64,000 bases of DNA from Nitrospira sp. (lineage in GTDB: Bacteria; Nitrospirota; Nitrospiria; Nitrospirales; Nitrospiraceae): positions 310,001 to 374,000 of the forward strand of contig JACOEM010000001.1 of NCBI GenBank assembly GCA_024998565.1, in the 5' to 3' direction. Position numbers and translations under genes: made by a program. This document shows, piece by piece, positions 1 through 64,000 of the stretch (position 1 is its first letter; every line of letters begins with the position of its first letter). Below the pieces are notes generated by a model that saw nothing but the letters and a program-made list of their open reading frames with translations, had not been told where the DNA came from and made no database searches.

Positions 1-1356
1 CCAGGCAGCGAATCGTTCTTGATCGACGGGTTGGTGAAGTCGGTGATTGAGCAGGACCTCGTCGATGAAGCGAGCACCACCCGGCATCCGCAGGCCTTTG
101 CCGCATTGAAGCAAGCCTTGGCCCATGTCTCTCTCGACCACGTCTCCGCGGAGACCGGCATTGCGGCAGACCAGATCCGGGAAATTGCCGCGATTTTCGC
201 AGAAGCACCGCGCGCCATTGCCTTGTGTGCCGAAGGTATCGTCCGGCAGCCGAACGGATACCAGAATGTTCTCAAGCTGATTGATCTGGCCTGGGTGACC
301 GGCAAGCTAGGCCAGCCCGGGAGCGGCGTGACCACAGTCACAGAAGAAGTTAATGAACAGGGTGCAGTGGATATGGGCGTTGCGCCGGAATTCCTCCCCG
401 GCCAGGCACGATTCGATGACCCGAGCGCAAGGGAACGCTTCGGGAAAGCTTGGGACGTGACCCTTCCTGCCAGCGGAACCGGCGCCAATTTCCTGGAGAT
501 TCTCGCCCGTATTCGAAGCGGCCAGATCAAGGCACTGTATGTCATCGGAGAAAATCCCCTGGCCACCTTACCGGCCTCTATGGACGTGAAGGGGACGCTC
601 GAAAAGCTCCAGCTGCTCATCGTTCAAGACCCCTTCCTCACAGAGACAGGGCAAATGGCGCATGTCGTCCTCCCGGCCGCCACCTACGCCGAAAAGGACG
701 GCACCTTCACCAATCTGGAGGGCAAAGTCCTGCGTGTGCGTCAGGCAGTTGATCAGGTCGGGGAAAGCCTGCCGGACTGGCATATCATGACGGCGCTGGC
801 CAACGGTTTGGGATATGACTGGACCTATGAATCGCCGCAAGACGTCCAGAATGAAATCATGAAGTTGCTGCCGGGCTACTATAATCTCGGCCAGCCTCGC
901 CGCGTCTCGCCATCCCCCGATGCCTATTTGTCCAACGGCTACGCAGCTGAAGTCGCGAGCCGGTATCGCAGCCATACGGCGCAATCAACGTCCAGCGACG
1001 GCACGCAGCCCTTTACCTTACTGACCGGACAAGTGCTCTATCATTCCGGGAAAATGTCCACGCGTGCCTCAGGGCTTATCAATATCGAACCGAACAATGG
1101 GCGAATCCGCATGAATCCGGCCGACGTGGAGCGACTCGGGCTGAACGAGCAATCCACCATACGCCTCACTTCTCGGCAGGGTTCCGTGCAAGCCGGCGCC
1201 AAAGCCGATCCCGATATCCAACCCGGATCGTGCTTCTTCCCCGAGCATTTCAATGAGCCGGCCGTGAAGGACCTGATGACCGTAGAGGTGGATGCAGTCA
1301 CGGGAGTTCCGTACTTCAAATCCACGCGTGTAACGATTGAAAAGGTTGGTGCGTAA
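1..1356 (+). CDS. nuoG: NADH-quinone oxidoreductase subunit G, C-terminal part (5' end outside window)
   Basis: The reading frame is open from base 1, so this is the 3' part of a longer gene; the first internal start codon (TTG at 19) is not the real start. About 450 residues remain. They look like the molybdopterin-oxidoreductase-fold part of NuoG, with stretches such as VIGENPLAT, MAHVVLPAATYAEKDGTFTN and a C-terminal MopB-type region around LLTGQVLYHSG. In complex I this peripheral-arm subunit carries Fe-S clusters in its N-terminal part, which is not visible here. It is the first of eight consecutive nuo genes in one orientation, followed after 44 bases by nuoI. The identification rests on these motifs plus context; a related formate-dehydrogenase-like protein is the only real alternative. 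Confidence 0.88.
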   Translation, partial: PGSESFLIDGLVKSVIEQDLVDEASTTRHPQAFAALKQALAHVSLDHVSAETGIAADQIREIAAIFAEAPRAIALCAEGIVRQPNGYQNVLKLIDLAWVTGKLGQPGSGVTTVTEEVNEQGAVDMGVAPEFLPGQARFDDPSARERFGKAWDVTLPASGTGANFLEILARIRSGQIKALYVIGENPLATLPASMDVKGTLEKLQLLIVQDPFLTETGQMAHVVLPAATYAEKDGTFTNLEGKVLRVRQAVDQVGESLPDWHIMTALANGLGYDWTYESPQDVQNEIMKLLPGYYNLGQPRRVSPSPDAYLSNGYAAEVASRYRSHTAQSTSSDGTQPFTLLTGQVLYHSGKMSTRASGLINIEPNNGRIRMNPADVERLGLNEQSTIRLTSRQGSVQAGAKADPDIQPGSCFFPEHFNEPAVKDLMTVEVDAVTGVPYFKSTRVTIEKVGA

Positions 1357-1400
1357 GAGTAAGCTCGCTCGTCTTTTTGATGTCGACAGAGGTGGTGGGA

Positions 1401-1988
1401 ATGAGTGTCGGGGCCTTGACCAAGAAAATTCTTCAGGCGGCGTTGTTCTACGAAATCTGGGACGCCATGAAGGTGACCTTCAAGCATATGTTCCATCGCC
1501 CCATCACCTTCCAATACCCGCGCGAACAACGCACCATCCCCGACGGTCACCGCGGTGCATTAGGGCTGCTGCGTTATGGAGACGGCCGGGACCGCTGCGT
1601 GGGTTGCGACCTTTGCGAAGCGGCATGTCCATCCCGTTGTATAAAAGTCATCAGCCAGGAAGACCCAGAACGTCCCTTGCAGCGCTTTGCCAGCGAGTTC
1701 TACATCGACATCACCAAGTGCGTGTTTTGCGGTTATTGTGTCGAGGCATGCCCTGTCAACGCGCTTGCAATGACCAAGATGTACGAATACTCGACCCACG
1801 ACAAGCGCACCCTCCTCTTCGACAAGAAAAGGCTCTACGAGGTCGGCGAACGTCACCTCGAAGACGCCAAAAAATATCTGTACGCCCATAATCAAGAAAA
1901 GAATTCGGACGAGAGCCGGGAGTATCGTTATTACTTTCCCCAGTCGGTTCTCAAACCCACACAGTCACAACCCAAACATTTGAGCTGA
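1401..1988 (+). CDS. nuoI: NADH-quinone oxidoreductase subunit I (2x[4Fe-4S] ferredoxin-like)
   Basis: This subunit carries the two [4Fe-4S] clusters (N6a, N6b) that pass electrons to N2 near the quinone site. Both signatures are visible, CVGCDLCEAACP and CVFCGYCVEACP, and the N-terminal part contains an amphipathic stretch typical of NuoI. I chose the ATG at 1401 because a GAGGTGG-type ribosome binding site lies just upstream; the in-frame ATG at 1380 and TTG at 1377 have none. The C-terminal tail after the second cluster motif (about 75 residues, Lys/Glu/Tyr-rich) is normal for longer NuoI forms. nuoJ follows after 9 bases, so the genes are surely co-transcribed. Confidence 0.95.
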   Translation: MSVGALTKKILQAALFYEIWDAMKVTFKHMFHRPITFQYPREQRTIPDGHRGALGLLRYGDGRDRCVGCDLCEAACPSRCIKVISQEDPERPLQRFASEFYIDITKCVFCGYCVEACPVNALAMTKMYEYSTHDKRTLLFDKKRLYEVGERHLEDAKKYLYAHNQEKNSDESREYRYYFPQSVLKPTQSQPKHLS

Positions 1989-1997
1989 TCGTAAGTT

Positions 1998-2522
1998 ATG
2001 GCCTTCGTGTTTTTCGCGTATTTCGCAGTGGTAAGTATTGTCGCCGGCATTCTGACCGTCGCGCTGAAGAATCCGGTGCAATGCGGTCTGGCGCTCCTGG
2101 CCCTGCTCCTTCACGTCTCAGGCCTCTTCGTCATGCTGAACGCGGAATTCTTGTGGGCGGTCCAAGTGATCGTCTACGCCGGCGCCATTTTGGTGCTCTA
2201 TCTCTTCGTCCTCATGCTGCTGAACCTCAAGACAGACGACCGCTATTTCCACGCCAAGGCTCCGTATCTCCTAGCTCCAGCGGCAATCGGCTTGGCCTAT
2301 CTCCTGTTCTTGTTGGTGCGATCCCCGTTCGGCGGATCAAAGGGCGATGCCTCAACGGCGGCGATCCTGATGAACGGAGACGCCCACGCCATCGGCATCA
2401 AGATGTTCAGCGACTATCTGCTTCAATTTGAAATCATCGGGGTGTTTCTGACAGGAGCCATCGTCGGCGCGATCGTCCTCGCAAAGACCCCCAAGTCGAT
2501 CGAAACGAGGCGTGACACATGA
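1998..2522 (+). CDS. nuoJ: NADH-quinone oxidoreductase subunit J
   Basis: A hydrophobic 174-residue membrane subunit with about five predicted transmembrane segments, matching NuoJ in length. The conserved third-helix region is seen in VQVIVYAGAILVLYLFVLMLL, which in the family contains the pi-bulge helix near the E-channel. It sits between nuoI and nuoK, and its TGA overlaps the nuoK ATG in an ATGA junction, suggesting translational coupling. There is no sign of damage. Confidence 0.95.
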   Translation: MAFVFFAYFAVVSIVAGILTVALKNPVQCGLALLALLLHVSGLFVMLNAEFLWAVQVIVYAGAILVLYLFVLMLLNLKTDDRYFHAKAPYLLAPAAIGLAYLLFLLVRSPFGGSKGDASTAAILMNGDAHAIGIKMFSDYLLQFEIIGVFLTGAIVGAIVLAKTPKSIETRRDT

Positions 2523-2821
2523 TTCCTTTGTCCGCCTATGTGGCTGTCAGTGCGGTGTTGTTTGCGACAGGTTTGCTCGGCGTCCTGATCCGTCGCAATT
2601 TTATTATTGTGTTGATGTCGGTCGAAATCATGCTGAATGCGGCCACCATCAACTTGGTCGCCTTCTCCCATTACCTGGAAGCCATGCAGGGCCAAATCGT
2701 GGCGCTCTTCATTATCGCCATTGCAGCGGGGGAAGCGGCCATCGGACTCGCTATCATCATCGTGGTGTTCCGCGGCAAGATTTCAACCAACGTCGACGAA
2801 ATGAATTTGTTGAAGTGGTAA
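2519..2821 (+). CDS. nuoK: NADH-quinone oxidoreductase subunit K
   Basis: A 100-residue, three-helix membrane subunit, the usual NuoK length. The two membrane glutamates that are essential in the family are present, in SVEIMLNAATINL and in AAGEAAIGLAI. It overlaps nuoJ by four bases and is separated from nuoL by a single base. NuoK is related to MrpC and forms part of the proton path linking the quinone site to the antiporter-like subunits. Confidence 0.96.
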   Translation: MIPLSAYVAVSAVLFATGLLGVLIRRNFIIVLMSVEIMLNAATINLVAFSHYLEAMQGQIVALFIIAIAAGEAAIGLAIIIVVFRGKISTNVDEMNLLKW

Positions 2822-2822
2822 C

Positions 2823-4826
2823 GTGTCCGACTCTATTGATCTGATCGTCAAACTGATTCCCCTGTTCCCGCTGATGGCCGTCATTGTGAACGGCCTCTTC
2901 GGGCATCGGTATTCCCACGACCTGGCGCACCGCTTTGCGTGGGGCTCGGTCCTGATGTCCTTCCTCTGTGTGCTGGCCGTCTTCACGGAAACCCTCCGAA
3001 CAGGCGCGGCTCGGGAAGTCGTCGCCTACAAATGGATTTTCGGCGGCGACCTTACAATCAATCTGGCCTATTTGATCGATCCATTGACCTGCATCATGTT
3101 GCTGGTCATCACGGGAGTCGGTTTCCTGATCCACGTCTACTCCGTGGGGTACATGCACGGAGAATCCGGCTTCACGCGATTCTTCGTGTACATGAATCTC
3201 TTCATGGTTTCGATGCTCCTGCTGGTGATGGGCAATAACTACGTCGTCCTCTTTATCGGCTGGGAAGGCGTCGGACTCTGCTCCTATCTGCTAATCGGGT
3301 ACTACTACGACAAGGTCTCCGCTGCCAAAGCGGCCACCAAAGCCTTCGTGGTCAATCGAATCGGTGATGCCGGATTCCTCCTGGCGATCTTCCTGGTGTT
3401 CGTGAACTTCCGAACCCTCGACTATACCCAGGTCATGCAGAATGCCGCACAGCTGTCGCCTGAAATGGCCACCGCCATCGCACTCTGCCTCTTGGTTGGA
3501 GCCGTCGGAAAGTCCGCACAACTTCCGCTCTATACTTGGCTGCCCGACGCGATGGAAGGCCCGACGCCGGTCAGTGCGCTCATCCACGCGGCCACCATGG
3601 TTACGGCGGGCGTCTACATGATCGTCCGGAATCACGCAATTTTCGATCTGTCGCCCACCGCCATGACGACCGTCGCCTGGATCGGCGGACTCACCGCACT
3701 CTTCGCTGCCACGATCGGCCTAGTCCAGACCGACATCAAGCGCGTCCTGGCCTATTCAACCGTCAGTCAGCTCGGGTACATGTTCCTCGGCTGTGGCCTC
3801 GGTGCCTACACCGCCGCGGTCTTCCATCTGATGACCCATGCGTTCTTTAAAGCGCTCTTGTTCCTGTCGGCCGGGTCCGTCATCCATGCATTGTCCGGCG
3901 AGCAGGATATACGCAAGATGGGCGCGTTGAAGTCGAAGATCCCCTGGACACATACCCTCTTCCTCATCGGCACGATCGCGATCGCCGGAATCCCGCCCTT
4001 AGCGGGCTTCTGGAGCAAAGACGAAATCATGGGCCATGCGTTCGTGCATCATCACTATGTGCTCTATGGCATGGCAGCGGTCGGCGCATTCCTGACCTCG
4101 TTTTACATGTTCCGACTGACCTATCTCACGTTCTATGGCACCTCCCGGCTGGATCACCACACCGCGGAACACGTCCACGAATCCCCCATGGTGATGGTCG
4201 GGCCCCTCGTCGTGTTAGCCACCCTCTCCGTCATTGGTGGCTTTCCCGGTGTTCCGCCTGAAAACGGCTGGTTCCACCACTTCCTGCACTCGGTCGCAGG
4301 TGTGGCCGGGGAGGAGCACGCCACCGCGCCTGGGCTGATGCTCGGACTGATGGGCACGGCCACCGTCATTGCGCTCCTGGGCTGGGGACTGGCGCATTAC
4401 TTTTACAGTGGGCCTTCCTCCGCAGCAGATGCACTCGCCGCACGGATGCCGGGCGTGTACACGACCCTGCTGAACAAGTACTTTGTCGACGAACTGTACG
4501 ACCGGCTGTTCGTGGAACCGACCAAGCAGATCGGGAGACTTTGCGACTGGTTTGACCGTACGATCATCGACGGCCTGGTCCGATCTATCGATCGTGGGAC
4601 AGACGCCAGTTCAGCGGCCATCACCTGGACCGAAAAACATGTGGTCTATGCCGGCTTGAACATCATCGGCTATGCGAACCACCTCCTGGCCCGCTCGTGG
4701 CGGCGGCTTCAGACCGGCATGGTGCATCAGTACGCGGCCATCATTGTGGCGGGACTCTTTATTCTCGTGCACCTCATTCTTTTGATTTGGACCGGAAGCG
4801 GTTCCAACGGGTATTTATCACGCTGA
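2823..4826 (+). CDS. nuoL: NADH-quinone oxidoreductase subunit L (antiporter-like proton pump)
   Basis: A 667-residue protein with many transmembrane helices; E. coli NuoL is about 613, so this form is long. The proton_antipo domain has the family hallmarks LPDAMEGPTPVSALIHAATMV and TDIKRVLAYSTVSQLGYMF, and a central WEGVGLCSYLLIGYY glutamate. The C-terminal part (about residues 500-667) should carry the lateral helix that spans the membrane arm. Start is GTG at 2823, one base after the nuoK stop. Length matters here because operons with two nuoM genes are reported to have a NuoL with an extended lateral helix (my recollection of work on 2M complex I); I cannot align it to prove that. Confidence 0.95.
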   Translation: MSDSIDLIVKLIPLFPLMAVIVNGLFGHRYSHDLAHRFAWGSVLMSFLCVLAVFTETLRTGAAREVVAYKWIFGGDLTINLAYLIDPLTCIMLLVITGVGFLIHVYSVGYMHGESGFTRFFVYMNLFMVSMLLLVMGNNYVVLFIGWEGVGLCSYLLIGYYYDKVSAAKAATKAFVVNRIGDAGFLLAIFLVFVNFRTLDYTQVMQNAAQLSPEMATAIALCLLVGAVGKSAQLPLYTWLPDAMEGPTPVSALIHAATMVTAGVYMIVRNHAIFDLSPTAMTTVAWIGGLTALFAATIGLVQTDIKRVLAYSTVSQLGYMFLGCGLGAYTAAVFHLMTHAFFKALLFLSAGSVIHALSGEQDIRKMGALKSKIPWTHTLFLIGTIAIAGIPPLAGFWSKDEIMGHAFVHHHYVLYGMAAVGAFLTSFYMFRLTYLTFYGTSRLDHHTAEHVHESPMVMVGPLVVLATLSVIGGFPGVPPENGWFHHFLHSVAGVAGEEHATAPGLMLGLMGTATVIALLGWGLAHYFYSGPSSAADALAARMPGVYTTLLNKYFVDELYDRLFVEPTKQIGRLCDWFDRTIIDGLVRSIDRGTDASSAAITWTEKHVVYAGLNIIGYANHLLARSWRRLQTGMVHQYAAIIVAGLFILVHLILLIWTGSGSNGYLSR

Positions 4827-4850
4827 CGCAGCAGAATTTCTGGACACACG

Positions 4851-6410
4851 ATGCTTGAAGAGTTCAGTTTTGGATTCCCGATCCTCTCGTACCTGATCTT
4901 CCTCCCACTCGCGGGCGCGGCGGTGCTCTGGTTGATCGAAGACGAAGATCTCCTCAAGACGACGACATTGGGTATCACCCTGGTGGAACTGGCCCTGGCC
5001 TGCCTGGTGCTCGTGCGCTTCGTGCCGGATTCCGCTGCCATGCAATTCGCCGAGCATGCGCGGTGGATGCCGGCGCTCGGCATCGGCTACCACCTCGCCG
5101 TCGACGGCATCAGCGTACTCTTTGTAGGGCTGACTGCCTTTCTCACCGTGCTGGTCGTCATCTATTCCTGGGATACCGTGCGCAATCAGGTCCGCCTGTA
5201 CTTCATGGCGCTCTTGGCCCTCGAGACCACCACCATGGGTATCTTTGCCTCGATCGACCTGATTCTGTTCTTCGTCTTCTGGGAACTCATGCTCATCCCG
5301 AGCTACTTCCTGATCAAATTGTGGGGCGGAGGAGCAGAGCGCCATTACGCAGCCCTCAAGTATGTGCTCTACACACTCCTGGGCAGCGTCTTCATGCTGG
5401 TCGGCATCGCCTTGCTGGACATCAACTATCACCAGTGGGCGGTGACTCACCACCTCGACCACGTCTACTCATTCGACCTGCTGGAGTTACTCTCGGTCCC
5501 GATCCCGCTCTCCCAGCAGATTTTGATCTTCTGGCTGATGTTCATGGGATTCGCCTTCAAAGCGCCGGTGTTCCCATTTCACACCTGGCTCCCTGATGCC
5601 CTCGTTGAAGGACCCATCGGTATGGCCGTCATGTTGGCCGGCATGAAATTGGGCACCTATGGCTTCCTTCGTTTTACCTTCCCGTTGCTGCCCGATGCAT
5701 CGAAGAGCGAAGGCGTCGTCTCAATCGTCATGGTCCTGGCCCTCGCGGCAATTCTGTACGGGGCGGTGGTGGCACTCATTCAATCGGACTTCAAGCGCCT
5801 CCTCGCATTCAGTAGCATCAGCCACCTTGGGTTTGTGGTGGTGGGGCTCTTTGCCCTGAATTTTCAGGGCTTGCAGGGGAGCCTCCTGACCATGATCAAC
5901 CTCGGTTTCAGCACCGCCGGTCTCTTCTTCATGGCAGGCTTCTTATCCACCAGACAACAGAGTTCCCAATTGTCCTCCTTCGGAGGATTCGCAAAACAGG
6001 TACCGCTCCTGGCCTCATTCCTCCTGTTGATCGGCATGGCCTCCATCGGACTGCCTGGGACCAATGGTTTTGTCGGGGAATTTCTGATCCTCCTCGGCGC
6101 TTTCAAAGCCAAATGGTGGTATGGAGCCGTGGCGGTCACCGGGGTCATCTTCGGAGCAGCCTATTTCTTGTGGTATTACGAGCGAGCCATGCTCGGCCCG
6201 CTGAGCAAGAATATTTCCGCCACGATCAAGGACCTGCACATGCGGGAAATCACCATCGCACTCTCACTCTCGGTGATGATTCTGTGGATCGGCCTGTATC
6301 CGTCACCCTTTTTGAGAATGATGAATGGATCGATTCAAGCTCTCGTCGATCGGTTGGATCGTGCCAAAGTGGCCTCGGTAGACACTGTCATCCACGTGCC
6401 GGCTAAGTAG
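4851..6410 (+). CDS. nuoM: NADH-quinone oxidoreductase subunit M, first copy
   Basis: A 519-residue antiporter-like membrane subunit close to the usual NuoM length. The glutamate-bearing helix is visible as FFVFWELMLIPSYFLIKLWG, followed by the FHTWLPDALVEGP motif and QSDFKRLLAFSSISHLGFV. It lies 24 bases after nuoL and four bases before a second nuoM-like gene. Of the two copies this is the more canonical one. It should add one proton-translocating module to the membrane arm. Confidence 0.94.
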   Translation: MLEEFSFGFPILSYLIFLPLAGAAVLWLIEDEDLLKTTTLGITLVELALACLVLVRFVPDSAAMQFAEHARWMPALGIGYHLAVDGISVLFVGLTAFLTVLVVIYSWDTVRNQVRLYFMALLALETTTMGIFASIDLILFFVFWELMLIPSYFLIKLWGGGAERHYAALKYVLYTLLGSVFMLVGIALLDINYHQWAVTHHLDHVYSFDLLELLSVPIPLSQQILIFWLMFMGFAFKAPVFPFHTWLPDALVEGPIGMAVMLAGMKLGTYGFLRFTFPLLPDASKSEGVVSIVMVLALAAILYGAVVALIQSDFKRLLAFSSISHLGFVVVGLFALNFQGLQGSLLTMINLGFSTAGLFFMAGFLSTRQQSSQLSSFGGFAKQVPLLASFLLLIGMASIGLPGTNGFVGEFLILLGAFKAKWWYGAVAVTGVIFGAAYFLWYYERAMLGPLSKNISATIKDLHMREITIALSLSVMILWIGLYPSPFLRMMNGSIQALVDRLDRAKVASVDTVIHVPAK

Positions 6411-6414
6411 GACC

Positions 6415-8070
6415 ATGGCTGAATACACGCTGCTCATTATTCTCTTCGCGCCGTTTGTCGGGGCCCTGGCTCTGATCTTCGTCTCCAACCGCCAGCTCTC
6501 GCTGGTCCGCGGCATTGCAGCCGGCTCGGCTTTTGTCTCATTGATCGCTTCCGTCTATCTTTTCTACGCTTACGACCCGTTGAAAGGCGGCTACCAGTTT
6601 ATCCAGCGGATTGAATGGTCACGACAACTGGGGATCTCCCTTCACCTCGGGGTGGATGGAATCGGCACCCCGCTGGTCCTGGCCTCCGGCATCCTCCTCT
6701 TCGCCGGCATTTTCGTCTCCTGGCATATCAAAGACCGGGTTAAAGAGTTTTACATCTGGATTCTCATTCTGGCCGCAGCGACGATCGGCGTCTTCATGTC
6801 GCTGGATTTGTTCTTCCTGTATTTCTTCTACGAAATGTCCGTGATCCCCATGTATCTCCTCTTGGGCATGTGGGGGAGCCATACGAAAAAGTATCTCGAG
6901 ATGACGGACGCCGAAGGCCTCAAGCAGCGCGACTCCGTCGGCTTTATCTTCAATTTCGGCGCGAACAGCAAAGAATATGCGGCCATGAAGCTGGTCCTGT
7001 TTCTGTCCGCCTTCGCCGTCGCGGCATTGATGGGTATTCTCCTGATCTACAAGTTCTCAGGACTCAATACCTTCGACATTCTGGTGTTGCGTGAGCAGGC
7101 CCATTTCTCGGGTCCCCTGGCCACGCTGATCTGGCTGTTGATCTTTTTCGGCTTTGCGTCGATCGCTCCGATCTGGCCGCTGCACTCCTGGTCTCCCGTC
7201 GGCCACGCGGCCGCCCCGGCTGCCACCAGCATGTTGCACGCGGGCGTGCTGATGAAATTGGGACATTTCTCGATCATCCGGGTCGCTTTCGAAATCCTGC
7301 CGGAGACCACCCGCGAACTCATGCCCATTGCCGCGGTGCTGTGCATCTTCAGCATCATCTACGGCGGACTCGTCGCCTATTATGCAAAGGACACCAAGTA
7401 CGTCATCGGTTATTCCAGCTCTAGCCATATGGGCTACGTGTTCCTTGGCATGGCCGCGCTCGACTACATCAGCCTGAGCGGGGCCGTCATCTATATGTTC
7501 GCTCACGCTATGGCCACCGGGATGCTTTTCGCCATGGCCGGCTGGGTCTACGATCAAACCCACACCCGCGACATTCCCTCGCTGGGAGGCCTCTCCAACC
7601 GGATGCCATTTATTTCCGCCGCCTTCGTGATCGGCTGCATGGCCTCGATCGGAATGCCCGGGACCGTGAACTTTATCGCTGAAGTCATGATCATCGTCGG
7701 CAGTTGGAACAAATATCCCTTCCAGGTCGTCGTTGCCGTCCTGGGTATCGTGCTGACCATGGCCTATCTCTTCAAGATGATGCGCGGCCTGTTCTATGGC
7801 TCCATGGCGGAAAAATACAGCCACTCCCACGATGCCGTGACCGTCGTTGATCGTATGCCGCTGCTGATCATGATCACCGTCAGCATCAGTTTCGGAATTT
7901 TCCCGGGGCACCTCTACTCCGTCGTCAGATCCGGAGTCGATCCCTTGATCGCTCGTATCACCAAGGTCGTCCCGGTTGCGGAGCACCCTATGAACCTTCC
8001 ACATGCCACCTCGCCAACCGTACCCACATCCGCTTCCCGTGAAGCACTTGCGAAGGTGACCCCGCGATGA
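6415..8070 (+). CDS. NADH-quinone oxidoreductase subunit M, second divergent copy
   Basis: A 551-residue proton_antipo-family protein directly behind the first nuoM (4 bases) and overlapping nuoN by ATGA. It keeps the helix glutamate (LYFFYEMSVIPMYLL) and KYVIGYSSSSHMGYVF, so it looks like a working antiporter-type module. The loop that normally reads LPDAxxEAPT is altered to HSWSPVGHAAAPAATSM, without the acidic residue, and there is an extra segment near residues 155-185. Two nuoM genes in one nuo operon define the 2M form of complex I described for Nitrospira and a few other lineages (family knowledge). An inserted second M module should raise the number of protons moved per electron pair or help reverse electron flow; that is inference. 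Confidence 0.92.
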   Translation: MAEYTLLIILFAPFVGALALIFVSNRQLSLVRGIAAGSAFVSLIASVYLFYAYDPLKGGYQFIQRIEWSRQLGISLHLGVDGIGTPLVLASGILLFAGIFVSWHIKDRVKEFYIWILILAAATIGVFMSLDLFFLYFFYEMSVIPMYLLLGMWGSHTKKYLEMTDAEGLKQRDSVGFIFNFGANSKEYAAMKLVLFLSAFAVAALMGILLIYKFSGLNTFDILVLREQAHFSGPLATLIWLLIFFGFASIAPIWPLHSWSPVGHAAAPAATSMLHAGVLMKLGHFSIIRVAFEILPETTRELMPIAAVLCIFSIIYGGLVAYYAKDTKYVIGYSSSSHMGYVFLGMAALDYISLSGAVIYMFAHAMATGMLFAMAGWVYDQTHTRDIPSLGGLSNRMPFISAAFVIGCMASIGMPGTVNFIAEVMIIVGSWNKYPFQVVVAVLGIVLTMAYLFKMMRGLFYGSMAEKYSHSHDAVTVVDRMPLLIMITVSISFGIFPGHLYSVVRSGVDPLIARITKVVPVAEHPMNLPHATSPTVPTSASREALAKVTPR

Positions 8071-9563
8071 CTTTTTCCCTTACCCTGTCAGTCAGCGATC
8101 TTCTGCTCCTGCTACCGGAGCTGTTCCTCACTGCCTGGCTGTGCGTCGTCCTGATTGTCGATTTTTCATTCAAGCGGATCGTTCAAGAACAGCTCGCGTA
8201 CCTGAGCATTCTTGGATTGGTCATCACGCTGGCCTGCCTGGCCTGGTTCGATGTCACCGGCATCACCGGCACTCTCTTCGGCAAGATGTTCGTTCTCGAT
8301 CGGATGGCGATCTTCTTCAAAGTGATGATCCTCCTCGCCACGATCCTGGTCATTCTCTTGTCGATCGATTATGTCCACCGCTTTTCTTTCTTCCGGGGGG
8401 AATACTATTTCCTCGTCGTCATGTCGGCATTAGGCATGATGTTCATGACCTCCGCCAACGACTTGCTGTCGCTCTTCGTGACCCTGGAATTCGCGACATT
8501 CGGCTTTTATGTCCTGGTGTCCTATCTCCGTGACGATATGGCATCCAACGAAGCCGGGCTCAAGTTCTTCATCCTGGGCGTCTTTGCGGCGGGCTTGCTC
8601 GCCTATGGCATTAGCCTCGTCTATGGTGAAACAGGCAAACTCGTCTTCTCGGACATGACTGGCGCAGCCCCGACTACCGGCCTCGTCATCGGCTTCCTTC
8701 TTATTTTTGCCGCCCTGGGATTCAAGATCGGCGCGGTCCCGTTCCATTCATGGATCCCCGACACCTATCACGGCGCACCGACGCCGGTCACCGCGTTTCT
8801 GTCAATCGCGCCCAAGGTAGCCGCCTTTGCGATTCTGCTGCGCCTCTTCTTAGTGGCGCTGGCCACCTTCAAGCCGGCCTGGGCATTGCTCATCGTGGCA
8901 GCCTCCATCCTCTCGATGACCTACGGCAACATCGTGGCAATCGCACAACGAAATGTGAAGCGGCTGCTGGCCTATTCCGGTATCGCGCAAGTCGGCAACG
9001 TGCTCATCGGCCTGGCAGCAGGGACCAAGATGGGGACCGATTCCATCTTGTTCTACCTCCTGACCTATCTCTTTGCGAACCTCGGAGCCTTCGCCGTTAT
9101 CATGGCGATCAGCAATGCAGTGGGCAGCGATGAAATCGACGATTACAGCGGACTCAACCGGCGCTCGCCGTTTCTCGCCTTTGCCATGCTGATTTTCCTG
9201 TTGTCGCTGGCCGGAGTTCCTCCGCTCGCCGGCTTCATCGGCAAATTGTATATTTTTGTCGCGGCGATCAAGGAGGGGCTCTATATCCTGATCACGGTCG
9301 GCCTCGTCAACATCGTCGTGTCGATGTACTACTACCTGATCGTCGTCAAGAAGATGTACATCAGCGAACCACTCGATTCTTCCCCCATCAAGACGACGGG
9401 TCCGTTGCGGGCGGTCATCTATGTCGGATTGGCCGGCACACTCGTGATCGGCATCTACCCACAGCCGTTCCTCGACTGGGCCGTGGCAGCCACGTTGATG
9501 TTTTCCAATCTGCTCGGCCCTGCCGCTTCCATTCCCGTACCAGTCGCGCCGTTCGGCGGATAA
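8067..9563 (+). CDS. nuoN: NADH-quinone oxidoreductase subunit N
   Basis: A 498-residue antiporter-like subunit, the usual length and usual last gene of a nuo operon. Motifs include FVTLEFATFGFYVLVSY with the helix glutamate, FHSWIPDTYHGAPTPVTAFLS and QRNVKRLLAYSGIAQVG. It overlaps the second nuoM by four bases (ATGA). No clear hairpin with a T-run follows the stop codon, so where the transcript ends is unknown; the next gene begins about 150 bases downstream in the same orientation. Confidence 0.96.
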   Translation: MTFSLTLSVSDLLLLLPELFLTAWLCVVLIVDFSFKRIVQEQLAYLSILGLVITLACLAWFDVTGITGTLFGKMFVLDRMAIFFKVMILLATILVILLSIDYVHRFSFFRGEYYFLVVMSALGMMFMTSANDLLSLFVTLEFATFGFYVLVSYLRDDMASNEAGLKFFILGVFAAGLLAYGISLVYGETGKLVFSDMTGAAPTTGLVIGFLLIFAALGFKIGAVPFHSWIPDTYHGAPTPVTAFLSIAPKVAAFAILLRLFLVALATFKPAWALLIVAASILSMTYGNIVAIAQRNVKRLLAYSGIAQVGNVLIGLAAGTKMGTDSILFYLLTYLFANLGAFAVIMAISNAVGSDEIDDYSGLNRRSPFLAFAMLIFLLSLAGVPPLAGFIGKLYIFVAAIKEGLYILITVGLVNIVVSMYYYLIVVKKMYISEPLDSSPIKTTGPLRAVIYVGLAGTLVIGIYPQPFLDWAVAATLMFSNLLGPAASIPVPVAPFGG

Positions 9564-9712
9564 GGCCGGCCAGGATACGCCTTACGACTTCAATCAAATC
9601 CCTTCGCTTATCAATAGCTTCTGCTACAATACAATCTCCTGATCTCTGAGCGGTTCACCGAGGCTCCGCAGCCTTGTGTGGGCTCGCCCCAATTCATCCG
9701 CCTGGATCTCGC

Positions 9713-11212
9713 ATGGGCATGGACGAACCGAAGTCCCAACAGGCCGTCAATCCCGACGTCGAGTGCGTTCTGCCCGCCCTCCCCTGGAGCGAGCGGATTC
9801 TCTTGCGCATCTCCTTTCTTAGGCCGTTGGTGCTGGCATTCCAGAAACGCTCCATCGAACAACGCGTACTCGCAGGATTCGGCCTCGTGTTCGCCGGCAT
9901 CCTGGTCATTTCCGCCATTTCCTATCGCAATATGACGATCCTCATCAGAAACGGTCATCACGACCAGCGAAGTCATGAGTTCATCCAATCCCTGGCCGCA
10001 ACCGGCGAAGCCATCGACGATGCGGAGAATGGTCATCGACGATTCCTGGTCACCGGGGATGAAAGTTACCTCGCCGCTTACAACACCTTGCGAGAACGTG
10101 CACCGGAGTATCTCGGCTACTTGCGTGAACTCACGGAACCCGACAGCATTCAGCGCGAGCGCGTGACACAACTCGAACAATTGATCACACAGCAGCTGCG
10201 GGAAGAGCGAGCCGCGATCGACCTGCGAAACGAAACGGGGTTCGAATCCGTTCGGACAATGGCCCTGGCCGGTGTCGCCACAACCGCGCTCGATTCCGCC
10301 CGTCGCCTGCAAGCGCAGATGGAGCAGGACGAAACCAAGGCCCTCGCGCAACGCGTCATCGAATCCACCACCACCACACGCTCCAGCATCATCCTCCTCA
10401 TCATCGGCGCCCTTCTGCTGTTCGTGCTGCTGGCTGCCGTGTACTACCTGATTCGGCATGACATCACGGCACGGCGGCGGATCGCCGATGAGCTCCAGCG
10501 CCGCGGGGAACTCCTGGAGGCCGCCAATAAAGAGCTCGAGGCGTTCAGCTATTCCGTATCCCATGACCTACGGGCCCCGCTGCGGCATATCGACGGCTAT
10601 GCCTCGCTGCTGGCCAAAGCCGCCTCGATCTCGCTTGACGACAAGGCCAAGCGGTACCTCCAGACGATTTCTGAATCCGCCACCCGGATGGGGCAACTCA
10701 TCGACGATCTGTTAGTGTTTTCACGAATGGGTCGGCAGGAAATGTTGCGTGGAACGGTCAACCTGAACCAATTGATCGCCTCCGTACTGCACGATCTGCG
10801 ACATGACTTGCAAGATCGGACAATCTCATGGACAATCGCTCAACTCCCGGAAGTCACAGGTGACGCAGCCATGCTGCGGCAGGTGTTTATGAATCTCGTG
10901 GCCAACGCAATCAAATTTACCGGTACGCGGCCGCAGGCCATCATCGAGATCGGAAGCCGTGACAACGGGCTGGAGGAAGCGGTGTTATTCGTACGCGACA
11001 ATGGGGTAGGATTTGATATGCGCTACGCGAACAAGCTGTTCGGCGTCTTTCAGCGGCTCCACCGAGCGGATGAGTTCGAGGGGACGGGTATCGGCCTGGC
11101 CAATGTCAGACGCATTATTCACCGGCATGGCGGGAAAACCTGGGCAGAAGGTGCGCTCGGCGAGGGCGCAACTTTTTACGTCAGCCTCCCGTTGGCGAGG
11201 ACATCGGCATGA
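9713..11212 (+). CDS. CHASE3-type membrane sensor histidine kinase
   Basis: A 499-residue sensor kinase from the ATG at 9713; an upstream TTG at 9674 would add 13 residues and has no better binding site. One transmembrane helix near residues 50-70 (VFAGILVISAISY) and another near 225-245 bracket a periplasmic helical domain that reads like CHASE3 (DDAENGHRRFLVTGDESYLAAY). The HisKA phosphoacceptor is His284 in SVSHDLRAPLRHIDGY. An HATPase_c domain follows, with NLVANAIKFT, FVRDNGVGFD and GTGIGLANVRRI. This domain order resembles bacteriophytochrome-like and Rcp1-coupled kinases. It overlaps the next gene, a single-domain response regulator, by ATGA. Confidence 0.9.
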   Translation: MGMDEPKSQQAVNPDVECVLPALPWSERILLRISFLRPLVLAFQKRSIEQRVLAGFGLVFAGILVISAISYRNMTILIRNGHHDQRSHEFIQSLAATGEAIDDAENGHRRFLVTGDESYLAAYNTLRERAPEYLGYLRELTEPDSIQRERVTQLEQLITQQLREERAAIDLRNETGFESVRTMALAGVATTALDSARRLQAQMEQDETKALAQRVIESTTTTRSSIILLIIGALLLFVLLAAVYYLIRHDITARRRIADELQRRGELLEAANKELEAFSYSVSHDLRAPLRHIDGYASLLAKAASISLDDKAKRYLQTISESATRMGQLIDDLLVFSRMGRQEMLRGTVNLNQLIASVLHDLRHDLQDRTISWTIAQLPEVTGDAAMLRQVFMNLVANAIKFTGTRPQAIIEIGSRDNGLEEAVLFVRDNGVGFDMRYANKLFGVFQRLHRADEFEGTGIGLANVRRIIHRHGGKTWAEGALGEGATFYVSLPLARTSA

Positions 11213-11670
11213 CCCTGACCAAACCCATATTACTGGCGGAAGACAATCCACGCGATGCCGAGCTCGCTTTGGCGGCGATGGAAGAACATCACCTGGCCGA
11301 CAAAGTCATCCTCTGTCACGACGGTGCGGAAGTATTGGACTACCTTTACTGCCGTGGCCACTTCAAAGCCCGGCTCCAGGGTAATCCCGCGGTGGTGCTC
11401 CTCGACTTGAAAATGCCCAAAGTCGACGGCCTCGAGGTCCTGCGCACCATCAAGAACGACGCCGCCCTGAAACCCATCCCGGTGGTGATGCTGACCTCAT
11501 CCAGGGAAGAACGGGATCTGGTTGAAAGTTATGCATTGGGCGCCAATGCCTATGTGGTCAAGCCGGTCGAGTTTCATCAGTTTCTCAAGGCCGTGAAAGA
11601 GCTCGGTGTGTTCTGGGGGATAATCAACGAACCGCCTCCCGAGGGGGCGAGCCGAGCAACCGGCCGGTGA
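11209..11670 (+). CDS. Single-domain response regulator (Rcp1 type)
   Basis: A 153-residue stand-alone receiver domain. The acidic pocket (AEDNPRD), phosphoacceptor Asp in VLLDLKMPK, Thr/Ser in MLTSSRE and Lys in VVKPVEFHQF are all present. The loop between helix 1 and strand 3 is longer than in CheY, as in Rcp1-type regulators. There is no output domain, so it should relay phosphate or act by protein contact. It overlaps the CHASE3 kinase gene by four bases, which makes that kinase its likely partner. Confidence 0.93.
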   Translation: MTLTKPILLAEDNPRDAELALAAMEEHHLADKVILCHDGAEVLDYLYCRGHFKARLQGNPAVVLLDLKMPKVDGLEVLRTIKNDAALKPIPVVMLTSSREERDLVESYALGANAYVVKPVEFHQFLKAVKELGVFWGIINEPPPEGASRATGR

Positions 11671-11707
11671 CCTCCCCCTGTTCAGGATTCTGTTCCCGAT
11701 ACACACG

Positions 11708-13345
11708 ATGACTCAGCCGTTGCGCTTCATTCATCTTGAGAGCAACCCCGCCGACGCGGAGCTGGTTGCCACAACCCTCCGGGACGCCGGCATTCAGTGC
11801 CAACTGAAACAGGCGCAGACACGTGAGGAGTTTCTGGCTGCACTTCGCCAAGAGGGGTTCAGTCTCATCCTAGCCGATAGCACCGTCCCCGGCTTCGACG
11901 GAGCCGCAGCCCTCTCCCTCGCCCGCACCCTGCATCCTGACGTGCCGTTTCTATTTGTCTCCGGCACACAAGGAGAAGAGTTTGCCATCGACATGATGCA
12001 GCACGGAGCCACCGATTACATCTCCAAGCAGCGCCTGGGGCGGCTCGTTCCCTCCATCAAACGAACCTTGCGGGAACTGGACGAGCGGCTGGAACGGAGA
12101 CGGGCGGAGGACGCCCTGCGTGTGAGCGAAAAGCAGTTTCGTCAGGCCCAGAAGATGGAAGCCGTCGGACGTCTCGCAGGAGGACTTGCCCATGATTTCA
12201 ACAATCTGTTGACGGTCATCATGGGACACAGCCAGGTGCTCATGGGGGAACTGCCCTCAGGCAATCCCATCCGCGCCAAGATCGAAGAGATGCAAAAGGC
12301 CGGGGAGCGGGCCGCGAGTTTGATTCGCCAACTCATGGCCTTCAGCCGAAAGCAGCCGCTGGAGCCAAAAATCCTCCCCTTGAATTCGATCGTCGGCAAT
12401 GTGGAAAGCATGCTCCGGCGACTCATCGGTGAAGACATTCAACTCGTGATCCGCCCTGATCCTTTTAACGGCCATGTGAAGGCAGACCCCGGACAACTGG
12501 AACAGGTCCTCATGAATCTGGTCGTGAATGCCCGGGATGCCATGCCCAACGGCGGCCTCCTGGCGATCGAAACCTCGCAAACGGAACTGGCACGGACTCC
12601 GATGCATCATCTCCACCCGCTGCCATTGGGACAGTATGTGAAACTCACTGTCACCGATACCGGATGCGGCATGAATGCCGACGTGCTCGCCCATTTATTC
12701 GAACCGTTTTTTACGACGAAGGAAGAACACAAGGGTACCGGACTGGGGCTGTCGACGGTCTTCGGCATCGTAACCACCTGCGGAGGCGGGATCGATGTGT
12801 GGAGCCAGGTCGGGCATGGCACCACCTTTGACCTGTATTTTCCGCGCGTCACCCCGCAAGCCCCTACCGCGAATGCCACCGCACCGCAAGGCCGCCTCCG
12901 CCAGGGATCGGAAACCATCCTTCTCGTCGAGGACGATAGCGGGGTGCGCAATCTGGTCCGTCACGAACTGGTCAAGACCGGCTATCAGGTGATCGAGGCC
13001 AAGAATGGCGTCGAGGCCTGTCTCACGGCCACACAGCAGAGTTACCATGTGGACCTTCTGCTCACCGATGTGGTCATGCCGGGGATGAACGGTCGCGAAC
13101 TGGCACAACATCTGTCCGTCATCAAGCCGAACCTCAGGGTGCTGTTCATGTCGGGCTATTTGGACGATATCTCCGTGAACAGCGGCATGGACCCGCATCG
13201 AACGACGTTCCTCCAGAAGCCTTTCACGCCCGACCTCCTCTTGCGCACGGTACGGGCGTTGCTCGATTCCTCCGCTTCCGCGACGGGGAGCGCACCACAC
13301 CATTCCCCTCCCGACCAGGCACCGCGCACCGCACGAGCCTCCTGA
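11708..13345 (+). CDS. Hybrid histidine kinase REC-HisKA-HATPase-REC
   Basis: A soluble 545-residue protein with no membrane segment. Domains in order: receiver-like (about 1-120, ADSTVPGFDG, but the N-terminal acidic pair is reduced to HLESNPAD), HisKA (about 145-215, phosphoacceptor in GLAHDFNNLLTV), HATPase_c (about 250-370, NLVVNARDAM, DTGCGM, GTGLGLSTVFG) and a C-terminal receiver (about 400-520, LLVEDDSGVR, LLTDVVMPGMNG, KPFTPD). It lies 37 bases after the response regulator, so all three genes probably form one operon. No DNA-binding or enzymatic output domain is encoded by any of the three, so the final target is not visible here. Confidence 0.92.
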   Translation: MTQPLRFIHLESNPADAELVATTLRDAGIQCQLKQAQTREEFLAALRQEGFSLILADSTVPGFDGAAALSLARTLHPDVPFLFVSGTQGEEFAIDMMQHGATDYISKQRLGRLVPSIKRTLRELDERLERRRAEDALRVSEKQFRQAQKMEAVGRLAGGLAHDFNNLLTVIMGHSQVLMGELPSGNPIRAKIEEMQKAGERAASLIRQLMAFSRKQPLEPKILPLNSIVGNVESMLRRLIGEDIQLVIRPDPFNGHVKADPGQLEQVLMNLVVNARDAMPNGGLLAIETSQTELARTPMHHLHPLPLGQYVKLTVTDTGCGMNADVLAHLFEPFFTTKEEHKGTGLGLSTVFGIVTTCGGGIDVWSQVGHGTTFDLYFPRVTPQAPTANATAPQGRLRQGSETILLVEDDSGVRNLVRHELVKTGYQVIEAKNGVEACLTATQQSYHVDLLLTDVVMPGMNGRELAQHLSVIKPNLRVLFMSGYLDDISVNSGMDPHRTTFLQKPFTPDLLLRTVRALLDSSASATGSAPHHSPPDQAPRTARAS

Positions 13346-13382
13346 CGGCGCGTCTGCGCACACCGCAGACACCACCGGAAAT

Positions 13383-13411
13383 TTGACCCTTTTGCGCATC
13401 CTTTTTATACT
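13383..13411 (+). promoter_or_regulatory. Sigma-70-type promoter for the phosphodiester glycosidase gene
   Basis: TTGACC at 13383-13388 and TATACT at 13406-13411 are separated by exactly 17 bases. It faces the gene starting at 13477, about 60 bases downstream. The match is read by eye and untested. Confidence 0.6.
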
Positions 13412-13476
13412 GAGGTCGCGCGAGATCGGGAAAGCACATTCACAGAGATCGACAGGAGGAAAGAGAGACGCTCGTC

Positions 13477-14403
13477 ATGCGTGGCCGCTGCCTGAAGGAC
13501 CGACGATCCGTTCACCGGTTGAGGCTCCTCTGCGGCTGCCTGCTCGCGCTCTGCCTCAGTAACGGACCCCAAGCCGATGCGGCGCCTCCCGCCGGGGTGC
13601 CATGGGAGCGCTTGACCACAGGTATGCAGGTGGCGCTCTGGAGCCCCATCGAGGCCTGCCCCCAGGTTCCGTCCCTGCTCATGCTGCACATCGATCCGGA
13701 ACGGTTCCGGTTCTCCATCTATCAATATCGCGATGAAGGTCTCCGCGCCCCGCTCTCGATCCACGACTGGCAGCAACGGACCGATGCGTACGTCTTATTC
13801 AATGCGGGCCTGTTTCGAGAAGACTACTCGTACTTGGGTGTCTTATTGAAAGAAGGGCGGTCGCTCGGTACAAAGAAACATCACTCATGGCAGGGACTAT
13901 TCGCAGCGGAACCGACCGACGGGAGGCTCCGGAAAGCCCGTGTGCTGGACCTTGCCTTCGACGGATTTACAGAAGAAACCCCTCCTTACCGGGAGGCCGC
14001 ACAATCGCTGATGCTGTTCGACCGGACGGGAAAACTCCGGGTCCGGGACAGCGGGAAACGGGCGTTTCAAACCGTGGTTGCCGAAGAAGGGGAAGGCGCA
14101 ATACTTGTGATCAAGACGGTGGATGTCGTCTCGCTCCACCACCTGGCCGACTGTCTCCATCGACAGATCCCGTCGATCCAACAGGCCATGGCCATGGACG
14201 GGGGCGCCTCTTCGGATGTGATCGCCAGCCCGGACCTTCTCCATGCCGCCCAGGAAACCACGTCGCAAGCCACCTGGCGATCACTCCTGGCAGGTAATAT
14301 CGGCGTACACATCCCGCTGCCGACCGTCATCGGCATCAGCCCCCGGACACACCCGCGCACCATACCCGCTCCGGATGCCTCACCATCATCACGCGGCCGA
14401 TGA
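13477..14403 (+). CDS. Secreted phosphodiester glycosidase domain protein (NAGPA-like)
   Basis: A 308-residue protein with an Arg-rich N-terminus followed by a hydrophobic segment (LRLLCGCLLALCLS), so it is probably exported. The body reads like the phosphodiester glycosidase (NAGPA/DUF2233) fold: an early YVLFNAGLFREDYSYLGV region, a later LHHLADCLHR stretch, and AMAMDGGASSDVIA near residues 235-250, which corresponds to the MDGG(G/A)S signature. Family members cleave sugar-phosphodiester bonds or occur as uncharacterised cell-wall proteins; the substrate here is unknown. An AGGAGG motif lies about 17 bases before the ATG, rather far, so the start is slightly uncertain. It has its own promoter and faces a convergent rhodanese gene. 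Confidence 0.78.
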   Translation: MRGRCLKDRRSVHRLRLLCGCLLALCLSNGPQADAAPPAGVPWERLTTGMQVALWSPIEACPQVPSLLMLHIDPERFRFSIYQYRDEGLRAPLSIHDWQQRTDAYVLFNAGLFREDYSYLGVLLKEGRSLGTKKHHSWQGLFAAEPTDGRLRKARVLDLAFDGFTEETPPYREAAQSLMLFDRTGKLRVRDSGKRAFQTVVAEEGEGAILVIKTVDVVSLHHLADCLHRQIPSIQQAMAMDGGASSDVIASPDLLHAAQETTSQATWRSLLAGNIGVHIPLPTVIGISPRTHPRTIPAPDASPSSRGR

Positions 14404-14414
14404 CCAAGGCCGAT

Positions 14415-14840
14415 CTACCGCCCAGGCGAGACGGGAAAGCCGGCCTCAGTCCAGGCGTTCATGCTGCCCACGACATTGTACACGTGCGTATAGCCCAGAT
14501 CGGCCAACGTCTCCGCCGCAATGTTGCTGCGATGGCCGGACTGGCAATATACGACGATATGGTCGTTCAAGGCCGCACCGAGCTCCCGATGTCGCGTCTT
14601 CATCTCGCGAAAGTCGATATTTCGATCGGTCCCCGGAATCATGCCGGACGCATGCTCCTCGGGCGAACGCACATCGACCAACAGGAACCCCTTCGCTCCA
14701 GTCGATGGTGCCTTAAGCAGCCCGGCTCGCAGTTGCTGAACCGTCAAGGTATAGGAATGATACGCGAAGGTGGGCTGCGGCCACTCCAAGAGGAGACCGC
14801 AGAGCACACCCAGGCTGAGAAGACCACTCAGATATCTCAT
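14415..14840 (-). CDS. Exported rhodanese-like protein
   Basis: About 141 residues from the ATG at 14840, which has an AGGAG site 8 bases upstream; the alternative ATG at 14861 has none. An N-terminal hydrophobic stretch (YLSGLLSLGVLCGLLLEW) indicates export. The single rhodanese domain has LLVDVRSPEEHASGMIPG and the catalytic loop VYCQSGHRS with the active cysteine. Single-domain periplasmic rhodaneses move sulfane sulfur to thiol acceptors; the actual partner is not indicated by the neighbours. It is convergent with the glycosidase gene (11 bases apart) and divergent from the lipoprotein gene at 14900. Confidence 0.88.
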   Translation of the reverse strand: MRYLSGLLSLGVLCGLLLEWPQPTFAYHSYTLTVQQLRAGLLKAPSTGAKGFLLVDVRSPEEHASGMIPGTDRNIDFREMKTRHRELGAALNDHIVVYCQSGHRSNIAAETLADLGYTHVYNVVGSMNAWTEAGFPVSPGR

Positions 14841-14899
14841 CGTCGCCGCTCCTTTGCTCACACCGAGAAGGTTGACGAACGTCCTATGATAGGAGCCTT

Positions 14900-15211
14900 A
14901 TGAAAAGCTGGTCAAGAGTGGTTGCCGTTTCCTTGCTCCTGAGCGCATCCGGCTGCGGGGAAGGGGCCATCATGGTCAAAGAAGTCGACAACGGCGGCGT
15001 AGTCATCTACCCCTATCGCGCCGAACAGGGCAATTTACTCTCGTCCTTCCGGAAGGAAGCGGTGCGGCTCATGGAGCAGAAATGCCCAGGGGGATGGACG
15101 ACGGTGCGCGAAGGGGAAACTAAAGGACGGCTGCGCCAGGCCAGTCCCATCGCGAGCTCGAACGATATCGTCGAAGAACGCCGTTGGGGCATTCAGTTTC
15201 AGTGCAAATGA
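14900..15211 (+). CDS. Small lipoprotein of unknown function
   Basis: A 103-residue protein with a lipoprotein signal peptide; the lipobox is LSASGC, with Cys at about residue 19. The mature part is short and polar, with two later cysteines (near EQKCPGG and at the C-terminal FQCK) that could pair. I do not recognise the family, although small lipoproteins with a C-terminal cysteine like this one occur repeatedly in related genomes (recollection). It is transcribed divergently from the rhodanese gene and ends one base before the convergent pyrE. Confidence 0.7.
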   Translation: MKSWSRVVAVSLLLSASGCGEGAIMVKEVDNGGVVIYPYRAEQGNLLSSFRKEAVRLMEQKCPGGWTTVREGETKGRLRQASPIASSNDIVEERRWGIQFQCK

Positions 15212-15212
15212 G

Positions 15213-15788
15213 CTAGGAAGAACTATGGCGCCCTTGCATAAGATCCTCGATCGTCAGGAGGCTCACGACCTTCACTCCCGTGCCCTCCACGCGGGCACGA
15301 CCGTCCTGTTCTTTCCGATCGACGATGACCAACGCATCGGTCACCTTCAACCCAGCCTCTCGCGCCGCCGCGATGGCCTTCAGCACGGACCCGCCGCTGG
15401 TCAACACATCATCGACGATGAGGGCCCGATCTCCCGCCTGCACGACACCTTCAACCAATCTGCCCAACCCATGGTCCTTCGGCTGCTTCCGGACAAAAAA
15501 TGTCCGCCACTCCCGACGAGGCGTTGCCAAATAAGCAAAGTCTGAAATCGTCGTCGCAATCGAGATCGCTCCGATCTCCAACCCTCCCAGACAATCGATG
15601 TCGAGCCCCTTAGTCACTTCCCACGCCCGTTGCGCCATCAAGTGACGCGCGTGAGGAAAGGCCATCAAGGTCCGGCAATCGACATAAAACGGGCTCGTCA
15701 GACCCGAGGCGAGTTTGAAGCCGCCCTTCGGATCCCACTTGAACGACTGAGTCTTGTGAAACGCGGCGATCAGATCATCGTGCAGCAT
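15213..15788 (-). CDS. pyrE: Orotate phosphoribosyltransferase
   Basis: This enzyme converts orotate and PRPP to OMP in de novo pyrimidine synthesis. The PRPP-binding signature is seen in ALIVDDVLTSGGSVLKAIAAARE, and the N-terminal part has LASGLTSPFYVDCR and the FFVRKQPKDHGLG loop. I place the start at the ATG at 15788 (191 residues), which has a GGAAAG site upstream; the frame is open for another 31 codons but those residues do not look like the family. It is a single minus-strand gene, and no upstream pyrimidine-type attenuator is evident. Confidence 0.93.
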   Translation of the reverse strand: MLHDDLIAAFHKTQSFKWDPKGGFKLASGLTSPFYVDCRTLMAFPHARHLMAQRAWEVTKGLDIDCLGGLEIGAISIATTISDFAYLATPRREWRTFFVRKQPKDHGLGRLVEGVVQAGDRALIVDDVLTSGGSVLKAIAAAREAGLKVTDALVIVDRKEQDGRARVEGTGVKVVSLLTIEDLMQGRHSSS

Positions 15789-15939
15789 AACCGTTCTTTC
15801 CATGCGGTAATGAAATCTTACGTATCCACATCTAATGAGTTCAACGTCACGAAAACATGAATATAGATGGACCTCGCCCACCCTTCAGGGTACGATCAAA
15901 TGGCCCTACTCAATAGAGCCGTCCCTGCGCGACAGACAC

Positions 15940-16131
15940 CTAACAGGATCCTCTCATCGCAGGCGGGCACGTGGTCGTCGGCCGCTTCGGTAGTGCTGTG
16001 TGTTCGATCGCGGGAGGAGGCCCCGCTTCACCGGCAGCCGGCCGAGGGCTTGACTCAGCAGAGTGGTCCGAAGGGCTCGCGCAGCCTGACCACATCCCGA
16101 TCACGCTCAGAAGCAGCAACCACTTCAGCAC
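15940..16131 (-). CDS. Possible small lipoprotein (63 residues)
   Basis: This occupies the gap between pyrE and the TpsB gene. From a GTG at 16131 it reads as a compact signal peptide (VLKWLLLLSVIGMWSGC) with a lipobox cysteine at residue 17, followed by a Pro/Ser/Ala-rich tail and two further cysteines. A GAGG motif lies about 8 bases upstream of the GTG. The signal peptide is good, but the short low-complexity tail could be chance; no family is recognised. The rest of 15789-16214 shows nothing else convincing. Confidence 0.4.
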   Translation of the reverse strand: MLKWLLLLSVIGMWSGCASPSDHSAESSPRPAAGEAGPPPAIEHTALPKRPTTTCPPAMRGSC

Positions 16132-16214
16132 ACCACCGCCTCGCGGGGAACCATTGACGGGCTCGATGTCGGGGCATTCTGACATAGCCCGGCGGCAAAG
16201 TGAAGCAAGGGTAG

Positions 16215-17810
16215 ATGCGCCACACGATGTGTCGACTTCTTTCGCGACTCGGCCGGGATTTCCTGATCGTGACTTGCCTGTGGACGATCTCTGCGTCGCA
16301 CGCAGCCGAACAACCGGCCGCTCCCGCCGCTGTGCTCGTGAAGGGCTTTTCATTCAGCGGGAACACCGTGATCTCCCAAGCCGAGCTCGAAGCCCTCACG
16401 CAGCCCTATGTCGAACAGGCACTGACCCTCCCCGATCTCGAACGCATCGCCGCCGCCGTCGCCGACCTCTACAAACAGCGGGGGTATACCCTCGCAAGCG
16501 CGTACATTCCCCAACAGCGTATTCAGTTCGGGATGGTCGAGATCAGCGTGCTCGAAGGCCGTCTCGGCGACATCTCGGTCTCCGGGAACCGGTTCTACTC
16601 GACGGAATTCATTCGCAGCGGATTCGCCGGCGTGATGGAAGCACGGGTGATCAGGAATACCGACCTGGAGCGAGCCCTGTTGTTGCTGAACGACTCTCCT
16701 GACCTCAAGGTCTCCGCGGCGCTCGAACCGGGAGAATTCACAGGTAGCACCAATGTACGCGCCAGTGTTGAGGACAAGCGACCGATTCACGCCACGCTCG
16801 ATTACAACAACTACGGCTTCAACAACATTTCGAGAAACCGGTTCGGAGCCGGCATTGAGGTCGGGAACGCGTTAAGGGAGGGTGCCCTACTGACGGTCAA
16901 CGGAATCGTGGGGGACCATCCCGAACGGCTGCAATTCATCACCGGCGGATACACCCTGCCGGTGGGCGTGCACGGCACGAAGGTGGTGCTCTCCGGATCC
17001 ACGGGCCGGTTCGACGTGGGCGCCGAGCTGGCCGCCCTCCAGATTCGCGGGAAAATACAGACCTACGACCTGTCGATCACACATCCGGTGGTGAAGACAC
17101 GCTGGCACTCCCTCCTGCTCGATACCGGATTCGCCGCCAAAGATAATCGCCTGTTCATTAACGGCACTCTCACCGGTCATGACACCGTCAGAATGGCCAA
17201 ACTCGGGGTGAACTACGATCGAGTGGACCTCTACGGCCGGACCTATCTATCGGCCTATGGCTTCCATGGCCTGGGAGAAATCCTGGGCGGGATGGACGAT
17301 CACACGGCCATCAGCACCAGGCCGGGTGCCGACAACCGGTTTCTCAAAGGCACGCTCGCCGTGGGGCGTATTCAGAGCCTGGGTCATGACGCGCTGTTGA
17401 TCCTCAAAGGAACCGGACAAATCACGAGCGGCCCCATGGTCGTCATCGAACAGATGTTACTGGGCGGGCCGGATTCGGTCCGGGGCTATCAACTCGGGGA
17501 ACGATTCGTGGACGAGGGCTACGCGGTAACCGCGGAAACACGGATCCCGCTCCTGCCCTCCATGCTCCCCTCGACGCAAGCCGCACTGTTCTTCGATCAC
17601 GGCGCCGGTCACCTGCGAAACCCTCAACCGGGAGAGCGGAGATACAGCAGTCTGAGCGGAGCCGGTATCGGCCTTCAGACTGAACTCCCGTACTATTCGA
17701 TCCACCTGCGAGCAGACCTGGGGTTTCCGGTCGGTCCACAACCGAGCGGGGGAACCGTTACCGGGGACCGTAGCCCGACGATGTATCTCCAGGCGGCGAC
17801 CAGATTCTGA
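16215..17810 (+). CDS. Two-partner secretion outer-membrane transporter (TpsB, FhaC/ShlB/HecB family)
   Basis: A 531-residue protein with an N-terminal signal peptide ending near SASHA. Two POTRA-like domains follow: one around VKGFSFSGNTVISQAELE and AAAVADLYKQRGYTLASAYIPQQ, one around GRLGDISVSGNRFYS. The rest is a beta-barrel with alternating short strands, including LDYNNYGFNNISRNRFG, and the VRGYQLGE motif near residue 425, which lines the lumen loop in FhaC. The protein ends in phenylalanine (AATRF), as expected of an outer-membrane barrel. It exports the adjacent TpsA protein; the TpsA start codon overlaps this gene's stop by one base (TGATG), a strong sign of coupling. Confidence 0.93.
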   Translation: MRHTMCRLLSRLGRDFLIVTCLWTISASHAAEQPAAPAAVLVKGFSFSGNTVISQAELEALTQPYVEQALTLPDLERIAAAVADLYKQRGYTLASAYIPQQRIQFGMVEISVLEGRLGDISVSGNRFYSTEFIRSGFAGVMEARVIRNTDLERALLLLNDSPDLKVSAALEPGEFTGSTNVRASVEDKRPIHATLDYNNYGFNNISRNRFGAGIEVGNALREGALLTVNGIVGDHPERLQFITGGYTLPVGVHGTKVVLSGSTGRFDVGAELAALQIRGKIQTYDLSITHPVVKTRWHSLLLDTGFAAKDNRLFINGTLTGHDTVRMAKLGVNYDRVDLYGRTYLSAYGFHGLGEILGGMDDHTAISTRPGADNRFLKGTLAVGRIQSLGHDALLILKGTGQITSGPMVVIEQMLLGGPDSVRGYQLGERFVDEGYAVTAETRIPLLPSMLPSTQAALFFDHGAGHLRNPQPGERRYSSLSGAGIGLQTELPYYSIHLRADLGFPVGPQPSGGTVTGDRSPTMYLQAATRF

Positions 17811-20800
17811 TGCACGATTCACCCAATCATACGCCGGCACGGGTGCCAAAAACGGGCCCCGCTTCCTACGCCTTCAGCAAGCCATCGCTGCGGAGAGAGC
17901 GAATCTTCTGCGGATTGCTCGCCGCAGTCCACTTACTGGTTCCCTGCCTTACCCTCGCCCTCCCCACAGACGGCCGGGTCGCGGGAGGTGGCGCAACCCT
18001 TCAATCCACCCCCAAATCGATCACCATCCAACAAACCACCGACAAGGCCATTCTGAATTGGAAGAGCTTCTCCATCGCCGCCGATGAAGCGGTGCATTTC
18101 AGACAACCATCGGCCGACGCTATTGCGCTCAACCGGGTGATCGGAGGAGATCCCTCCGTCATTCTGGGCCGACTGCAGGCCAACGGGCGCATCTTCCTCC
18201 TCAACCCCAATGGCATCCTCTTCGGCGCCGGCGCACAGATCAACGTCGGCGGCCTCCTCGCGTCAACCTTGCACACGCGCGATGAAGAATTCATGGCCGG
18301 GCGTTACCTCTTTGCCCAAGATCCGTTGAAGGGGCTGAAGACCGTCGTCAACCAGGGCAGGCTGCAGGTCTCCGAACACGGCTTTGTCATCCTCGCGGCA
18401 CCTGCCGTCTCCAACGAAGGCATCATCGTCGCCAATCTGGGCACGACCTTACTGGGCTCCGGACAGAAACTGACGGTCGATCTTATGGGCGACGGTCTCA
18501 TCAACTATGCGCTCGCCGGCAAAGTCCTCGAACAGGTCACGGGTATCGACGAAACCGCCCCCGGCTCGGCGGTGAAGAACAGCGGGACCATTCATGCGGA
18601 CGGCGGACAGGTCATTCTGCAGGCCAGCGCCGCTGGTGACATTTTCTCCTCCGTCGTCAACCAGAGTGGAGTGGTACGCGCCCGCAGCCTCACACACGAA
18701 GATGGAATCGTGCGACTCGACGGAGGGAACAGCGGGCAGGTCACAGTGGCGGGAAGCATCGACGCCTCCGGGCCTGCCCCCGGCCGAACAGGTGGCCGCG
18801 TGTCCCTGCTCGGCGAATCGGTCACGCTAACACCGACCGCGCGCATCGATGTCTCCGGTGACGGGGGCGGAGGCACCGCGCTGATCGGCGGGCAGTTCCA
18901 GGGACGGGGGACAGAACCGACCGCGACCACGACCCGCGTCGCCGACCATGCATCCATCTCGGCAGACGCTCTCACACAAGGTTCCGGTGGCACAGTCATT
19001 GTCTGGGCAGACGGCCACACTCAGTACGCCGGAACCATTTCGGCACAAGGCGGAGCCTCAGGGGGCCACGGCGGCTTCGTGGAAGTCTCAGGCAAGCAGG
19101 CTCTTGATTTCACCGGCCGCGTGGACACGACCGCACCGGCGGGGAACACGGGAACGCTCCTGTTGGACCCGAGCAACATCACCATCTCATCGGCGGCCAA
19201 CGCCAATATCAGCGCCGCTCCGACATTCACGGGCACAACCGCCACATCGACGCTGAACGTGACCACGCTGCAAACCGCACTTGCAACCAACAATGTCATC
19301 GTCGACACGACGAGCCCCTTTGCGAGCGCCGGCAATATCACGGTCTCGAATGCCGTGACCTGGTCCAGCGCCAACTCCCTCGACCTGCGCGCCCACAATA
19401 CGATCACCGTCAACGCCGGACTTTCCTCCACCGGATTAGGCATCCTCCGCCTGATCGGAGATCAGGATGGAATCGGAGGCGGCAACGTCGCCCTCAACGC
19501 CGCGATCTCAGCCCGACTCGGCGGCATTGAAATTTCCGGCGACGGCATCACCAGCGGCACGGCCGGAACGATCACCACGACCGGACTGGCGAGCGGAGAC
19601 GCGGGCCACATCACAATCAACGCGACCGGGGCCGTCAATCTACGGGGTGCCGTCACAGCCAACGGCGGAACCGCAGGCGCCGACACCAGCGGGCGAGCCG
19701 GCGGCACGGTAGCAATCACAGGCGTCGGAGTCACCACCGGTACCCTGACGGCCAACGGCAGCCACGGTAACGGCGCCGATCAACCCGGCGGCGCAGGCGG
19801 CACCCTCAGCATCACCTCGACCAACGGAGTCACGACCGGCGCCCTGACCGCCAGCGGCGGCAACGCCGGCCCCGGCACCGCTGCCGGAGGACAGGCCGGA
19901 AGCCTCGCCGTCACCAACAGCACCGCGGGCAACCTCGCCGTCGGCGCCCTCACCGCACGCACCGGCAACGCCAGCGGCACCAGTGCCAGCGGCCCCGGGG
20001 GCACCGTCACCATCACCCAGCACAACGCGGCCGCCGGCGCCTTCTTGCAAACCGGCGCCATCAGCACCGTCGGCGGCTCCAACGGCGACGGGGGTCCCGT
20101 CACCCTGTCCTCACAAAGCGGCGTCCAGTTTGCGACCGCCGCGACCATCCAGACCACCGGCGGCACAGCCGTGGCCGGCACAGCCGGACGCGCCGGCGGG
20201 GACCTCGCGATCACCGGACGCACCGTCACCACCACCGGCGCCCTCACGACTTCCGGCAGTAACGGCAACGGCGCCGATCAACCCGGCGGCCAGGCCGGCG
20301 CCCTCTCGATCACCGCGGCCGGCACGGTGACCACCTCGGCCGGGGCGCTGACCGCCAGCGGCGGTAACGCCGGGACCGGCAACGCGGCCGGGGGGGCCGC
20401 CGGCGCCCTCTCGGTCACCAATACCTCGCCCACCACCGGCAACGTCACCACCGGGGCCTTGACCAGCCGGACCGGCAACGCCAGCGGCGCCGGGCTCGCC
20501 GGGGCGGCCGGGACGGTGTCCGTCACGCAAACCAATGCGACGGCCGGGGCAACGCTCCAAACCGGCGCAATCAACACCAGCGGCGGCACTCAGGGTGCCG
20601 GCGGCGCCGTCGTGTTGGACTCGATGGGCCACGTCACGGTGACGAGTACGATCACCACGACCGGCGGGGCAGCCGTGACCGGCGGGACTCATGCCGGGGC
20701 CGCCGGCGGCGATGTCACCATCACCGGCGTCAACCGCACGATCACCGGCCTGATCACGGCCAGCGGCGGCGCAGCGGTCGGGACCGATCAGGCCGGGGGC

Positions 20801-23800
20801 CAGGCGGGCGTCGTCGCCGTCACCGGCACCGGGACCGTCACCACCACCGCCGGGGTGACGGCATCCACCGGCGCGGCCACGGGCACCGGGCCGGGCGGCG
20901 GCGCCGGCTCGATCACGCTGACGGGCACCGCCGTCACTTCGGGGCCGCTCACGACGACCGGCGGCAGCAACGGCGCGGGCGGCGCCGTCGCCATCACGTC
21001 CACCACGGGCGCGACCACCCTGACCACCGTCACCACCTCCGGGGGTACCGCGCTGGCCGGGACGGCCGGACGCCCCGCCGGCGCCCTCACCCTGGCTAGT
21101 GCCGACACGCTCACCGCGACCACCCTGACCGCCAGCGGCAGCCACGGCAACGGCGCCGATCAACCCGGCGGCGCAGGCGGCACCCTCAGCATCACCTCGA
21201 CAGGAAGCCATGTCAGAGTCGGAACCATCTCGGCCATCGGCGGCAATGCGCTCGCCGGAAACGCCAACGGGGGCAATGGGGGATCGGTCTCGCTCGATGC
21301 AGGCGGTGCAACACCCACGATCACTCATCAGACAGTGACGACAACAGGAGGCAACCGGATCGGCAGCGGGACCGCGGGGACGGGTGGGGACATCTCCGTG
21401 GCCGATGCATCGCTGCTCTCAGCCGCCACGACCATCGCTGCCGGCGGAGGCAGCGCAGGTGCCGGCACCGGAGGCCACGTGACATTCGGGAATACCGTCG
21501 ATTCATCCGGATCCAACCGCACACTCGCCGTCAATACGAACGGCATCACAACCTTCACCGGAGCAGTCGGGGAGACATTCGCGCTGACCTCTCTCGCCAC
21601 AGATGCGCCGGGAAGCGTCAGAGTCGGCGGCAACGTCACCACGACCGGTGTGCAGACCTACAACGACCCGCTCACGCTGCTCGCCCATTCGACGATGACC
21701 GGCACCACCCCGACCTTCGGCTCGACCCTCACAGGCGGAGGGTTTGATCTCACGCTGAACTTCAGTGGGACGACCGTCATCAACGGGGCCGCCTTTACCG
21801 GCATCAATCAGTTCGTGAGCGGCAATGGAGGGACGACCAGCCTCACCGGCGCGTTCAGTACCACCGGTGCGCAAACATTCGGCGACGCGGTCACACTGGC
21901 CGGCGGCACCACATTGACAAGCTCCGGCAATCACGACATCACGTTCAACAGCACCGTCAACGGAGCGCGGGCTCTGGCCGTCAATACGACCGGCACGACT
22001 ACCTTCGGCGGGCCGGTCGGAACCACCACGGCGCTCACGAGCTTGACCACCGACTCCGGCGGCACCACCGCCGTGAACGGCGGAGCGGTCACCACATCCG
22101 GCAACCAGACCTACAACGATGCCGTGACCATGAACCAGCTCACAACCGTCGCCTCCACCGGCGGGGCCATCACGTTTGCGGAACACGCCACCAATACCCT
22201 GGCGGGAGCCGGCCTGACGGTCGAGGCACCCACCCTTTCGCTCACAAGCGGAAAGACGGTGGCCACGACCGGCAGCGGCCCGATCAGATTCCTGACGAAC
22301 AGCTTTAATCCCAACGGAGCGAATATCGACGCGGGAACGGGCGCGTTCACACTGTCGCCGACTACCCTGACGAACACCATCGAGTTCGGCGATGTAAACA
22401 CTGCGCGGGCGACCACGGTGTATTACGGATCCCTGTTCGGAAGTCTGACGGCCGGCAGCTTTACCATAGGCCGCCCGACCCACAGCGGCAACATCTTCGT
22501 CACAGGCGTGGCGGCAGCCCCCAGTTCGATCCAGATCGTGAACGGCGGAGCGGGAGCGGTCACCTTTGAAAACTCCCCCTATGTCGGCGGAAACCAATCC
22601 CTCGGAGTCACCGGCGGAACCGGCGGCATCACCATTGGGCAAGACCTGACGCTTGGGACCGGGACCTTGCGGTTGACGACGACGGGAGCGATTTCGCAAA
22701 CGGCAGGAACCCTCATCGCGGAGACCGCCGGGGTCTCCGCGACAAGCGGGATCACGTTGGCACAGCCCCTCAATGACGTAGTCACACTGGCGGCTCGGAC
22801 GACGGCAGGCGACCTGACCTTCACGAATAACAACGGATTCACGATCGGCGCAGTGACAGCTACCGCAGACGGGTTCCATCCCGCCGTCACAGGTGTGAGC
22901 GCAGGCGGCGCCATTACTCTTCAGAGCGGCGGCGCAGTCACGCAAACCCAGCGGATTCTCGGCTCAAGCTTGAGACTTCTGGGCAGCGGCCCTTTCACGC
23001 TGACAGACCACACAAATGAGGTGACGGCATTCTCAGCCAATACGACCGACCACGTACAATACACCGATGCGAGCGACGTCATTCTCGGCACCTCGAATAT
23101 CCCGGATCACTTCGATCTCACTACGAGCGGCGCCATCACCCAGAGCGGGGCTCTCACCGTCACCGGCAGAACGACACTCGCTGCAGGAGCGAGCGACATC
23201 ACACTCACACAGCCCGGCAATAATTTCTCGCGTGTCGACATCACGAGTGCGAACCATGTCGCCCTGACGGACAGCGATGCGCTGGTGCTCGGCGCGTCAA
23301 CCGTCAACGGCACCCTGGACATCGCCACCAACGGCGCACTCACCCAAAGTGGGGCATTGACCGTGGGCGGCGCCGCCACGCTCGCCTCCGGCTCCTATGA
23401 CATCACCTTGATCGAGGCCGGAAACGACTTCAACAGCGTCAGCATCACCGGCGGCAACCACGTCTCGCTCACGGACACGAATGCGCTCAGGCTCGCCACA
23501 TCCACCATCACCGGGAACCTGCACGCCCATGCCGGCACTCTGACGATCGGGGGCGCGCTGACGTCAAGTGGCGGCAACCTGACTCTGACCGGCACGAACT
23601 CGGTGACCCAGCTGGCCCACCTTTCGGTGACCGGCGCCCACACGATCACGGTCACTGCGCCCAGCGGCCCGTTGGCCATGGCGCCCACCGCCACGACCAG
23701 CAGCGACACCGGCGCCATCGCCTATGCCGCAGGAGCAGATATTACCCTGGGGTCCCTGCGCACCGGTGCAGGAGTGACTGTGATATCGAGCGGCGGGTCG

Positions 23801-24304
23801 GTGTTGAGCACAGCAGGTTCGGGCATGAACGTCACCGCAGGCGCGAACTCATCCTTGCAGGCGCTCAACGGAGTGGTCGGAACGCAAGTCGCGCCGATCA
23901 CCGTGCATGTGAGCGCCGGCACCCTCGGCATTCATGCGACGGCGGCCCGTTTCGGCATCTCGGCCTTTCTGAACGGCACCGTATTCCCCGGCCAGGCGCT
24001 CACCATGCTGAATGCCCCCCCCGGCCTTGTCTGTTTCAATGCCTGCCGGTTCGGCACGATCCCCTCGTTCAACGTGGCGTCCGCCATCCCCTGGTATATG
24101 CGCCACGCGTCCAACCCCTTATGGTACAGCATTCTCTCGACCTATCTACCGGAAGACGTGGTCGAGGGAACGCGCATGGATGTCTTCATGGACAAAGACC
24201 ACGTGGCCCGTGAAATCCCTCCTTGCACCCCGACCGGCGCCTGCGCACCCGAAGCCACAATCCTCACGCCACCCTCCGGCACCGAAGACGCAACCGCGTA
24301 CTGA
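17810..24304 (+). CDS. Very large TpsA exoprotein (filamentous haemagglutinin-type adhesin)
   Basis: A 2164-residue secreted protein. Residues 1-50 form an extended signal region with a hydrophobic core. Residues 52-320 match the TPS secretion domain, with the hallmark motif LLNPNGILFG and VKNSGTIHADGGQVIL. The remainder is a long beta-helix-like array very rich in Gly, Thr, Ala and Ser. Residues about 620-1150 contain large imperfect repeats (units built around ADQPGG and LTASGGNAG). Away from the signal peptide, cysteines appear only near the C-terminus, as two close pairs (CFNAC and CTPTGAC). No toxin-like C-terminal domain or VENN-type motif is visible, so this looks like an adhesin rather than a contact-dependent inhibition effector. 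It forms an operon with tpsB. Confidence 0.93.
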   Translation: MHDSPNHTPARVPKTGPASYAFSKPSLRRERIFCGLLAAVHLLVPCLTLALPTDGRVAGGGATLQSTPKSITIQQTTDKAILNWKSFSIAADEAVHFRQPSADAIALNRVIGGDPSVILGRLQANGRIFLLNPNGILFGAGAQINVGGLLASTLHTRDEEFMAGRYLFAQDPLKGLKTVVNQGRLQVSEHGFVILAAPAVSNEGIIVANLGTTLLGSGQKLTVDLMGDGLINYALAGKVLEQVTGIDETAPGSAVKNSGTIHADGGQVILQASAAGDIFSSVVNQSGVVRARSLTHEDGIVRLDGGNSGQVTVAGSIDASGPAPGRTGGRVSLLGESVTLTPTARIDVSGDGGGGTALIGGQFQGRGTEPTATTTRVADHASISADALTQGSGGTVIVWADGHTQYAGTISAQGGASGGHGGFVEVSGKQALDFTGRVDTTAPAGNTGTLLLDPSNITISSAANANISAAPTFTGTTATSTLNVTTLQTALATNNVIVDTTSPFASAGNITVSNAVTWSSANSLDLRAHNTITVNAGLSSTGLGILRLIGDQDGIGGGNVALNAAISARLGGIEISGDGITSGTAGTITTTGLASGDAGHITINATGAVNLRGAVTANGGTAGADTSGRAGGTVAITGVGVTTGTLTANGSHGNGADQPGGAGGTLSITSTNGVTTGALTASGGNAGPGTAAGGQAGSLAVTNSTAGNLAVGALTARTGNASGTSASGPGGTVTITQHNAAAGAFLQTGAISTVGGSNGDGGPVTLSSQSGVQFATAATIQTTGGTAVAGTAGRAGGDLAITGRTVTTTGALTTSGSNGNGADQPGGQAGALSITAAGTVTTSAGALTASGGNAGTGNAAGGAAGALSVTNTSPTTGNVTTGALTSRTGNASGAGLAGAAGTVSVTQTNATAGATLQTGAINTSGGTQGAGGAVVLDSMGHVTVTSTITTTGGAAVTGGTHAGAAGGDVTITGVNRTITGLITASGGAAVGTDQAGGQAGVVAVTGTGTVTTTAGVTASTGAATGTGPGGGAGSITLTGTAVTSGPLTTTGGSNGAGGAVAITSTTGATTLTTVTTSGGTALAGTAGRPAGALTLASADTLTATTLTASGSHGNGADQPGGAGGTLSITSTGSHVRVGTISAIGGNALAGNANGGNGGSVSLDAGGATPTITHQTVTTTGGNRIGSGTAGTGGDISVADASLLSAATTIAAGGGSAGAGTGGHVTFGNTVDSSGSNRTLAVNTNGITTFTGAVGETFALTSLATDAPGSVRVGGNVTTTGVQTYNDPLTLLAHSTMTGTTPTFGSTLTGGGFDLTLNFSGTTVINGAAFTGINQFVSGNGGTTSLTGAFSTTGAQTFGDAVTLAGGTTLTSSGNHDITFNSTVNGARALAVNTTGTTTFGGPVGTTTALTSLTTDSGGTTAVNGGAVTTSGNQTYNDAVTMNQLTTVASTGGAITFAEHATNTLAGAGLTVEAPTLSLTSGKTVATTGSGPIRFLTNSFNPNGANIDAGTGAFTLSPTTLTNTIEFGDVNTARATTVYYGSLFGSLTAGSFTIGRPTHSGNIFVTGVAAAPSSIQIVNGGAGAVTFENSPYVGGNQSLGVTGGTGGITIGQDLTLGTGTLRLTTTGAISQTAGTLIAETAGVSATSGITLAQPLNDVVTLAARTTAGDLTFTNNNGFTIGAVTATADGFHPAVTGVSAGGAITLQSGGAVTQTQRILGSSLRLLGSGPFTLTDHTNEVTAFSANTTDHVQYTDASDVILGTSNIPDHFDLTTSGAITQSGALTVTGRTTLAAGASDITLTQPGNNFSRVDITSANHVALTDSDALVLGASTVNGTLDIATNGALTQSGALTVGGAATLASGSYDITLIEAGNDFNSVSITGGNHVSLTDTNALRLATSTITGNLHAHAGTLTIGGALTSSGGNLTLTGTNSVTQLAHLSVTGAHTITVTAPSGPLAMAPTATTSSDTGAIAYAAGADITLGSLRTGAGVTVISSGGSVLSTAGSGMNVTAGANSSLQALNGVVGTQVAPITVHVSAGTLGIHATAARFGISAFLNGTVFPGQALTMLNAPPGLVCFNACRFGTIPSFNVASAIPWYMRHASNPLWYSILSTYLPEDVVEGTRMDVFMDKDHVAREIPPCTPTGACAPEATILTPPSGTEDATAY
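19742..19821 (+). repeat. Internal TpsA repeat, copy 1 (partner at 21122-21201)
   Basis: These 80 bases match 21122-21201 with about three differences. The two copies are exactly 1380 bases (460 codons) apart and in frame. They encode the ADQPGG-containing turn of the beta-helix. A looser third copy lies near 20255-20300. Confidence 0.85.
21122..21201 (+). repeat. Internal TpsA repeat, copy 2 (partner at 19742-19821)
   Basis: This is the second near-identical copy of the 80-base segment within the TpsA gene. Differences from copy 1 are few and mostly at third codon positions, which suggests recent duplication or gene conversion inside the gene. Confidence 0.85.
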
Positions 24305-24341
24305 TCGTTGATTCACCGCCTGACGGTCCGGCATCCCCCCA

Positions 24342-24875
24342 TCAAGCATCACCGGACCCACTTGCGCTCCTCCGCCCCGAAGCCCAGCGCAACAACAGCG
24401 GCAGCACGACCGCCCACAGGATAGACAGCAACAACAACGAGAGGGTCTCATTGCGGCCAAGCCGGAGCGCTCCGAGTTGTTGTCCTGCGTAGTAACTCAA
24501 CGGACCGAAGATCCCCCCGACAAGCGCCGCCGGCCGATTGTGCCCCGCCAACCAACGAAGAGACCCGTTCAACGTCGTCGCCAAGAGGCACCAGAGTGCG
24601 ATCAACCAGGGCGGACACAGCCAGGGCGCGAAGGGGTTCTCGACAAACAGGAGGAGACCGGCGAAGCTGAGGGCGCTGTCCAGCAGCGTTCCGAACAGTC
24701 CAACCACGATAACGATTCGAGCGGTCGCGCGGCGGTCGGCCGAGGAGCAGACATTCACACCGACCAGGCAGGCGACCAGGATGGGGCCCATCCAGTGATA
24801 GGCCCAACCCGTGCCAAGGACAGCGATCCACCAGCCGACCTGAAAGACCACCGCATTAGCGATGGCGTTGCTCAT
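24342..24875 (-). CDS. DUF2878-type integral membrane protein
   Basis: A 177-residue hydrophobic protein from the ATG at 24875, with about five or six membrane segments. Motifs such as FQVGWWIAVLG, GTLLDSALSFAGLL and PPWLIALWCLLATTLNGSL are those I associate with DUF2878, a family that travels with cyclopropane synthase/DUF1365 clusters. Its ATG overlaps the stop of the cfa-like gene in an ATGA junction. It is the last gene of the long minus-strand array that begins at 41043 and is convergent with the TpsA gene. Its biochemical role is unknown. Confidence 0.75.
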   Translation of the reverse strand: MSNAIANAVVFQVGWWIAVLGTGWAYHWMGPILVACLVGVNVCSSADRRATARIVIVVGLFGTLLDSALSFAGLLLFVENPFAPWLCPPWLIALWCLLATTLNGSLRWLAGHNRPAALVGGIFGPLSYYAGQQLGALRLGRNETLSLLLLSILWAVVLPLLLRWASGRRSASGSGDA

Positions 24876-26179
24876 CCTGCCAGGGGATCCTGCCGCCACC
24901 CGGATTTCGCGAACAGGAGGTGGGCTGTCGAGATCGACCGTTCGAGGAATCCGCCTTCGCAGTAGGACAAATAAAATTCCCACAGCCGCAGGAACTCGGA
25001 ACGAAATCCGAGCCGCCCCACGTACTCGACATTCCTCCGCAGGTTCTCGCGCCAGCCTCGCAAGGTCGGCGGGTAATGCGCGCCGATATCCTGTAGATGC
25101 AACAGGCTGAAGTCCGATGCCTGCGCCATGGCCCGACACAAGGTATTCACGGAAGGGATGCAACTACCGGGGAAGATGAAGCGTTGGATAAAATCGACCG
25201 ACCGCTTCGCCCGCTCATAGTACCGCTCATCGATGGTGATCGCCTGGAGCAGCATCAGCCCGTCGGGCTTTAACAGGCGACTGCAGACATCGAAGAACGC
25301 GGGGTAGTATTCATGGCCCACGGCCTCGATCATCTCCACCGAAACCAGCTTGTCGAACCGCAAGCCGAGCGCGGGCAAATCCCGATAATCGGTGAGCAGC
25401 ACCCGCACACGATCGGACAGGCCGTCCTCACGCACCCGGCGAACCGCCAGTTCGTACTGCGCTCGGGAAATCGTGGTCGTCGTCACTCGACAACCGTAGG
25501 TCTTCGCGGCGTGGCAGGCCAGGCCGCCCCAGCCGGATCCGATTTCCACCAGATGGTCGTCTTCCGTCAGATGGAGCTTGCGGCAGATCAAATCGAGCTT
25601 GGCGCGCGAAGCCTCCTCCAGCGTGCTGTCGGGACGTTGGAAATAGGCGCAGGAATACATCATGGTCCGATCCAGCATCTGCGCAAAGAATTCGTTGCTC
25701 AGGTCGTAATGGGCCGCAATGTTTTGCCGGCTTCCCGTTTTGGTATTCCGTCGAAGCCGGTGCGCAACCTTGAGCAGCGGTGCGGACAAGCGCGCCACCC
25801 CCCGCTCCATACCGTCCACGAGCGATCGATTCAACGCGAAAATCCGGACCAGCGCCGTGAGGTCGTCGCAATGCCAGTCGCCCCGGGCATAACTTTCTCC
25901 CGCACCCACCGTCCCGCTCCACGCGATGTCGAGATAACAGTCGGGCGCGAGAATGGTAATCGTCGCCTTGAGCGTTGAGACGGAGCAGGGCTCGCCGAAG
26001 ACCGTGCGGCTCGGCCCCTCCACCACCGTGATCGTTCCCTGGATGAGCCGGCGCAGACGGGCACGGACGATGCGTCTGGCAATCCGGACCAGCAGGCCGG
26101 GAGAAGGGTCAGACTCTGCGGCATGCGGCGGCCGCCGGTCCACGGCGGGTGAACAGTCGGTCGGCACGAGGTCATTCAT
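24872..26179 (-). CDS. cfa: Cyclopropane-fatty-acyl-phospholipid synthase family methyltransferase
   Basis: A 435-residue SAM-dependent enzyme acting on unsaturated acyl chains of membrane phospholipids. The SAM-binding motif is [16 protein letters not shown], preceded by the family's [18 protein letters not shown], and followed by [17 protein letters not shown] and [11 protein letters not shown] chose the ATG at 26179 for its AAGGAGG site 8 bases upstream. ATGA overlaps link it to DUF1365 upstream and DUF2878 downstream. In proteobacteria this gene set responds to light or singlet oxygen, and related methyltransferases make methylated or furan fatty acids; which product forms here cannot be told from sequence alone. 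Confidence 0.92.
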
Positions 26180-26961
26180 CCGGATATCCTCCTTGCATCG
26201 ACGGAATGCCTGGACCTGTCGGGATGGGGAATGACGGGACAACGTTTCAACCACAGGCGCAACGCCTGCCAATGGATCGCCGCAATCACCTGCGTCGTCA
26301 TCAGCGGGTACCGCAGCAACACACGGGCCAGGGACCTACCGGTCATCTCCTCCCGGCGCAGGACCATCGTGGCATCGAAGAACCGTTCTCCACCGTGGAA
26401 ATTCTCCATGTGCACCGAAAGCGCTGCACCGGGCGTGCCGAACCGCCAATCGTAGTCCACATCCATGCCCATGAACGGAGAGACGTGAAATTGCTTGCCG
26501 AAGCGATACCGGTGTCGACGACCGATCCCCTCATCCAGGGACGCACCGAGCACATAACAATGCTGTTCGCCCCACGGTGTGTTCGTCACTTCAGCCACCA
26601 CGGTCTCAACCAGCCGATCGGCGGGGTCGAAACAATAATAAAAGCTCACCGGGTTGAAGCCGTACCCGAAGTAGCGCAGGTGCGTAAGCAGCCGGATCGG
26701 ACCGGCCGGCCGGCGACCGGTCTTCGATTCGACGAGATCACGCACATTCTGATCCAGAGGCTTCTCCGGATCGCCCAGGTGGTCGCTCTGCCTAAACCAG
26801 GCCAGGTTCGGGGTCGCGGGAGACCAGAACCAGCGTTCATGGAAGAGGTCCGGTAATTCGGTCAGATCCAGATACATCATGAAGATCGAGTAGTGGAACG
26901 AATGGCGAACCGGCACATCGCGTCGATGCCTGACCGTTCCCTCATACACGCAGCTCTTCAT
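26176..26961 (-). CDS. DUF1365 family protein
   Basis: A 261-residue protein starting with [22 protein letters not shown], the classic DUF1365 opening, and containing [14 protein letters not shown] and [14 protein letters not shown]. The family has no settled activity but is nearly always encoded between an FAD amine oxidase and a cfa-like methyltransferase, as here. Four-base overlaps on both sides imply translational coupling. It probably takes part in the same fatty-acid or lipid modification. Confidence 0.9.
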
Positions 26962-28217
26962 GCATGCCCCGCCGTGAGCGCCTGACAGGCCGTCATGGCG
27001 CTCTTCACGCCGTCTTCATGGAAACCGAAGCCCCAATAGGCCCCGCAATACCACGTCCGCCGACGTCCGTTGATCTCCCCGTGCCGTTGCTGCGCGGCGA
27101 TCGCTTCGGGGGAAAAGACCGGATGGTGATACGTGATGCGCTGGAGAATCGTCGCCGGATGGATCGCCGCGCTGTGATTCAACGTCACACAGAAATCGTA
27201 CGGCGCGCTCAGCCCCTGAAGTCGATTCATGTGATAGGTCACCAAGGCATGGTCCGGCGGGTTCGGCACCAGATGATAGTTCCAGGCCGCCCAGGCCAGG
27301 CGGCGTCTCGGAAGGAGCGATCGGTCTATGTGCAACACTGCTTCATTCGGTTGATAACGGATCGCCCCGAGAATCTCCTTCTCCAGGGGAGACGGGTCCG
27401 CTAACAGCGCCAACGCCTGGTCGCTATGGCAGGCAAGAAGGACTCCGTCGAATGACTCGGTCCGGTGGATCCCGCGAGGGTCGCATCCCCGCACCTCGAC
27501 ACGGTCCGCGTAACGGGTGACCGACTCCACCGGAGACTGAAGCCGGATGCGGTCACGGAAAGGCCGCACCAGGCGCTCGACATATTGCCGTGAGCCGCCG
27601 GTCACCACCCTCCAGGTCGGACGCGCATCGACCGACAACATGCCGTGGTTCTTGAAAAACTGAACGAGGTACCGCGCCGGAAACTCCTGCATTGTGGCGC
27701 GGCCGGCCGACCAGATAGCCCCCGCCATGGGAACGATGTACTGACGAATAAACGCCGGCGAGTAACGGTTCTGCTCCAGATACGCGCCCAACGAAGGGCC
27801 GGGGCCCGGTTCATCCAGTAATTCCAGCGACTCCCGATTGAAGCGGAGAATATCCCGGATCATGCGATAGAACGAGGGCCGCAGCAGATTGCGCCGCTGG
27901 GCGAAGAGGCTGTTCAACGTAGTGCCGTTGTACTCCAACCCGGTCTCCTCACACCGCACACTGAAGCTCATGTCGCTCGGCTGCGAGGCCACACCCAGGC
28001 GATCCAGCAGCGCCATAAAATTCGGGTAGGTCCAGTCGTTGAATACGATAAACCCGGTATCGATTGCATAGGTCGTCCCCTGCAGGTCCACATCGACCGT
28101 GTTGGTATGGCCCCCGATGTACGCACCGGCCTCGAAGACGGTGAGGTCATGATCCCGGTGCAGCACATGCGCCGCCGTCATTCCCGCAATGCCCGTGCCG
28201 ACAATGGCAAGCTTCAT
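26958..28217 (-). CDS. FAD-dependent amine-oxidase-type oxidoreductase
   Basis: A 419-residue flavoprotein. From the ATG at 28217 it starts with [19 protein letters not shown], a dinucleotide-binding Rossmann motif, followed by [17 protein letters not shown]. Further family features are the [15 protein letters not shown] region and a C-terminal [18 protein letters not shown]-binding segment. Members of this group are called NAD/FAD-binding or amine oxidases but probably act as lipid desaturases or saturases; related proteins occur in furan fatty acid synthesis loci (recollection). It overlaps neighbours by ATGA on both sides. Confidence 0.9.
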
Positions 28218-28984
28218 GGCTGCTTCACCATCCTGGCGCAGAGGCCGATGTACCAGCGGCTCGGGATCAGGGCCAGGCACTTGAAGAGCAGGCTGAATCG
28301 CCGCGGGAAATGAATCTCCGGCTTCCGGGCCTCGATCCCGTCAACGATGCGTCGGGCCGCGTCCTCGGCTTCGATCCTGAACGGCATCGGGAAATCGTTC
28401 CGGTCGGTCAAGGGTGTCCGTACGAACCCCGGACACACGACCGACACGCTGATGCCTTCGGGCGCGAGATCGACCTGCAGCGATTCGAAGAGGTTCTTGA
28501 TCGCCGCCTTCGACGCCCCGTAGGCTTCGGAGCGAGGCAACCCGCGATAGGCCACCGTACTGCTCATCCCCACGAGCTGCGGTGCCGGTGACTGCCGCAA
28601 CAGCGGGAGCGCCGCTTCAATCCCATAGACCATGCTCAGGAAGTTGGTGCGGATCGTCCGCTCGAACAGCGCACTGTCGAATGCCGCCACATCCACGTAC
28701 TCACAGGTGCCGGCGTTGAGAACGGCAATGTCCAAGCCCCCTGCACGGCGATGCATGTCGTTCACCGCGCGCTGATTGGCGGCCCGGTCGGTCACATCGA
28801 ACGGAAGCGCCGTGACACGATCGTCTCCGCATTCACGGACGAGCTCGTTGAGCGCCGATTCGTTCCGCGCCGAGGCAAAGACGGTGGCCCCACGACGAAC
28901 GAGTTCCAGCGTGACCGCCCGGCCGATACCGGTCGAGGCGCCGGTCACCCACACCCGTCGCGCATTGAGGCTGGTTCGGCTCAT
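28214..28984 (-). CDS. Short-chain dehydrogenase/reductase
   Basis: A 256-residue classical SDR. The cofactor motif TGASTGIG is at residues 14-21, NAG is in AVLNAGTCEY, the catalytic serine lies in GMSSTVAYRG and the Tyr/Lys pair in EAYGASKAA. The arginine-rich SARN segment after the second strand favours NADP(H). It lies between the FAD oxidase gene (ATGA overlap) and the SnoaL-like gene (3 bases). The substrate is unknown; context suggests a lipid-derived alcohol or ketone. Confidence 0.9.
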   Translation of the reverse strand: MSRTSLNARRVWVTGASTGIGRAVTLELVRRGATVFASARNESALNELVRECGDDRVTALPFDVTDRAANQRAVNDMHRRAGGLDIAVLNAGTCEYVDVAAFDSALFERTIRTNFLSMVYGIEAALPLLRQSPAPQLVGMSSTVAYRGLPRSEAYGASKAAIKNLFESLQVDLAPEGISVSVVCPGFVRTPLTDRNDFPMPFRIEAEDAARRIVDGIEARKPEIHFPRRFSLLFKCLALIPSRWYIGLCARMVKQP

Positions 28985-28987
28985 AGG

Positions 28988-29404
28988 TCACACTCGGTCT
29001 TTGATCGTCCGGATGAGCATGCCGATCAGTGGAAGCTGCTCGTACACCATCGCACCGGCATCGAAGTAATCGCGGTGGTAGAACACCTTGTCTCGAAAAC
29101 GAATGAGCGTCGAACCGGGCACCGTCACCACCGCGCCGGCATTCAGCCTCGGGTGATTCAGCTGCATGGTCCAGGTCAATACGGCGCAATTGCCTTGCCG
29201 GACATCGTCCTCGAACCGGAATGAACAGGCCTCCACCTGCGCGTAGAGCGCAGCCAGATAGTGGCGCAGGGCGGGGAGTCCGGCGATCCGGCGAAAAGGG
29301 TCCTGAAATTCGACGTCGTCGCTGTACAACTCGTTCAGCAGTCCCAACGAGCGAACCGTCAGTCCGCTGTAGATCTGCTTGAATCGTTCGACAACCGGTT
29401 GCAC
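28988..29404 (-). CDS. SnoaL-like / NTF2-fold protein
   Basis: A 138-residue small protein with the NTF2/SnoaL pattern: an opening helix pair (VVERFKQIYSGL), LYSDDVEFQDPF, and ending strands around STLIRFRDKVFYHRDYFD. Proteins of this fold act as small-molecule isomerases, cyclases or binding proteins. It is three bases upstream of the SDR gene in the lipid-modification cluster. The function is inferred only from fold and neighbours. Confidence 0.82.
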   Translation of the reverse strand: MQPVVERFKQIYSGLTVRSLGLLNELYSDDVEFQDPFRRIAGLPALRHYLAALYAQVEACSFRFEDDVRQGNCAVLTWTMQLNHPRLNAGAVVTVPGSTLIRFRDKVFYHRDYFDAGAMVYEQLPLIGMLIRTIKDRV

Positions 29405-29484
29405 GACAGCTGATTCCTTTCCTGCTCTTCTACGAAGGCACCTGACGGACGGATTCTTTCAGCGCTCTCCGTCGATCACCGGCG

Positions 29485-30084
29485 TTAGCCCCCCTCCCGC
29501 CGGTGCATGAGCCCCTCTTTCAACGCTTCATTGATCGGATCAGGGCCGAGCCAGATGGCGAAATACGCGGCGGCGAAGTCGGCCCCCTCCACAATGCCCT
29601 TCCGCTCGCCGTTCAAGGCGAGTTCGGTTCCGACTCCGGGGAGATAGGTCAGCCCGTACCGGTCCCCCGGCTTCACGTCCTGATAGAGCCGATGGAGCTG
29701 CTCGATGCGAGGCTTCAGGCGCGTGATCGTGGCCGGCGACACATTGTCGGCCAGCACCTTCATCGCCGCCCGCCCGAAGTCACCGGCCTGGATGGCTCTG
29801 AAGTAGGACAACTCCAGACGCTTCGGCACATCATCCAACACGCGCTCAGGTTTCGTCCCCGGGGCGAGATACAGTGCCCCGACATACACCGTGATCGTAC
29901 GCAGAAACTTCGCTACCCCCACCCCCTGAAGCGGCATCGGCAGGGGACCGGCCTGGAACGTATCGGCAAACGTCACGCCTTCGATTTCAAACGCTCCGCC
30001 GATAACGGGCGAGGACACGAGTCCCGAAACCGCCAGCCCGATGACGACGAGCCACTCTGACATGTTCCCTGATCCGTGCATCAT
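29485..30084 (-). CDS. Exported chalcone-isomerase-like domain protein
   Basis: A 199-residue protein with an N-terminal hydrophobic signal (WLVVIGLAVSGLVS). The body resembles the bacterial chalcone isomerase-like domain: FEIEGVTFADTFQ, FLRTITVYVGALYL, and near the end YLPGVGTELALNGERKGIVEGADFAAAYFAIWLG. Family members include fatty-acid-binding proteins. Two starts are possible (ATG at 30084 or 30063), both with weak binding sites. It is a member of the cfa-type cluster and is probably periplasmic. Confidence 0.78.
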   Translation of the reverse strand: MMHGSGNMSEWLVVIGLAVSGLVSSPVIGGAFEIEGVTFADTFQAGPLPMPLQGVGVAKFLRTITVYVGALYLAPGTKPERVLDDVPKRLELSYFRAIQAGDFGRAAMKVLADNVSPATITRLKPRIEQLHRLYQDVKPGDRYGLTYLPGVGTELALNGERKGIVEGADFAAAYFAIWLGPDPINEALKEGLMHRREGG

Positions 30085-30147
30085 CCGACTCCCAGGTGAC
30101 CCCTGACCGGCATCCCGGCCGAACCTCTCCGTACCCAGGAACTCCGG

Positions 30148-30657
30148 TCAGGAGAATCGCCGCACCTGCTCGGCCAGCGTCCCGGCAACCAGGCTCAAAT
30201 CAAACGGCCAGGCATAACGCAACTCGACCCCGGGATACTGCGGTCGAAGATGCTCGAGGATTTCAGGAATCTCGACTTCCGAATGCGAACCGCCCGGCGT
30301 GAACATCGTCGTCGCCACCGTAATGTGAGTTGCTCCCTGCTTGACGAGTTGCTCGACCGACTCTTCCAGTGTGGGTGCGCAAAATTCGTTATAGGCCACG
30401 GCGAACAACACATCGCCCAGGTTGGCGCGCAATTGCGCCGCCACCGCTTCCAGCCCGGCCTGATACGGATCCGTCTCGGCGTTCCTCGGCCACTGGCGGA
30501 TTTTGGCATCCAATTCCAGTTCCTCGGCCGAAGCCGGTTGTTTCGCCGCGCGCCGCTGCCCCTCCAGCCGTTTCAATTTCGTCACCAAATCCTGCGGGCA
30601 TCCTCTTGGGATACCGCCATGCCCGACGAGAATCACACCCTGTCGCACTGTTGCCAT
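30148..30657 (-). CDS. cbiX: Sirohydrochlorin cobaltochelatase-like protein (CbiX/SirB family)
   Basis: A 169-residue protein from the ATG at 30657, which has a GAGGAGA site upstream. The N-terminal motif GVILVGHGGIPRG and the later FTPGGSHSEVEIPEIL correspond to the two histidine motifs of the CbiX/SirB chelatase fold. CbiX inserts cobalt into sirohydrochlorin on the way to cobalamin, while SirB inserts iron for sirohaem; sequence alone does not separate them. Its place in a gene array controlled by a B12-dependent regulator makes a cobalt or corrinoid role attractive, but that is inference. An internal insert (ELELDAKIRQWPRN) is unusual. Confidence 0.8.
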   Translation of the reverse strand: MATVRQGVILVGHGGIPRGCPQDLVTKLKRLEGQRRAAKQPASAEELELDAKIRQWPRNAETDPYQAGLEAVAAQLRANLGDVLFAVAYNEFCAPTLEESVEQLVKQGATHITVATTMFTPGGSHSEVEIPEILEHLRPQYPGVELRYAWPFDLSLVAGTLAEQVRRFS

Positions 30658-30696
30658 GTCATCTCTCCTCTGATTGAAATTCACACCTGGTTGCAC

Positions 30697-31065
30697 TCAC
30701 ATCGACATCGGGGACTCCAGATACTCCTGGAGATTGGTCTTGCCGTAGCGGCTTGCCGGGTACACCTTCCGGATGAGTCCGGCCACCAGCGCCATCGCCT
30801 TTTTGACGGCCGGCGTCTTCTCGGGATCGGTGGCGGGAAGAAGGCGGACGGTGATGGTCGTCTCGTGCCGTTTCAGCTGAATGAAAAAACTGCGCGCCGT
30901 ACCCTGCTCGATCACGACCGCATCCAGCAGCGCTTCTCGTCCGCTCTTCGCCAGGTAGCACTCCTGAACCTTGACAATCTCCCCCTCCGTCCGTTGCAAC
31001 ATCGGGGCGAAGGCCTGGTACACAGCCTGGAGTTCACCGGTCGATTCGATCACTACGTGCGGCAT
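30697..31065 (-). CDS. Conserved-looking protein of unknown function (122 residues)
   Basis: A soluble mixed alpha/beta protein beginning MPHVVIESTGEL, with no signal peptide or membrane segment. An AAGGAG-type site sits just before the ATG at 31065. It contains LLDAVVIEQGTARSFFIQLKRHETTITVRLLP, read by eye as paired strands, and a C-terminal helical segment ending ESPMSM. I do not recognise the family. It is 39 bases upstream of cbiX and directly downstream of the palindromic repeat at 31082. Confidence 0.7.
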   Translation of the reverse strand: MPHVVIESTGELQAVYQAFAPMLQRTEGEIVKVQECYLAKSGREALLDAVVIEQGTARSFFIQLKRHETTITVRLLPATDPEKTPAVKKAMALVAGLIRKVYPASRYGKTNLQEYLESPMSM

Positions 31066-31081
31066 CGTCGCTCCTTTCTAA

Positions 31082-31204
31082 CAGGATGCGCAAAAAGGCC
31101 GCCAGCGGCGTTCTCGCGGCGCTCAGGGGCTCACCGTACGGCCCGAGTACGTTTCGCCTCTTCGCTTGCTGCGGCCTTGCTGGACGGCCTTTTTGCGCAT
31201 CCTG
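31082..31204. repeat. 123-bp palindromic intergenic element with 20-bp terminal inverted repeats
   Basis: The ends are perfect 20-base inverted repeats (31082-31101 and 31185-31204, CAGGATGCGCAAAAAGGCCG), extendable with one bulge to GCTGG/CCAGC. The centre is also partly symmetrical (CGTAC...GTACG). It contains no ORF. It resembles a dispersed repeat I recall as common between genes in Nitrospira genomes. The A5/T5 runs next to GC-rich stems mean it could also act as a bidirectional terminator, splitting the long minus-strand array here. Confidence 0.8.
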
Positions 31205-31247
31205 CAGGTTCATGTATTGCGTACCCATCGAGTGTTTCCACAGCCTG

Positions 31248-32201
31248 TTACACATGATTGCGGAGCATCAACTCCTTCGGATGCGGATTCAGATACACCT
31301 GGTCGCGAATGTATTCGACATCGAAGAGCCGGACGTAGTGTTTGATCAATGTCAGCGGAACAATCAGCGGCGTGAGTCCCTGGTGGTAGTCCCCGATGAC
31401 CCCCAACAGCTCGGCCTTTTCCTGCCCATCCAGCCGTTCTTTGAAATGGCCCAGGATGTGCTGGAGCACATTCACATGTTTTCGCACCGTCGCCTTCGCC
31501 GCGAGGGCCTGCATAAACAGTTCGCCGTACCGGATGGCCAGGTCCTTCGGACGATACTCGTTCACCTGCGCAACCAATCGCCCGAGCTGACGATAGTGCG
31601 GGGCGCTATGTGCCAGGAGCAGATATTTGTGGATCGTATGAAACCGCACCAGCGCCTGCCTCGTGACGCCGCGCTGCATCAGATCCTGCCAACGACGGTA
31701 ACAGAACACCCGCTCGATGAAGTTTTCCCGCAGGAGCGGATCGCAGAGCCGCCCCTCCTCCTCCACCGGAATGAGCGGAAACCGATCGAGAAAGGCGCGC
31801 GCAAACAACCCCACACCCTTTCTGCCCGGCATGCCATGCTCGTTGTAGGTACGAACACGCTCCACCCCGCAACTCGGCGAGTCTTTCTTGAACACAAACC
31901 CGGACAGGTCCAGCTCCTCAAGATCACCCAGACGCTTCCCGGCCATCGTCTCCAACGCCAGCGTGTGGTCTCGCCCGCTCCTGATGGCGACCAGCCGAGG
32001 CTGTTGGGGATTGCCGATGAGTCGCATCGCTTCACGCGGGGTACCGAGCCCGGCTTCCACTTCCGGACAGACCGGCACCCACTCAACGTACCGACCCAGC
32101 ACTTCGGTCAGAAACACGTCCCGTTTGTGGCCTCCATCGAAACGGACCTCTTCCCCGAGCAAGCACCGGCTGATGCCCAGGCGAAGCGGGGGGGTCATCA
32201 T
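31248..32201 (-). CDS. DUF523 and DUF1722 fusion protein (YbgA-like)
   Basis: A 317-residue two-domain protein. The N-terminal DUF523 part (about 1-150) has the conserved cysteine motifs SRCLLGEEVRFDGGHK, VCPEVEAGLGTPREAM and FKKDSPSCGVERV. The C-terminal DUF1722 part (about 185-310) has LVRFHTIHKYLLLAHS and LGHFKERLDGQEKAEL. This fusion is typically adjacent to photolyase genes, as here, where the start overlaps the photolyase stop. Activity is not established; the cysteines suggest metal or Fe-S binding. Start is ATG at 32201 or the next codon, 32198. Confidence 0.88.
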   Translation of the reverse strand: MMTPPLRLGISRCLLGEEVRFDGGHKRDVFLTEVLGRYVEWVPVCPEVEAGLGTPREAMRLIGNPQQPRLVAIRSGRDHTLALETMAGKRLGDLEELDLSGFVFKKDSPSCGVERVRTYNEHGMPGRKGVGLFARAFLDRFPLIPVEEEGRLCDPLLRENFIERVFCYRRWQDLMQRGVTRQALVRFHTIHKYLLLAHSAPHYRQLGRLVAQVNEYRPKDLAIRYGELFMQALAAKATVRKHVNVLQHILGHFKERLDGQEKAELLGVIGDYHQGLTPLIVPLTLIKHYVRLFDVEYIRDQVYLNPHPKELMLRNHV

Positions 32202-33643
32202 GCCTTCACCTGCGCCTTTCCGAGATCCAGATATTCCTGGCGCGCTTGTCGATGGTCCACGATCGGCTCCGGATAATCCGACCCGATGCGGCATCCGGCC
32301 TGCACCTGTTCCAACGGCGGCATGAGATGCGGCTCATGAATCCATTTCGTCGGCACATGCTTGAGTTCCGGGACGTAGCGGCGAAGATATTCCCCCTCGG
32401 CGTCGAACTTTTCGCTTTGGATTCTCGGATTAAAGATCCTGTAGCCCTGCATGGCATCCGTCCCCGTCGAAGCGCACCATTGCCAGTTGCCGTTGTTGGC
32501 GGCCAGGTCTCCGTCGACGAGCCGTTCCATGAAATAACGCTCTCCGCTCTGCCAATCGATCCGGAGGTCCTTCACCAGAAACGAGGCGACCACCATCCGC
32601 ACGCGATTGTGCATCCATCCCGTCTGGTTCAATTGCCGCATGCCGGCATCCACAATCGGGTAGCCCGTGAGGCCCTGAGACCAGGCGGCAAACAACCGCT
32701 CGCGCTCAGGCCCCGCGGGTCTGGGCTCGGGAAGACCCGGTTTCGCTTTGAACGGCCCCTGCGCCACGTGGGGAAACGCCGTGAGGACTTGCTGAAAAAA
32801 TTCCCGCCAGACCAGTTCATCGATCCAGGTGAAGACATCCGCCCGCGAGACCGCACCGCCTTTGGCAAGCGCATTCAGCGCCGCATGCACCAACGTACGC
32901 GCGGAGACCGTTCCGAAGCGCAGATGGGGTGACAACTTCGAGGTGCCGTCGCTCGCCGGAAGATTTCTGCCGGTCACATACTGATGAACCGGCCCCCCCA
33001 AGAACCACTGCAGTCTGGTATGGGCCGCCTGTTCACCCGGCTCGATCCACATCGGCACCGACTCATATCCGAGATCCGTCACCGAAGGCCATTTCCGCGA
33101 ATCCGGAGTAGAGGCCTTGCCGGCCGACGGAAACGAAGGGATGCCCAGCAGAGGCGGAGCAGCAGCCCGCCATTTCGTCCACCAGCGGTCGCGATACGCG
33201 CTGTAGCGCTGAAACGGATCTCCGCTCAGCCCGCGCACTTCCTCCGCTTCGAACACGACATGGTCCTTGAATGTCCTGACCGTCCGGCCCTGCTGCGCCA
33301 ACCGCTGCTGAACCGTGCGATCCCGCTCCAGCGCCGCCGGTTCATAGTCCCGGTTCCAATACACGACATCGACCTTGAAGTCGGACGCCGCCTGCATGAC
33401 CGATTCAACCGGATCGCCCATCCGCCAGGCGAGGGACACGCCGTGCAGGGCCAGGGACCGGCGCAACTCCTCCAGACACCCCAGCATGAACCCGACGCAG
33501 GCTGAGCCGAACGCGTGCGAACGCAGCAGCGGTTCATCGAACACGAACAGCGGCACAATCTCCTGACATTCCTGACAGGCCGCCGACAGGGCGGGGTTGT
33601 CACGGAGCCGGAGATCTCGACGAAACCAGACCAGACCTTTCAT
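32198..33643 (-). CDS. phr: Deoxyribodipyrimidine photolyase (class I CPD-type)
   Basis: A 481-residue flavoprotein that uses light to split pyrimidine dimers in DNA. From the ATG at 33643 it opens with KGLVWFRRDLRLRDNPAL, the antenna-binding photolyase domain. The FAD-binding region includes FIDELVWREFF-type sequence (TWIDELVWREFFQQV), GYPIVDAGMRQLNQTGWMHNRVRM and NNGNWQWCASTGTDA. Length and motifs fit class I CPD photolyases. It overlaps neighbours by four bases on both sides. Placement in a gene array next to a LitR/CarH-like regulator fits the known light control of photolyase by such regulators. Confidence 0.95.
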   Translation of the reverse strand: MKGLVWFRRDLRLRDNPALSAACQECQEIVPLFVFDEPLLRSHAFGSACVGFMLGCLEELRRSLALHGVSLAWRMGDPVESVMQAASDFKVDVVYWNRDYEPAALERDRTVQQRLAQQGRTVRTFKDHVVFEAEEVRGLSGDPFQRYSAYRDRWWTKWRAAAPPLLGIPSFPSAGKASTPDSRKWPSVTDLGYESVPMWIEPGEQAAHTRLQWFLGGPVHQYVTGRNLPASDGTSKLSPHLRFGTVSARTLVHAALNALAKGGAVSRADVFTWIDELVWREFFQQVLTAFPHVAQGPFKAKPGLPEPRPAGPERERLFAAWSQGLTGYPIVDAGMRQLNQTGWMHNRVRMVVASFLVKDLRIDWQSGERYFMERLVDGDLAANNGNWQWCASTGTDAMQGYRIFNPRIQSEKFDAEGEYLRRYVPELKHVPTKWIHEPHLMPPLEQVQAGCRIGSDYPEPIVDHRQARQEYLDLGKAQVKA

Positions 33644-34071
33644 AAGGGAACCTCGGGAGAGGAGGAGGCCAGCCGCTGCGCCGGAGGGACAGGATCGGCG
33701 AACAGGATTCGCCGCCAGGCGACATAACAGAGAAACAAGGCCGTGGTGGCCATGAAGCCCGTGCGCAAGTGATGAAAGCCGAATTGAAACTGATTCATCA
33801 ATTCGCTGGTGAGGCCGAAGCCCCCATAGGCCATGGCCAACCCCCAGGCCCACGGACGCAGAAACAGAAACCCGTAGCCGATCAGAAAATGCACGGCCGG
33901 CGAATGCAGCTTGACCATGTAGGCCAGCGGACCGGTGATCGTGACGCCGAACAGTTTGAGCCCATAGGCGGGGAAAAATTCGATGATCAGCACATCGATC
34001 AATCCCACCAGCAAAAAGAGCGCCCCGAAGAGTTTGATGTCGATGCCCCGTGAAGTCGTGTGCCCGGTCAT
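33640..34071 (-). CDS. Integral membrane protein of unknown function
   Basis: A 143-residue protein with about four transmembrane helices from the ATG at 34071, which has an AAGGAG site upstream. Helices are visible around LFGALFLLVGLIDVLIIEFF, FLIGYGFLFLRPWAWGLAM and the FMATTALFLCYVAW segment. The family is not recognised. It is coupled to photolyase by an ATGA overlap, so it likely belongs to the same stress or light response. Confidence 0.72.
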   Translation of the reverse strand: MTGHTTSRGIDIKLFGALFLLVGLIDVLIIEFFPAYGLKLFGVTITGPLAYMVKLHSPAVHFLIGYGFLFLRPWAWGLAMAYGGFGLTSELMNQFQFGFHHLRTGFMATTALFLCYVAWRRILFADPVPPAQRLASSSPEVPL

Positions 34072-34119
34072 GTTTTCACGCTCCTTCCCTGCGGACGGAC
34101 TCCGTGGGTCCGTGCTCAT

Positions 34120-34644
34120 TCATCGAACCCAGGAATCCGGAAACGCCCGCCACCATTCGGTGGGATGTGTGTGCCGCCACTGCGCCTGCTCCTGCCAGAG
34201 ACGGTCGGCCGTGACCCTGTTCAACCGGACCGCCATCGCGGCGCTGACATCGGATTGCTGGCGCACGCTGGTTTGAATCATTTCCTTCGCCATGCGAGCC
34301 AGGCCGCCCGGTGGATCGACGAGATCCTCCGTGTGCCGATAGGCGAGGTTCAGATACAACTGTTCCACGGCCGTCCAACTCTCATCCTTGGACAGCTGTT
34401 CGAGGTAGGCGTCGATCGCCTGATAGACATAGGTGAGCTGAAGGTAGGCTTCTGCCGACGGCCGATCCTGAATGGCCTGCTCACAAGCCTCCAGCGCCCG
34501 GCGATAGTCGCCTGCCATGAGGAATAACCCCGCTCTCTCGATGCCGGAGGCCCGTGAGACAGGCATCACCTGTCCATGCCCCTCGACGGGAAACGGTCCG
34601 GCCACGATGATCGACAAGCCAAGCGCCGCAAGCATCCGTTTCAC
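34120..34644 (-). CDS. Exported TPR-like helical protein
   Basis: A 174-residue protein from a GTG at 34644, which has an AGGTGG site just upstream; an in-frame ATG three codons later is the alternative. An N-terminal hydrophobic signal (LAALGLSIIVAG) is followed by a helical region containing one TPR-like unit (AGLFLMAGDYRRALEACEQAIQDRPSAEAY). It is seven bases downstream of the PDZ protein gene. No specific function can be assigned; periplasmic scaffolding is possible. Confidence 0.65.
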   Translation of the reverse strand: MKRMLAALGLSIIVAGPFPVEGHGQVMPVSRASGIERAGLFLMAGDYRRALEACEQAIQDRPSAEAYLQLTYVYQAIDAYLEQLSKDESWTAVEQLYLNLAYRHTEDLVDPPGGLARMAKEMIQTSVRQQSDVSAAMAVRLNRVTADRLWQEQAQWRHTHPTEWWRAFPDSWVR

Positions 34645-34651
34645 ATGCCAC

Positions 34652-35134
34652 CTATCGGCCCGAGCCGCCGTGTGATCCCATTTGTCCTTTGTACAGAGTC
34701 TGGCCCGAGACACGAGTCACGGAGACCTCGCGCGGACCGCCCTCGCTTTTCACCCCCAACTTCACCACCGACCCGGGCTCGCCCCGAACGAGGAGGGCCA
34801 CTTGCTCGTAGGTCTTCCCGGTCACGGCCACACCGTCTACGGTCGTCAGCTCATCCCCCTGCTTGAGTCCGGCTTTCTCCGCCGGTCCATCAGGCAGCAC
34901 CTGCGCCACATAGAGCACCGCCGTCTCACCCACACGCTCCGCCCCCACGTGCAGCGACACTCCGATCACGCCATCCGGAATCGCCGCTTCCAAACTGAAT
35001 GTGGGTGCCGGCGCCCCTGCCTTGTCATGTCCATCGCTCGCCAGAGCTGTGCCGGTTGCGGCAGGCGAGTGGCTCAGGCAGACGCTCAAGAATCCTACGA
35101 CCAAGTAGACGGAGGTATTGTTCTGCTTTTTCAT
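34652..35134 (-). CDS. Exported single-PDZ-domain protein
   Basis: A 160-residue protein with an N-terminal signal peptide and one PDZ domain (about residues 65-145). The PDZ features are VIGVSLHVGAER, AQVLPDGPAEKAGLKQGDELTTVDGVAV and the closing strand VVKLGVKSEGG. There is no protease or other catalytic domain. It starts at the ATG at 35134 with a GGGAG site. Its start overlaps the neighbouring DUF4149-like gene's end region closely (22 bases), which implies one transcript. Confidence 0.8.
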   Translation of the reverse strand: MKKQNNTSVYLVVGFLSVCLSHSPAATGTALASDGHDKAGAPAPTFSLEAAIPDGVIGVSLHVGAERVGETAVLYVAQVLPDGPAEKAGLKQGDELTTVDGVAVTGKTYEQVALLVRGEPGSVVKLGVKSEGGPREVSVTRVSGQTLYKGQMGSHGGSGR

Positions 35135-35156
35135 CGTCCATCTCCCTTCGTGACAA

Positions 35157-35639
35157 TCAGAATTGACGCGCAACGCCTACCAAACACAAGCCTGCCAGCA
35201 ACACCAGCGAGTTCAGATATAAAGACCGTTGATGCAATCGATCCCAGGCCTGCTTCAACGTCGCATCAACGACCCCGTGCTGTTCCTGTTCTTTCAGTCG
35301 ATCTCGCATCGCATTGCTCTGCGGAGTGAGAGGCGACCGGCAATAGGATTCGGCCGCGAGAATCACCAGCCAGATGCCGCCTGCGATCAGCACCGGCAAA
35401 TTCCACCCACGTGTGCTCCCGAGCACGGTGACCGACAACAGCCCGGCCGCAGCGGCTCCCATGCCCAGCACATAGTAGGCAGGAAAAAGCCGGCGGACGA
35501 CTTTCCCAAACGCTTCCTGGTCCAGGTTCTTGGCCAGAATCGGCGCCACCACAAACGAGAGCAGCACGACCTTGCCGACCAAGACCGCGACAGCCAGGGC
35601 CTGCAGGTACTGCATCACCGGGTCGAGGAAGGCAGACAT
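35157..35639 (-). CDS. DUF4149-like membrane protein
   Basis: A 160-residue protein with four hydrophobic segments (ALAVAVLVGKVVLLSFVVAP, LGMGAAAAGLLSVTVL, VLIAGGIWLVILAAE, SLYLNSLVLLAGLCLVGVA). This layout, with an EAFGKVVRRLFPAYY stretch after the first helix, matches what I know as DUF4149. Its start lies inside the end of the epimerase gene (25-base overlap). The function is unknown. Confidence 0.75.
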   Translation of the reverse strand: MSAFLDPVMQYLQALAVAVLVGKVVLLSFVVAPILAKNLDQEAFGKVVRRLFPAYYVLGMGAAAAGLLSVTVLGSTRGWNLPVLIAGGIWLVILAAESYCRSPLTPQSNAMRDRLKEQEQHGVVDATLKQAWDRLHQRSLYLNSLVLLAGLCLVGVARQF

Positions 35640-36553
35640 GCCTGATCCTCCTTGTTCACGATCGCCCGCAAGGCCCGCTCCAACGTCGGATAACGGAAGG
35701 TATATCCCCCGGCTCTCGCCTTCGCCGGATCGACACGTTGCCCGGTGGTCATCAACGTCCCTACCTCACCCAACGCCAGATGCAACGCGAAGCCGGGAAC
35801 CGGAAGCCACGAGGGACGATGGAGCACCTTGCCGACCGTGGCACAGAACGTCTTCATCGTGACCGCCTCAGGCGCCACTGCGTTCACAGGGCCGGAGACG
35901 GTCGGCGTGGCGATGGCCCATTGAATCAGGCTCAAGAGATCCGCCCGGTGAATCCATGACACCCATTGCGTGCCCGGCAACACCGGCCCTCCGACAAAGA
36001 GCTGAAACGGCAATAACATCTTCGGCAACGCGCCACCGCCCTGTTCGAGCACCATCCCGGTTCTCAATAGTACGACACGCGTCCCGAGCCGACCGGCACG
36101 CAAGGCCTCCGCTTCCCAGGCGGCAGACAGCTCGGCCAGAAAACCCTGACCGAGCGGCGACGCCTCATCCAGAAGCCGATCGTCGCTCGGGCCGTAGTAA
36201 CCGATCCCCGATGCGCTGATCAACAGAGGAAGGGGCGCAGACCGGCCGGCCGATGCGTCCACCAGCAGTCTGGTCGACAGGACCCGGCTCTCCACCAGGA
36301 GCCGCTTGCGGGCATCAGTCCATCGCCCGTCGGCGATCGGCGCACCGGCCAGATTGATGACGACATCTGCCGTCGCCACTTCAGCGTGCCAGGGTCCGTC
36401 AGAACGAGCGTCCCATTCCACGAACCGGACCGACGACTGGGACGCATGACCGGACCGGCGGCTCAAGACCACCACCTCATGACCCTGTCGGGCCAGCTCT
36501 TCGACCAACGCATGGCCGATGAATCCCGTTCCTCCGGCGACGATGATCTTCAT
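35615..36553 (-). CDS. TIGR01777-family NAD(P)-dependent epimerase (SDR39U1/YfcH type)
   Basis: A 312-residue atypical SDR from the ATG at 36553. It begins MKIIVAGGTGFIGHALVEEL (cofactor-binding GGTGFIG), contains VVINLAGAPIADGRWTDARK and LLISASGIGYYG, and ends with the DUF1731-type C-terminal segment (PVNAVAPEAVTMKTFCATVGKVLHRPSWLPVPGF, then RAGGYTFRYPTLERAL). Family members are often annotated as cell-division inhibitors, but evidence for that is poor. It belongs to the same minus-strand array as the photolyase. Confidence 0.92.
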   Translation of the reverse strand: MKIIVAGGTGFIGHALVEELARQGHEVVVLSRRSGHASQSSVRFVEWDARSDGPWHAEVATADVVINLAGAPIADGRWTDARKRLLVESRVLSTRLLVDASAGRSAPLPLLISASGIGYYGPSDDRLLDEASPLGQGFLAELSAAWEAEALRAGRLGTRVVLLRTGMVLEQGGGALPKMLLPFQLFVGGPVLPGTQWVSWIHRADLLSLIQWAIATPTVSGPVNAVAPEAVTMKTFCATVGKVLHRPSWLPVPGFALHLALGEVGTLMTTGQRVDPAKARAGGYTFRYPTLERALRAIVNKEDQACLPSSTR

Positions 36554-36585
36554 CTGTCTGTCCTCCCGTCGGGCACAGTCCACGG

Positions 36586-36945
36586 CTACAATGCCCCGTC
36601 CTGGTCGGCCTCATCGGCCGACTCCTCGTCACTCTCGTCCGGTGCTCGATCGTCCGATGACTGTTTCACAGGCCTGCTGTCGGAAACGGCCGTCACGCGC
36701 TGGCTGAACTTTCTCTGCTTTGTGCCATACAGCAGGTTCGGCGGCGGGCTCCGGCGATTCTTCAGGATGACCGGGTCGAGCACCTCGCCGCACATCGTGC
36801 AATGCCATGCCGTAATATCGATCTGACCGGTATCATCGAGCAAATCGATGTAGTGCTGTGTCAACAACAATCCTCCGCAGCGCGGACAGATGTGATGCCC
36901 GGGCTGCGGAGTGGAGAGAGATTCTGGTGTCCCATGTGTTTCCAT
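36586..36945 (-). CDS. Zinc-ribbon protein with acidic tail
   Basis: A 119-residue protein with two CxxC knuckles, CPRCGGLLLTQHYIDLLDD and HCTMCGEVLDPVILKNR, which should bind one zinc ion. The C-terminal part is hydrophilic and strongly acidic (Asp/Glu/Ser-rich, near SDDRAPDESDEESADE). It is related to the zinc-ribbon protein at 40747-41043: spacing and the DPVI-NR ending are shared. Start is the ATG at 36945; the frame is open upstream but without family-like residues. Such small proteins may act as adaptors for transcription or as structural proteins; nothing more specific can be said. Confidence 0.72.
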   Translation of the reverse strand: METHGTPESLSTPQPGHHICPRCGGLLLTQHYIDLLDDTGQIDITAWHCTMCGEVLDPVILKNRRSPPPNLLYGTKQRKFSQRVTAVSDSRPVKQSSDDRAPDESDEESADEADQDGAL

Positions 36946-37036
36946 TGGAACCCCCGACTGGGAAAAAAATGGACGACCACGAACTGAACCGGGCCCACTG
37001 CATGCGACTGCTCCCGTTCCGGCGCCCACCCATGCC

Positions 37037-37168
37037 CTATCGCACCCGTGACCTTGCCGGCCGAGCCGACCGCACCACCGCATAGGCAGCTCGCCGCTGC
37101 CTGGCGAACAGGGCCGTCCCGATGCTCATCACTATTGCCGCGATACCATATGCGAACATCTGCGTCAT
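37037..37168 (-). CDS. Small membrane protein (43 residues)
   Basis: A short ORF from the ATG at 37168 to a TAG, with an ideal AGGAGG site six bases before the start. It encodes one hydrophobic segment (MFAYGIAAIVMSIGTALFA) followed by a strongly basic tail (many Arg), the layout of a single-pass protein with a cytoplasmic positive end. It fills most of the gap between the FGE-fold gene at 37357 and the zinc-ribbon gene. No family is recognised. Support is the ribosome binding site, the helix and the operon position. Confidence 0.6.
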   Translation of the reverse strand: MTQMFAYGIAAIVMSIGTALFARQRRAAYAVVRSARPARSRVR

Positions 37169-37356
37169 GAATGCCTCCTGATCGTGGCGCCTGGGGGCGC
37201 CGTACATTCTGCTGGTTATCCGATGGTTCGCTGAGGGGACGGATTCCTCCGAAGGAAGAACCCGCCCTCCTCAACGGGAGGCCGCGTGCGGAGTCGCGGT
37301 ACCTCCTGACAGTCACTGCTTCGGACCGGCCTCGCTTCCTCACGCCTGCACATGGC

Positions 37357-38187
37357 TCATTTCGCTGTCTCTCCACCCCGGACACACCGGAATCCGGTGC
37401 CATGCGTCTGCAGCGCGAATCCTCCTCGTCCCCGTGCCGTGGCGGTAATATCCGACTGGGGACTGTGCCACGACCCTCCACGAATCACCCGGACGATCCC
37501 CTTGTCGGGGCCTTGCGGGTTCCTATCTGGAGCATTCGCGTAATAGTCGGGGGCGTACCAATCCTGCACCCATTCCCGTGCGTTGCCGGACATATCCTTG
37601 ATGCCGTATGGAGAATCCCCTCCGGACAGCGAACCGACGGCATACAATGTCTTGTCGTCGACCCACTCCCGGTCGAAGTTCGCCCGGGTCGGACTCGGGG
37701 TTTCGTTCCCCCACGGGAACATCCGGCCATCGGTGCCGCGTGCGGCCTTCTCCCACTCCGCTTCGGTGGGCAGCCGCTTCTTGGCCCACGCGCAATAGGC
37801 TTTGGCGTCGTACCACGTCACCTGCACAACCGGCAGCTGCTCGATCCCTTTGGCCGAGACCAAGACCCCGGTGCCATAGGGATTCGGCGGGCTGCGATGA
37901 CCGGTGGCGGCGACAAACGCCATGTAGCGCTCATTGGTCACTTCCACCTGATCGATGGCGAACGTATCGACATGAACCGACCGTTGCGGCCACTCGTCGG
38001 CCCGCCCCTTGGGATTCTCACTGCCCATCAAAAACGGTCCGCCCGGCACGGTGACCATCGGAACCGGATCCAGCTCCTTGAGAGTCGGCGCCGCGAGCAC
38101 AGGTGTCAGGGCGACCGCACAGGTTGCCGTCACGAACAGGCTCATGCATCTCCACCTGGTTCTTCTCCTGGTCAAACCTTGAGTCAT
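37357..38187 (-). CDS. Exported sulfatase-modifying-factor (FGE-fold) protein, copy 1
   Basis: A 276-residue protein with a signal peptide (SLFVTATCAVALTPVLA) and one FGE-sulfatase domain. Domain marks are MVTVPGGPFLMGSENPKG, RLPTEAEWEKAARG, MFPWGNE, MSGNAREWVQDWY, RVIRGGSWHSP and a final GFRCVR. True formylglycine-generating enzymes carry a catalytic Cys pair in the R-C-R-type segment before the end; here that region reads DITATARGRGGFALQTHG with no Cys, so it is unlikely to oxidise sulfatase cysteines. It overlaps the SmbP-like gene by ATGA. Probable role: periplasmic binding or structural protein, unknown. Confidence 0.82.
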   Translation of the reverse strand: MTQGLTRRRTRWRCMSLFVTATCAVALTPVLAAPTLKELDPVPMVTVPGGPFLMGSENPKGRADEWPQRSVHVDTFAIDQVEVTNERYMAFVAATGHRSPPNPYGTGVLVSAKGIEQLPVVQVTWYDAKAYCAWAKKRLPTEAEWEKAARGTDGRMFPWGNETPSPTRANFDREWVDDKTLYAVGSLSGGDSPYGIKDMSGNAREWVQDWYAPDYYANAPDRNPQGPDKGIVRVIRGGSWHSPQSDITATARGRGGFALQTHGTGFRCVRGGETAK

Positions 38188-38552
38188 TTCTTCTGCTCCT
38201 TGCTCCCCGCGATTGCCTGGGCCGTATGAATCTTGATCTCACCGACAAGCCGTTCCACCTTACCCGTGTCTCCCCGGTCGGCCGCCTCCTGCGCCTGTGT
38301 CACAAGGGTTCTGGCTTCATGCAGATGATGTTCGATCTGCGCCTGCAGATCAGGCGATGCCACGGTGCCCCCCAGGGCCGCGCGGTGATACACCTCCCAC
38401 GCGTGATCCACGCTGTGTTCCGCCTCATGCACCATCTGGAGTTTTTCCGGATGGGGGTGGCGGCTGGCATCGATCGGACCGGCTTGGAGATCCGCCGTCA
38501 TCAAGAGCGCGCTGAATCCGCCGACCAGTGTGATCATCGTGCTGTACGTCAT
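38184..38552 (-). CDS. Periplasmic helical His-rich protein, SmbP-like
   Basis: A 122-residue protein with a signal peptide ending near LQAG. The mature part is almost entirely helical and rich in His and Glu (HPHPEKLQMVHEAEHSVDHAW, IEHHLHEARTLVTQAQEAADRG). This resembles the small metal-binding protein SmbP of Nitrosomonas europaea in layout and composition, so copper, nickel or cobalt binding is plausible. It lies between two FGE-fold genes and overlaps one by ATGA. Homology to SmbP is my impression only; the alternative is a generic helical-bundle periplasmic protein. Confidence 0.68.
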   Translation of the reverse strand: MTYSTMITLVGGFSALLMTADLQAGPIDASRHPHPEKLQMVHEAEHSVDHAWEVYHRAALGGTVASPDLQAQIEHHLHEARTLVTQAQEAADRGDTGKVERLVGEIKIHTAQAIAGSKEQKK

Positions 38553-38604
38553 GCCTCTGCCTCCGTCGGGTGAATGGCGGGCCGGCCCCTCCCGCCCTGT
38601 GCAC

Positions 38605-39663
38605 TCATCGCTGCTTCATCGACTGTTCGATGAGAGGTCGCAGCTCCAACAATTCAATGTTCGCCGGATCCATGGCCAAACCCCGGCTGACTGCCTGCTG
38701 GGCCTCGCTGAAGCGTTCCCGCCCCATTTCCACCAGCGCGGTGATGTAGCTGTCCCTGATGCGCTGCTCCCAGTCAGCCGGAGCCGCTTTGGCGCACCGG
38801 AAACCGAGGCCGACGCCGTAACTGTTATTGAGCGGATGATTCCAGAACCGGTGCGTCGAGCGAATCGTGCCTTCCGGTGCGATCCACGAGCCGCCGCGGA
38901 TGACGCGCTTCTCGCCGACGGTCAAGCGGTCTACGTAGGTTCCCGTTCCACCGATCCACAAGGGTTTTTCCGGACCGGTGGGGTTCACCATGGTTTCGAG
39001 TCGCCCGTAGTATTTCGGGTCATACCAGTCGCCGACCCATTCGAAGACATTGCCCGCCATGTTGTACACGCCGTAGTAGCTGGCGCCCTCCGGATGAGAA
39101 TCCACCGGCAAGGTCGCATCATGATGCCTGTCATAATTGGCCTTGTTGGAATCGAAGTCGTTGCCCCAGGGATAGAGGTTGCCGTGCGGGCCGCGGGCCG
39201 CCTTTTCCCATTCGGCTTCGGTGGGCAACCGCTTCCCGCGATACTCGCAGTAGGTTTTGGCGTCGATCCAGTTGACGCCCACCACCGGCTGCTGAGGCTT
39301 ATTCAAGCGCGGATCGTCCCAGTAGGCCGGCGCCGGATGACCGGTCGCCTTGATGAAGGCGCCATAGTCCTTGTTCGACACCTCGTACTTGTCGATCAGA
39401 TAGGAATCCAGGAACACCATATGCGCCGGCCCCTCATCGTTGAACGCTTCGGCAGACAAAGGCGTCTTCATTCGTTTGTCGTACAGCGTCAGCCGGCGAC
39501 CGGAATCCGCCGGTGGAGCCTTGTCTAATCCCATGATCGACGGTCCTTGTCCCACGTAGACCATATCCGCGGGAATGATGGAATCCTCCGCCTGCGCCGT
39601 CGCGGCCATGACGGCGACGGTCATGATCAGTCCTGCCCTGACTACGTTCCCCATTGTCTTCAT
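38605..39663 (-). CDS. Exported FGE-fold protein with C-terminal helical (TPR-like) extension, copy 2
   Basis: A 352-residue protein from the ATG at 39663 with a GGAGG site and a signal peptide. The FGE-sulfatase domain has HMVFLDSYLIDKYEVSNKDYG, RLPTEAEWEKAARG, NLYPWGNDF, MAGNVFEWVGDWYDP, RVIRGGSWIAP and GLGFRCAK. The segment that carries the catalytic Cys pair in true formylglycine-generating enzymes reads RSTHRFWNHPLNNSYGVG and lacks it. About 45 C-terminal residues form a helical TPR-like tail (EMGRERFSEAQQAVSRGLAMDP). It is close to copy 3 in sequence, so the two are probably tandem duplicates. Confidence 0.83.
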   Translation of the reverse strand: MKTMGNVVRAGLIMTVAVMAATAQAEDSIIPADMVYVGQGPSIMGLDKAPPADSGRRLTLYDKRMKTPLSAEAFNDEGPAHMVFLDSYLIDKYEVSNKDYGAFIKATGHPAPAYWDDPRLNKPQQPVVGVNWIDAKTYCEYRGKRLPTEAEWEKAARGPHGNLYPWGNDFDSNKANYDRHHDATLPVDSHPEGASYYGVYNMAGNVFEWVGDWYDPKYYGRLETMVNPTGPEKPLWIGGTGTYVDRLTVGEKRVIRGGSWIAPEGTIRSTHRFWNHPLNNSYGVGLGFRCAKAAPADWEQRIRDSYITALVEMGRERFSEAQQAVSRGLAMDPANIELLELRPLIEQSMKQR

Positions 39664-39726
39664 GCTATACCTCCTGCGCTGAGGGCCGGGTCGGGGACGG
39701 TCAGCCGCCCCCTCCACGGCTACGTG

Positions 39727-40689
39727 CTACTTCTTCATGCTCTTCTTGATGAGATCGCGAGTGGCCAGATACTCTTTGTTGTCGGGATCCGCCGCCAGAG
39801 CCTTCTCGATAGAGGCGAGGGCGTCGGCATTCTTCTCCGCTCCCATGCCTACAAGCGCCTGAATGAAGGCATCCCGCCCGGCTTGAGCGGCCTCGTCGGA
39901 CGCCACGCTGGCCGACTTCGCGCAACGGAAACCCAGCCCGACGCCGTAGGAGTTATTCTCGGGCTGATTCCAGAACCGGTGGCTGGTGTGCAGCGAGGTT
40001 TCCGGAGCCAGCCAGGACCCGCCACGCAACACCTTCACCGGCCCTTGATTCGCGAAGTTGTAGCCCTTCTCGGCGCCACGGGGATTCAACGCATTGCTGG
40101 TGCGGTAATATTTCGGATCGTACCAGTCGTCCACCCACTCGAAGACATTGCCCGCCATGTTGTACACACCATACCCGCTCACCCCTTCAGGATAGGAGTC
40201 CACCGGCGTGGTGCGTCCCACATTCTGTCCATAGTTGGCCTTCTTCGGATCGAGGTGATGTCCCCACGGGTAGTGGTTGTCTCCCTCCGGACCCTTGGCA
40301 GCCTTTTCCCATTCCGCCTCGGTGGGCAACCGCTTGCCGTCCCACTTGCAAAAGGCGTTGGCGTCCGTCCAACTCACTCCGACGACCGGTTGCTCGGGCT
40401 TGCTGAGCCGCGGATCGTCCCAGTAGGCCGGCGCCGGATGACCGGTCGCCCGCATGAACTCCTTGTACCGCGCGTTTGACGTCTCGAACTTGTCGATCAG
40501 GTACGCATCCAGCACCACCTGGTGCCTCACCTCATCGGAATGTTCGTTGCTGCCCATGGTGAACTCGCCGCTGGGGATGAGGACCATGTCTTTATGGTCG
40601 CCGGCTGCCTTCGCCGACACGGCCATCGACATGGATCCAGCCACGAGCATCGCTCCTATTCCAATTTGTAGACCTGTGTGCCTCCGCAT
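39727..40689 (-). CDS. Exported FGE-fold protein with TPR-like tail, copy 3
   Basis: A 320-residue protein with a signal peptide ending near VSAKA and a GGAGG site before the ATG at 40689. FGE domain motifs are MVLIPSGEFTMGSNEHSDEV, RLPTEAEWEKAAKG, HYPWGHHLD, MAGNVFEWVDDWYDP, KVLRGGSWLAP and GLGFRCAK. The region HTSHRFWNQPENNSYGVG replaces the catalytic-Cys segment. The C-terminal tail (ASIEKALAADPDNKEYLATRD) looks like one TPR unit. It shares long near-identical stretches with copy 2 (for example TGHPAPAYWDDPRL). It is the second gene after the divergent promoter. Confidence 0.84.
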   Translation of the reverse strand: MRRHTGLQIGIGAMLVAGSMSMAVSAKAAGDHKDMVLIPSGEFTMGSNEHSDEVRHQVVLDAYLIDKFETSNARYKEFMRATGHPAPAYWDDPRLSKPEQPVVGVSWTDANAFCKWDGKRLPTEAEWEKAAKGPEGDNHYPWGHHLDPKKANYGQNVGRTTPVDSYPEGVSGYGVYNMAGNVFEWVDDWYDPKYYRTSNALNPRGAEKGYNFANQGPVKVLRGGSWLAPETSLHTSHRFWNQPENNSYGVGLGFRCAKSASVASDEAAQAGRDAFIQALVGMGAEKNADALASIEKALAADPDNKEYLATRDLIKKSMKK

Positions 40690-40746
40690 GAGAAACCTCC
40701 TTGGTTGAGAACCCTGACAGACCCCCCGGTGGGGTCACGATTGTTG

Positions 40747-41043
40747 CTAAACAGAGACCTGGCCCTGGAGGACCGGCTTCGACGTACTCATCTCCCGCAC
40801 TGCGCCGGCAGCCTGCTGCAGGTACCGGTTCCACCGAATGACCGGATCGACGACATCCCCGCATTGCACACAACGCGAAGTGGTGCTATCGAGCCCGCTG
40901 GCTCCGTTCAACAGGTCCGTGCAGAAATCACGAACCATTAGTCCGCCGCATCGCAGGCAGCTCGACTCCTGCTGAACAGTCAGGATCTGTCTCCGGATGT
41001 CACTCAGTCCCACAGTTCCTTCCATTGTCTTTGTGGTCGCCAT
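40747..41043 (-). CDS. Zinc-ribbon protein, first gene of the minus-strand array
   Basis: A 98-residue protein from the ATG at 41043, with GAGGAG seven bases upstream. Two CxxC knuckles (CLRCGGLMVRDFCTDLLN and RCVQCGDVVDPVIRWNR) form a probable zinc ribbon. It is paralogous to the gene at 36586-36945. Being the promoter-proximal gene opposite the B12-type regulator, it could be a regulatory accessory, but nothing in the sequence proves this. The leading residues are polar and the C-terminal tail is short. Confidence 0.75.
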   Translation of the reverse strand: MATTKTMEGTVGLSDIRRQILTVQQESSCLRCGGLMVRDFCTDLLNGASGLDSTTSRCVQCGDVVDPVIRWNRYLQQAAGAVREMSTSKPVLQGQVSV

Positions 41044-41063
41044 GATCACTCCTCGCATGTTCA

Positions 41064-41157
41064 TGTCCAATGTTTGCAACCTCTATGTCCAATGTTTAAC
41101 CTCTTTTGTCCAATGTGTCAATAGTTATTTTAATAAATATTTGACAAACATTGGACA
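41064..41157. promoter_or_regulatory. Four-copy operator in the divergent regulator/array promoter region
   Basis: TGTCCAATGT occurs at 41064-41073, 41086-41095 and 41107-41116, and its exact inverse ACATTGGACA at 41148-41157. Spacings are 22, 21 and 41 bases, close to whole multiples of two helical turns, so all copies face one side of the DNA. Copies lie in the spacer of both divergent promoters. This is what a multimeric MerR/CarH-type repressor operator would look like; the binding protein is inferred to be the product of the gene at 41181. Confidence 0.75.
41093..41121 (-). promoter_or_regulatory. Promoter of the minus-strand array
   Basis: Read on the minus strand, TTGACA (41121-41116) and TAAACA (41098-41093) are separated by 17 bases, giving a start point near 41086. 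A copy of the 10-base ACATTGGACA sequence lies in the spacer and another overlaps the -10 box. The minus-strand gene begins at 41043. Confidence 0.65.
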
Positions 41158-41169
41158 CAACCATATACT
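41141..41169 (+). promoter_or_regulatory. Promoter of the CarH/LitR-like regulator gene
   Basis: TTGACA at 41141-41146 and TATACT at 41164-41169 are 17 bases apart, nearly the consensus. The operator copy ACATTGGACA fills the spacer. Transcription should start near 41176, only about five bases before the ATG at 41181, so the message would be almost leaderless. Confidence 0.7.
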
Positions 41170-41180
41170 TGGGATCAACA

Positions 41181-42098
41181 ATGAATACGCACAGAATTCA
41201 TAGGGTTGCGAAGCTCACCGGTCTGAGTCGCGATGTGATTCGAGTGTGGGAGCGCCGATTTGGCCTGCTGAAACCGACACGAGGCGCGAATCGCTATCGC
41301 AATTATTCGGATGAAGATGTGGCCTTGCTGCGCTATCTGAAGCAGCAATTGGATGCGGGAGCTTCAATCGGTGATCTCGCCAGGCTGGGGCGTGAGGAGT
41401 TGATTGCCCTCTTGCGCGCGGAAGCGCCGCGCACCGCCGCGGTGGACAATACGTTCGACCGACTCTTGCGGGAACTGCTCTCGGCCTTGGAACCATTCGA
41501 CCGCGTCACATTCGAGAAACGCTTGAACGGCGCGGTCGCAGTCGTCCCGTTTGAAGAGGCACTCCACGGAATTCTGCTCCCGCTGCAGGAACGCGTCGGA
41601 GACCTGTGGCACAGCGGGCGCATCAGTATCGCCCTCGAACATTACGTGACCAGCCAAATTGAACAAAAACTGTATGCGGCCATGAATCAATTGCCGGTGG
41701 CGGAATTCGGCGCGAAAGTCGTCGTGGCCTGCCCGCCCGGTGAGGAGCACGACATTGCGGCATTGGCAGTCGCCTACCGTTGCCGCGTGCGTGGATGCCG
41801 GGTCTACTACTTAGGAGCCAACGTGCCGATCTCCTCCCTCGGCAGGCTCTGCAGGGAGGTCGCCCCGGATCTGGCCATCCTGTCGTTGACCCTGGTGCTG
41901 CAGGAAGGAAACGCCGCGGAATTGATTCACTCGCTCGCAGAGGAATTGAAACCCGTTACCACGGTCATGGCCGGCGGCCATGGCGCGCGCGTGATGCGCG
42001 ATCAGTTTGCGCAATACGGCATCGATGTCCTGGATACCTTCAGCGAGTTGGACGAAGTGCTGGATCGATTCACCCGGCGATTTACGATCCCGGGATGA
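41181..42098 (+). CDS. carH: MerR-family regulator with B12-binding domain (CarH/LitR-type photoreceptor)
   Basis: A 305-residue regulator. Residues 1-70 are a MerR winged helix (RVAKLTGLSRDVIRVWERRFGLLKPTR). A four-helix B12 cap follows (about 90-170) with W143 and E153-H154, i.e. the W-x9-EH motif that contacts the upper face of adenosylcobalamin in CarH. A Rossmann B12-binding domain (about 175-300) has E188-E189-H190, matching the ExH lower-ligand histidine. In the known family, AdoCbl drives tetramer assembly and repression in the dark; light breaks the Co-C bond and releases DNA. Start is the ATG at 41181; an upstream TTG at 41151 lies inside the promoter. It is divergent from the 23-gene array, which includes photolyase and cfa, typical targets. 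Confidence 0.9.
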   Translation: MNTHRIHRVAKLTGLSRDVIRVWERRFGLLKPTRGANRYRNYSDEDVALLRYLKQQLDAGASIGDLARLGREELIALLRAEAPRTAAVDNTFDRLLRELLSALEPFDRVTFEKRLNGAVAVVPFEEALHGILLPLQERVGDLWHSGRISIALEHYVTSQIEQKLYAAMNQLPVAEFGAKVVVACPPGEEHDIAALAVAYRCRVRGCRVYYLGANVPISSLGRLCREVAPDLAILSLTLVLQEGNAAELIHSLAEELKPVTTVMAGGHGARVMRDQFAQYGIDVLDTFSELDEVLDRFTRRFTIPG

Positions 42099-42116
42099 CA
42101 GAAAGGCACCGTTCGG

Positions 42117-42533
42117 ATGGCTCTCTATCCACTCACCGTGTTCTACGACGGAGCCTGTCCCATTTGCGCCCGAGAAATGGCGCTGATGAAGCGTCTGGAT
42201 AGGACGCAACGCCTCACCCTGCTCGACTTCTCTCTTGCCGACTTCAATGCCGCACCGGCCGGCCTGGCTGTCACGGATCTGAGCACAGTGATCCACGCCC
42301 AGTGGGCGGACGGCACCGTCATCACGGGCGTCGAGGTCTTCCGTGCGATTTGGGAGGCGATCGGTCTGAGATTCCTGTCTCGCCTCAGTCGGCTCCCGTT
42401 GGTTGCCCCACTCATGGTGACGGCCTACGGGTGGTTTGCCAGAAACCGGCTTTGGCTCACGGGCCGCAGCAATGCCTGTCCTCGAAATGCCTGCGCCGCA
42501 GCTTCCCCCGCGTCATTGCGAGCCCCGCAATAA
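42117..42533 (+). CDS. DCC-family (DUF393) thiol-disulfide oxidoreductase-like protein
   Basis: A 138-residue protein with the family signature FYDGACPICAREM near residue 10, giving a thioredoxin-like CxxC. Later segments (FRAIWEAIGLRFLSRL, YGWFARNRLWL) also fit DUF393. It begins 18 bases after the regulator gene and is probably on the same transcript. DCC proteins occur in LitR/photolyase neighbourhoods in other bacteria (recollection), but their activity is untested. The last 25 residues are Ala/Pro-rich with two further cysteines. Confidence 0.85.
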   Translation: MALYPLTVFYDGACPICAREMALMKRLDRTQRLTLLDFSLADFNAAPAGLAVTDLSTVIHAQWADGTVITGVEVFRAIWEAIGLRFLSRLSRLPLVAPLMVTAYGWFARNRLWLTGRSNACPRNACAAASPASLRAPQ

Positions 42534-42949
42534 TCCGCCTCCTCTCGTTTCCCGCACCCCGATCATGACGGAGCACAACGGAGCCACGAGGCCCGGATCA
42601 AGCCTTCGTTCCTAGACCGTACACGTTCATCTATCTCGACAGACCTTGAGAGGGAGCACGGCGCAACGAGCGGTTCGTCGAGTCAGTCCCAGTCGGTCGA
42701 ACCTCACCTCGCGCGAAGGAAAAGTCTGACAGCGGCGCCCTACACATCCATCCGAACCTCACCCAACAGCACTAACCATCACGAACCGCCATGCCTGGGT
42801 AATTGCCTAGTGTCTACCTGAGAGCTCCCTTGCTGACAATTTCCAAGGAGATGCTACTGTTATGCAGAACGTCGTCCTGGTGCGAGACAGCGTCACCAGA
42901 ATCATCGAGGACAGAACCGCCGCTTCACGTCACATTCATCCGTTTCAGC
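42534..42949. other. Intergenic stretch, nothing assigned
   Basis: About 416 bases between the DCC gene and the FliL-like gene. Short open frames here lack binding sites or recognisable residues. I see no strong terminator, promoter or repeat. Confidence 0.5.
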
Positions 42950-43411
42950 ATGACATTACGCGTCAGCCTCATCGTGCTGTTCAGCATCGCCGCCATCCTG
43001 CTCCTGGTAGGCTATTTGGCGAGCCAGTACCATCCGGACCTCCTGCCGCATACGTTCTCGTTGCAAACCGCTCCTCCCGATCCCTCACAGGGGCAGCCAG
43101 GTGTGACCATCAACCTGCCGCCCGTCGTCGCGCCCGTGGATGACGGCCAACGCTACTATTACGTCCAAGTCAATTTGGCCTTGGAGCTTGATCGCTCGGG
43201 GACCGCCGGATTGATCCAGGCCCGCCACGACGCGATCGATCGGCAGGTGATGGAAATTCTTCACACCTATGCCGTCAGCGATCTCCGTGCGTCCGGGCAG
43301 CGACCGGCCTTGCGAGCAGACATTCGACGCGGCATCAACAAATTGCTTCCCAAAGGACAGGTCCAGAATGTCTACATTACCAACTGGTTGATAACCCCCG
43401 TCGGGTACTGA
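42950..43411 (+). CDS. FliL-like single-pass membrane protein
   Basis: A 153-residue protein from the ATG at 42950: one N-terminal transmembrane helix (SLIVLFSIAAILLLVGYLA) and a periplasmic domain with the FliL pattern (YYYVQVNLALELD, DAIDRQVMEILHTYAVSDLR, LRADIRRGINKLLPKGQVQNVYITNWLI). FliL supports the flagellar stator. No other flagellar gene is in this window, so it may be an orphan or a FliL-domain protein with another partner. The frame is open upstream to 42803, but those residues do not look coding. Confidence 0.75.
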   Translation: MTLRVSLIVLFSIAAILLLVGYLASQYHPDLLPHTFSLQTAPPDPSQGQPGVTINLPPVVAPVDDGQRYYYVQVNLALELDRSGTAGLIQARHDAIDRQVMEILHTYAVSDLRASGQRPALRADIRRGINKLLPKGQVQNVYITNWLITPVGY

Positions 43412-43510
43412 CCCGCTTCCGCAAGAACTACGCTTGCCGACAGATCGACCTTCACACTCTGGTGCTGCTGAAAGACTGAGACAGCCAGTCCGGATGAAAC
43501 CCGGCGTGCG

Positions 43511-44893
43511 TTAGACGAAGCGGACCGGCTGGTGCCGTGATTGGATGGTCATGCGGATGCCGTGTTTCGGGCGCAGGGTCACCATGATCTCGGGCTCGAC
43601 GTGTTCCTGCGCAAGCTGTAGATCGTAGCAGCGTCCGATCAGCGCCAGGAGCAGCGGCCCTTCCACCGTCGCGAAGTGCGTCCCCACGCAGGCCCGGGGG
43701 CCTGCGCCGAACGGCAGGTAGGCGCATCGGGGAGCCGGTCGTTCGCCCTCCAGCCAGCGCTCCGGCGTGAAACGCTCCGGATCGCGCCAGAAGGTCGGGT
43801 GCCGGTGCAAGTGATAGATGCCCACCAGGACAAGCGCTCCGGCAGGCAGGGTGAGGCCGCCGATGCTTGTGCGGCTGGCAGCCTTTCGCTGGACCGCCGG
43901 AACGGGGGGATATAAACGAACCGCTTCATCGAAAACCGCGCGCGTGTACGGGAGTTGTTGAAGATCGTCGGCCTGAGGCGTTCGACCCTGCAGCACCCGG
44001 TCCACCTCCTGGTGAAAACGCGCCTTTACCTCCGGATGGGTGGCCAGCAGGTACCAGGTCCAAGCGAGGGCATTGGCGGTGGTCTCGTGTCCGGCAGCAA
44101 AGATGGTCAGCGCTTCATCCCGCAGTTCCTGATCGCTCAACCCGGCACCCGTGTCCTCATCGCGGGCCCTGAGGAGCAGATCCAGGAGATCGTCGTGCAG
44201 CGCTCCAGTGCGGCGGCGCTCGGCGATCAATCCATAGATGAGCTTGTCCATGAACTGCAGCGCGAGACGAAATTCACGGTTGCGCGGGGTCGGCACCCAC
44301 AGGGGCAGGCGCAGGGGACTGTGAAACGAATCGAACGCATACTTCAGACTGACCCTGAGCGCATGACTGATCTGGTCGGTATGGTCGGCCACGTTTGTGT
44401 GAAACATCGTGTGAGAGATCACTTCGAGGGCCAATCGCATCATTTCGTCGGCGATATCGACCGTCCGCCCCACGTGGACGGTCCAACCTGCGATCCGCTG
44501 CTCGCCCACCTGCGCCATACGCTCGGCCATCGCCGCCATGCGGGCGCGATGAAAAACCGGTTGGATGATGCGCCGGTGCCGCTTCCAGACGTCGCCCGAA
44601 CTGGTCACCAAGCCGTTACCTAAGACCAACGCAAGGCCGGTGGGACGCTGCGGCTCGTAGACTTTCACGAAACGATCGGCCTGATGGACGAGAATCTCCT
44701 CCGCGAGATCGGGATGGCTGAGGAGGTAGAGCGTCTTGGGGCCGAGACGAAAGCGTAGCGCATCGCCATGCCGTCGCCACCACTGCGACATGGCCTCCAG
44801 CGGTTGCCGCCTGAACGCACGCAGGTGGCCCAGCAGAGGCTCACTGCCGGGAACATCGACCAACGTATGAGATGGTTTCACATCGACAGGCAT
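43511..44893 (-). CDS. Cytochrome P450
   Basis: A 460-residue haem monooxygenase. The I-helix oxygen-activation motif is AGHETTANALAW, the ExxR motif is FDEAVRLYPP, and the haem ligand loop is FGAGPRACVGTHFA. The length, with no membrane anchor, fits soluble bacterial P450s of the CYP102/CYP4-like groups. The substrate is unknown; fatty acids or hydrophobic compounds are typical for this branch. It is monocistronic: no redox partner gene is adjacent, and a weak binding site precedes the ATG at 44893. Confidence 0.94.
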   Translation of the reverse strand: MPVDVKPSHTLVDVPGSEPLLGHLRAFRRQPLEAMSQWWRRHGDALRFRLGPKTLYLLSHPDLAEEILVHQADRFVKVYEPQRPTGLALVLGNGLVTSSGDVWKRHRRIIQPVFHRARMAAMAERMAQVGEQRIAGWTVHVGRTVDIADEMMRLALEVISHTMFHTNVADHTDQISHALRVSLKYAFDSFHSPLRLPLWVPTPRNREFRLALQFMDKLIYGLIAERRRTGALHDDLLDLLLRARDEDTGAGLSDQELRDEALTIFAAGHETTANALAWTWYLLATHPEVKARFHQEVDRVLQGRTPQADDLQQLPYTRAVFDEAVRLYPPVPAVQRKAASRTSIGGLTLPAGALVLVGIYHLHRHPTFWRDPERFTPERWLEGERPAPRCAYLPFGAGPRACVGTHFATVEGPLLLALIGRCYDLQLAQEHVEPEIMVTLRPKHGIRMTIQSRHQPVRFV

Positions 44894-45227
44894 TGAGTGG
44901 GATGGGACGGTTGATTGTCGGACGCGCCGGGCATGGGATCTCGCAAGGACTGTTCCGCATGGTACAAACTTCGCATGAAGAGTGGTAGGGCCGAACCACC
45001 AGGGCTACATGGCGTTTGATTGTCCGGCGGTTAATGGCTCTGCAGATTCGGCTGCCGCTGGCACTCGCCGCCCTCTTACAGGCCCGGTCGAAGAGGTCTG
45101 GAAATTGAGGTGCCGCAGAATATTCGAAAGGCCAAGAAAAGAGCGGAGAAGAGAGAAAGACTGTTAGAGGGCTTTATCCCGTCGCCAAGAACGATCTAGA
45201 GAGGCTCCGGGGCGAGCAAGCTGTGTA
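44894..45227. other. Intergenic stretch between P450 and tRNA genes, nothing assigned
   Basis: About 334 bases. It should contain the P450 promoter on the minus strand, but no good -35/-10 pair was found by eye. A 61-codon plus-strand frame starting at 44982 has no recognisable features. Confidence 0.5.
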
Positions 45228-45314
45228 TGGTGCCGAAGCCGGGAGTTGAACCCGGATACCCTTACGGGCGCTGGTACCTGAAACCAGTGCGTCTGCCAGT
45301 TCCGCCACTTCGGC
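45228..45314 (-). tRNA. tRNA-Leu (anticodon CAG)
   Basis: Read on the minus strand, GCCGAAG at the 5' end (45314) pairs with CTTCGGC, followed by A and an encoded CCA (45230-45228). The anticodon arm CTGGT-TTCAGGT-ACCAG gives CAG, reading leucine CUG. A long variable arm (GCGCCCGTAAGGGTAT region) and the GGTTCAACTCC T-loop fit a class II tRNA. Confidence 0.97.
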
Positions 45315-45403
45315 ATGAAGAATAGAGCGGGATTATCGCTGATCGGTTTCGACCCGTCAAGGTGAGGAACATGAAAATATCCGTCGGCTGAGGTGAATCG
45401 GGC

Positions 45404-46879
45404 TCAGCCGACGGTCAGGACCCCGTCGGTGAGATTCCAGGCGCCACCGGCCGTCACCTCGCGCAGGTCGCCGCTGAGCACAATCCGTTCGCGGACCAAC
45501 CCCGCCGCCGCCAGCAGAAAGGCCGCGCGGATGCGTGGCGCCTCATCCGCAATCAAGACGTCGAACCGCACCTTGCGAAACAACGGATCGACCGCCACCC
45601 GCGCCGCCGTGGTGACGATGACCCGCCGGTTCTGCACGAAGGCCTGCCGGTTGGTATCCTCCTGCGCCGCCAGCAGTTCGCGAATCTTCTTCGTGCCCCC
45701 CAAGCGGATGACTTCTTCCTTGAGTTCGGCAAATTCCGGCTTGAGCTCCTTCGGGACGGTCGCCTCGGGGATCAATTCAGCGATCCGTTCCTTGGCGATG
45801 TCGACCTCATGGCGAAGCCCGGCACAGTGCCGTTCATAGATCGCTTTGTACTCACGCAGCGATTCGACGTTTTTTCCTACCGCCTGCATGGACAACCGCT
45901 TCCAGATGGGGAGCTGTTCATAGTCGGTCAGGGTCTGGTCGATTTCCTTGATCTTGGTCAGGAAATCGGTCAACTGGGTCACGAGTCGCCATTCCAGCAA
46001 CCGCACCTCATCCAGATCCTTCTGCTTTTGAGCCTTGTAGGCCAGAATCGGCGTGAGCTCACGAAATCGATCGTACTTTTTGCGCAAGACCGCCTTGTCG
46101 GATCGAGACTTGGCATAGAACTGATGCATCTGCGCCTCGAATCCCAAATCCGGAAGCGGAATGCCTCCGCTCTCCTTGCTGGTCGCCACTTCGTACCGAC
46201 TCAGCCAACTTTTGAACGTCAGTCCGGCCGCTTTCATGGCCCGGGCCGTGAGAAGAGTGATTGCATCGGCGCTCTCGTGGTCCGGAGCAACGAGAAGAAT
46301 GCGTTTGTTGCCCCGAAGCAGCTCAATCACGAGCGTGGCCAGCTTCTGCCGACGCGCCGTCAGATCGTCTTGCCACAAGGGCGTCAGCACAGAGGTGGGC
46401 ACCAGGGCCTCCAGAGCAGCGCGGTCCCCCGTTTGCCCCGCTTCGAGAACGGGGAGAAGCCGTTCGGCCGGGCCGAGTGTGTAGGAGGCGCCGGTCTTGC
46501 TCATTTCTGCCAAGCGGCGGCTGGTGGTCAGGGCCAATCCGCCGGCATCAGGCACCAGCGTGGCGCTGGGCATCACATCGCCGATGGCATCGAACAATTG
46601 CAGCACGAGGCGCTCCCCGTCCTGAAACAGCACAATACCCTCCGTGGGTTCAGCCTCTTCGCCCAGGAGCAACGTTGCAGACAGGTCGGCTCCCACCATC
46701 ACGTCGACAGGCAGAAAGAATTCATAGAGATGCAAATTCCCGACGGTCTGAAGCAGCCGGCCGCGCGTGAGCGGAATCGACTGGTCGAGCCCCTGCTCCG
46801 TGCTGCGCGCGGCATCACCTTCCAGCGTTACGGCCAAGTGTTCGAGGAGATCGGGTAAGGTGCCTGGTATTGCGGTCAT
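45404..46879 (-). CDS. Degenerate superfamily 1 helicase-like protein
   Basis: A 491-residue protein from the ATG at 46879, which has a GGGAAG site. The first 200 residues are a beta-rich domain. Then come segments like those of UvrD/NAM7-type helicases: KRILLVAPDHESADAITLL (motif Ia-like), VIVTTAARVAVDPLF, VLIADEAPRIRAAFLLAAAGLV (Walker B, DEAP in place of DEAS/DEAQ) and VLSGDLREV (motif III-like). A long coiled-coil-like insert lies at about 300-420. No GxGKT Walker A is visible where it should be (WQDDLTARRQKLATLVIELL), and the C-terminal motifs IV-VI are missing. ATP hydrolysis is therefore doubtful. The true role is unknown. Confidence 0.7.
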   Translation of the reverse strand: MTAIPGTLPDLLEHLAVTLEGDAARSTEQGLDQSIPLTRGRLLQTVGNLHLYEFFLPVDVMVGADLSATLLLGEEAEPTEGIVLFQDGERLVLQLFDAIGDVMPSATLVPDAGGLALTTSRRLAEMSKTGASYTLGPAERLLPVLEAGQTGDRAALEALVPTSVLTPLWQDDLTARRQKLATLVIELLRGNKRILLVAPDHESADAITLLTARAMKAAGLTFKSWLSRYEVATSKESGGIPLPDLGFEAQMHQFYAKSRSDKAVLRKKYDRFRELTPILAYKAQKQKDLDEVRLLEWRLVTQLTDFLTKIKEIDQTLTDYEQLPIWKRLSMQAVGKNVESLREYKAIYERHCAGLRHEVDIAKERIAELIPEATVPKELKPEFAELKEEVIRLGGTKKIRELLAAQEDTNRQAFVQNRRVIVTTAARVAVDPLFRKVRFDVLIADEAPRIRAAFLLAAAGLVRERIVLSGDLREVTAGGAWNLTDGVLTVG

Positions 46880-47122
46880 GTTCCGTTCTTCCCTCACGTG
46901 TTGTCGTGGCGCAGTCTGCGGTGCCGATCGCACAGACACCAGCGCATCGTTCATCGAATCGGGAGCGTATCTTAAAGAGTTCCCAAAGATCCTGTCCACC
47001 AGCGACGCACATACCATTTCATCCACCGTCGAAAAGCGAAAACAGACGGCAAGAGCCGCACTGAGCGCCTGCACCGCCATTTCGAGCCGAATGAAGAAAA
47101 CCGCCCGATGGCTCCAGATCAA

Positions 47123-47151
47123 TTGACTTTTGCACAGCCCGCCAGTATGCT
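47123..47151 (+). promoter_or_regulatory. Promoter of rplI
   Basis: TTGACT at 47123-47128 and TATGCT at 47146-47151 are 17 bases apart. An AAGGAG binding site precedes the rplI ATG at 47182. The promoter probably serves rplI, glyA and nrdR together. Confidence 0.65.
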
Positions 47152-47181
47152 TTTTCCCTTTCCAACAGAAGGAGTTGCAGT

Positions 47182-47676
47182 ATGAAGGTGATTCTCCAAG
47201 AAACACTCGAAGGCGTGGGTGACCTCGGCGACCTTTTGGACGTCTCCAACGGATTTGCCCGGAACTATCTCTTGCCCCGCAAGAAGGCCGTTGAAGCCAA
47301 TAGCCGGAACATCAAAGAATTCGAACATGCCAAGCGGGCCGCGGCCGAGAAGGCCAAGAAGGAAAAGCAGGACATCGAGGCGCACGGCAAGAAGATCTCC
47401 GCGGTCTCGCTGACCGTTGCCGCCCAGGTCGGAAAAGACGACAAGATGTTTGGATCCGTGACGGCCAAGGATATTGCGGAAGGGTTGGCTGAGCAGGGAT
47501 TCACCGTGGATCGCCGCAAGATCCAGCTGGCCCAGCCCATCAAGGAACTCGGCACCTTCGCCATTGCCATCAAGCTGCCGCGCGAAGTCACCGCCACCAT
47601 TGCGGTCCATGTGGTGAAGAAGCAAGACGAGCAAGAAGCGCAAGCAGAGCCGGAAGAAGCCGCACCAACCGCATAA
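47182..47676 (+). CDS. rplI: 50S ribosomal protein bL9
   Basis: A 164-residue protein. The N-terminal rRNA-binding signature MKVILQETLEGVGDLGDLLDVSNGFARNYLLPRKKA is typical of bL9. A central connecting helix is rich in Lys, Ala and Glu. The C-terminal domain has GSVTAKDIAEGL and IKELGTFAIAIKL, followed by an acidic Glu/Ala tail slightly longer than usual. It heads a likely rplI-glyA-nrdR operon. Confidence 0.97.
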   Translation: MKVILQETLEGVGDLGDLLDVSNGFARNYLLPRKKAVEANSRNIKEFEHAKRAAAEKAKKEKQDIEAHGKKISAVSLTVAAQVGKDDKMFGSVTAKDIAEGLAEQGFTVDRRKIQLAQPIKELGTFAIAIKLPREVTATIAVHVVKKQDEQEAQAEPEEAAPTA

Positions 47677-47730
47677 CCCGTTGCGGGATCATGCGTGGCC
47701 ACCGGATAGAAGGCTGCGCTCGGAGGAAGC

Positions 47731-49008
47731 ATGCAGGAGCTGATCGGTTCGTTGGACGCATTGAAATCAACCGACCCTGAAACCTACGAGGCTATCGTCG
47801 CCGAGGAGCAGCGGCAACGGGACAAGTTGCTGTTGATCGCCTCGGAAAATTTCGCCAGCCCCGCCGTCTTGGCCGCCCAGGGCAGCGTGATGACGAATAA
47901 GTATGCCGAAGGGTATCCCGGCAAGCGCTATTACGGCGGTTGCCAGCATGTCGATACGGTTGAAAGCCTCGCCATCGAACGCGCGAAACAGATCTTCGGC
48001 GCCGAGCACGTCAACGTGCAGCCGCATTCGGGATCGCAGGCCAATATGGCTGCGTACCTGTCCGTGCTCAAGCCGGGCGACACGATTCTGGGATTGGACC
48101 TTGCCCAGGGCGGACACCTCACCCACGGCAGCAAGGTGAATTTCTCCGGCATCATCTTCCGTGCGTTTTCGTATGGCGTCGATCGCCAGACCGAAACCAT
48201 CGATTACGCGGCGGTTCAGAAGATCGCCGAGGAATGCCGGCCCCGTATGTTGGTGGTGGGCGCCAGCGCCTACGCCCGCACCCTCGACTTCCCCAAGTTT
48301 CAGGCCATCGCCAAGTCGGTGGGCGCGTATCTCCTGGTCGATATCGCACACATTGCCGGATTGATCGCGGCCGGTTTGCATCCCAATCCTGTCCCCTACG
48401 CGGATTTCGTCACCACCACGACGCATAAGACGCTGCGTGGCCCACGCGGTGGCGTGACGATGTGCAAGGCCGAATATGCCAAGGCCGTCGATAAGATTAT
48501 TTTCCCGGGCCTGCAAGGCGGCCCCCTCATGCATGTGATTGCCGCTAAAGCCGTTGCATTCAAAGAAGCGCTGTCGCCGGCGTTCAAACGGTACCAGCAA
48601 CAGGTGCTCGCCAACGCGCGCACCTTGGCGCAGGGCCTCGTCGACCGTGGCTATAAAATTGTGTCGGGGGGAACCGATACCCACCTGATGCTGGTCAACC
48701 TCACCAACAAAGGCATCACGGGGAAAGAAGCTGATGCGGCATTGGACGCGTCTGGCATCATCGTGAACAAGAACGCTATCCCGTACGATGAAAAACCGCC
48801 GGCCACGGCCAGCGGCATCCGGATCGGCAGCCCCATCGTCTCGACGCGCGGCATGCGCGAAGCGGAGATGCGTGAGATCGTGGCGCTCATCGATCGTGTG
48901 TTGCAGCATCCCCAGGATCAGCAGGTGCAGGCCGAGGTGCGGGCGCAAGCAAAAACGTTGTGCAATCGTTTTCCCATCTTTCATGCCTACGATTCGTCTC
49001 CCGCTTAG
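47731..49008 (+). CDS. glyA: Serine hydroxymethyltransferase
   Basis: A 425-residue PLP enzyme that interconverts serine and glycine with tetrahydrofolate as one-carbon carrier. Signature segments are [29 protein letters not shown] and the PLP-lysine motif [15 protein letters not shown]. The length is usual. It lies 54 bases after rplI and 15 before nrdR, a common neighbourhood. Confidence 0.97.
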
Positions 49009-49023
49009 GCAGGACGTTCGCCC

Positions 49024-49488
49024 GTGAAGTGTCCTTTCTGCGACGATGTCGAGGACAAAGTCGTCGATTCGCGGATGGCCAAAGAAGGCGAGGTCATCCG
49101 GCGGCGGCGCGAATGCCTGTCGTGTAAACGCCGGTACACCACCTACGAACGGGTCGAAGAAACCATGCCCGCCGTCGTAAAAAAGGACGGACGACGGGAG
49201 CCGTTTGATCGGAGCAAGATCGTGTCCGGGCTCAAGAAAGCCTGCGAAAAACGCCCGATCAGTACCGCGACCATCGAAACCGTCACCGATCGCATCGAAA
49301 AGCGCATCCAGGATTTAGGTGAAACCGAGATCGTGAGCACCGCCGTCGGTGAGGAAGTCATGAGAGAACTGTCTCAACTCGACCAGGTCGCCTATGTTCG
49401 ATTCGCCTCCGTGTATCGGGAATTTAAAGACATCGACCAGTTCATGGACGAGATCAAATCCCTGGCCCAGCAGCGCCGGGAGCGTTAA
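49024..49488 (+). CDS. nrdR: Transcriptional repressor NrdR
   Basis: A 154-residue regulator of ribonucleotide reductase genes. The N-terminal zinc ribbon has MKCPFCDD and [15 protein letters not shown], and the ATP-cone domain starts with [29 protein letters not shown]. It starts at a GTG at 49024. No nrd gene or obvious NrdR box pair is seen in this window. Confidence 0.96.
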
Positions 49489-49545
49489 GCCCTCCCCTTC
49501 TCTTCGCTGTTTCGGATCAGTCCGCTCGGTGTAGGTCTCGGCAGG

Positions 49546-50718
49546 ATGGGCACCAACAGAGGAAAGGTTTGCGCCCTCCCGATAGGTTCTGACCTCATGG
49601 CAACAACCAAAGTCACCCGAAATCGACGAACAGCCAAGCGGCCAAGCAGGCGCCGATCGCCCGGGGCCACACACGTGGTCATCATCGGCGCAGGCCGCGG
49701 CGGCACCGCCTTGATGGAAATTTTTGCCAACGATCCATTGGTCCGTATCGTCGGCGTGGCAGACATCAGCGATCAGGCACCAGGCCTCGGCCTCGCCAAA
49801 CGGCTGCACATCAGGGTGACGCGCAACTATCGCCAACTGCTGAAAATGGGACCGGTCGATCTGGTCATCGATGTGTCAGGCAACCCCGAGGTCGGCGAAT
49901 ACCTTCAAGATATCCGCCGCATGGGTGTCTCGGTCATCGGTGGCGCCAGCGCCAAGTTCATGTGGCAGTTGATCGAGGCGCGCATCCGCGCCACGGCCGA
50001 CATCGAAAAAGCCTTGAATAAGTACCAGTCGCTCTACCGCTTGTACGTCAAAGAAACCGGCGCGGCGGTGACGGAGGAACGGACGCGTATTGCCTGCGAA
50101 ATTCACGACGGGTTGGTGCAGAGCCTCGCCGGCGTGAACTTCAAGCTGGAACTCTCTCAAGAGCTGCTTCGGAAAAATCCCAAAGCCAGTCTCGCTACGA
50201 TCCGTGAATCCAAAGCGCAGTTGAAACTGGCCATCCAGGAGGCCAGACAGGTTATCTTCAACCTGCGTCCGCTCCACTACGACAAAATGGAGCTCATCCC
50301 GGCATTGACGAACTATCTCAAGTCCTACGAAACCCAATACCATATCAAGACGGCCTTTTCCGTGACCGGAGACGAAACAATCCTGTTCCCGCGGACTAAG
50401 ATCTTTCTGTTCCGGATCGTCCAAGAGGCGCTGAGTAACGTGCAAAAGCACGCCAAGGCCGGCCGGGTGTCGGTGCAACTCGATATCCGGCTTGATCTGT
50501 TGCAAGTGACCATTTCCGACAACGGGATCGGATTCGACATGGATGCGGTCCTTCGCGATCCCGAAAAGTGGGATCACTTCGGCATTCGTGGCATCCTGGA
50601 GCGCGCACGACTGGTGGGCGGGGAAGCCACGATCGACTCGAAGAAAGGGCGCGGCACGCGCATCGTGTTGCGAATCCCACTAGCCGACAAGGAGACGATT
50701 CGTCATGGAAAAAATTAA
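49546..50718 (+). CDS. Histidine kinase with N-terminal Rossmann (NAD-binding-like) domain
   Basis: A 390-residue soluble kinase. Residues about 40-165 form a dinucleotide-binding-like domain: VVIIGAGRGGTALMEIF, then GVADI, LVIDVSGNPEVGEYL and a SVIGGASAKFMWQLI segment. This is followed by a NarL-type HisKA_3 domain (ERTRIACEIHDGLVQSLAGVN, phosphoacceptor His) and HATPase_c (RIVQEALSNVQKHA, ISDNGIGFD, HFGIRGILERARLVGG). No membrane segment is present. The kinase could sense NAD(P)(H) or another small ligand; this is inference. It overlaps the response regulator gene by 14 bases. The ATG at 49597 is an alternative start. Confidence 0.88.
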   Translation: MGTNRGKVCALPIGSDLMATTKVTRNRRTAKRPSRRRSPGATHVVIIGAGRGGTALMEIFANDPLVRIVGVADISDQAPGLGLAKRLHIRVTRNYRQLLKMGPVDLVIDVSGNPEVGEYLQDIRRMGVSVIGGASAKFMWQLIEARIRATADIEKALNKYQSLYRLYVKETGAAVTEERTRIACEIHDGLVQSLAGVNFKLELSQELLRKNPKASLATIRESKAQLKLAIQEARQVIFNLRPLHYDKMELIPALTNYLKSYETQYHIKTAFSVTGDETILFPRTKIFLFRIVQEALSNVQKHAKAGRVSVQLDIRLDLLQVTISDNGIGFDMDAVLRDPEKWDHFGIRGILERARLVGGEATIDSKKGRGTRIVLRIPLADKETIRHGKN

Positions 50719-51376
50719 GGTCCTGATCGCTGATGATCACCGCGTGGTGCGCGAAGGCCTGGCGGCCATCCTCAAAACCAAAGACGACATCAACGTGGTG
50801 GGCGAAGCGCAAGACGGCGTGGAAGCCGTGGAGAAAACCAAAACCCTCATGCCGGACGTCATTCTCATGGATGTGAGTATGCCCCGCATGGGCGGCATCG
50901 AAGCCACCCGACAAATCAAGCGGGAGTTTCCTCACATGGGCATCGTAGCGCTGACGATGTACGAAGAGCAGCAATACATCTTCGATCTCGTGCGTGCCGG
51001 CGCCACCGGGTATCTGCTCAAAGACTCTGAATCCTCACAAATCGTGGCGGCCATCCGGGCCATCTACAGGGGCGAGTCGCTCATTCATCCGTCGGTCGCC
51101 AGTAAGATCCTGGCCGAGTTCTCCCTCATGTCCCAGAAGAAGGGCAAGAAACCGGCTTGGGTTGAACACGATTTGACCGAACGCGAAATCACGGTCCTGC
51201 GCCTCGTCGCGGACGGGAAGACCAACAAAGAAATCGCCAACAACCTGGATCTCAGCGAGAAGACGGTTAAAAACCACGTCCGCAATATCTTTCACAAACT
51301 GCAGGTGTATGACCGGACCCAGGCCGCGATTCTGGCCATTCGCAAAGGGCTGATCGAACTGGAGCCGAGACCCTGA
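50705..51376 (+). CDS. NarL/FixJ-family response regulator
   Basis: A 223-residue transcription factor. The receiver domain (about 1-125) has IADDHRVVREGL, phosphoacceptor Asp in VILMDVSMPRMGG and Lys in GYLLKDSES. The LuxR-type helix-turn-helix (about 155-215) has LTEREITVLRLVADGKTNKEIANNLDLSEKTVKNHV. It is surely partnered with the overlapping Rossmann-kinase gene. Target promoters are not evident. Confidence 0.95.
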   Translation: MEKIKVLIADDHRVVREGLAAILKTKDDINVVGEAQDGVEAVEKTKTLMPDVILMDVSMPRMGGIEATRQIKREFPHMGIVALTMYEEQQYIFDLVRAGATGYLLKDSESSQIVAAIRAIYRGESLIHPSVASKILAEFSLMSQKKGKKPAWVEHDLTEREITVLRLVADGKTNKEIANNLDLSEKTVKNHVRNIFHKLQVYDRTQAAILAIRKGLIELEPRP

Positions 51377-51570
51377 CGGAGGCGGTGCCACCAAGCCAGA
51401 GCCCTGGCAAGGATCTCGATGCTGATGCCGGGATACACAGTTCCCGCTCGACACTAGCCGGATACAATCAGTTAACTCATTGAAAACCAAACACTTCCGT
51501 GCCTCGCGTCCTCCAGCAAAAGATACAATTGTGTGAATTTCACCACAGTGAGCATTTTCAACCATCGAGC

Positions 51571-51608
51571 TAAACTCAATATATATCAATACATTACGAT
51601 TGAGTTTA
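51571..51608. promoter_or_regulatory. 10-bp inverted repeat upstream of lpxC
   Basis: TAAACTCAAT (51571-51580) and ATTGAGTTTA (51599-51608) form a perfect inverted repeat around an 18-base AT-rich centre. It sits just upstream of the sigma-54-like promoter, so it may be an operator or enhancer-type site. Confidence 0.5.
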
Positions 51609-51612
51609 TGCT

Positions 51613-51627
51613 TGGCACAAGCATTGC
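51613..51627 (+). promoter_or_regulatory. Sigma-54-like (-24/-12) promoter of lpxC
   Basis: TGGCAC (51613-51618) and TTGC (51624-51627) fit the RpoN consensus TGGCACGN4TTGC with one difference. The GG and GC doublets are exactly ten bases apart, as required. A start point near 51639 would leave a short leader with a GGAGG site before lpxC. Confidence 0.5.
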
Positions 51628-51660
51628 TCATATGGGAGTACACATTACGGAGGAGGCACC

Positions 51661-52587
51661 GTGCGGTTTCAGCAAACGATCGGATCACCAGTTTCATGTT
51701 CGGGCGTCGGGCTCCACTCAGGCCAACCGGTCACGCTGACACTCCGCCCAGCTCCCCCCAATACCGGCATCGTGTTTGTCTATCGCAACGGATCGGAGGA
51801 AACCCTCCTTCCGGCTGCAGTCTCGAATAAAGTACCGACCGAGCTCTGCACGGCCATCAGCGTCAACGGCCGTCAAGTGAAGACCATCGAACACCTCCTG
51901 TCGGCTTTGGTCGGCATGGAAGTCGATAACGTGTACGCAGAAGTCGATGCAGGGGAAGTCCCCGTGCTGGATGGCAGCGCAAGCCCCTTCGTGCGATTGA
52001 TTCGCACGGCTGGCGTAATCCCCCAGACCCGTCGCCAATCGTATGTGAAAATCACGCAACCCATTGAAGTTGTTGATGGGGCACGCCGAGTCAGGATCGA
52101 GCCGTCTTCCACACCGAAGATTACGTACTCCATTCACTACGATCATCCATTAATCCAAACCCAGTCCTACACCTATACCTGTTCCGCCTCGGCTTTTGAG
52201 CAGGACATCGCCACAGCTCGCACGTTCGGCTTTTTGCACGAAGTCGAAGCCCTGTGGGCCAGAGGACTCGGAAAAGGCGGAACACTGGACAACACCGTAA
52301 TTCTGTCCAAAGACGGTGTCGTGAATGAATCGGGCCTCCGCTTCCAGAACGAGTTCGTCCGACACAAGGTCCTGGACTTGATCGGCGATATCGCGTTGCT
52401 CGGTTTCCCGTTCATCGGCCATATCATTGCGGAACGATCAGGCCATGCCATGCACACCAGACTCGTTGAGCAAATCCTGGCTCAGCGCGACAAATGGGCC
52501 CTCATCACCGGGGAACATGCAGTCGCGGCACCCGAATCCCGCCCGTCGATCGGGCTCCTTCGCCCCGCGCCATCCCTCGCAATCTAA
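51661..52587 (+). CDS. lpxC: UDP-3-O-acyl-N-acetylglucosamine deacetylase
   Basis: A 308-residue zinc enzyme for the committed step of lipid A synthesis. Motifs are CSGVGLHSGQPVTLTL, KTIEHLLSALVGMEVDN, LDGSASPFV and the zinc-binding HKVLDLIGDIALLG, with the later HTRLVEQIL helix. It starts at GTG 51661, six bases after a GGAGG site. Its presence confirms a Gram-negative envelope. It is apparently monocistronic and lies behind the sigma-54-like promoter. Confidence 0.96.
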   Translation: MRFQQTIGSPVSCSGVGLHSGQPVTLTLRPAPPNTGIVFVYRNGSEETLLPAAVSNKVPTELCTAISVNGRQVKTIEHLLSALVGMEVDNVYAEVDAGEVPVLDGSASPFVRLIRTAGVIPQTRRQSYVKITQPIEVVDGARRVRIEPSSTPKITYSIHYDHPLIQTQSYTYTCSASAFEQDIATARTFGFLHEVEALWARGLGKGGTLDNTVILSKDGVVNESGLRFQNEFVRHKVLDLIGDIALLGFPFIGHIIAERSGHAMHTRLVEQILAQRDKWALITGEHAVAAPESRPSIGLLRPAPSLAI

Positions 52588-52662
52588 CCGCTGCTTCCCA
52601 CGCACCTCATACGCGGTACACGCCCATGCCTATGTCCATAAGGCCATGGCCGCTTTTAGGCA

Positions 52663-52701
52663 TAAAAAAACGCCGGAGGTAAGTGGCCTTACCCCCGGCG
52701 T
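52663..52701 (-). terminator. Rho-independent terminator of the minus-strand peptide unit
   Basis: A 14-base stem with one mismatch (52670-52683 with 52688-52701, loop TGGC) is followed on the minus strand by seven T residues. It lies 17 bases after the stop of the 18-residue peptide. There is no T-run on the plus strand, so it serves the minus-strand unit rather than lpxC. Confidence 0.88.
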
Positions 52702-52718
52702 GTAAATCCTGGTGGGAC

Positions 52719-52775
52719 TTACTTCTTCTTCGCTGCCTTCTTCGCTGGTTTCTTCGCTGCCTTCTTCGTTGCCAA
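52719..52775 (-). CDS. 18-residue Lys/Ala-rich peptide (histone H1 tail-like)
   Basis: From a TTG at 52775 the frame reads MATKKAAKKPAKKAAKKK and stops. A GGAGGTGA ribosome binding site lies eight bases upstream, and a strong terminator follows 17 bases after the stop. The sequence is the AAKK/PAKK repeat of histone H1-like DNA-binding tails. A GTG three codons upstream is possible but sits on the binding site. It lies 53 bases after the winged-helix gene on the same strand, so both probably share the promoter at 53367. It is too short for normal gene finding. It is either a real nucleic-acid-binding micropeptide or a leader; the binding site and terminator argue that it is translated. Confidence 0.6.
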   Translation of the reverse strand: MATKKAAKKPAKKAAKKK

Positions 52776-52828
52776 GACTCTCACCTCCCTTCACACATTT
52801 AGAGTTGATATGAACTTCTTCCGCCCGC

Positions 52829-53338
52829 TTACACTACTGCCGTTAACTCCTGGGTCATCACCGCAAACGTGTTCGGTCCGACTTTCTGGAATCGCTTATC
52901 CCGCTTCAATGAAGTCGCCACAGACGTCAATGGTGTCTTGCCCTTGATCTGCAAACCGCCCTCCAGCAGGCGCTGCAAAAGCTCCTTGGCATGCATCGGC
53001 CGGCTGGCTTCGCGGAGAATCTGATAGGCAGCCTCCGGGACGCTCTTTCCGACATACTTGCTTTTGCCGAGCAGGATTTCGCGCGATTGGTCCGTAACAT
53101 CGGTCACGGGGAGCGGCCGAATACCCTTTTCATCGGTAATAATCTGGCTGGAGAGGCTTGCCAGCTTGGCCTTGTCGGCTTCAACGCGATACAGCGTTTC
53201 CGCCAGCTCCAAGTACTTCTTGATCATCGCGATTTCGTCGTCGAGCCGACGCCGCTTTTTCTCAAGCTCCTGGTAGCGATTCCGATAGGCGCTGATCCGC
53301 TGCTCTAGGCCCACCAGAATGTCGGTCAATTCTTCCAC
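52829..53338 (-). CDS. Coiled-coil protein with HARE-type winged-helix domain
   Basis: A 169-residue protein from a GTG at 53338, chosen because GAGG lies eight bases upstream; codons further up overlap the promoter. Residues 1-60 are a coiled coil (LEQRISAYRNRYQELEKKRRRLDDEIAMIKKYLELAE). Residues about 105-165 look like the HARE-HTH fold (AAYQILREASRPMHAKELLQRLLEGGL, TSVATSLKRDKRFQKVGPNTFAV), a winged helix found in RpoE-delta, ASXL and some restriction-linked proteins. It is probably a DNA-binding regulator or nucleoid protein. It is transcribed with the Lys/Ala peptide. Confidence 0.75.
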   Translation of the reverse strand: MEELTDILVGLEQRISAYRNRYQELEKKRRRLDDEIAMIKKYLELAETLYRVEADKAKLASLSSQIITDEKGIRPLPVTDVTDQSREILLGKSKYVGKSVPEAAYQILREASRPMHAKELLQRLLEGGLQIKGKTPLTSVATSLKRDKRFQKVGPNTFAVMTQELTAVV

Positions 53339-53360
53339 AAGCAAGTCCTCAATAAAGCAT

Positions 53361-53403
53361 ACTTGCTTTATAGCAAGTGATTCATTTTCTGTCAAGTGAT
53401 TCA
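53361..53403 (-). promoter_or_regulatory. Strong promoter with repeats for the winged-helix/peptide unit
   Basis: On the minus strand TTGACA (53395-53390) and TATAAA (53372-53367) are 17 bases apart, almost consensus. The direct repeat AAGTGATTCA at 53375-53384 and 53394-53403 covers the spacer and -35 box. An inverted repeat ACTTGCT/AGCAAGT (53361-53367, 53372-53378) surrounds the -10 box. These are likely regulator binding sites, possibly autoregulatory. Confidence 0.75.
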
Positions 53404-53588
53404 AAATAACTATTTGATCGCATTCTCCGCGTGCACAAGCCGAATGCATACAATGCCTAGCCAAGCCTTGCCATACAAGAACAAGCTATTAGCATATTGT
53501 TATTTTTCAACGTGTTACGGTGAATTGCCAGATTAAGGAGAAGTCCTAGGCGGAACCTGGAGGCGAGTCATGCTAGGATGCAGAATCT

Positions 53589-54410
53589 ATGCAGACATCG
53601 AAGCGTCCTTCTTCAGAAGACCGCACCTTGTTTCTTGCGACCGCGATTAGAGCAGCGGAAGCGGCCGGAACCGTGCTCCTGGAACATGCCCGCTCCGGAT
53701 TTCGGATCGACTATAAGGCAGCCATCAATCTTGTGACGGATGCGGATCGAGGCGCCGAAGAAAGCATCGTGCGCACCATTCTTTCCGCCCACCCGTCCCA
53801 CCGGATCCTTGCGGAGGAACGCGGGGAAGACGGGGCCACAGACTCGCCCTATCGATGGATTATCGATCCCCTGGACGGCACCACCAACTTCGCCCATGGC
53901 TTCCCGTTTTACTCCGTCTCGATCGGCCTGGAATGTGACGGGGAATGCATCGTGGGTGTCGTGCTGGACCCGGTTCGCGGTGAGTTATTCACCGCTGTTT
54001 TGGGACAGGGCGCGTACCTGAACGGCGAACGCCTTCGCGTGTCGACGATTGAGACGCTCGAATACTCGCTGCTGGTCACCGGCTTCGCATACAACATCCG
54101 TGAGACCACCAACAATAATCTCGACCACTTTTCCCGCATCTCACTTCGCGCACAGGGCGTGCGCCGCACCGGTTCAGCCGCATTGGATCTCAGCTATGTC
54201 GCGGCCGGCCGATTTGACGGATACTGGGAAGTGAAACTGAGTCCATGGGACATGGCCGCCGGTGTTGTGATTCTCCGGGAGGCCGGGGGTGTGGTGTCGG
54301 GCTTCAGCAGGGACCGATTTTCATTGTACGGACAGGAGCTTGTCGCCACCAACGGGCGCATTCACGAACACTTGCTTCGCGCCATCAACCAGCACCCCGA
54401 TCCTCACTGA
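53589..54410 (+). CDS. Inositol monophosphatase family protein (SuhB-like)
   Basis: A 273-residue Mg-dependent phosphatase. Metal-site motifs are EERGED (first acidic cluster), WIIDPLDGTTNFAHGFPFY (DPxDGT) and WDMAAGVVILREAGG. These match inositol-1-monophosphatase and SuhB; the substrate might also be a histidinol- or sugar-phosphate. The ATG at 53589 has no strong binding site. It is divergent from the winged-helix unit. Confidence 0.93.
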   Translation: MQTSKRPSSEDRTLFLATAIRAAEAAGTVLLEHARSGFRIDYKAAINLVTDADRGAEESIVRTILSAHPSHRILAEERGEDGATDSPYRWIIDPLDGTTNFAHGFPFYSVSIGLECDGECIVGVVLDPVRGELFTAVLGQGAYLNGERLRVSTIETLEYSLLVTGFAYNIRETTNNNLDHFSRISLRAQGVRRTGSAALDLSYVAAGRFDGYWEVKLSPWDMAAGVVILREAGGVVSGFSRDRFSLYGQELVATNGRIHEHLLRAINQHPDPH

Positions 54411-54554
54411 TCAGCATCGATTCCAGCCGGCGACTCTCGAGCAACTCATCTCCGACGGCGGACACCACACGCCGCCGGCCGTCCCATGTACAGCGCAATC
54501 TTCGATGCGGTATCATGCCGCTCTCACCTGTCAGACTGAAGGAGCGCACGCACC

Positions 54555-54824
54555 ATGGCAAGCCAAGTCCCTCCGCAGAAACCAGTCACCTCGGCGGCGA
54601 ATCCGCAGGATGTCTGGGACGTCGAACTCTTACATGTCCACGTGTCACGCAAAGGACAACTCGTCAATGCCGAGTGGGCGCTGCATCCTCAGATTAAGGC
54701 AGACTTGAGTGCCGAAGAATGGAAAGAGCTCGGCGAGCTGATGAGCAAAGTCACCACCATCGTCGGACACCGTTTTTCTCAGGCCCTCGGCGAGACCGAT
54801 CCCACCCCGCCGGGTAACGCCTGA
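54555..54824 (+). CDS. Small protein of unknown function (89 residues)
   Basis: A soluble acidic protein with an AAGGAG site about ten bases before the ATG. The core VWDVELLHVHVSRKGQLVNAEWAL followed by LSAEEWKELGELMSKVTTIVGHRFSQAL suggests two strands and a helix. I do not recognise the family; codon use and binding site support a real gene. It lies between suhB-like and AhpD-like genes on the same strand. Confidence 0.7.
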   Translation: MASQVPPQKPVTSAANPQDVWDVELLHVHVSRKGQLVNAEWALHPQIKADLSAEEWKELGELMSKVTTIVGHRFSQALGETDPTPPGNA

Positions 54825-54912
54825 CGATCGGGCACTGAAAAACCGCTGATCGCTCGCCGACGTCATATCGGGTCCGGAGCGAACCACACCTACTCACCCT
54901 GCGAGGCTATCC

Positions 54913-55245
54913 ATGGACTGCTATTACCACTCGAAAGATCTCGGCAAATTCGGAGACATGGGGAAAGGCAACCCGGTCTTGTGGGAAAAGTTCATGAGTT
55001 ATTACAGCGCCGTCTTCGCGGAAGGGGCGCTCACGGAACGGGAAAAGGCGCTGATCGCGCTCGGCGTGGCCCATGCCGTGCAATGCCCGTACTGCATCGA
55101 TGCATACACACAGGCCTGCCTGGAAAAGGGATCGAATACCGAAGAAATGACCGAAGCGGTCCACGTGGCCTGCGCCATTCGCGGTGGCGCATCACTCGTG
55201 CACGGGGTACAGATGCGAAACGTCGCTGAGAAGCTGTCCATGTAG
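54913..55245 (+). CDS. AhpD/carboxymuconolactone-decarboxylase-like protein (arsenosugar-associated type)
   Basis: A 110-residue helical protein with the peroxidase-type CxxC motif (VQCPYCIDAYTQACLEKG) and the EREKALIALGVAHAV helix. The opening (YYHSKDLGKFGDMGKGNP) and the end (IRGGASLVHGVQMRN) match the subgroup annotated as arsenosugar-biosynthesis-associated peroxidase-like protein, from memory. No ArsM or ArsS homologue is next to it; the neighbouring radical SAM enzyme belongs to another family. It likely handles peroxide or thiol redox chemistry. Confidence 0.87.
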   Translation: MDCYYHSKDLGKFGDMGKGNPVLWEKFMSYYSAVFAEGALTEREKALIALGVAHAVQCPYCIDAYTQACLEKGSNTEEMTEAVHVACAIRGGASLVHGVQMRNVAEKLSM

Positions 55246-55281
55246 GGGAGGGGAGAAAACCGAAGAGGTCGCAGAATCCGC

Positions 55282-57147
55282 TCAGTGGTAGGGGTGCTCG
55301 GGGATCGCCAGCGTAAAATACTTCCCGCGCTCTTCGTACAGAATACGACGACTCGTTAAGATGCCCAGCGCCTCTGTCAGCTCATCTTCCGAACATACCC
55401 TGTCACGCGTTGCGTCGTTCAGCGCTGCGCGAATCTGATCCCGACTTTTCGCAGCCTCGTTGCAGGCCTCGATGATGCCCGCCGCCGGCCAGTCGTACCG
55501 TTGCCTCGTGGGCATTTGTGGATTACGACCATCGTAGATCGTGACATACTCCATGGCCTTGGAGTAATACAAAAACGGCCGGTCGCTGCTGCGCGCCAGC
55601 CGCTGCCATTCCTCCACCAAACCGGTCAATTCCTGATAGACATGGGGATCCACCGGCCAGTCGTCGAGTTCATACTCGAAATCATAGGCGATCTTGCGCA
55701 GATCGACGCGCGCCGCATCATACACATACTCATAGGCTGTCCCCGGACCCGTGATGCGCACGCCGTACTCATGCGGTCTCGTAAAGTAGGGACTGAACCG
55801 TTGCAACCAGAACTTCCCGGTCGCTTCCGGCGCCTGCAAATGGAACAGGGACGGCAGAAGATCGATCTGCCGCCGATAGTCTTCATTCGTCTCGCCGGGA
55901 AAGCCGAGCAGAATATTCCAGGATACCGACACTCGGTAGTAACAACTCCACTTGAGGCAAATGATGTTCTGCATGGGCGTTACGCCCTTGTCCATCGCTT
56001 TCAACTGCGAGAGACTGAGGCTTTCCAAGCCGGGCTGCATGCACTTCACGCCCCCCACGGCCAGCGTCCGGATCTGGCTCTTCTGCAGATTGCTCTTGGT
56101 TTCGATAAACACATCCAGATCGCAGTGCTCGGCGGCAAACCGGCCGAACAGGTTCTCGACATATTTCATATCGATGATGTTGTCCACCAGCCGGAACCGT
56201 GTCGTATCGTAGCGACTCGACAGATACGCCATCTCGCGAGCGACCTGTTCAGACGACTTCGCCCGGAATTTCATGCTCTGCGCATTCAGCCCGCAGAAGG
56301 TGCAATGGTGCTTCTCGCCCCACCAACAACCGCGTGAGCCCTCATACAACAGAATACGATCCAGCCCGCGCGACGCCTCGGTGCCGAGCTCGGCCAGCAG
56401 GTGATAGTAGTCGTCGTAGTCCGGCGGGCCGGTCTGCGCGAACTCCGTAAAGAGCGCAGTATTCGGCTCACATCGAATGTCGCCCTGCTCCCGATACGTC
56501 ACGCCTTTCGGGCAGGGTCCGTTCGATCCGCTCAAGATATGGGTCACCAATGCGGGGAATGTCACCTCACCTTCACCCACGACTACATGGTCGATGAACG
56601 GAAAGGCGCGAAAATATTCCAGCCCCATCTCGCCGTCATAGTTGGCGCCACCGAACACGATCTTCACGTCCGGATACAAATCCTTGATGAGCTTCGCCAT
56701 CGTCAGGCTGGCCACGTTTTGATCAAACGTGGACGTGAACCCCACGATCTTGTACTGGCCCCAATCGATGCCGGTCATGGCTCCGGTCAGGAATTGCGGC
56801 GCGGTCCGCGTGGCCATCTCCTCGAAGAACGAAATCGGCTGGCCGCTCTCCCGGGCAATCTGCTCAAACACCGGCTTGAACACCCGCGGATACTCAGCCC
56901 GTTTGGGGTTGTCGCGAAACAGCAGATAGGAGAAGAGCCACTCGCCGAACAGCGCGCGTTTCTCGCAAATCGATTCGTAGAGAGGAATCCCGATCTTGTG
57001 CGCGAATCGCACATTGAGGTGATGGCAATCGACCCCGATACCCTTCGCTTTCAACAGCGCCGACAGCGTGCCCAACTGGATGGAGGGATACTTCGAAAAG
57101 CTGAAGGGCATGTTGACGAGCGCCACCTGGGCCTGAGAGCTACTCAT
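55282..57147 (-). CDS. B12-binding radical SAM enzyme, RiPP maturation type
   Basis: A 621-residue enzyme. The N-terminal part (about 90-210) is a B12-binding-like Rossmann region (VGFTSTFDQNVASLTMAKLI, KIVFGGANYDGEMG, VVVGEGEVTFPALV). The radical SAM domain has the cluster motif EGSRGCWWGEKHHCTFCGLN (CX7CX2C), characteristic of the ribosomal-peptide maturation radical SAM protein 1 group (TIGR03975, recollection). The C-terminal 150 residues are a winged-helix-like region. Family members C-methylate or otherwise modify peptides encoded next to them. It overlaps by eight bases a 69-codon gene that is the obvious precursor candidate. It is convergent with the AhpD-like gene. Confidence 0.88.
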   Translation of the reverse strand: MSSSQAQVALVNMPFSFSKYPSIQLGTLSALLKAKGIGVDCHHLNVRFAHKIGIPLYESICEKRALFGEWLFSYLLFRDNPKRAEYPRVFKPVFEQIARESGQPISFFEEMATRTAPQFLTGAMTGIDWGQYKIVGFTSTFDQNVASLTMAKLIKDLYPDVKIVFGGANYDGEMGLEYFRAFPFIDHVVVGEGEVTFPALVTHILSGSNGPCPKGVTYREQGDIRCEPNTALFTEFAQTGPPDYDDYYHLLAELGTEASRGLDRILLYEGSRGCWWGEKHHCTFCGLNAQSMKFRAKSSEQVAREMAYLSSRYDTTRFRLVDNIIDMKYVENLFGRFAAEHCDLDVFIETKSNLQKSQIRTLAVGGVKCMQPGLESLSLSQLKAMDKGVTPMQNIICLKWSCYYRVSVSWNILLGFPGETNEDYRRQIDLLPSLFHLQAPEATGKFWLQRFSPYFTRPHEYGVRITGPGTAYEYVYDAARVDLRKIAYDFEYELDDWPVDPHVYQELTGLVEEWQRLARSSDRPFLYYSKAMEYVTIYDGRNPQMPTRQRYDWPAAGIIEACNEAAKSRDQIRAALNDATRDRVCSEDELTEALGILTSRRILYEERGKYFTLAIPEHPYH

Positions 57148-57349
57148 AAGATCCCCAATCCAGCCGGCACAAGGCGGGGGCCAAACCCGGATAAGTCAGG
57201 GACATCGTCACGAGACAGTCGAGACCGAAGCTCGCCGCGGGCGCCCGCAGAGAGGACGACGCAGGCGTATTCACCGCGATCCGTCGAGGAGGTCGAACGA
57301 GAACGTCCGCGCCGAGCGAGAGGATCGGCTGTCGCAGTAGATGCGCCAT
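57140..57349 (-). CDS. 69-residue protein, candidate RiPP precursor
   Basis: The ATG at 57349 has an AGGAGA site five to seven bases upstream. The gene starts 12 bases after phhB and overlaps the radical SAM gene by eight bases, so it is a genuine operon member. The protein has a basic N-terminal half (HLLRQPILSLGADVLVRPPRR), a small-residue linker (NTPASSSLRAPAAS) and a C-terminal part with two cysteines and aromatic residues (CLVTMSLTYPGLAPALCRLD, ending WGSYE). A leader-core layout is possible. I recognise no Nif11 or nitrile-hydratase leader. Being a substrate is inferred from position only. Confidence 0.55.
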   Translation of the reverse strand: MAHLLRQPILSLGADVLVRPPRRIAVNTPASSSLRAPAASFGLDCLVTMSLTYPGLAPALCRLDWGSYE

Positions 57350-57361
57350 GACTTCTCCTGG

Positions 57362-57709
57362 TTAGGTCCCCGCCCGGAACGGTTCAAACTCTCGATCCGC
57401 TTTGGCAGCCAGGTAAAAATCGCTCTCCGTGAGCCCATTGATTTTGTGCGTCCAAATCTCCACCTTGCACTTGCCCCAGGCCACGTACAGATCCGGATGA
57501 TGCCCCTCGGCCTCGGCCACTGCGCCGACCTTGTTCGCAAAGGCCAGCGACTGCGCAAAATCCTTGAATGTATACAGCCGCTCGAGATGGCCTTGGGCGT
57601 TCAACGCCCACCCACGCCCCAACTCTTGCAACAAGGTCTGTGTACGATCGGCGGGGAGGGGAGGGACTCCGCCTCGACAGGGAATACATTTATTGTCGGC
57701 CAGACTCAT
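57362..57709 (-). CDS. phhB: Pterin-4a-carbinolamine dehydratase
   Basis: A 115-residue protein from the ATG at 57709 with an AAGGAG site. The family signature is seen in FKDFAQSLAFANKVGAVAEAEGHHPDLYVAWGKCKVEIWTH: the EGHHPD histidines and following strands form the active site. It normally regenerates tetrahydrobiopterin. No aromatic hydroxylase gene is nearby; in many bacteria the protein occurs alone. An N-terminal CIPCRGG segment is common in bacterial forms. It is probably co-transcribed with the radical SAM gene. Confidence 0.92.
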   Translation of the reverse strand: MSLADNKCIPCRGGVPPLPADRTQTLLQELGRGWALNAQGHLERLYTFKDFAQSLAFANKVGAVAEAEGHHPDLYVAWGKCKVEIWTHKINGLTESDFYLAAKADREFEPFRAGT

Positions 57710-57795
57710 GACATCTCCTTCGCAGACGGTGACAGCCCTTGGTCGTTTCAAGCAGAGGCTATTCTACGAGTTGCCCGTTCGGTCCCGCAACCGCC

Positions 57796-58284
57796 CTATC
57801 GCCCTGACGGTTGCGCGACCCTGCGTTCATCCATCACGGCATGCCCCCGTTCGAAAAAGAGCCCTCGATTGATGTCGCCCAGGCTGACCATCCCGACCAA
57901 TGTCCCCTTTTCGACCACCGGAATCCGGCGAAAATTCTTCAGGCCCATATAGGACGCGGCCTCAAGCACCGGGGTCCGTGGCGTCACCGTCAGCGGATTC
58001 AGGCTCATGACCTCCTCGACTCGTTGAGTGAGGACATCCGCGTACCCTTCCTCCATCTCGACAAAATCCCGGCTGTGCACATTGTCATGAATATATTCGC
58101 CGTAATTGGGATAGAGCGGAATCAAAACATCGCGCAACGTCACCATGCCGATCAAGAGCTCGCCGTCCTCGACGACCGGAATGGCACCGCAATGACGACT
58201 CAGCATCTTGGTGACCACGCTACGGACCGACTCATTTCTCCTGGCCGTGACCACCCCGGTAGACATGACATCCTGGACAAGCAT
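57796..58284 (-). CDS. CBS-domain pair protein
   Basis: A 162-residue protein made of two CBS motifs. The first is MLVQDVMSTGVVTARRNESVRSVVTKML with CGAIPVVEDGELLIGMVTLRD; the second is VEEVMSLNPLTVTPRTPVLEAASYM with FRRIPVVEKGTLVGMVSLGD. The pair usually binds adenosyl ligands such as AMP or ATP. There is no other domain. The ATG at 58284 has an AAAGGAGG site seven bases upstream. The region 58285-58586 upstream holds only the presumed promoter; I found no clear elements in it. Confidence 0.94.
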   Translation of the reverse strand: MLVQDVMSTGVVTARRNESVRSVVTKMLSRHCGAIPVVEDGELLIGMVTLRDVLIPLYPNYGEYIHDNVHSRDFVEMEEGYADVLTQRVEEVMSLNPLTVTPRTPVLEAASYMGLKNFRRIPVVEKGTLVGMVSLGDINRGLFFERGHAVMDERRVAQPSGR

Positions 58285-58586
58285 GGCAGCCTCCTTTCAC
58301 ACAGGGCGACTCGTAGAGGAGTCACCGGAAGGGGAATGTATTCTGCATCATCACTCGCTCTGATCCATGCCACCTCCGACCACATCATCCGATCATGACA
58401 GAACCGGGACCGGGTCTGCCCTTCACCATCATACCAACTCACCGGAGAATGGGCCCCTCGGCGTTCTTTGCAGACTTATGCGAAATATGGTAGGGAAGTG
58501 GGGTTCGAAAAGAAAGCCCCTCCCTGCAACCGGTCGACGCAGGATCGGGGAGGGCCCTCTCCCAGGGCATCTCACGCGAGGTCGCT

Positions 58587-59261
58587 ATCGCCACCGTCCT
58601 TCGCATCGGTCATCGGGGAGCCGCCGGCCACGCCCCCGAGAACACCCTCGCCGCTATTTGGAAAGCCCGCTCGTTTCACGCAGATCTCATCGAAATCGAT
58701 CTCCGCGCAACCAGCGACGGTCATCTTGTATTGCTGCACGACGACACCATCGACCGCACCACCAACAAGAGCGGACACGTGTCCGAGATGTCGCTCGAGC
58801 AGATACAACGGCTCGATGCGGGGAACTGGCAGCGTGTCCCCACGCTGGAGGAAGCCTTGGACGTGGCGGGGCGCGCCGTCGGGATGATTCTCGAACTCAA
58901 AGTGGAGGGAATCGGCAACGAGGCCTGCGCGATCGTCAAGCGCACCGGCTTCCCCGGACCGTTGATCTACGCGTCGTTTCTGATGCCGGAGCTGCAGCGC
59001 GTACGGCACACCGATCCCGACGCGAAGATCATGGTCTTGCAGCACCGCCGGCTGCCGCCGGACCCTGTGGCGGATGTCGTCGCGTTGGATGCCTCCCATG
59101 TCGGGCTCCACTTTTCGACGGTCACACCCATCTTGCTGCAGACGTACCACAACCTCGGACGACAGGTCTTCGTGTACACCGTGAATGAACCGCAGGACAT
59201 CCAACGCATGCGCAACCTGGGCGTGGACGGCATCATTTCCGACTTTCCGGACCGCATCTGA
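58587..59261 (+). CDS. Glycerophosphodiester phosphodiesterase, start codon unresolved
   Basis: The protein hydrolyses glycerophosphodiesters to glycerol-3-phosphate. The family opening GHRGAAGHAPENTLAAIW begins at 58608, followed by DLIEIDLRATSDGHLVLLHDDTIDRTT, ILELKVEG, and near the end VYTVNEPQDIQRMRNLGVDGIISDFPD. The conserved HRGA segment starts well upstream of the first ATG/GTG/TTG in this frame (TTG at 58731), and there is no such codon between it and the stop at about 58491. I set the start at an ATC with GAGG five bases before it; CTG at about 58527 is another option. A sequence error or rare initiation codon is likely. The catalytic domain looks complete. Confidence 0.82.
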   Translation: MATVLRIGHRGAAGHAPENTLAAIWKARSFHADLIEIDLRATSDGHLVLLHDDTIDRTTNKSGHVSEMSLEQIQRLDAGNWQRVPTLEEALDVAGRAVGMILELKVEGIGNEACAIVKRTGFPGPLIYASFLMPELQRVRHTDPDAKIMVLQHRRLPPDPVADVVALDASHVGLHFSTVTPILLQTYHNLGRQVFVYTVNEPQDIQRMRNLGVDGIISDFPDRI

Positions 59262-59353
59262 ACTCGGCACAGAGCAGATGGCTGATGGCCTATGGCTCGG
59301 AAAGAGAACGGCCCCGTCACTGTTCTGGGCGATAAGCCATTTGCTATTGGCTC

Positions 59354-59889
59354 TTAAGATGCACGGAGCTTCACCACGATCTGCTGGGCAGCGACGCTAT
59401 TCGGCACCACGATATGGCGGTCATCGACCGTCTTCACCAAAATATAGCCCATGGTCATCTCATCGATCACGCCGGTTTCGAGTCCGGTCGGTGCAGACAG
59501 TTGCACACGATTGCCCCCTCGAAGGGCTGATAGAACAGCAAGGCGAAGCCGGACAACCAAGTTGCTGAGGGTGGTCTGCGCCGCCAAACCGAAGAGGATC
59601 GACGCCACACCGGCACTCGCCAGCAACGCCGTCCCCACGGAGTGCAGTTGTGGGATCGCGTTGAAGTAGAGAATGACCGCCAGGGTATAGACCACCACTT
59701 GCCCCAACCTGATCAGCAGCGTCGATGCCGCCGGATCGCTCAGAAGATACGCCACCCGGCGCACGCCCAACCGGATCATACGAGCGAGGACCCAGGCAAT
59801 CAGGATACATAAGAACGCGTAAAACGCAGCCCGACCAAAGTGGCAGGATTGATGAAATCTCCACGAACAAATACGTCAAGAAAAGACAT
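59354..59889 (-). pseudogene. MscS-family mechanosensitive channel, split by a one-base frameshift
   Basis: The part from the ATG at 59779 encodes MscS-type sequence: GVASILFGLAAQTTLSNLVVRLRLAV (pore helix) and the beta-domain with VDDRHIVVPNSVAAQQIV. In the same frame, coding sequence continues upstream (AAFYAFLCILIAWVLARM) but has no start. In another frame an ATG at 59889, with a GGAGG site, reads MSFLDVFVRGDFINPATLVG and then runs into a stop. One extra C in the CCC at 59831-59833 would join them into a 178-residue channel with three helices. So this is either a recent frameshift or a sequencing error. Confidence 0.75.
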
Positions 59890-59988
59890 AGGGACCTCCC
59901 ATGGCACGGCACGTGATCAGAACCAGCAACTCTTGGGACTGTATGCCATGGAAGAAGGAAGGAACAAGGGCGGAAGACCGGGTCGCAT

Positions 59989-60034
59989 AAAAAGCCACGG
60001 GCGACCCTACACTGCGGTGGGAGGTCGCCCGTGG
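59989..60034 (-). terminator. Rho-independent terminator reading on the minus strand
   Basis: A perfect 12-base stem (59995-60006 with 60023-60034, 16-base loop) is followed on the minus strand by C and five T residues. It would end a minus-strand transcript coming from 60035-61030 before it reaches the MscS gene, which hints at a transcript in the noncoding region or the end of the DUF4412 operon. Confidence 0.7.
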
Positions 60035-60162
60035 ATGGCGCTTGGGACGCCGAATGTCGATTATGTTGTCGGAGACACAGGACCCGGTCGAGAAGACGGG
60101 GTATCAGGATGTCCGTCGGGGGATAGTCTATCCCAGGAAACTTGTGTGCCTCGTGTTTGAAT

Positions 60163-60237
60163 CGAATCCTTCTCTTTTTCGGTGGCTGTTATCCGGTTAT
60201 CGGATAGTGCCGAGAGGCACAAGCCAGCGAAGGATCG
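60163..60237 (+). ncRNA. Candidate structured RNA with a three-way junction
   Basis: Four stems nest cleanly: an outer stem (60163-60172 with 60229-60237, one bulge), TGGCT/AGCCA (60183-60187, 60222-60226), TATCCG/CGGATA (60190-60195, 60201-60206) and TGCC/GGCA closed by a GAGA tetraloop (60208-60219). The GNRA loop favours plus-strand transcription. It matches no RNA family I know. It could also be a DNA palindrome cluster. Confidence 0.35.
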
Positions 60238-61030
60238 TCAAACCCGACCGACGATCAGCCCACCCTCTACTCTGCGGGCCGTTCTAGTCCGGTGGCGTAA
60301 GTTCTTCCATCTGTGAACCTCCCCGGTTGAGGAGTGGCGAGGTTTCCCGAACAGGCGCGCACTGTCCATCGCCTCGTCACGGTTAACACAGCCCTTGGAA
60401 TACACGATTCCCTATTACGCTCCTTAGAAAATCCTGTCAATAGGAAAATCGGCCCTAGTCATATTTCTTGATCCGATTCCGATAGGTCGGTTCGGGATTC
60501 TCGTTACGGCAAGGGCCCCTGCTTGGACAGGAGCCCCTGGGTGGCGCTTAGGACGCCGAATGTTGTCTGTGATGTAGCGGCCCGTGAAGACCCGCCGAGT
60601 CGAACAAGAGGGAAGAACATCTCGCCGGAGAACAACAGCCTGTCATCAACAGGCGACGTGTGGATACCGACATCAGTTCTCCGCTTAGGGGCATGACGCG
60701 ATGATGGTGATCGGTGCGTCTTCGATGCCGCGAGGCATAGCCGAGAGAGAACTGTCCGGAAGCCCCGGCGAGCTGCTCGCCTTCAATCCGGCAGGCCGTA
60801 CGGGCCAGGTGGAGTCGTATCGTTCATCGTCCACCCTCCTTTCCGTTGCGGGACTCAGTGGGAGATCTAGACGGCAGCCGCGCGGTCTGTCCGGTCTCCC
60901 AGCTACCACGATGGAATCGGGCCGCAAATCCTATCTACGCTCCTCGAAAAATTCTGTCAATACAGGGTGTCGTTGATATTCCGGTGAGGACCCGACCGCC
61001 CCCGTCACTCGAGGCCGGCAACTTGCAGCC

Positions 61031-61744
61031 TTACCGGTCCGCCGGTGACCGCCCCTCCTGCATCGCGTCGCCGGACTGCTGCCTGATCACGGCCATGTCC
61101 TGTTTCTTGTAGTCGGCGGGAGGGAGGAACAACGCATCGTCGAGGCTCTTCTTTTCGATGGTCACAACCTCCCAGCGAGCCTCCTCATTCCCCTTGGCAT
61201 CACGATCCACACCCTTGATCGGAAACCCGCCGTCCTTGAACAGCTCACGCATCCACCCCGGCAGCAACGAACCACCTCCCGCTTGCGCGCTCATCATCCC
61301 GAGCATGGCCGCATTCCCGATCCCCCTCGCGATACAGAGCTCGCCGGTGCTGCCGTCCGACTTGTCTTTCGTGTGATAGATCTCGCACGAATACCCCGCG
61401 GCCTGGTCGCGTTTTCCAGTCTTCGCGACCACGACATCCTCCGACCTGTCCGGTGCAGCCTTCGACGTCTCCCCCGTGGGGATCTCCATATAAATCTTTT
61501 CGTCGTGCTGAAGGCCGTACATCACCTTCTTCTTCGCATCGAAGATCATGGCGCCCTTGTCCGTATCCGGACCCATTTCTTCAAACCGCAGCTTGTCGCC
61601 CTTCAGAAACCACTGCTGCTGCATGGTGATCCCGTCGCTCGTCTCATTCAGGAGCATGAGGCCCTCAAAATCACTCGCCGACGCGACTGCCGCAACAGCC
61701 GTCAGCAGGACGCCTCCCGCCAAACCCAGCATGACCGTACGCAT
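61031..61744 (-). CDS. Exported DUF4412 protein
   Basis: A 237-residue protein with a signal peptide ending near VASAS. The mature start DFEGLMLLNETSDGITMQQQWFLKGDKLRFE, then MIFDAKKKVMYGLQHDEKIYMEI and AAGYSCEIYHTKD, follows the DUF4412 pattern, a LolA-like beta structure. Two cysteines (YSCEIY and ELCIARG) may pair. It is 31 bases downstream of a paralogous gene and probably co-transcribed. Function is unknown; periplasmic lipid or hydrophobic-molecule binding is a guess from the fold. Confidence 0.82.
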   Translation of the reverse strand: MRTVMLGLAGGVLLTAVAAVASASDFEGLMLLNETSDGITMQQQWFLKGDKLRFEEMGPDTDKGAMIFDAKKKVMYGLQHDEKIYMEIPTGETSKAAPDRSEDVVVAKTGKRDQAAGYSCEIYHTKDKSDGSTGELCIARGIGNAAMLGMMSAQAGGGSLLPGWMRELFKDGGFPIKGVDRDAKGNEEARWEVVTIEKKSLDDALFLPPADYKKQDMAVIRQQSGDAMQEGRSPADR

Positions 61745-61775
61745 GTCGCTCTCCTTTCAGTCCGGATGCGCGGAG

Positions 61776-62657
61776 CTACTGCCCGCCTTGCGGTTGTACC
61801 TGCTGTTTTTTCATCGCCTCGCCGAGCTGCTTCATGATCTCTTGCATATCCGGTTGCTGCTCGGCCTCACCGGCCGGCTCACCCGCACCGCGGCGCGCGG
61901 CTTTGCGCGTTTTCATGTCCTCCAGCATCTTGGAAAGATCCGCCTTACCCTGCCCCTGTTGCTCACGCATCGCCTTCATCCGTTCCTGCATCGCCGACAT
62001 GTCCTGCTTCGCCCAGTCAGCCGGGAAGGCAAAGAGGCCGGCATCCAAACTCTTTTTGTCGATGCTGGTCACTTCCATGCGCATGGACTCCTTGCCCGCT
62101 TCGTCATACTGAATACTCCGGATGGCGAAGCCTCCCTCTTCGGCAAGTTGCTTCATCCAGCCGGGCCGCGAAGATCGCCGCCCATCCTTCTGATCAGCCC
62201 AGAACGTCGCGGCTTTTCCGAATCCCTTGGCCACACAGACGTGGCTCTTCAGTCGATGCTGTTCCTTGTCGGTGATGCGCCAGATCTCGCAGGAATATCC
62301 CGCGATCGTCTCGGTCTTGCCCGTCCGCTCGACGGCCTGATTTTCGAACGCCTGCGCAAGATGCTCCCCACGCTCGCCCGCCAAGCTGAATTCCATATAA
62401 GACTTCTGCCCGGGCATCGCCATCTGCATCGTTCTGGTCGTGGCGTCGAAGATCATGACGCTCGTGCGCCCTTCGCCGCGAGACATTTCCATGCGGCCCT
62501 TGTCACCCTTGAGATACCAGTCCATCGCGCTCTTCATGCCGGTGTCCGCGTGACTGGTCGTCATGCGGAGCACACCTTCAAACTCACCGGCGCCGGCAGA
62601 GAATGGAGCGAGACTCAAGGCAACGGTCGCGACAACAATCGGCCATCTTCTCTGCAT
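61776..62657 (-). CDS. Exported DUF4412 protein with charged C-terminal extension
   Basis: A 293-residue paralogue of the gene downstream, with a signal peptide ending near SAGAG. It shares EFEGVLRMTTSH, WYLKGDKGRMEM, MIFDATTRTMQM and IAGYSCEIWRITDKEQ. The last 70 residues form a Met/Lys/Gln/Glu-rich helical tail (SAMQERMKAMREQQGQGKADL and on) that the downstream paralogue lacks. The tandem arrangement implies duplication. Function is unknown. Confidence 0.82.
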   Translation of the reverse strand: MQRRWPIVVATVALSLAPFSAGAGEFEGVLRMTTSHADTGMKSAMDWYLKGDKGRMEMSRGEGRTSVMIFDATTRTMQMAMPGQKSYMEFSLAGERGEHLAQAFENQAVERTGKTETIAGYSCEIWRITDKEQHRLKSHVCVAKGFGKAATFWADQKDGRRSSRPGWMKQLAEEGGFAIRSIQYDEAGKESMRMEVTSIDKKSLDAGLFAFPADWAKQDMSAMQERMKAMREQQGQGKADLSKMLEDMKTRKAARRGAGEPAGEAEQQPDMQEIMKQLGEAMKKQQVQPQGGQ

Positions 62658-62769
62658 GATTCAGACTCCTGGTTAGACGAGCGCCTGCAACACAAGTTGC
62701 AGTGTAGCCGAGTGTAGTGGCCCGAACCAGCCGGGACCGGCCGGGCCTGCCTATGCGAGCAACCACGCC

Positions 62770-63588
62770 CTAGACAATCTTCAGCGTATTGAAATTCACC
62801 CCCTTCGGAGCCGGAGGGGTCGAGAGCTTCATCGCAGTCAGCGCTTGAACGACCAGTTCCGCCACCACGAGATTACGATACCATTTTCGATTGGCCGGCA
62901 CGACGTACCAGGGGGCCTGTTCGGTGCTGGTCGCCGCGATCACCTCTTCGAACGCCGTCATATACTCGCCCCACAATTTGCGCTCTTCCAGATCCCCGGA
63001 ATTCCATTTCCACCGCTTTTCAGGATCGTGAATGCGGGCTTCCAGGCGGGCCTTCTGTTCGTCTTTTGAAATATGGAGGAAAAATTTCAGAATGGCCGTC
63101 CCGTTCTCGGCAAGGAGTTCCTCGAATTCCTTGATCTGATTGAATCGGCGCTTCGCCACCTTGTCCGAGACCCAGCCATGCACCCGTGTAATCAACACGT
63201 CTTCATAATGCGAGCGGTTGAAGATTCCGATCTGGCCTTTGGGAGGCGCTTTCTGGTGCACACGCCAGAGGAAGTCATGGGACAACTCTTCGTCGGAGGG
63301 TGGTTTAAACGATACCACCTTGCAGCCTTGCGGGTTGACCCCGGACATCACGTGCTTGATCGTGCTGTCCTTACCGCTGGTGTCCATACCCTGCAGCACG
63401 ATCAACAGGGCGCGCGAGCCGTTGGCATAAAGACGTTCCTGCAATTGATCGAGTGTCGCAATGAGTTCGTCCGCCGCCGCCTTGGCCTTGGCTTTCCCAT
63501 CCTCATTCTTCTTGTACGCCCCGGTGTCATCGGGATCGAACCGTTTTAATGCCAGGCGGCAGCCGGGCTCGATGCGATAGGCCTTCAT
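62770..63588 (-). CDS. ppk2: Polyphosphate kinase 2 family protein
   Basis: A 272-residue kinase from the ATG at 63588, with an AAGGA-type site. The P-loop is VLQGMDTSGKDSTIKHVM, followed by GVNPQGCKVVSFKPPSDEELSHDFLWR, the Walker B and lid region GIFNRSHYEDVLITRVHG, and KWNSGDLEERKLWGEYMTAFEEV. This matches PPK2 enzymes that phosphorylate nucleotides with polyphosphate (the class that uses AMP or ADP is not resolved). It is a single gene, divergent from the macro-domain gene. Confidence 0.94.
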   Translation of the reverse strand: MKAYRIEPGCRLALKRFDPDDTGAYKKNEDGKAKAKAAADELIATLDQLQERLYANGSRALLIVLQGMDTSGKDSTIKHVMSGVNPQGCKVVSFKPPSDEELSHDFLWRVHQKAPPKGQIGIFNRSHYEDVLITRVHGWVSDKVAKRRFNQIKEFEELLAENGTAILKFFLHISKDEQKARLEARIHDPEKRWKWNSGDLEERKLWGEYMTAFEEVIAATSTEQAPWYVVPANRKWYRNLVVAELVVQALTAMKLSTPPAPKGVNFNTLKIV

Positions 63589-63822
63589 GTCATCCTTCTC
63601 CACAATAGTGCCTCCCTCCACTGACCACGACCAGCGCGTCTCTGCACGATCTCTTGATGAAACAGCTGCCTGCACGCCGTCATGGCGAGCGACTCTATCG
63701 GCGATGAAACGAGTCGCATCCAGGACTCGAATTAAATTTCTTCCCGCGCTCCATTGATTGAAACGGACGCGGCCTTATGTGATAAGACATGACCTTATTC
63801 CCACATCAAGGAGGCGTCAGTC

Positions 63823-64000
63823 ATGCTCAAGGAAGTGACCGGAGACATCCTCTTATCCACCGCAGGCGCGATCGCACACGGCATTGCCCCCCACGACAAT
63901 TTTAAGCAGGGCTTAGCCTTGTCACTTCGTGAGCAGTGGCCCGGCATGTACAAAGATTTTCGCCACTATTGCCAAACCTACAATCCCAAACCGGGCGGCG
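63823..64000 (+). CDS. Macro-domain protein, N-terminal part (runs off the window)
   Basis: From an ATG at 63823 with an AAGGAGG site eight bases before it, 59 residues are visible: MLKEVTGDILLSTAGAIAHG, then IAPHDNFKQGLALSLREQWPGMYKDFRHYC. This matches the start of macro (ADP-ribose-binding/Appr-1''-p) domain proteins, with GDIL and AIAHGIAP lining the ligand pocket. The 3' end lies beyond base 64000. Confidence 0.8.
   Translation, partial: MLKEVTGDILLSTAGAIAHGIAPHDNFKQGLALSLREQWPGMYKDFRHYCQTYNPKPGG

Follow-up and report, generated by a model that had tools for sequence, protein, structure and literature searches.

The window analysed here, a stretch of 64,000 nucleotides of DNA from a nitrite-oxidising Nitrospira, holds a gene for a CarH-like regulator and, facing away from it, an array of genes for FGE-sulfatase-domain proteins followed by a photolyase. 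The intergenic region between the two divergent genes is AT-rich (35% GC) and carries four sites with the sequence ACATTGGACA. The features of the locus are as follows.

24872-36954, minus strand: co-directional downstream genes, from the second Zn ribbon to a CMAS methyltransferase (Pfam, ORFs, synteny)
32198-33643, minus strand: photolyase (Pfam)
36586-36954, minus strand: second Zn-ribbon-like protein, small, four-cysteine
37357-39660, minus strand: FGE protein 2, a small 122-aa protein and FGE protein 3 (Pfam, synteny)
39727-40689, minus strand: FGE-sulfatase-domain protein 1 (Pfam PF03781)
40747-41043, minus strand: first divergent gene, small Zn-ribbon-like protein with four Cys, 98 aa (ORF)
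41064-41073, minus strand: operator site 1, exact ACATTGGACA, at about +13 to +22 of the array promoter; kept in loci with 22/21/41 spacing
41086-41095, minus strand: operator site 2, exact ACATTGGACA, overlapping the -10/start region of the array promoter
41093-41121, minus strand: predicted sigma-70 promoter of the array, TTGACA-N17-TAAACA (sequence and conservation)
41107-41116, minus strand: operator site 3, exact ACATTGGACA, conserved, within the -35/-10 spacer of the array promoter
41137-41147, plus strand: 11-bp CarH-type repeat with the regulator -35 inside it (ATATTTGACAa), forming a tandem with site 4
41141-41169, plus strand: sigma-70 promoter of the regulator, TTGACA-N17-TATACT, 11/12 consensus match
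41148-41157, plus strand: operator site 4, exact ACATTGGACA, conserved, within the -35/-10 spacer of the regulator promoter
41181-42095, plus strand: CarH-like regulator, 305 aa, MerR + B12-binding_2 + B12-binding (Pfam, PDB sequence match, AF2 fold match)

The first divergent gene product (40747-41043) gave no Pfam match; two four-cysteine Zn-ribbon-like proteins flank the FGE array. Among the loci with enough sequence, a homologue of this first Zn ribbon was divergent from carH in 56 of 67 and an FGE gene in 63 of 67, and the photolyase was found on the same strand as the array in 36 of the 48 loci with 9.3 kb upstream. The downstream set around the photolyase comprised a DUF1731 epimerase, a DUF4149 protein and a PDZ-like protein in its upstream part and, after the photolyase, DUF523/DUF1722-like, SnoaL, SDR, FAD amine oxidase, DUF1365 and CMAS methyltransferase genes (the PDZ and DUF523/DUF1722 labels were assigned by eye). 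FGE3 and the second Zn ribbon lie 402 bp apart (36955-37356); a weak terminator-like hairpin was seen in this gap at 37278-37261, and the array may be transcribed as two units split there. With respect to FGE-sulfatase paralogues, three lie in the array at 37357-40689 and each of the eight relatives searched gave 10-16 FGE matches. A literature search, thin on subscription journals, returned no papers on the FGE array. Downstream of carH, the interval 42117-44893 encodes two proteins: on the strand of carH a DCC1-like thiol oxidoreductase, which is conserved among close relatives, and on the other strand a cytochrome P450. At loci L066, L068, L086, L100 and L116, two or three CarH-like genes follow one another, interspersed with FGE genes, which suggests tandem duplication of a regulator-target unit.

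The regulator matched MerR_1 in Pfam (2.4e-15) and its best PDB sequence match was TtCarH/LitR (E 1e-28). The fold predicted for it by AF2 (pLDDT 86.6) had 5c8f, 5c8e and 5c8d, all Thermus CarH, as top matches. The whole-chain rmsd between this model and the CarH structures was high; because the cobalamin domain alone fitted at ~3 A, this is probably an effect of domain placement. Residues were compared in an alignment of 26 Nitrospirota sequences. The recognition helix, R-x-WERR(Y) in the family, reads RVWERRF here, with R21, W23, E24 and R26 invariant. CarH is defined by the motifs Wx9EH, WH and E-x-H (PMC9304148). W143, E153 and H154 of Wx9EH, which contacts the Ado group, were invariant, as were E188 and H190 of the lower-ligand E-x-H, and H144, following the Trp, was nearly invariant. 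The longer motif E/D-x-H-x2-G/P...SxT/V...GG was present with one substitution: S235, G265 and G266 were also invariant, and the G/P position was Ala193 in this genus and Gly in several relatives. Two cobalamin adenosyltransferase families, PF02572 (BtuR/CobA type) and PF01923, are encoded in the genome, which makes a supply of AdoCbl to the regulator plausible; the two genes lie ~1 kb apart at G000:C2:597793-599768.

Mapping by eye of the residues that form the tetramer interface of CarHTt showed one member of the Gly pair to be kept (G205) and the other to be Val173 beside Pro172, while the Arg-Asp pair corresponded to Glu189/Asn214. Because the interface appears from this mapping to be only partly kept, the oligomeric state predicted for the regulator is uncertain. 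These differences from CarHTt, together with the replacement of the B12-motif Gly by Ala193, would suit a CarH-like protein that binds the sites and answers AdoCbl supply or redox state, or that is independent of B12 as CarA is. We nevertheless consider this unlikely, since the His after the Trp is nearly invariant and the array includes a photolyase, as would be expected for a light response. Moreover, CarA is without the Trp of Wx9EH (PMC9304148), whereas W143 is invariant in the 26-sequence alignment, which speaks against an identity as this B12-independent paralogue.

The first-pass annotation had described four copies of ACATTGGACA, three direct and one inverted, on one face of the DNA. 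All four proved to be exact and in the described positions and orientations, with start-to-start distances of 22, 21 and 41 bp. At 10.5 bp per turn these correspond to 2.1, 2.0 and 3.9 turns, and since they are near whole turns the description of a single face is good to about 35 degrees. Conservation was assessed using 80 loci from a scan of named genomes, nearly all Nitrospira, with N. defluvii (L045) and N. moscoviensis (L087) among them, and a further search that covered 60 genomes related to that of the window. Four sites in this layout, to within 1-2 bp, were present in 76 of 89 Nitrospirota upstream regions and the exact 22/21/41 spacing in 47 of them; these 89 regions are not all from distinct species, and some genomes were in both sets. 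Sites carried 1.63 bits per column compared with 0.90 outside (39 non-redundant loci), and in the alignment of upstream regions site 2 followed the near-invariant consensus ACATTAGACA. Loci laid out otherwise had 28 gaps, of which 20 came to a multiple of 10.5 give or take 1 bp; the p-value of 1e-7 for this is too strong because the loci share ancestry and their independence is overstated. Departures from the four-site layout mostly preserve helical phase. An AT-rich intergenic region is the one feature that would favour repeats arising by chance. Against this, four copies of ACATTGGACA in ~100 bp have a Poisson probability of ~1.7e-11, no 10-mer occurred four times in any of 20,000 Markov simulations of the region, and the sites are kept across dozens of species; conservation already rules out a chance origin, to which we attach a negligible probability.

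The array promoter lies on the minus strand, with TTGACA at 41121-41116 and TAAACA at 41098-41093; this weak -10 of the window is TATACA in most relatives. In the regulator promoter one base parts TTGACA from site 4 (TTGACA-a-ACATTGGACA), and in the array promoter TTGACA and site 3 share one base (TTGACACATTGGACA). The earlier statement that TTGACA is directly followed by the site in each promoter is thus accurate to within one base, but has to be amended to a one-base gap on the regulator side and a one-base overlap on the array side. That the sites occupy both sigma-70 promoters was borne out, with sites 3 and 4 in the spacers and site 2 over the array -10/start. From their positions, sites 1-4 are most naturally read as keeping RNA polymerase off both promoters by steric exclusion. 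MerR activators work on promoters with a spacer of 19-20 bp, and a regulator with a MerR-family DNA-binding domain might instead twist an over-long spacer and so switch these promoters on. Both spacers are 17 bp, however, which is optimal for sigma-70 and disfavours such activation, and the sites are direct repeats rather than a single dyad within the spacer. Spacer-twisting activation of the classical MerR type was rejected on these grounds as highly improbable.

CarH repeats are 11 bp in length with the core TnnACA (PMC9304148), and the form nAnnTnnACAn has been given for them (PMC8156234). ACATTGGACA is without the A at position 2 of nAnnTnnACAn and fits nnnnTnnACA, plus four further fixed bases. 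On the regulator side, 96% of the 51 non-redundant loci had a TnnACA core exactly 11 bp ahead of site 4; because any TTGACA is a match to TnnACA, all the information in this -35 repeat comes from its constant distance of 11 bp. The array side had full cores at -22, 0 and +21 relative to site 2, not in 11-bp tandem, with a degenerate core at the -11 position (0.58 of core positions matched versus a background of 0.31). Among the relatives, L063, L066, L087 and L090 have a full repeat at this position. The 11-bp TnnACA repeats of CarH operators, which overlap the -35 or -10, are seen on the regulator side as a tandem with the -35 in one repeat, and on the array side as cores 22/21 bp apart over the spacer and -10. 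A head-to-tail CarHTt dimer contacts the non-contiguous DR1 and DR3 (PMC9304148), which in 11-bp repeats are 22 bp apart, the distance between array-side sites. As one dimer touches both repeats, the 22-bp spacing may have a structural reason. The first-pass annotation had seen in this layout what a tetrameric CarH-type repressor would need to shut both directions. A CarH-type repressor on these sites is supported by the regulator motifs, the TnnACA core, the cover of the promoters and an order-wide conservation that keeps helical phase. The tetramer is a prediction only: intact repeats on the array side stand 22/21 bp apart, a degenerate one lies between the first two, and the layout is not simply the known need of a Thermus-type tetramer.

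The genome was also searched by patterns for further members of a regulon, for which the first-pass annotation had looked to the 10-mer. Exact copies of ACATTGGACA numbered 12 in 4.13 Mb, and clustered copies were found only in the carH intergenic region, which holds four; each of the remaining eight was isolated and inside an ORF. Over the whole genome, the paired motif was found at this locus only and no triple 11-bp TnnACA array was found. The promoter-type pattern TTGACANACATTRGACA, with up to 3 mismatches, gave 18 matches versus 16 for the reversed control, with nothing convincing beyond the locus.

Genomes without an intact CarH were also found. G007, G015, G017 and G030 had neither an intact CarH nor a close FGE1 orthologue; absence of the regulator tends to go with absence of the array. 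In G015 the match to a CarH orthologue was confined to roughly its last 60 codons (G015:C27:83460-83654) and had an in-frame TGA; this remnant is probably a decaying carH. In G034 a profile search for CarH found nothing; this genome keeps the photolyase/FGE array, sites 1, 2 and 4 are gone, and TTGACACATTGGACA is exact upstream. The single kept word is fused to the -35 box at L147 (G034:C12), 5614-5628. This pattern fits CarH loss with decay of most sites, although carH may be missing from the assembly rather than from the genome. Because G034 keeps TTGACACATTGGACA without a detectable CarH, the -35-linked copy may have another role, and may serve the promoter itself or another regulator. That the word, at least beside TTGACA, is a promoter part or another regulator's site and not a CarH operator is nonetheless very unlikely. 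Sites 1 and 2 lie outside a -35 context, the regulator promoter has an inverted copy, the core agrees with that of CarH repeats, and it was sites 1, 2 and 4 that were lost in G034. In addition, the absence of the paired motif elsewhere in the genome argues against a general promoter element.

Compared with known systems, Thermus thermophilus CarH (PDB 5C8D/5C8E) has the same domain order, Wx9EH, WH and lower-ligand His as the Nitrospira regulator, at ~30% identity, although the latter is without the Arg-Asp interface pair. The Thermus operator has the same TnnACA repeats with the -35 inside one 11-bp repeat, as on the Nitrospira regulator side. In contrast, the Nitrospira array-side repeats are 22/21 bp apart, one operator is common to two divergent promoters, and the predicted target is the photolyase/FGE array rather than carotenoid genes. 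The P_crt operator of Myxococcus xanthus (DR1-dr2-DR3-DR4-dr5; PMC9304148) shows the same alternation of intact and degenerate repeats with the -35 in a repeat, but keeps an 11-bp register at one promoter, whereas Nitrospira shows an inverted pair and a word extended to 10 bp, ACATTRGACA. In Sorangiineae and Nannocystineae, the divergent CarH operators (PMC9304148) differ in having carotenoid targets and tandem 11-bp repeats. In Vibrio cholerae, photolyase and CFA synthase genes are among those induced by blue light, with a MerR-like regulator involved (PMC5241685), but the regulators and operon layout are other than in Nitrospira and no FGE array was seen there. The putative Nitrospira target set resembles these light-induced genes. 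The 22-bp spacing and the non-carotenoid target are new relative to known CarH operators.

Taken together, the sequence evidence makes it likely that the adjacent regulator has its operator in the four repeats and is an autoregulated, AdoCbl-dependent CarH-type repressor, released by light, of both carH and the array. In the dark, AdoCbl-loaded CarH oligomers on sites 1-3 would lie over the array promoter from its spacer through the -10 to the start region, and oligomers would also occupy site 4 and the 11-bp repeat holding the regulator's own -35. With sites 1-4 covered in this way, RNA polymerase would have access to neither promoter. Light (green, blue or UV) would break the Co-C bond and dissociate the CarH oligomer, and the photolyase/FGE array and carH would then both be transcribed until newly made CarH carrying fresh AdoCbl restored repression.

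Photoinhibition of nitrifiers is well documented, and has been noted for ammonia oxidation (PMC9239080). The same literature search found no papers on CarH in nitrite oxidisers or nitrifiers and no description of how nitrite oxidisers sense light, an absence that is weak given its thin coverage of subscription journals. We put at roughly even odds the wider proposal of a Nitrospirota CarH lineage with a two-turn operator, in which head-to-tail dimers on ACATTRGACA words 21-22 bp apart close two divergent promoters from a single compact region. Light would here control an FGE-like array and a photolyase, which would form a photoprotection regulon, so far unrecognised, of comammox bacteria and the main nitrite oxidisers. 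If true, Nitrospira would possess a dedicated B12 light switch for which a set of targets is predicted, photoprotection in nitrifiers would become directly testable, the FGE array would gain functions to look for, and the design of CarH operators would be widened to two-turn spacing.
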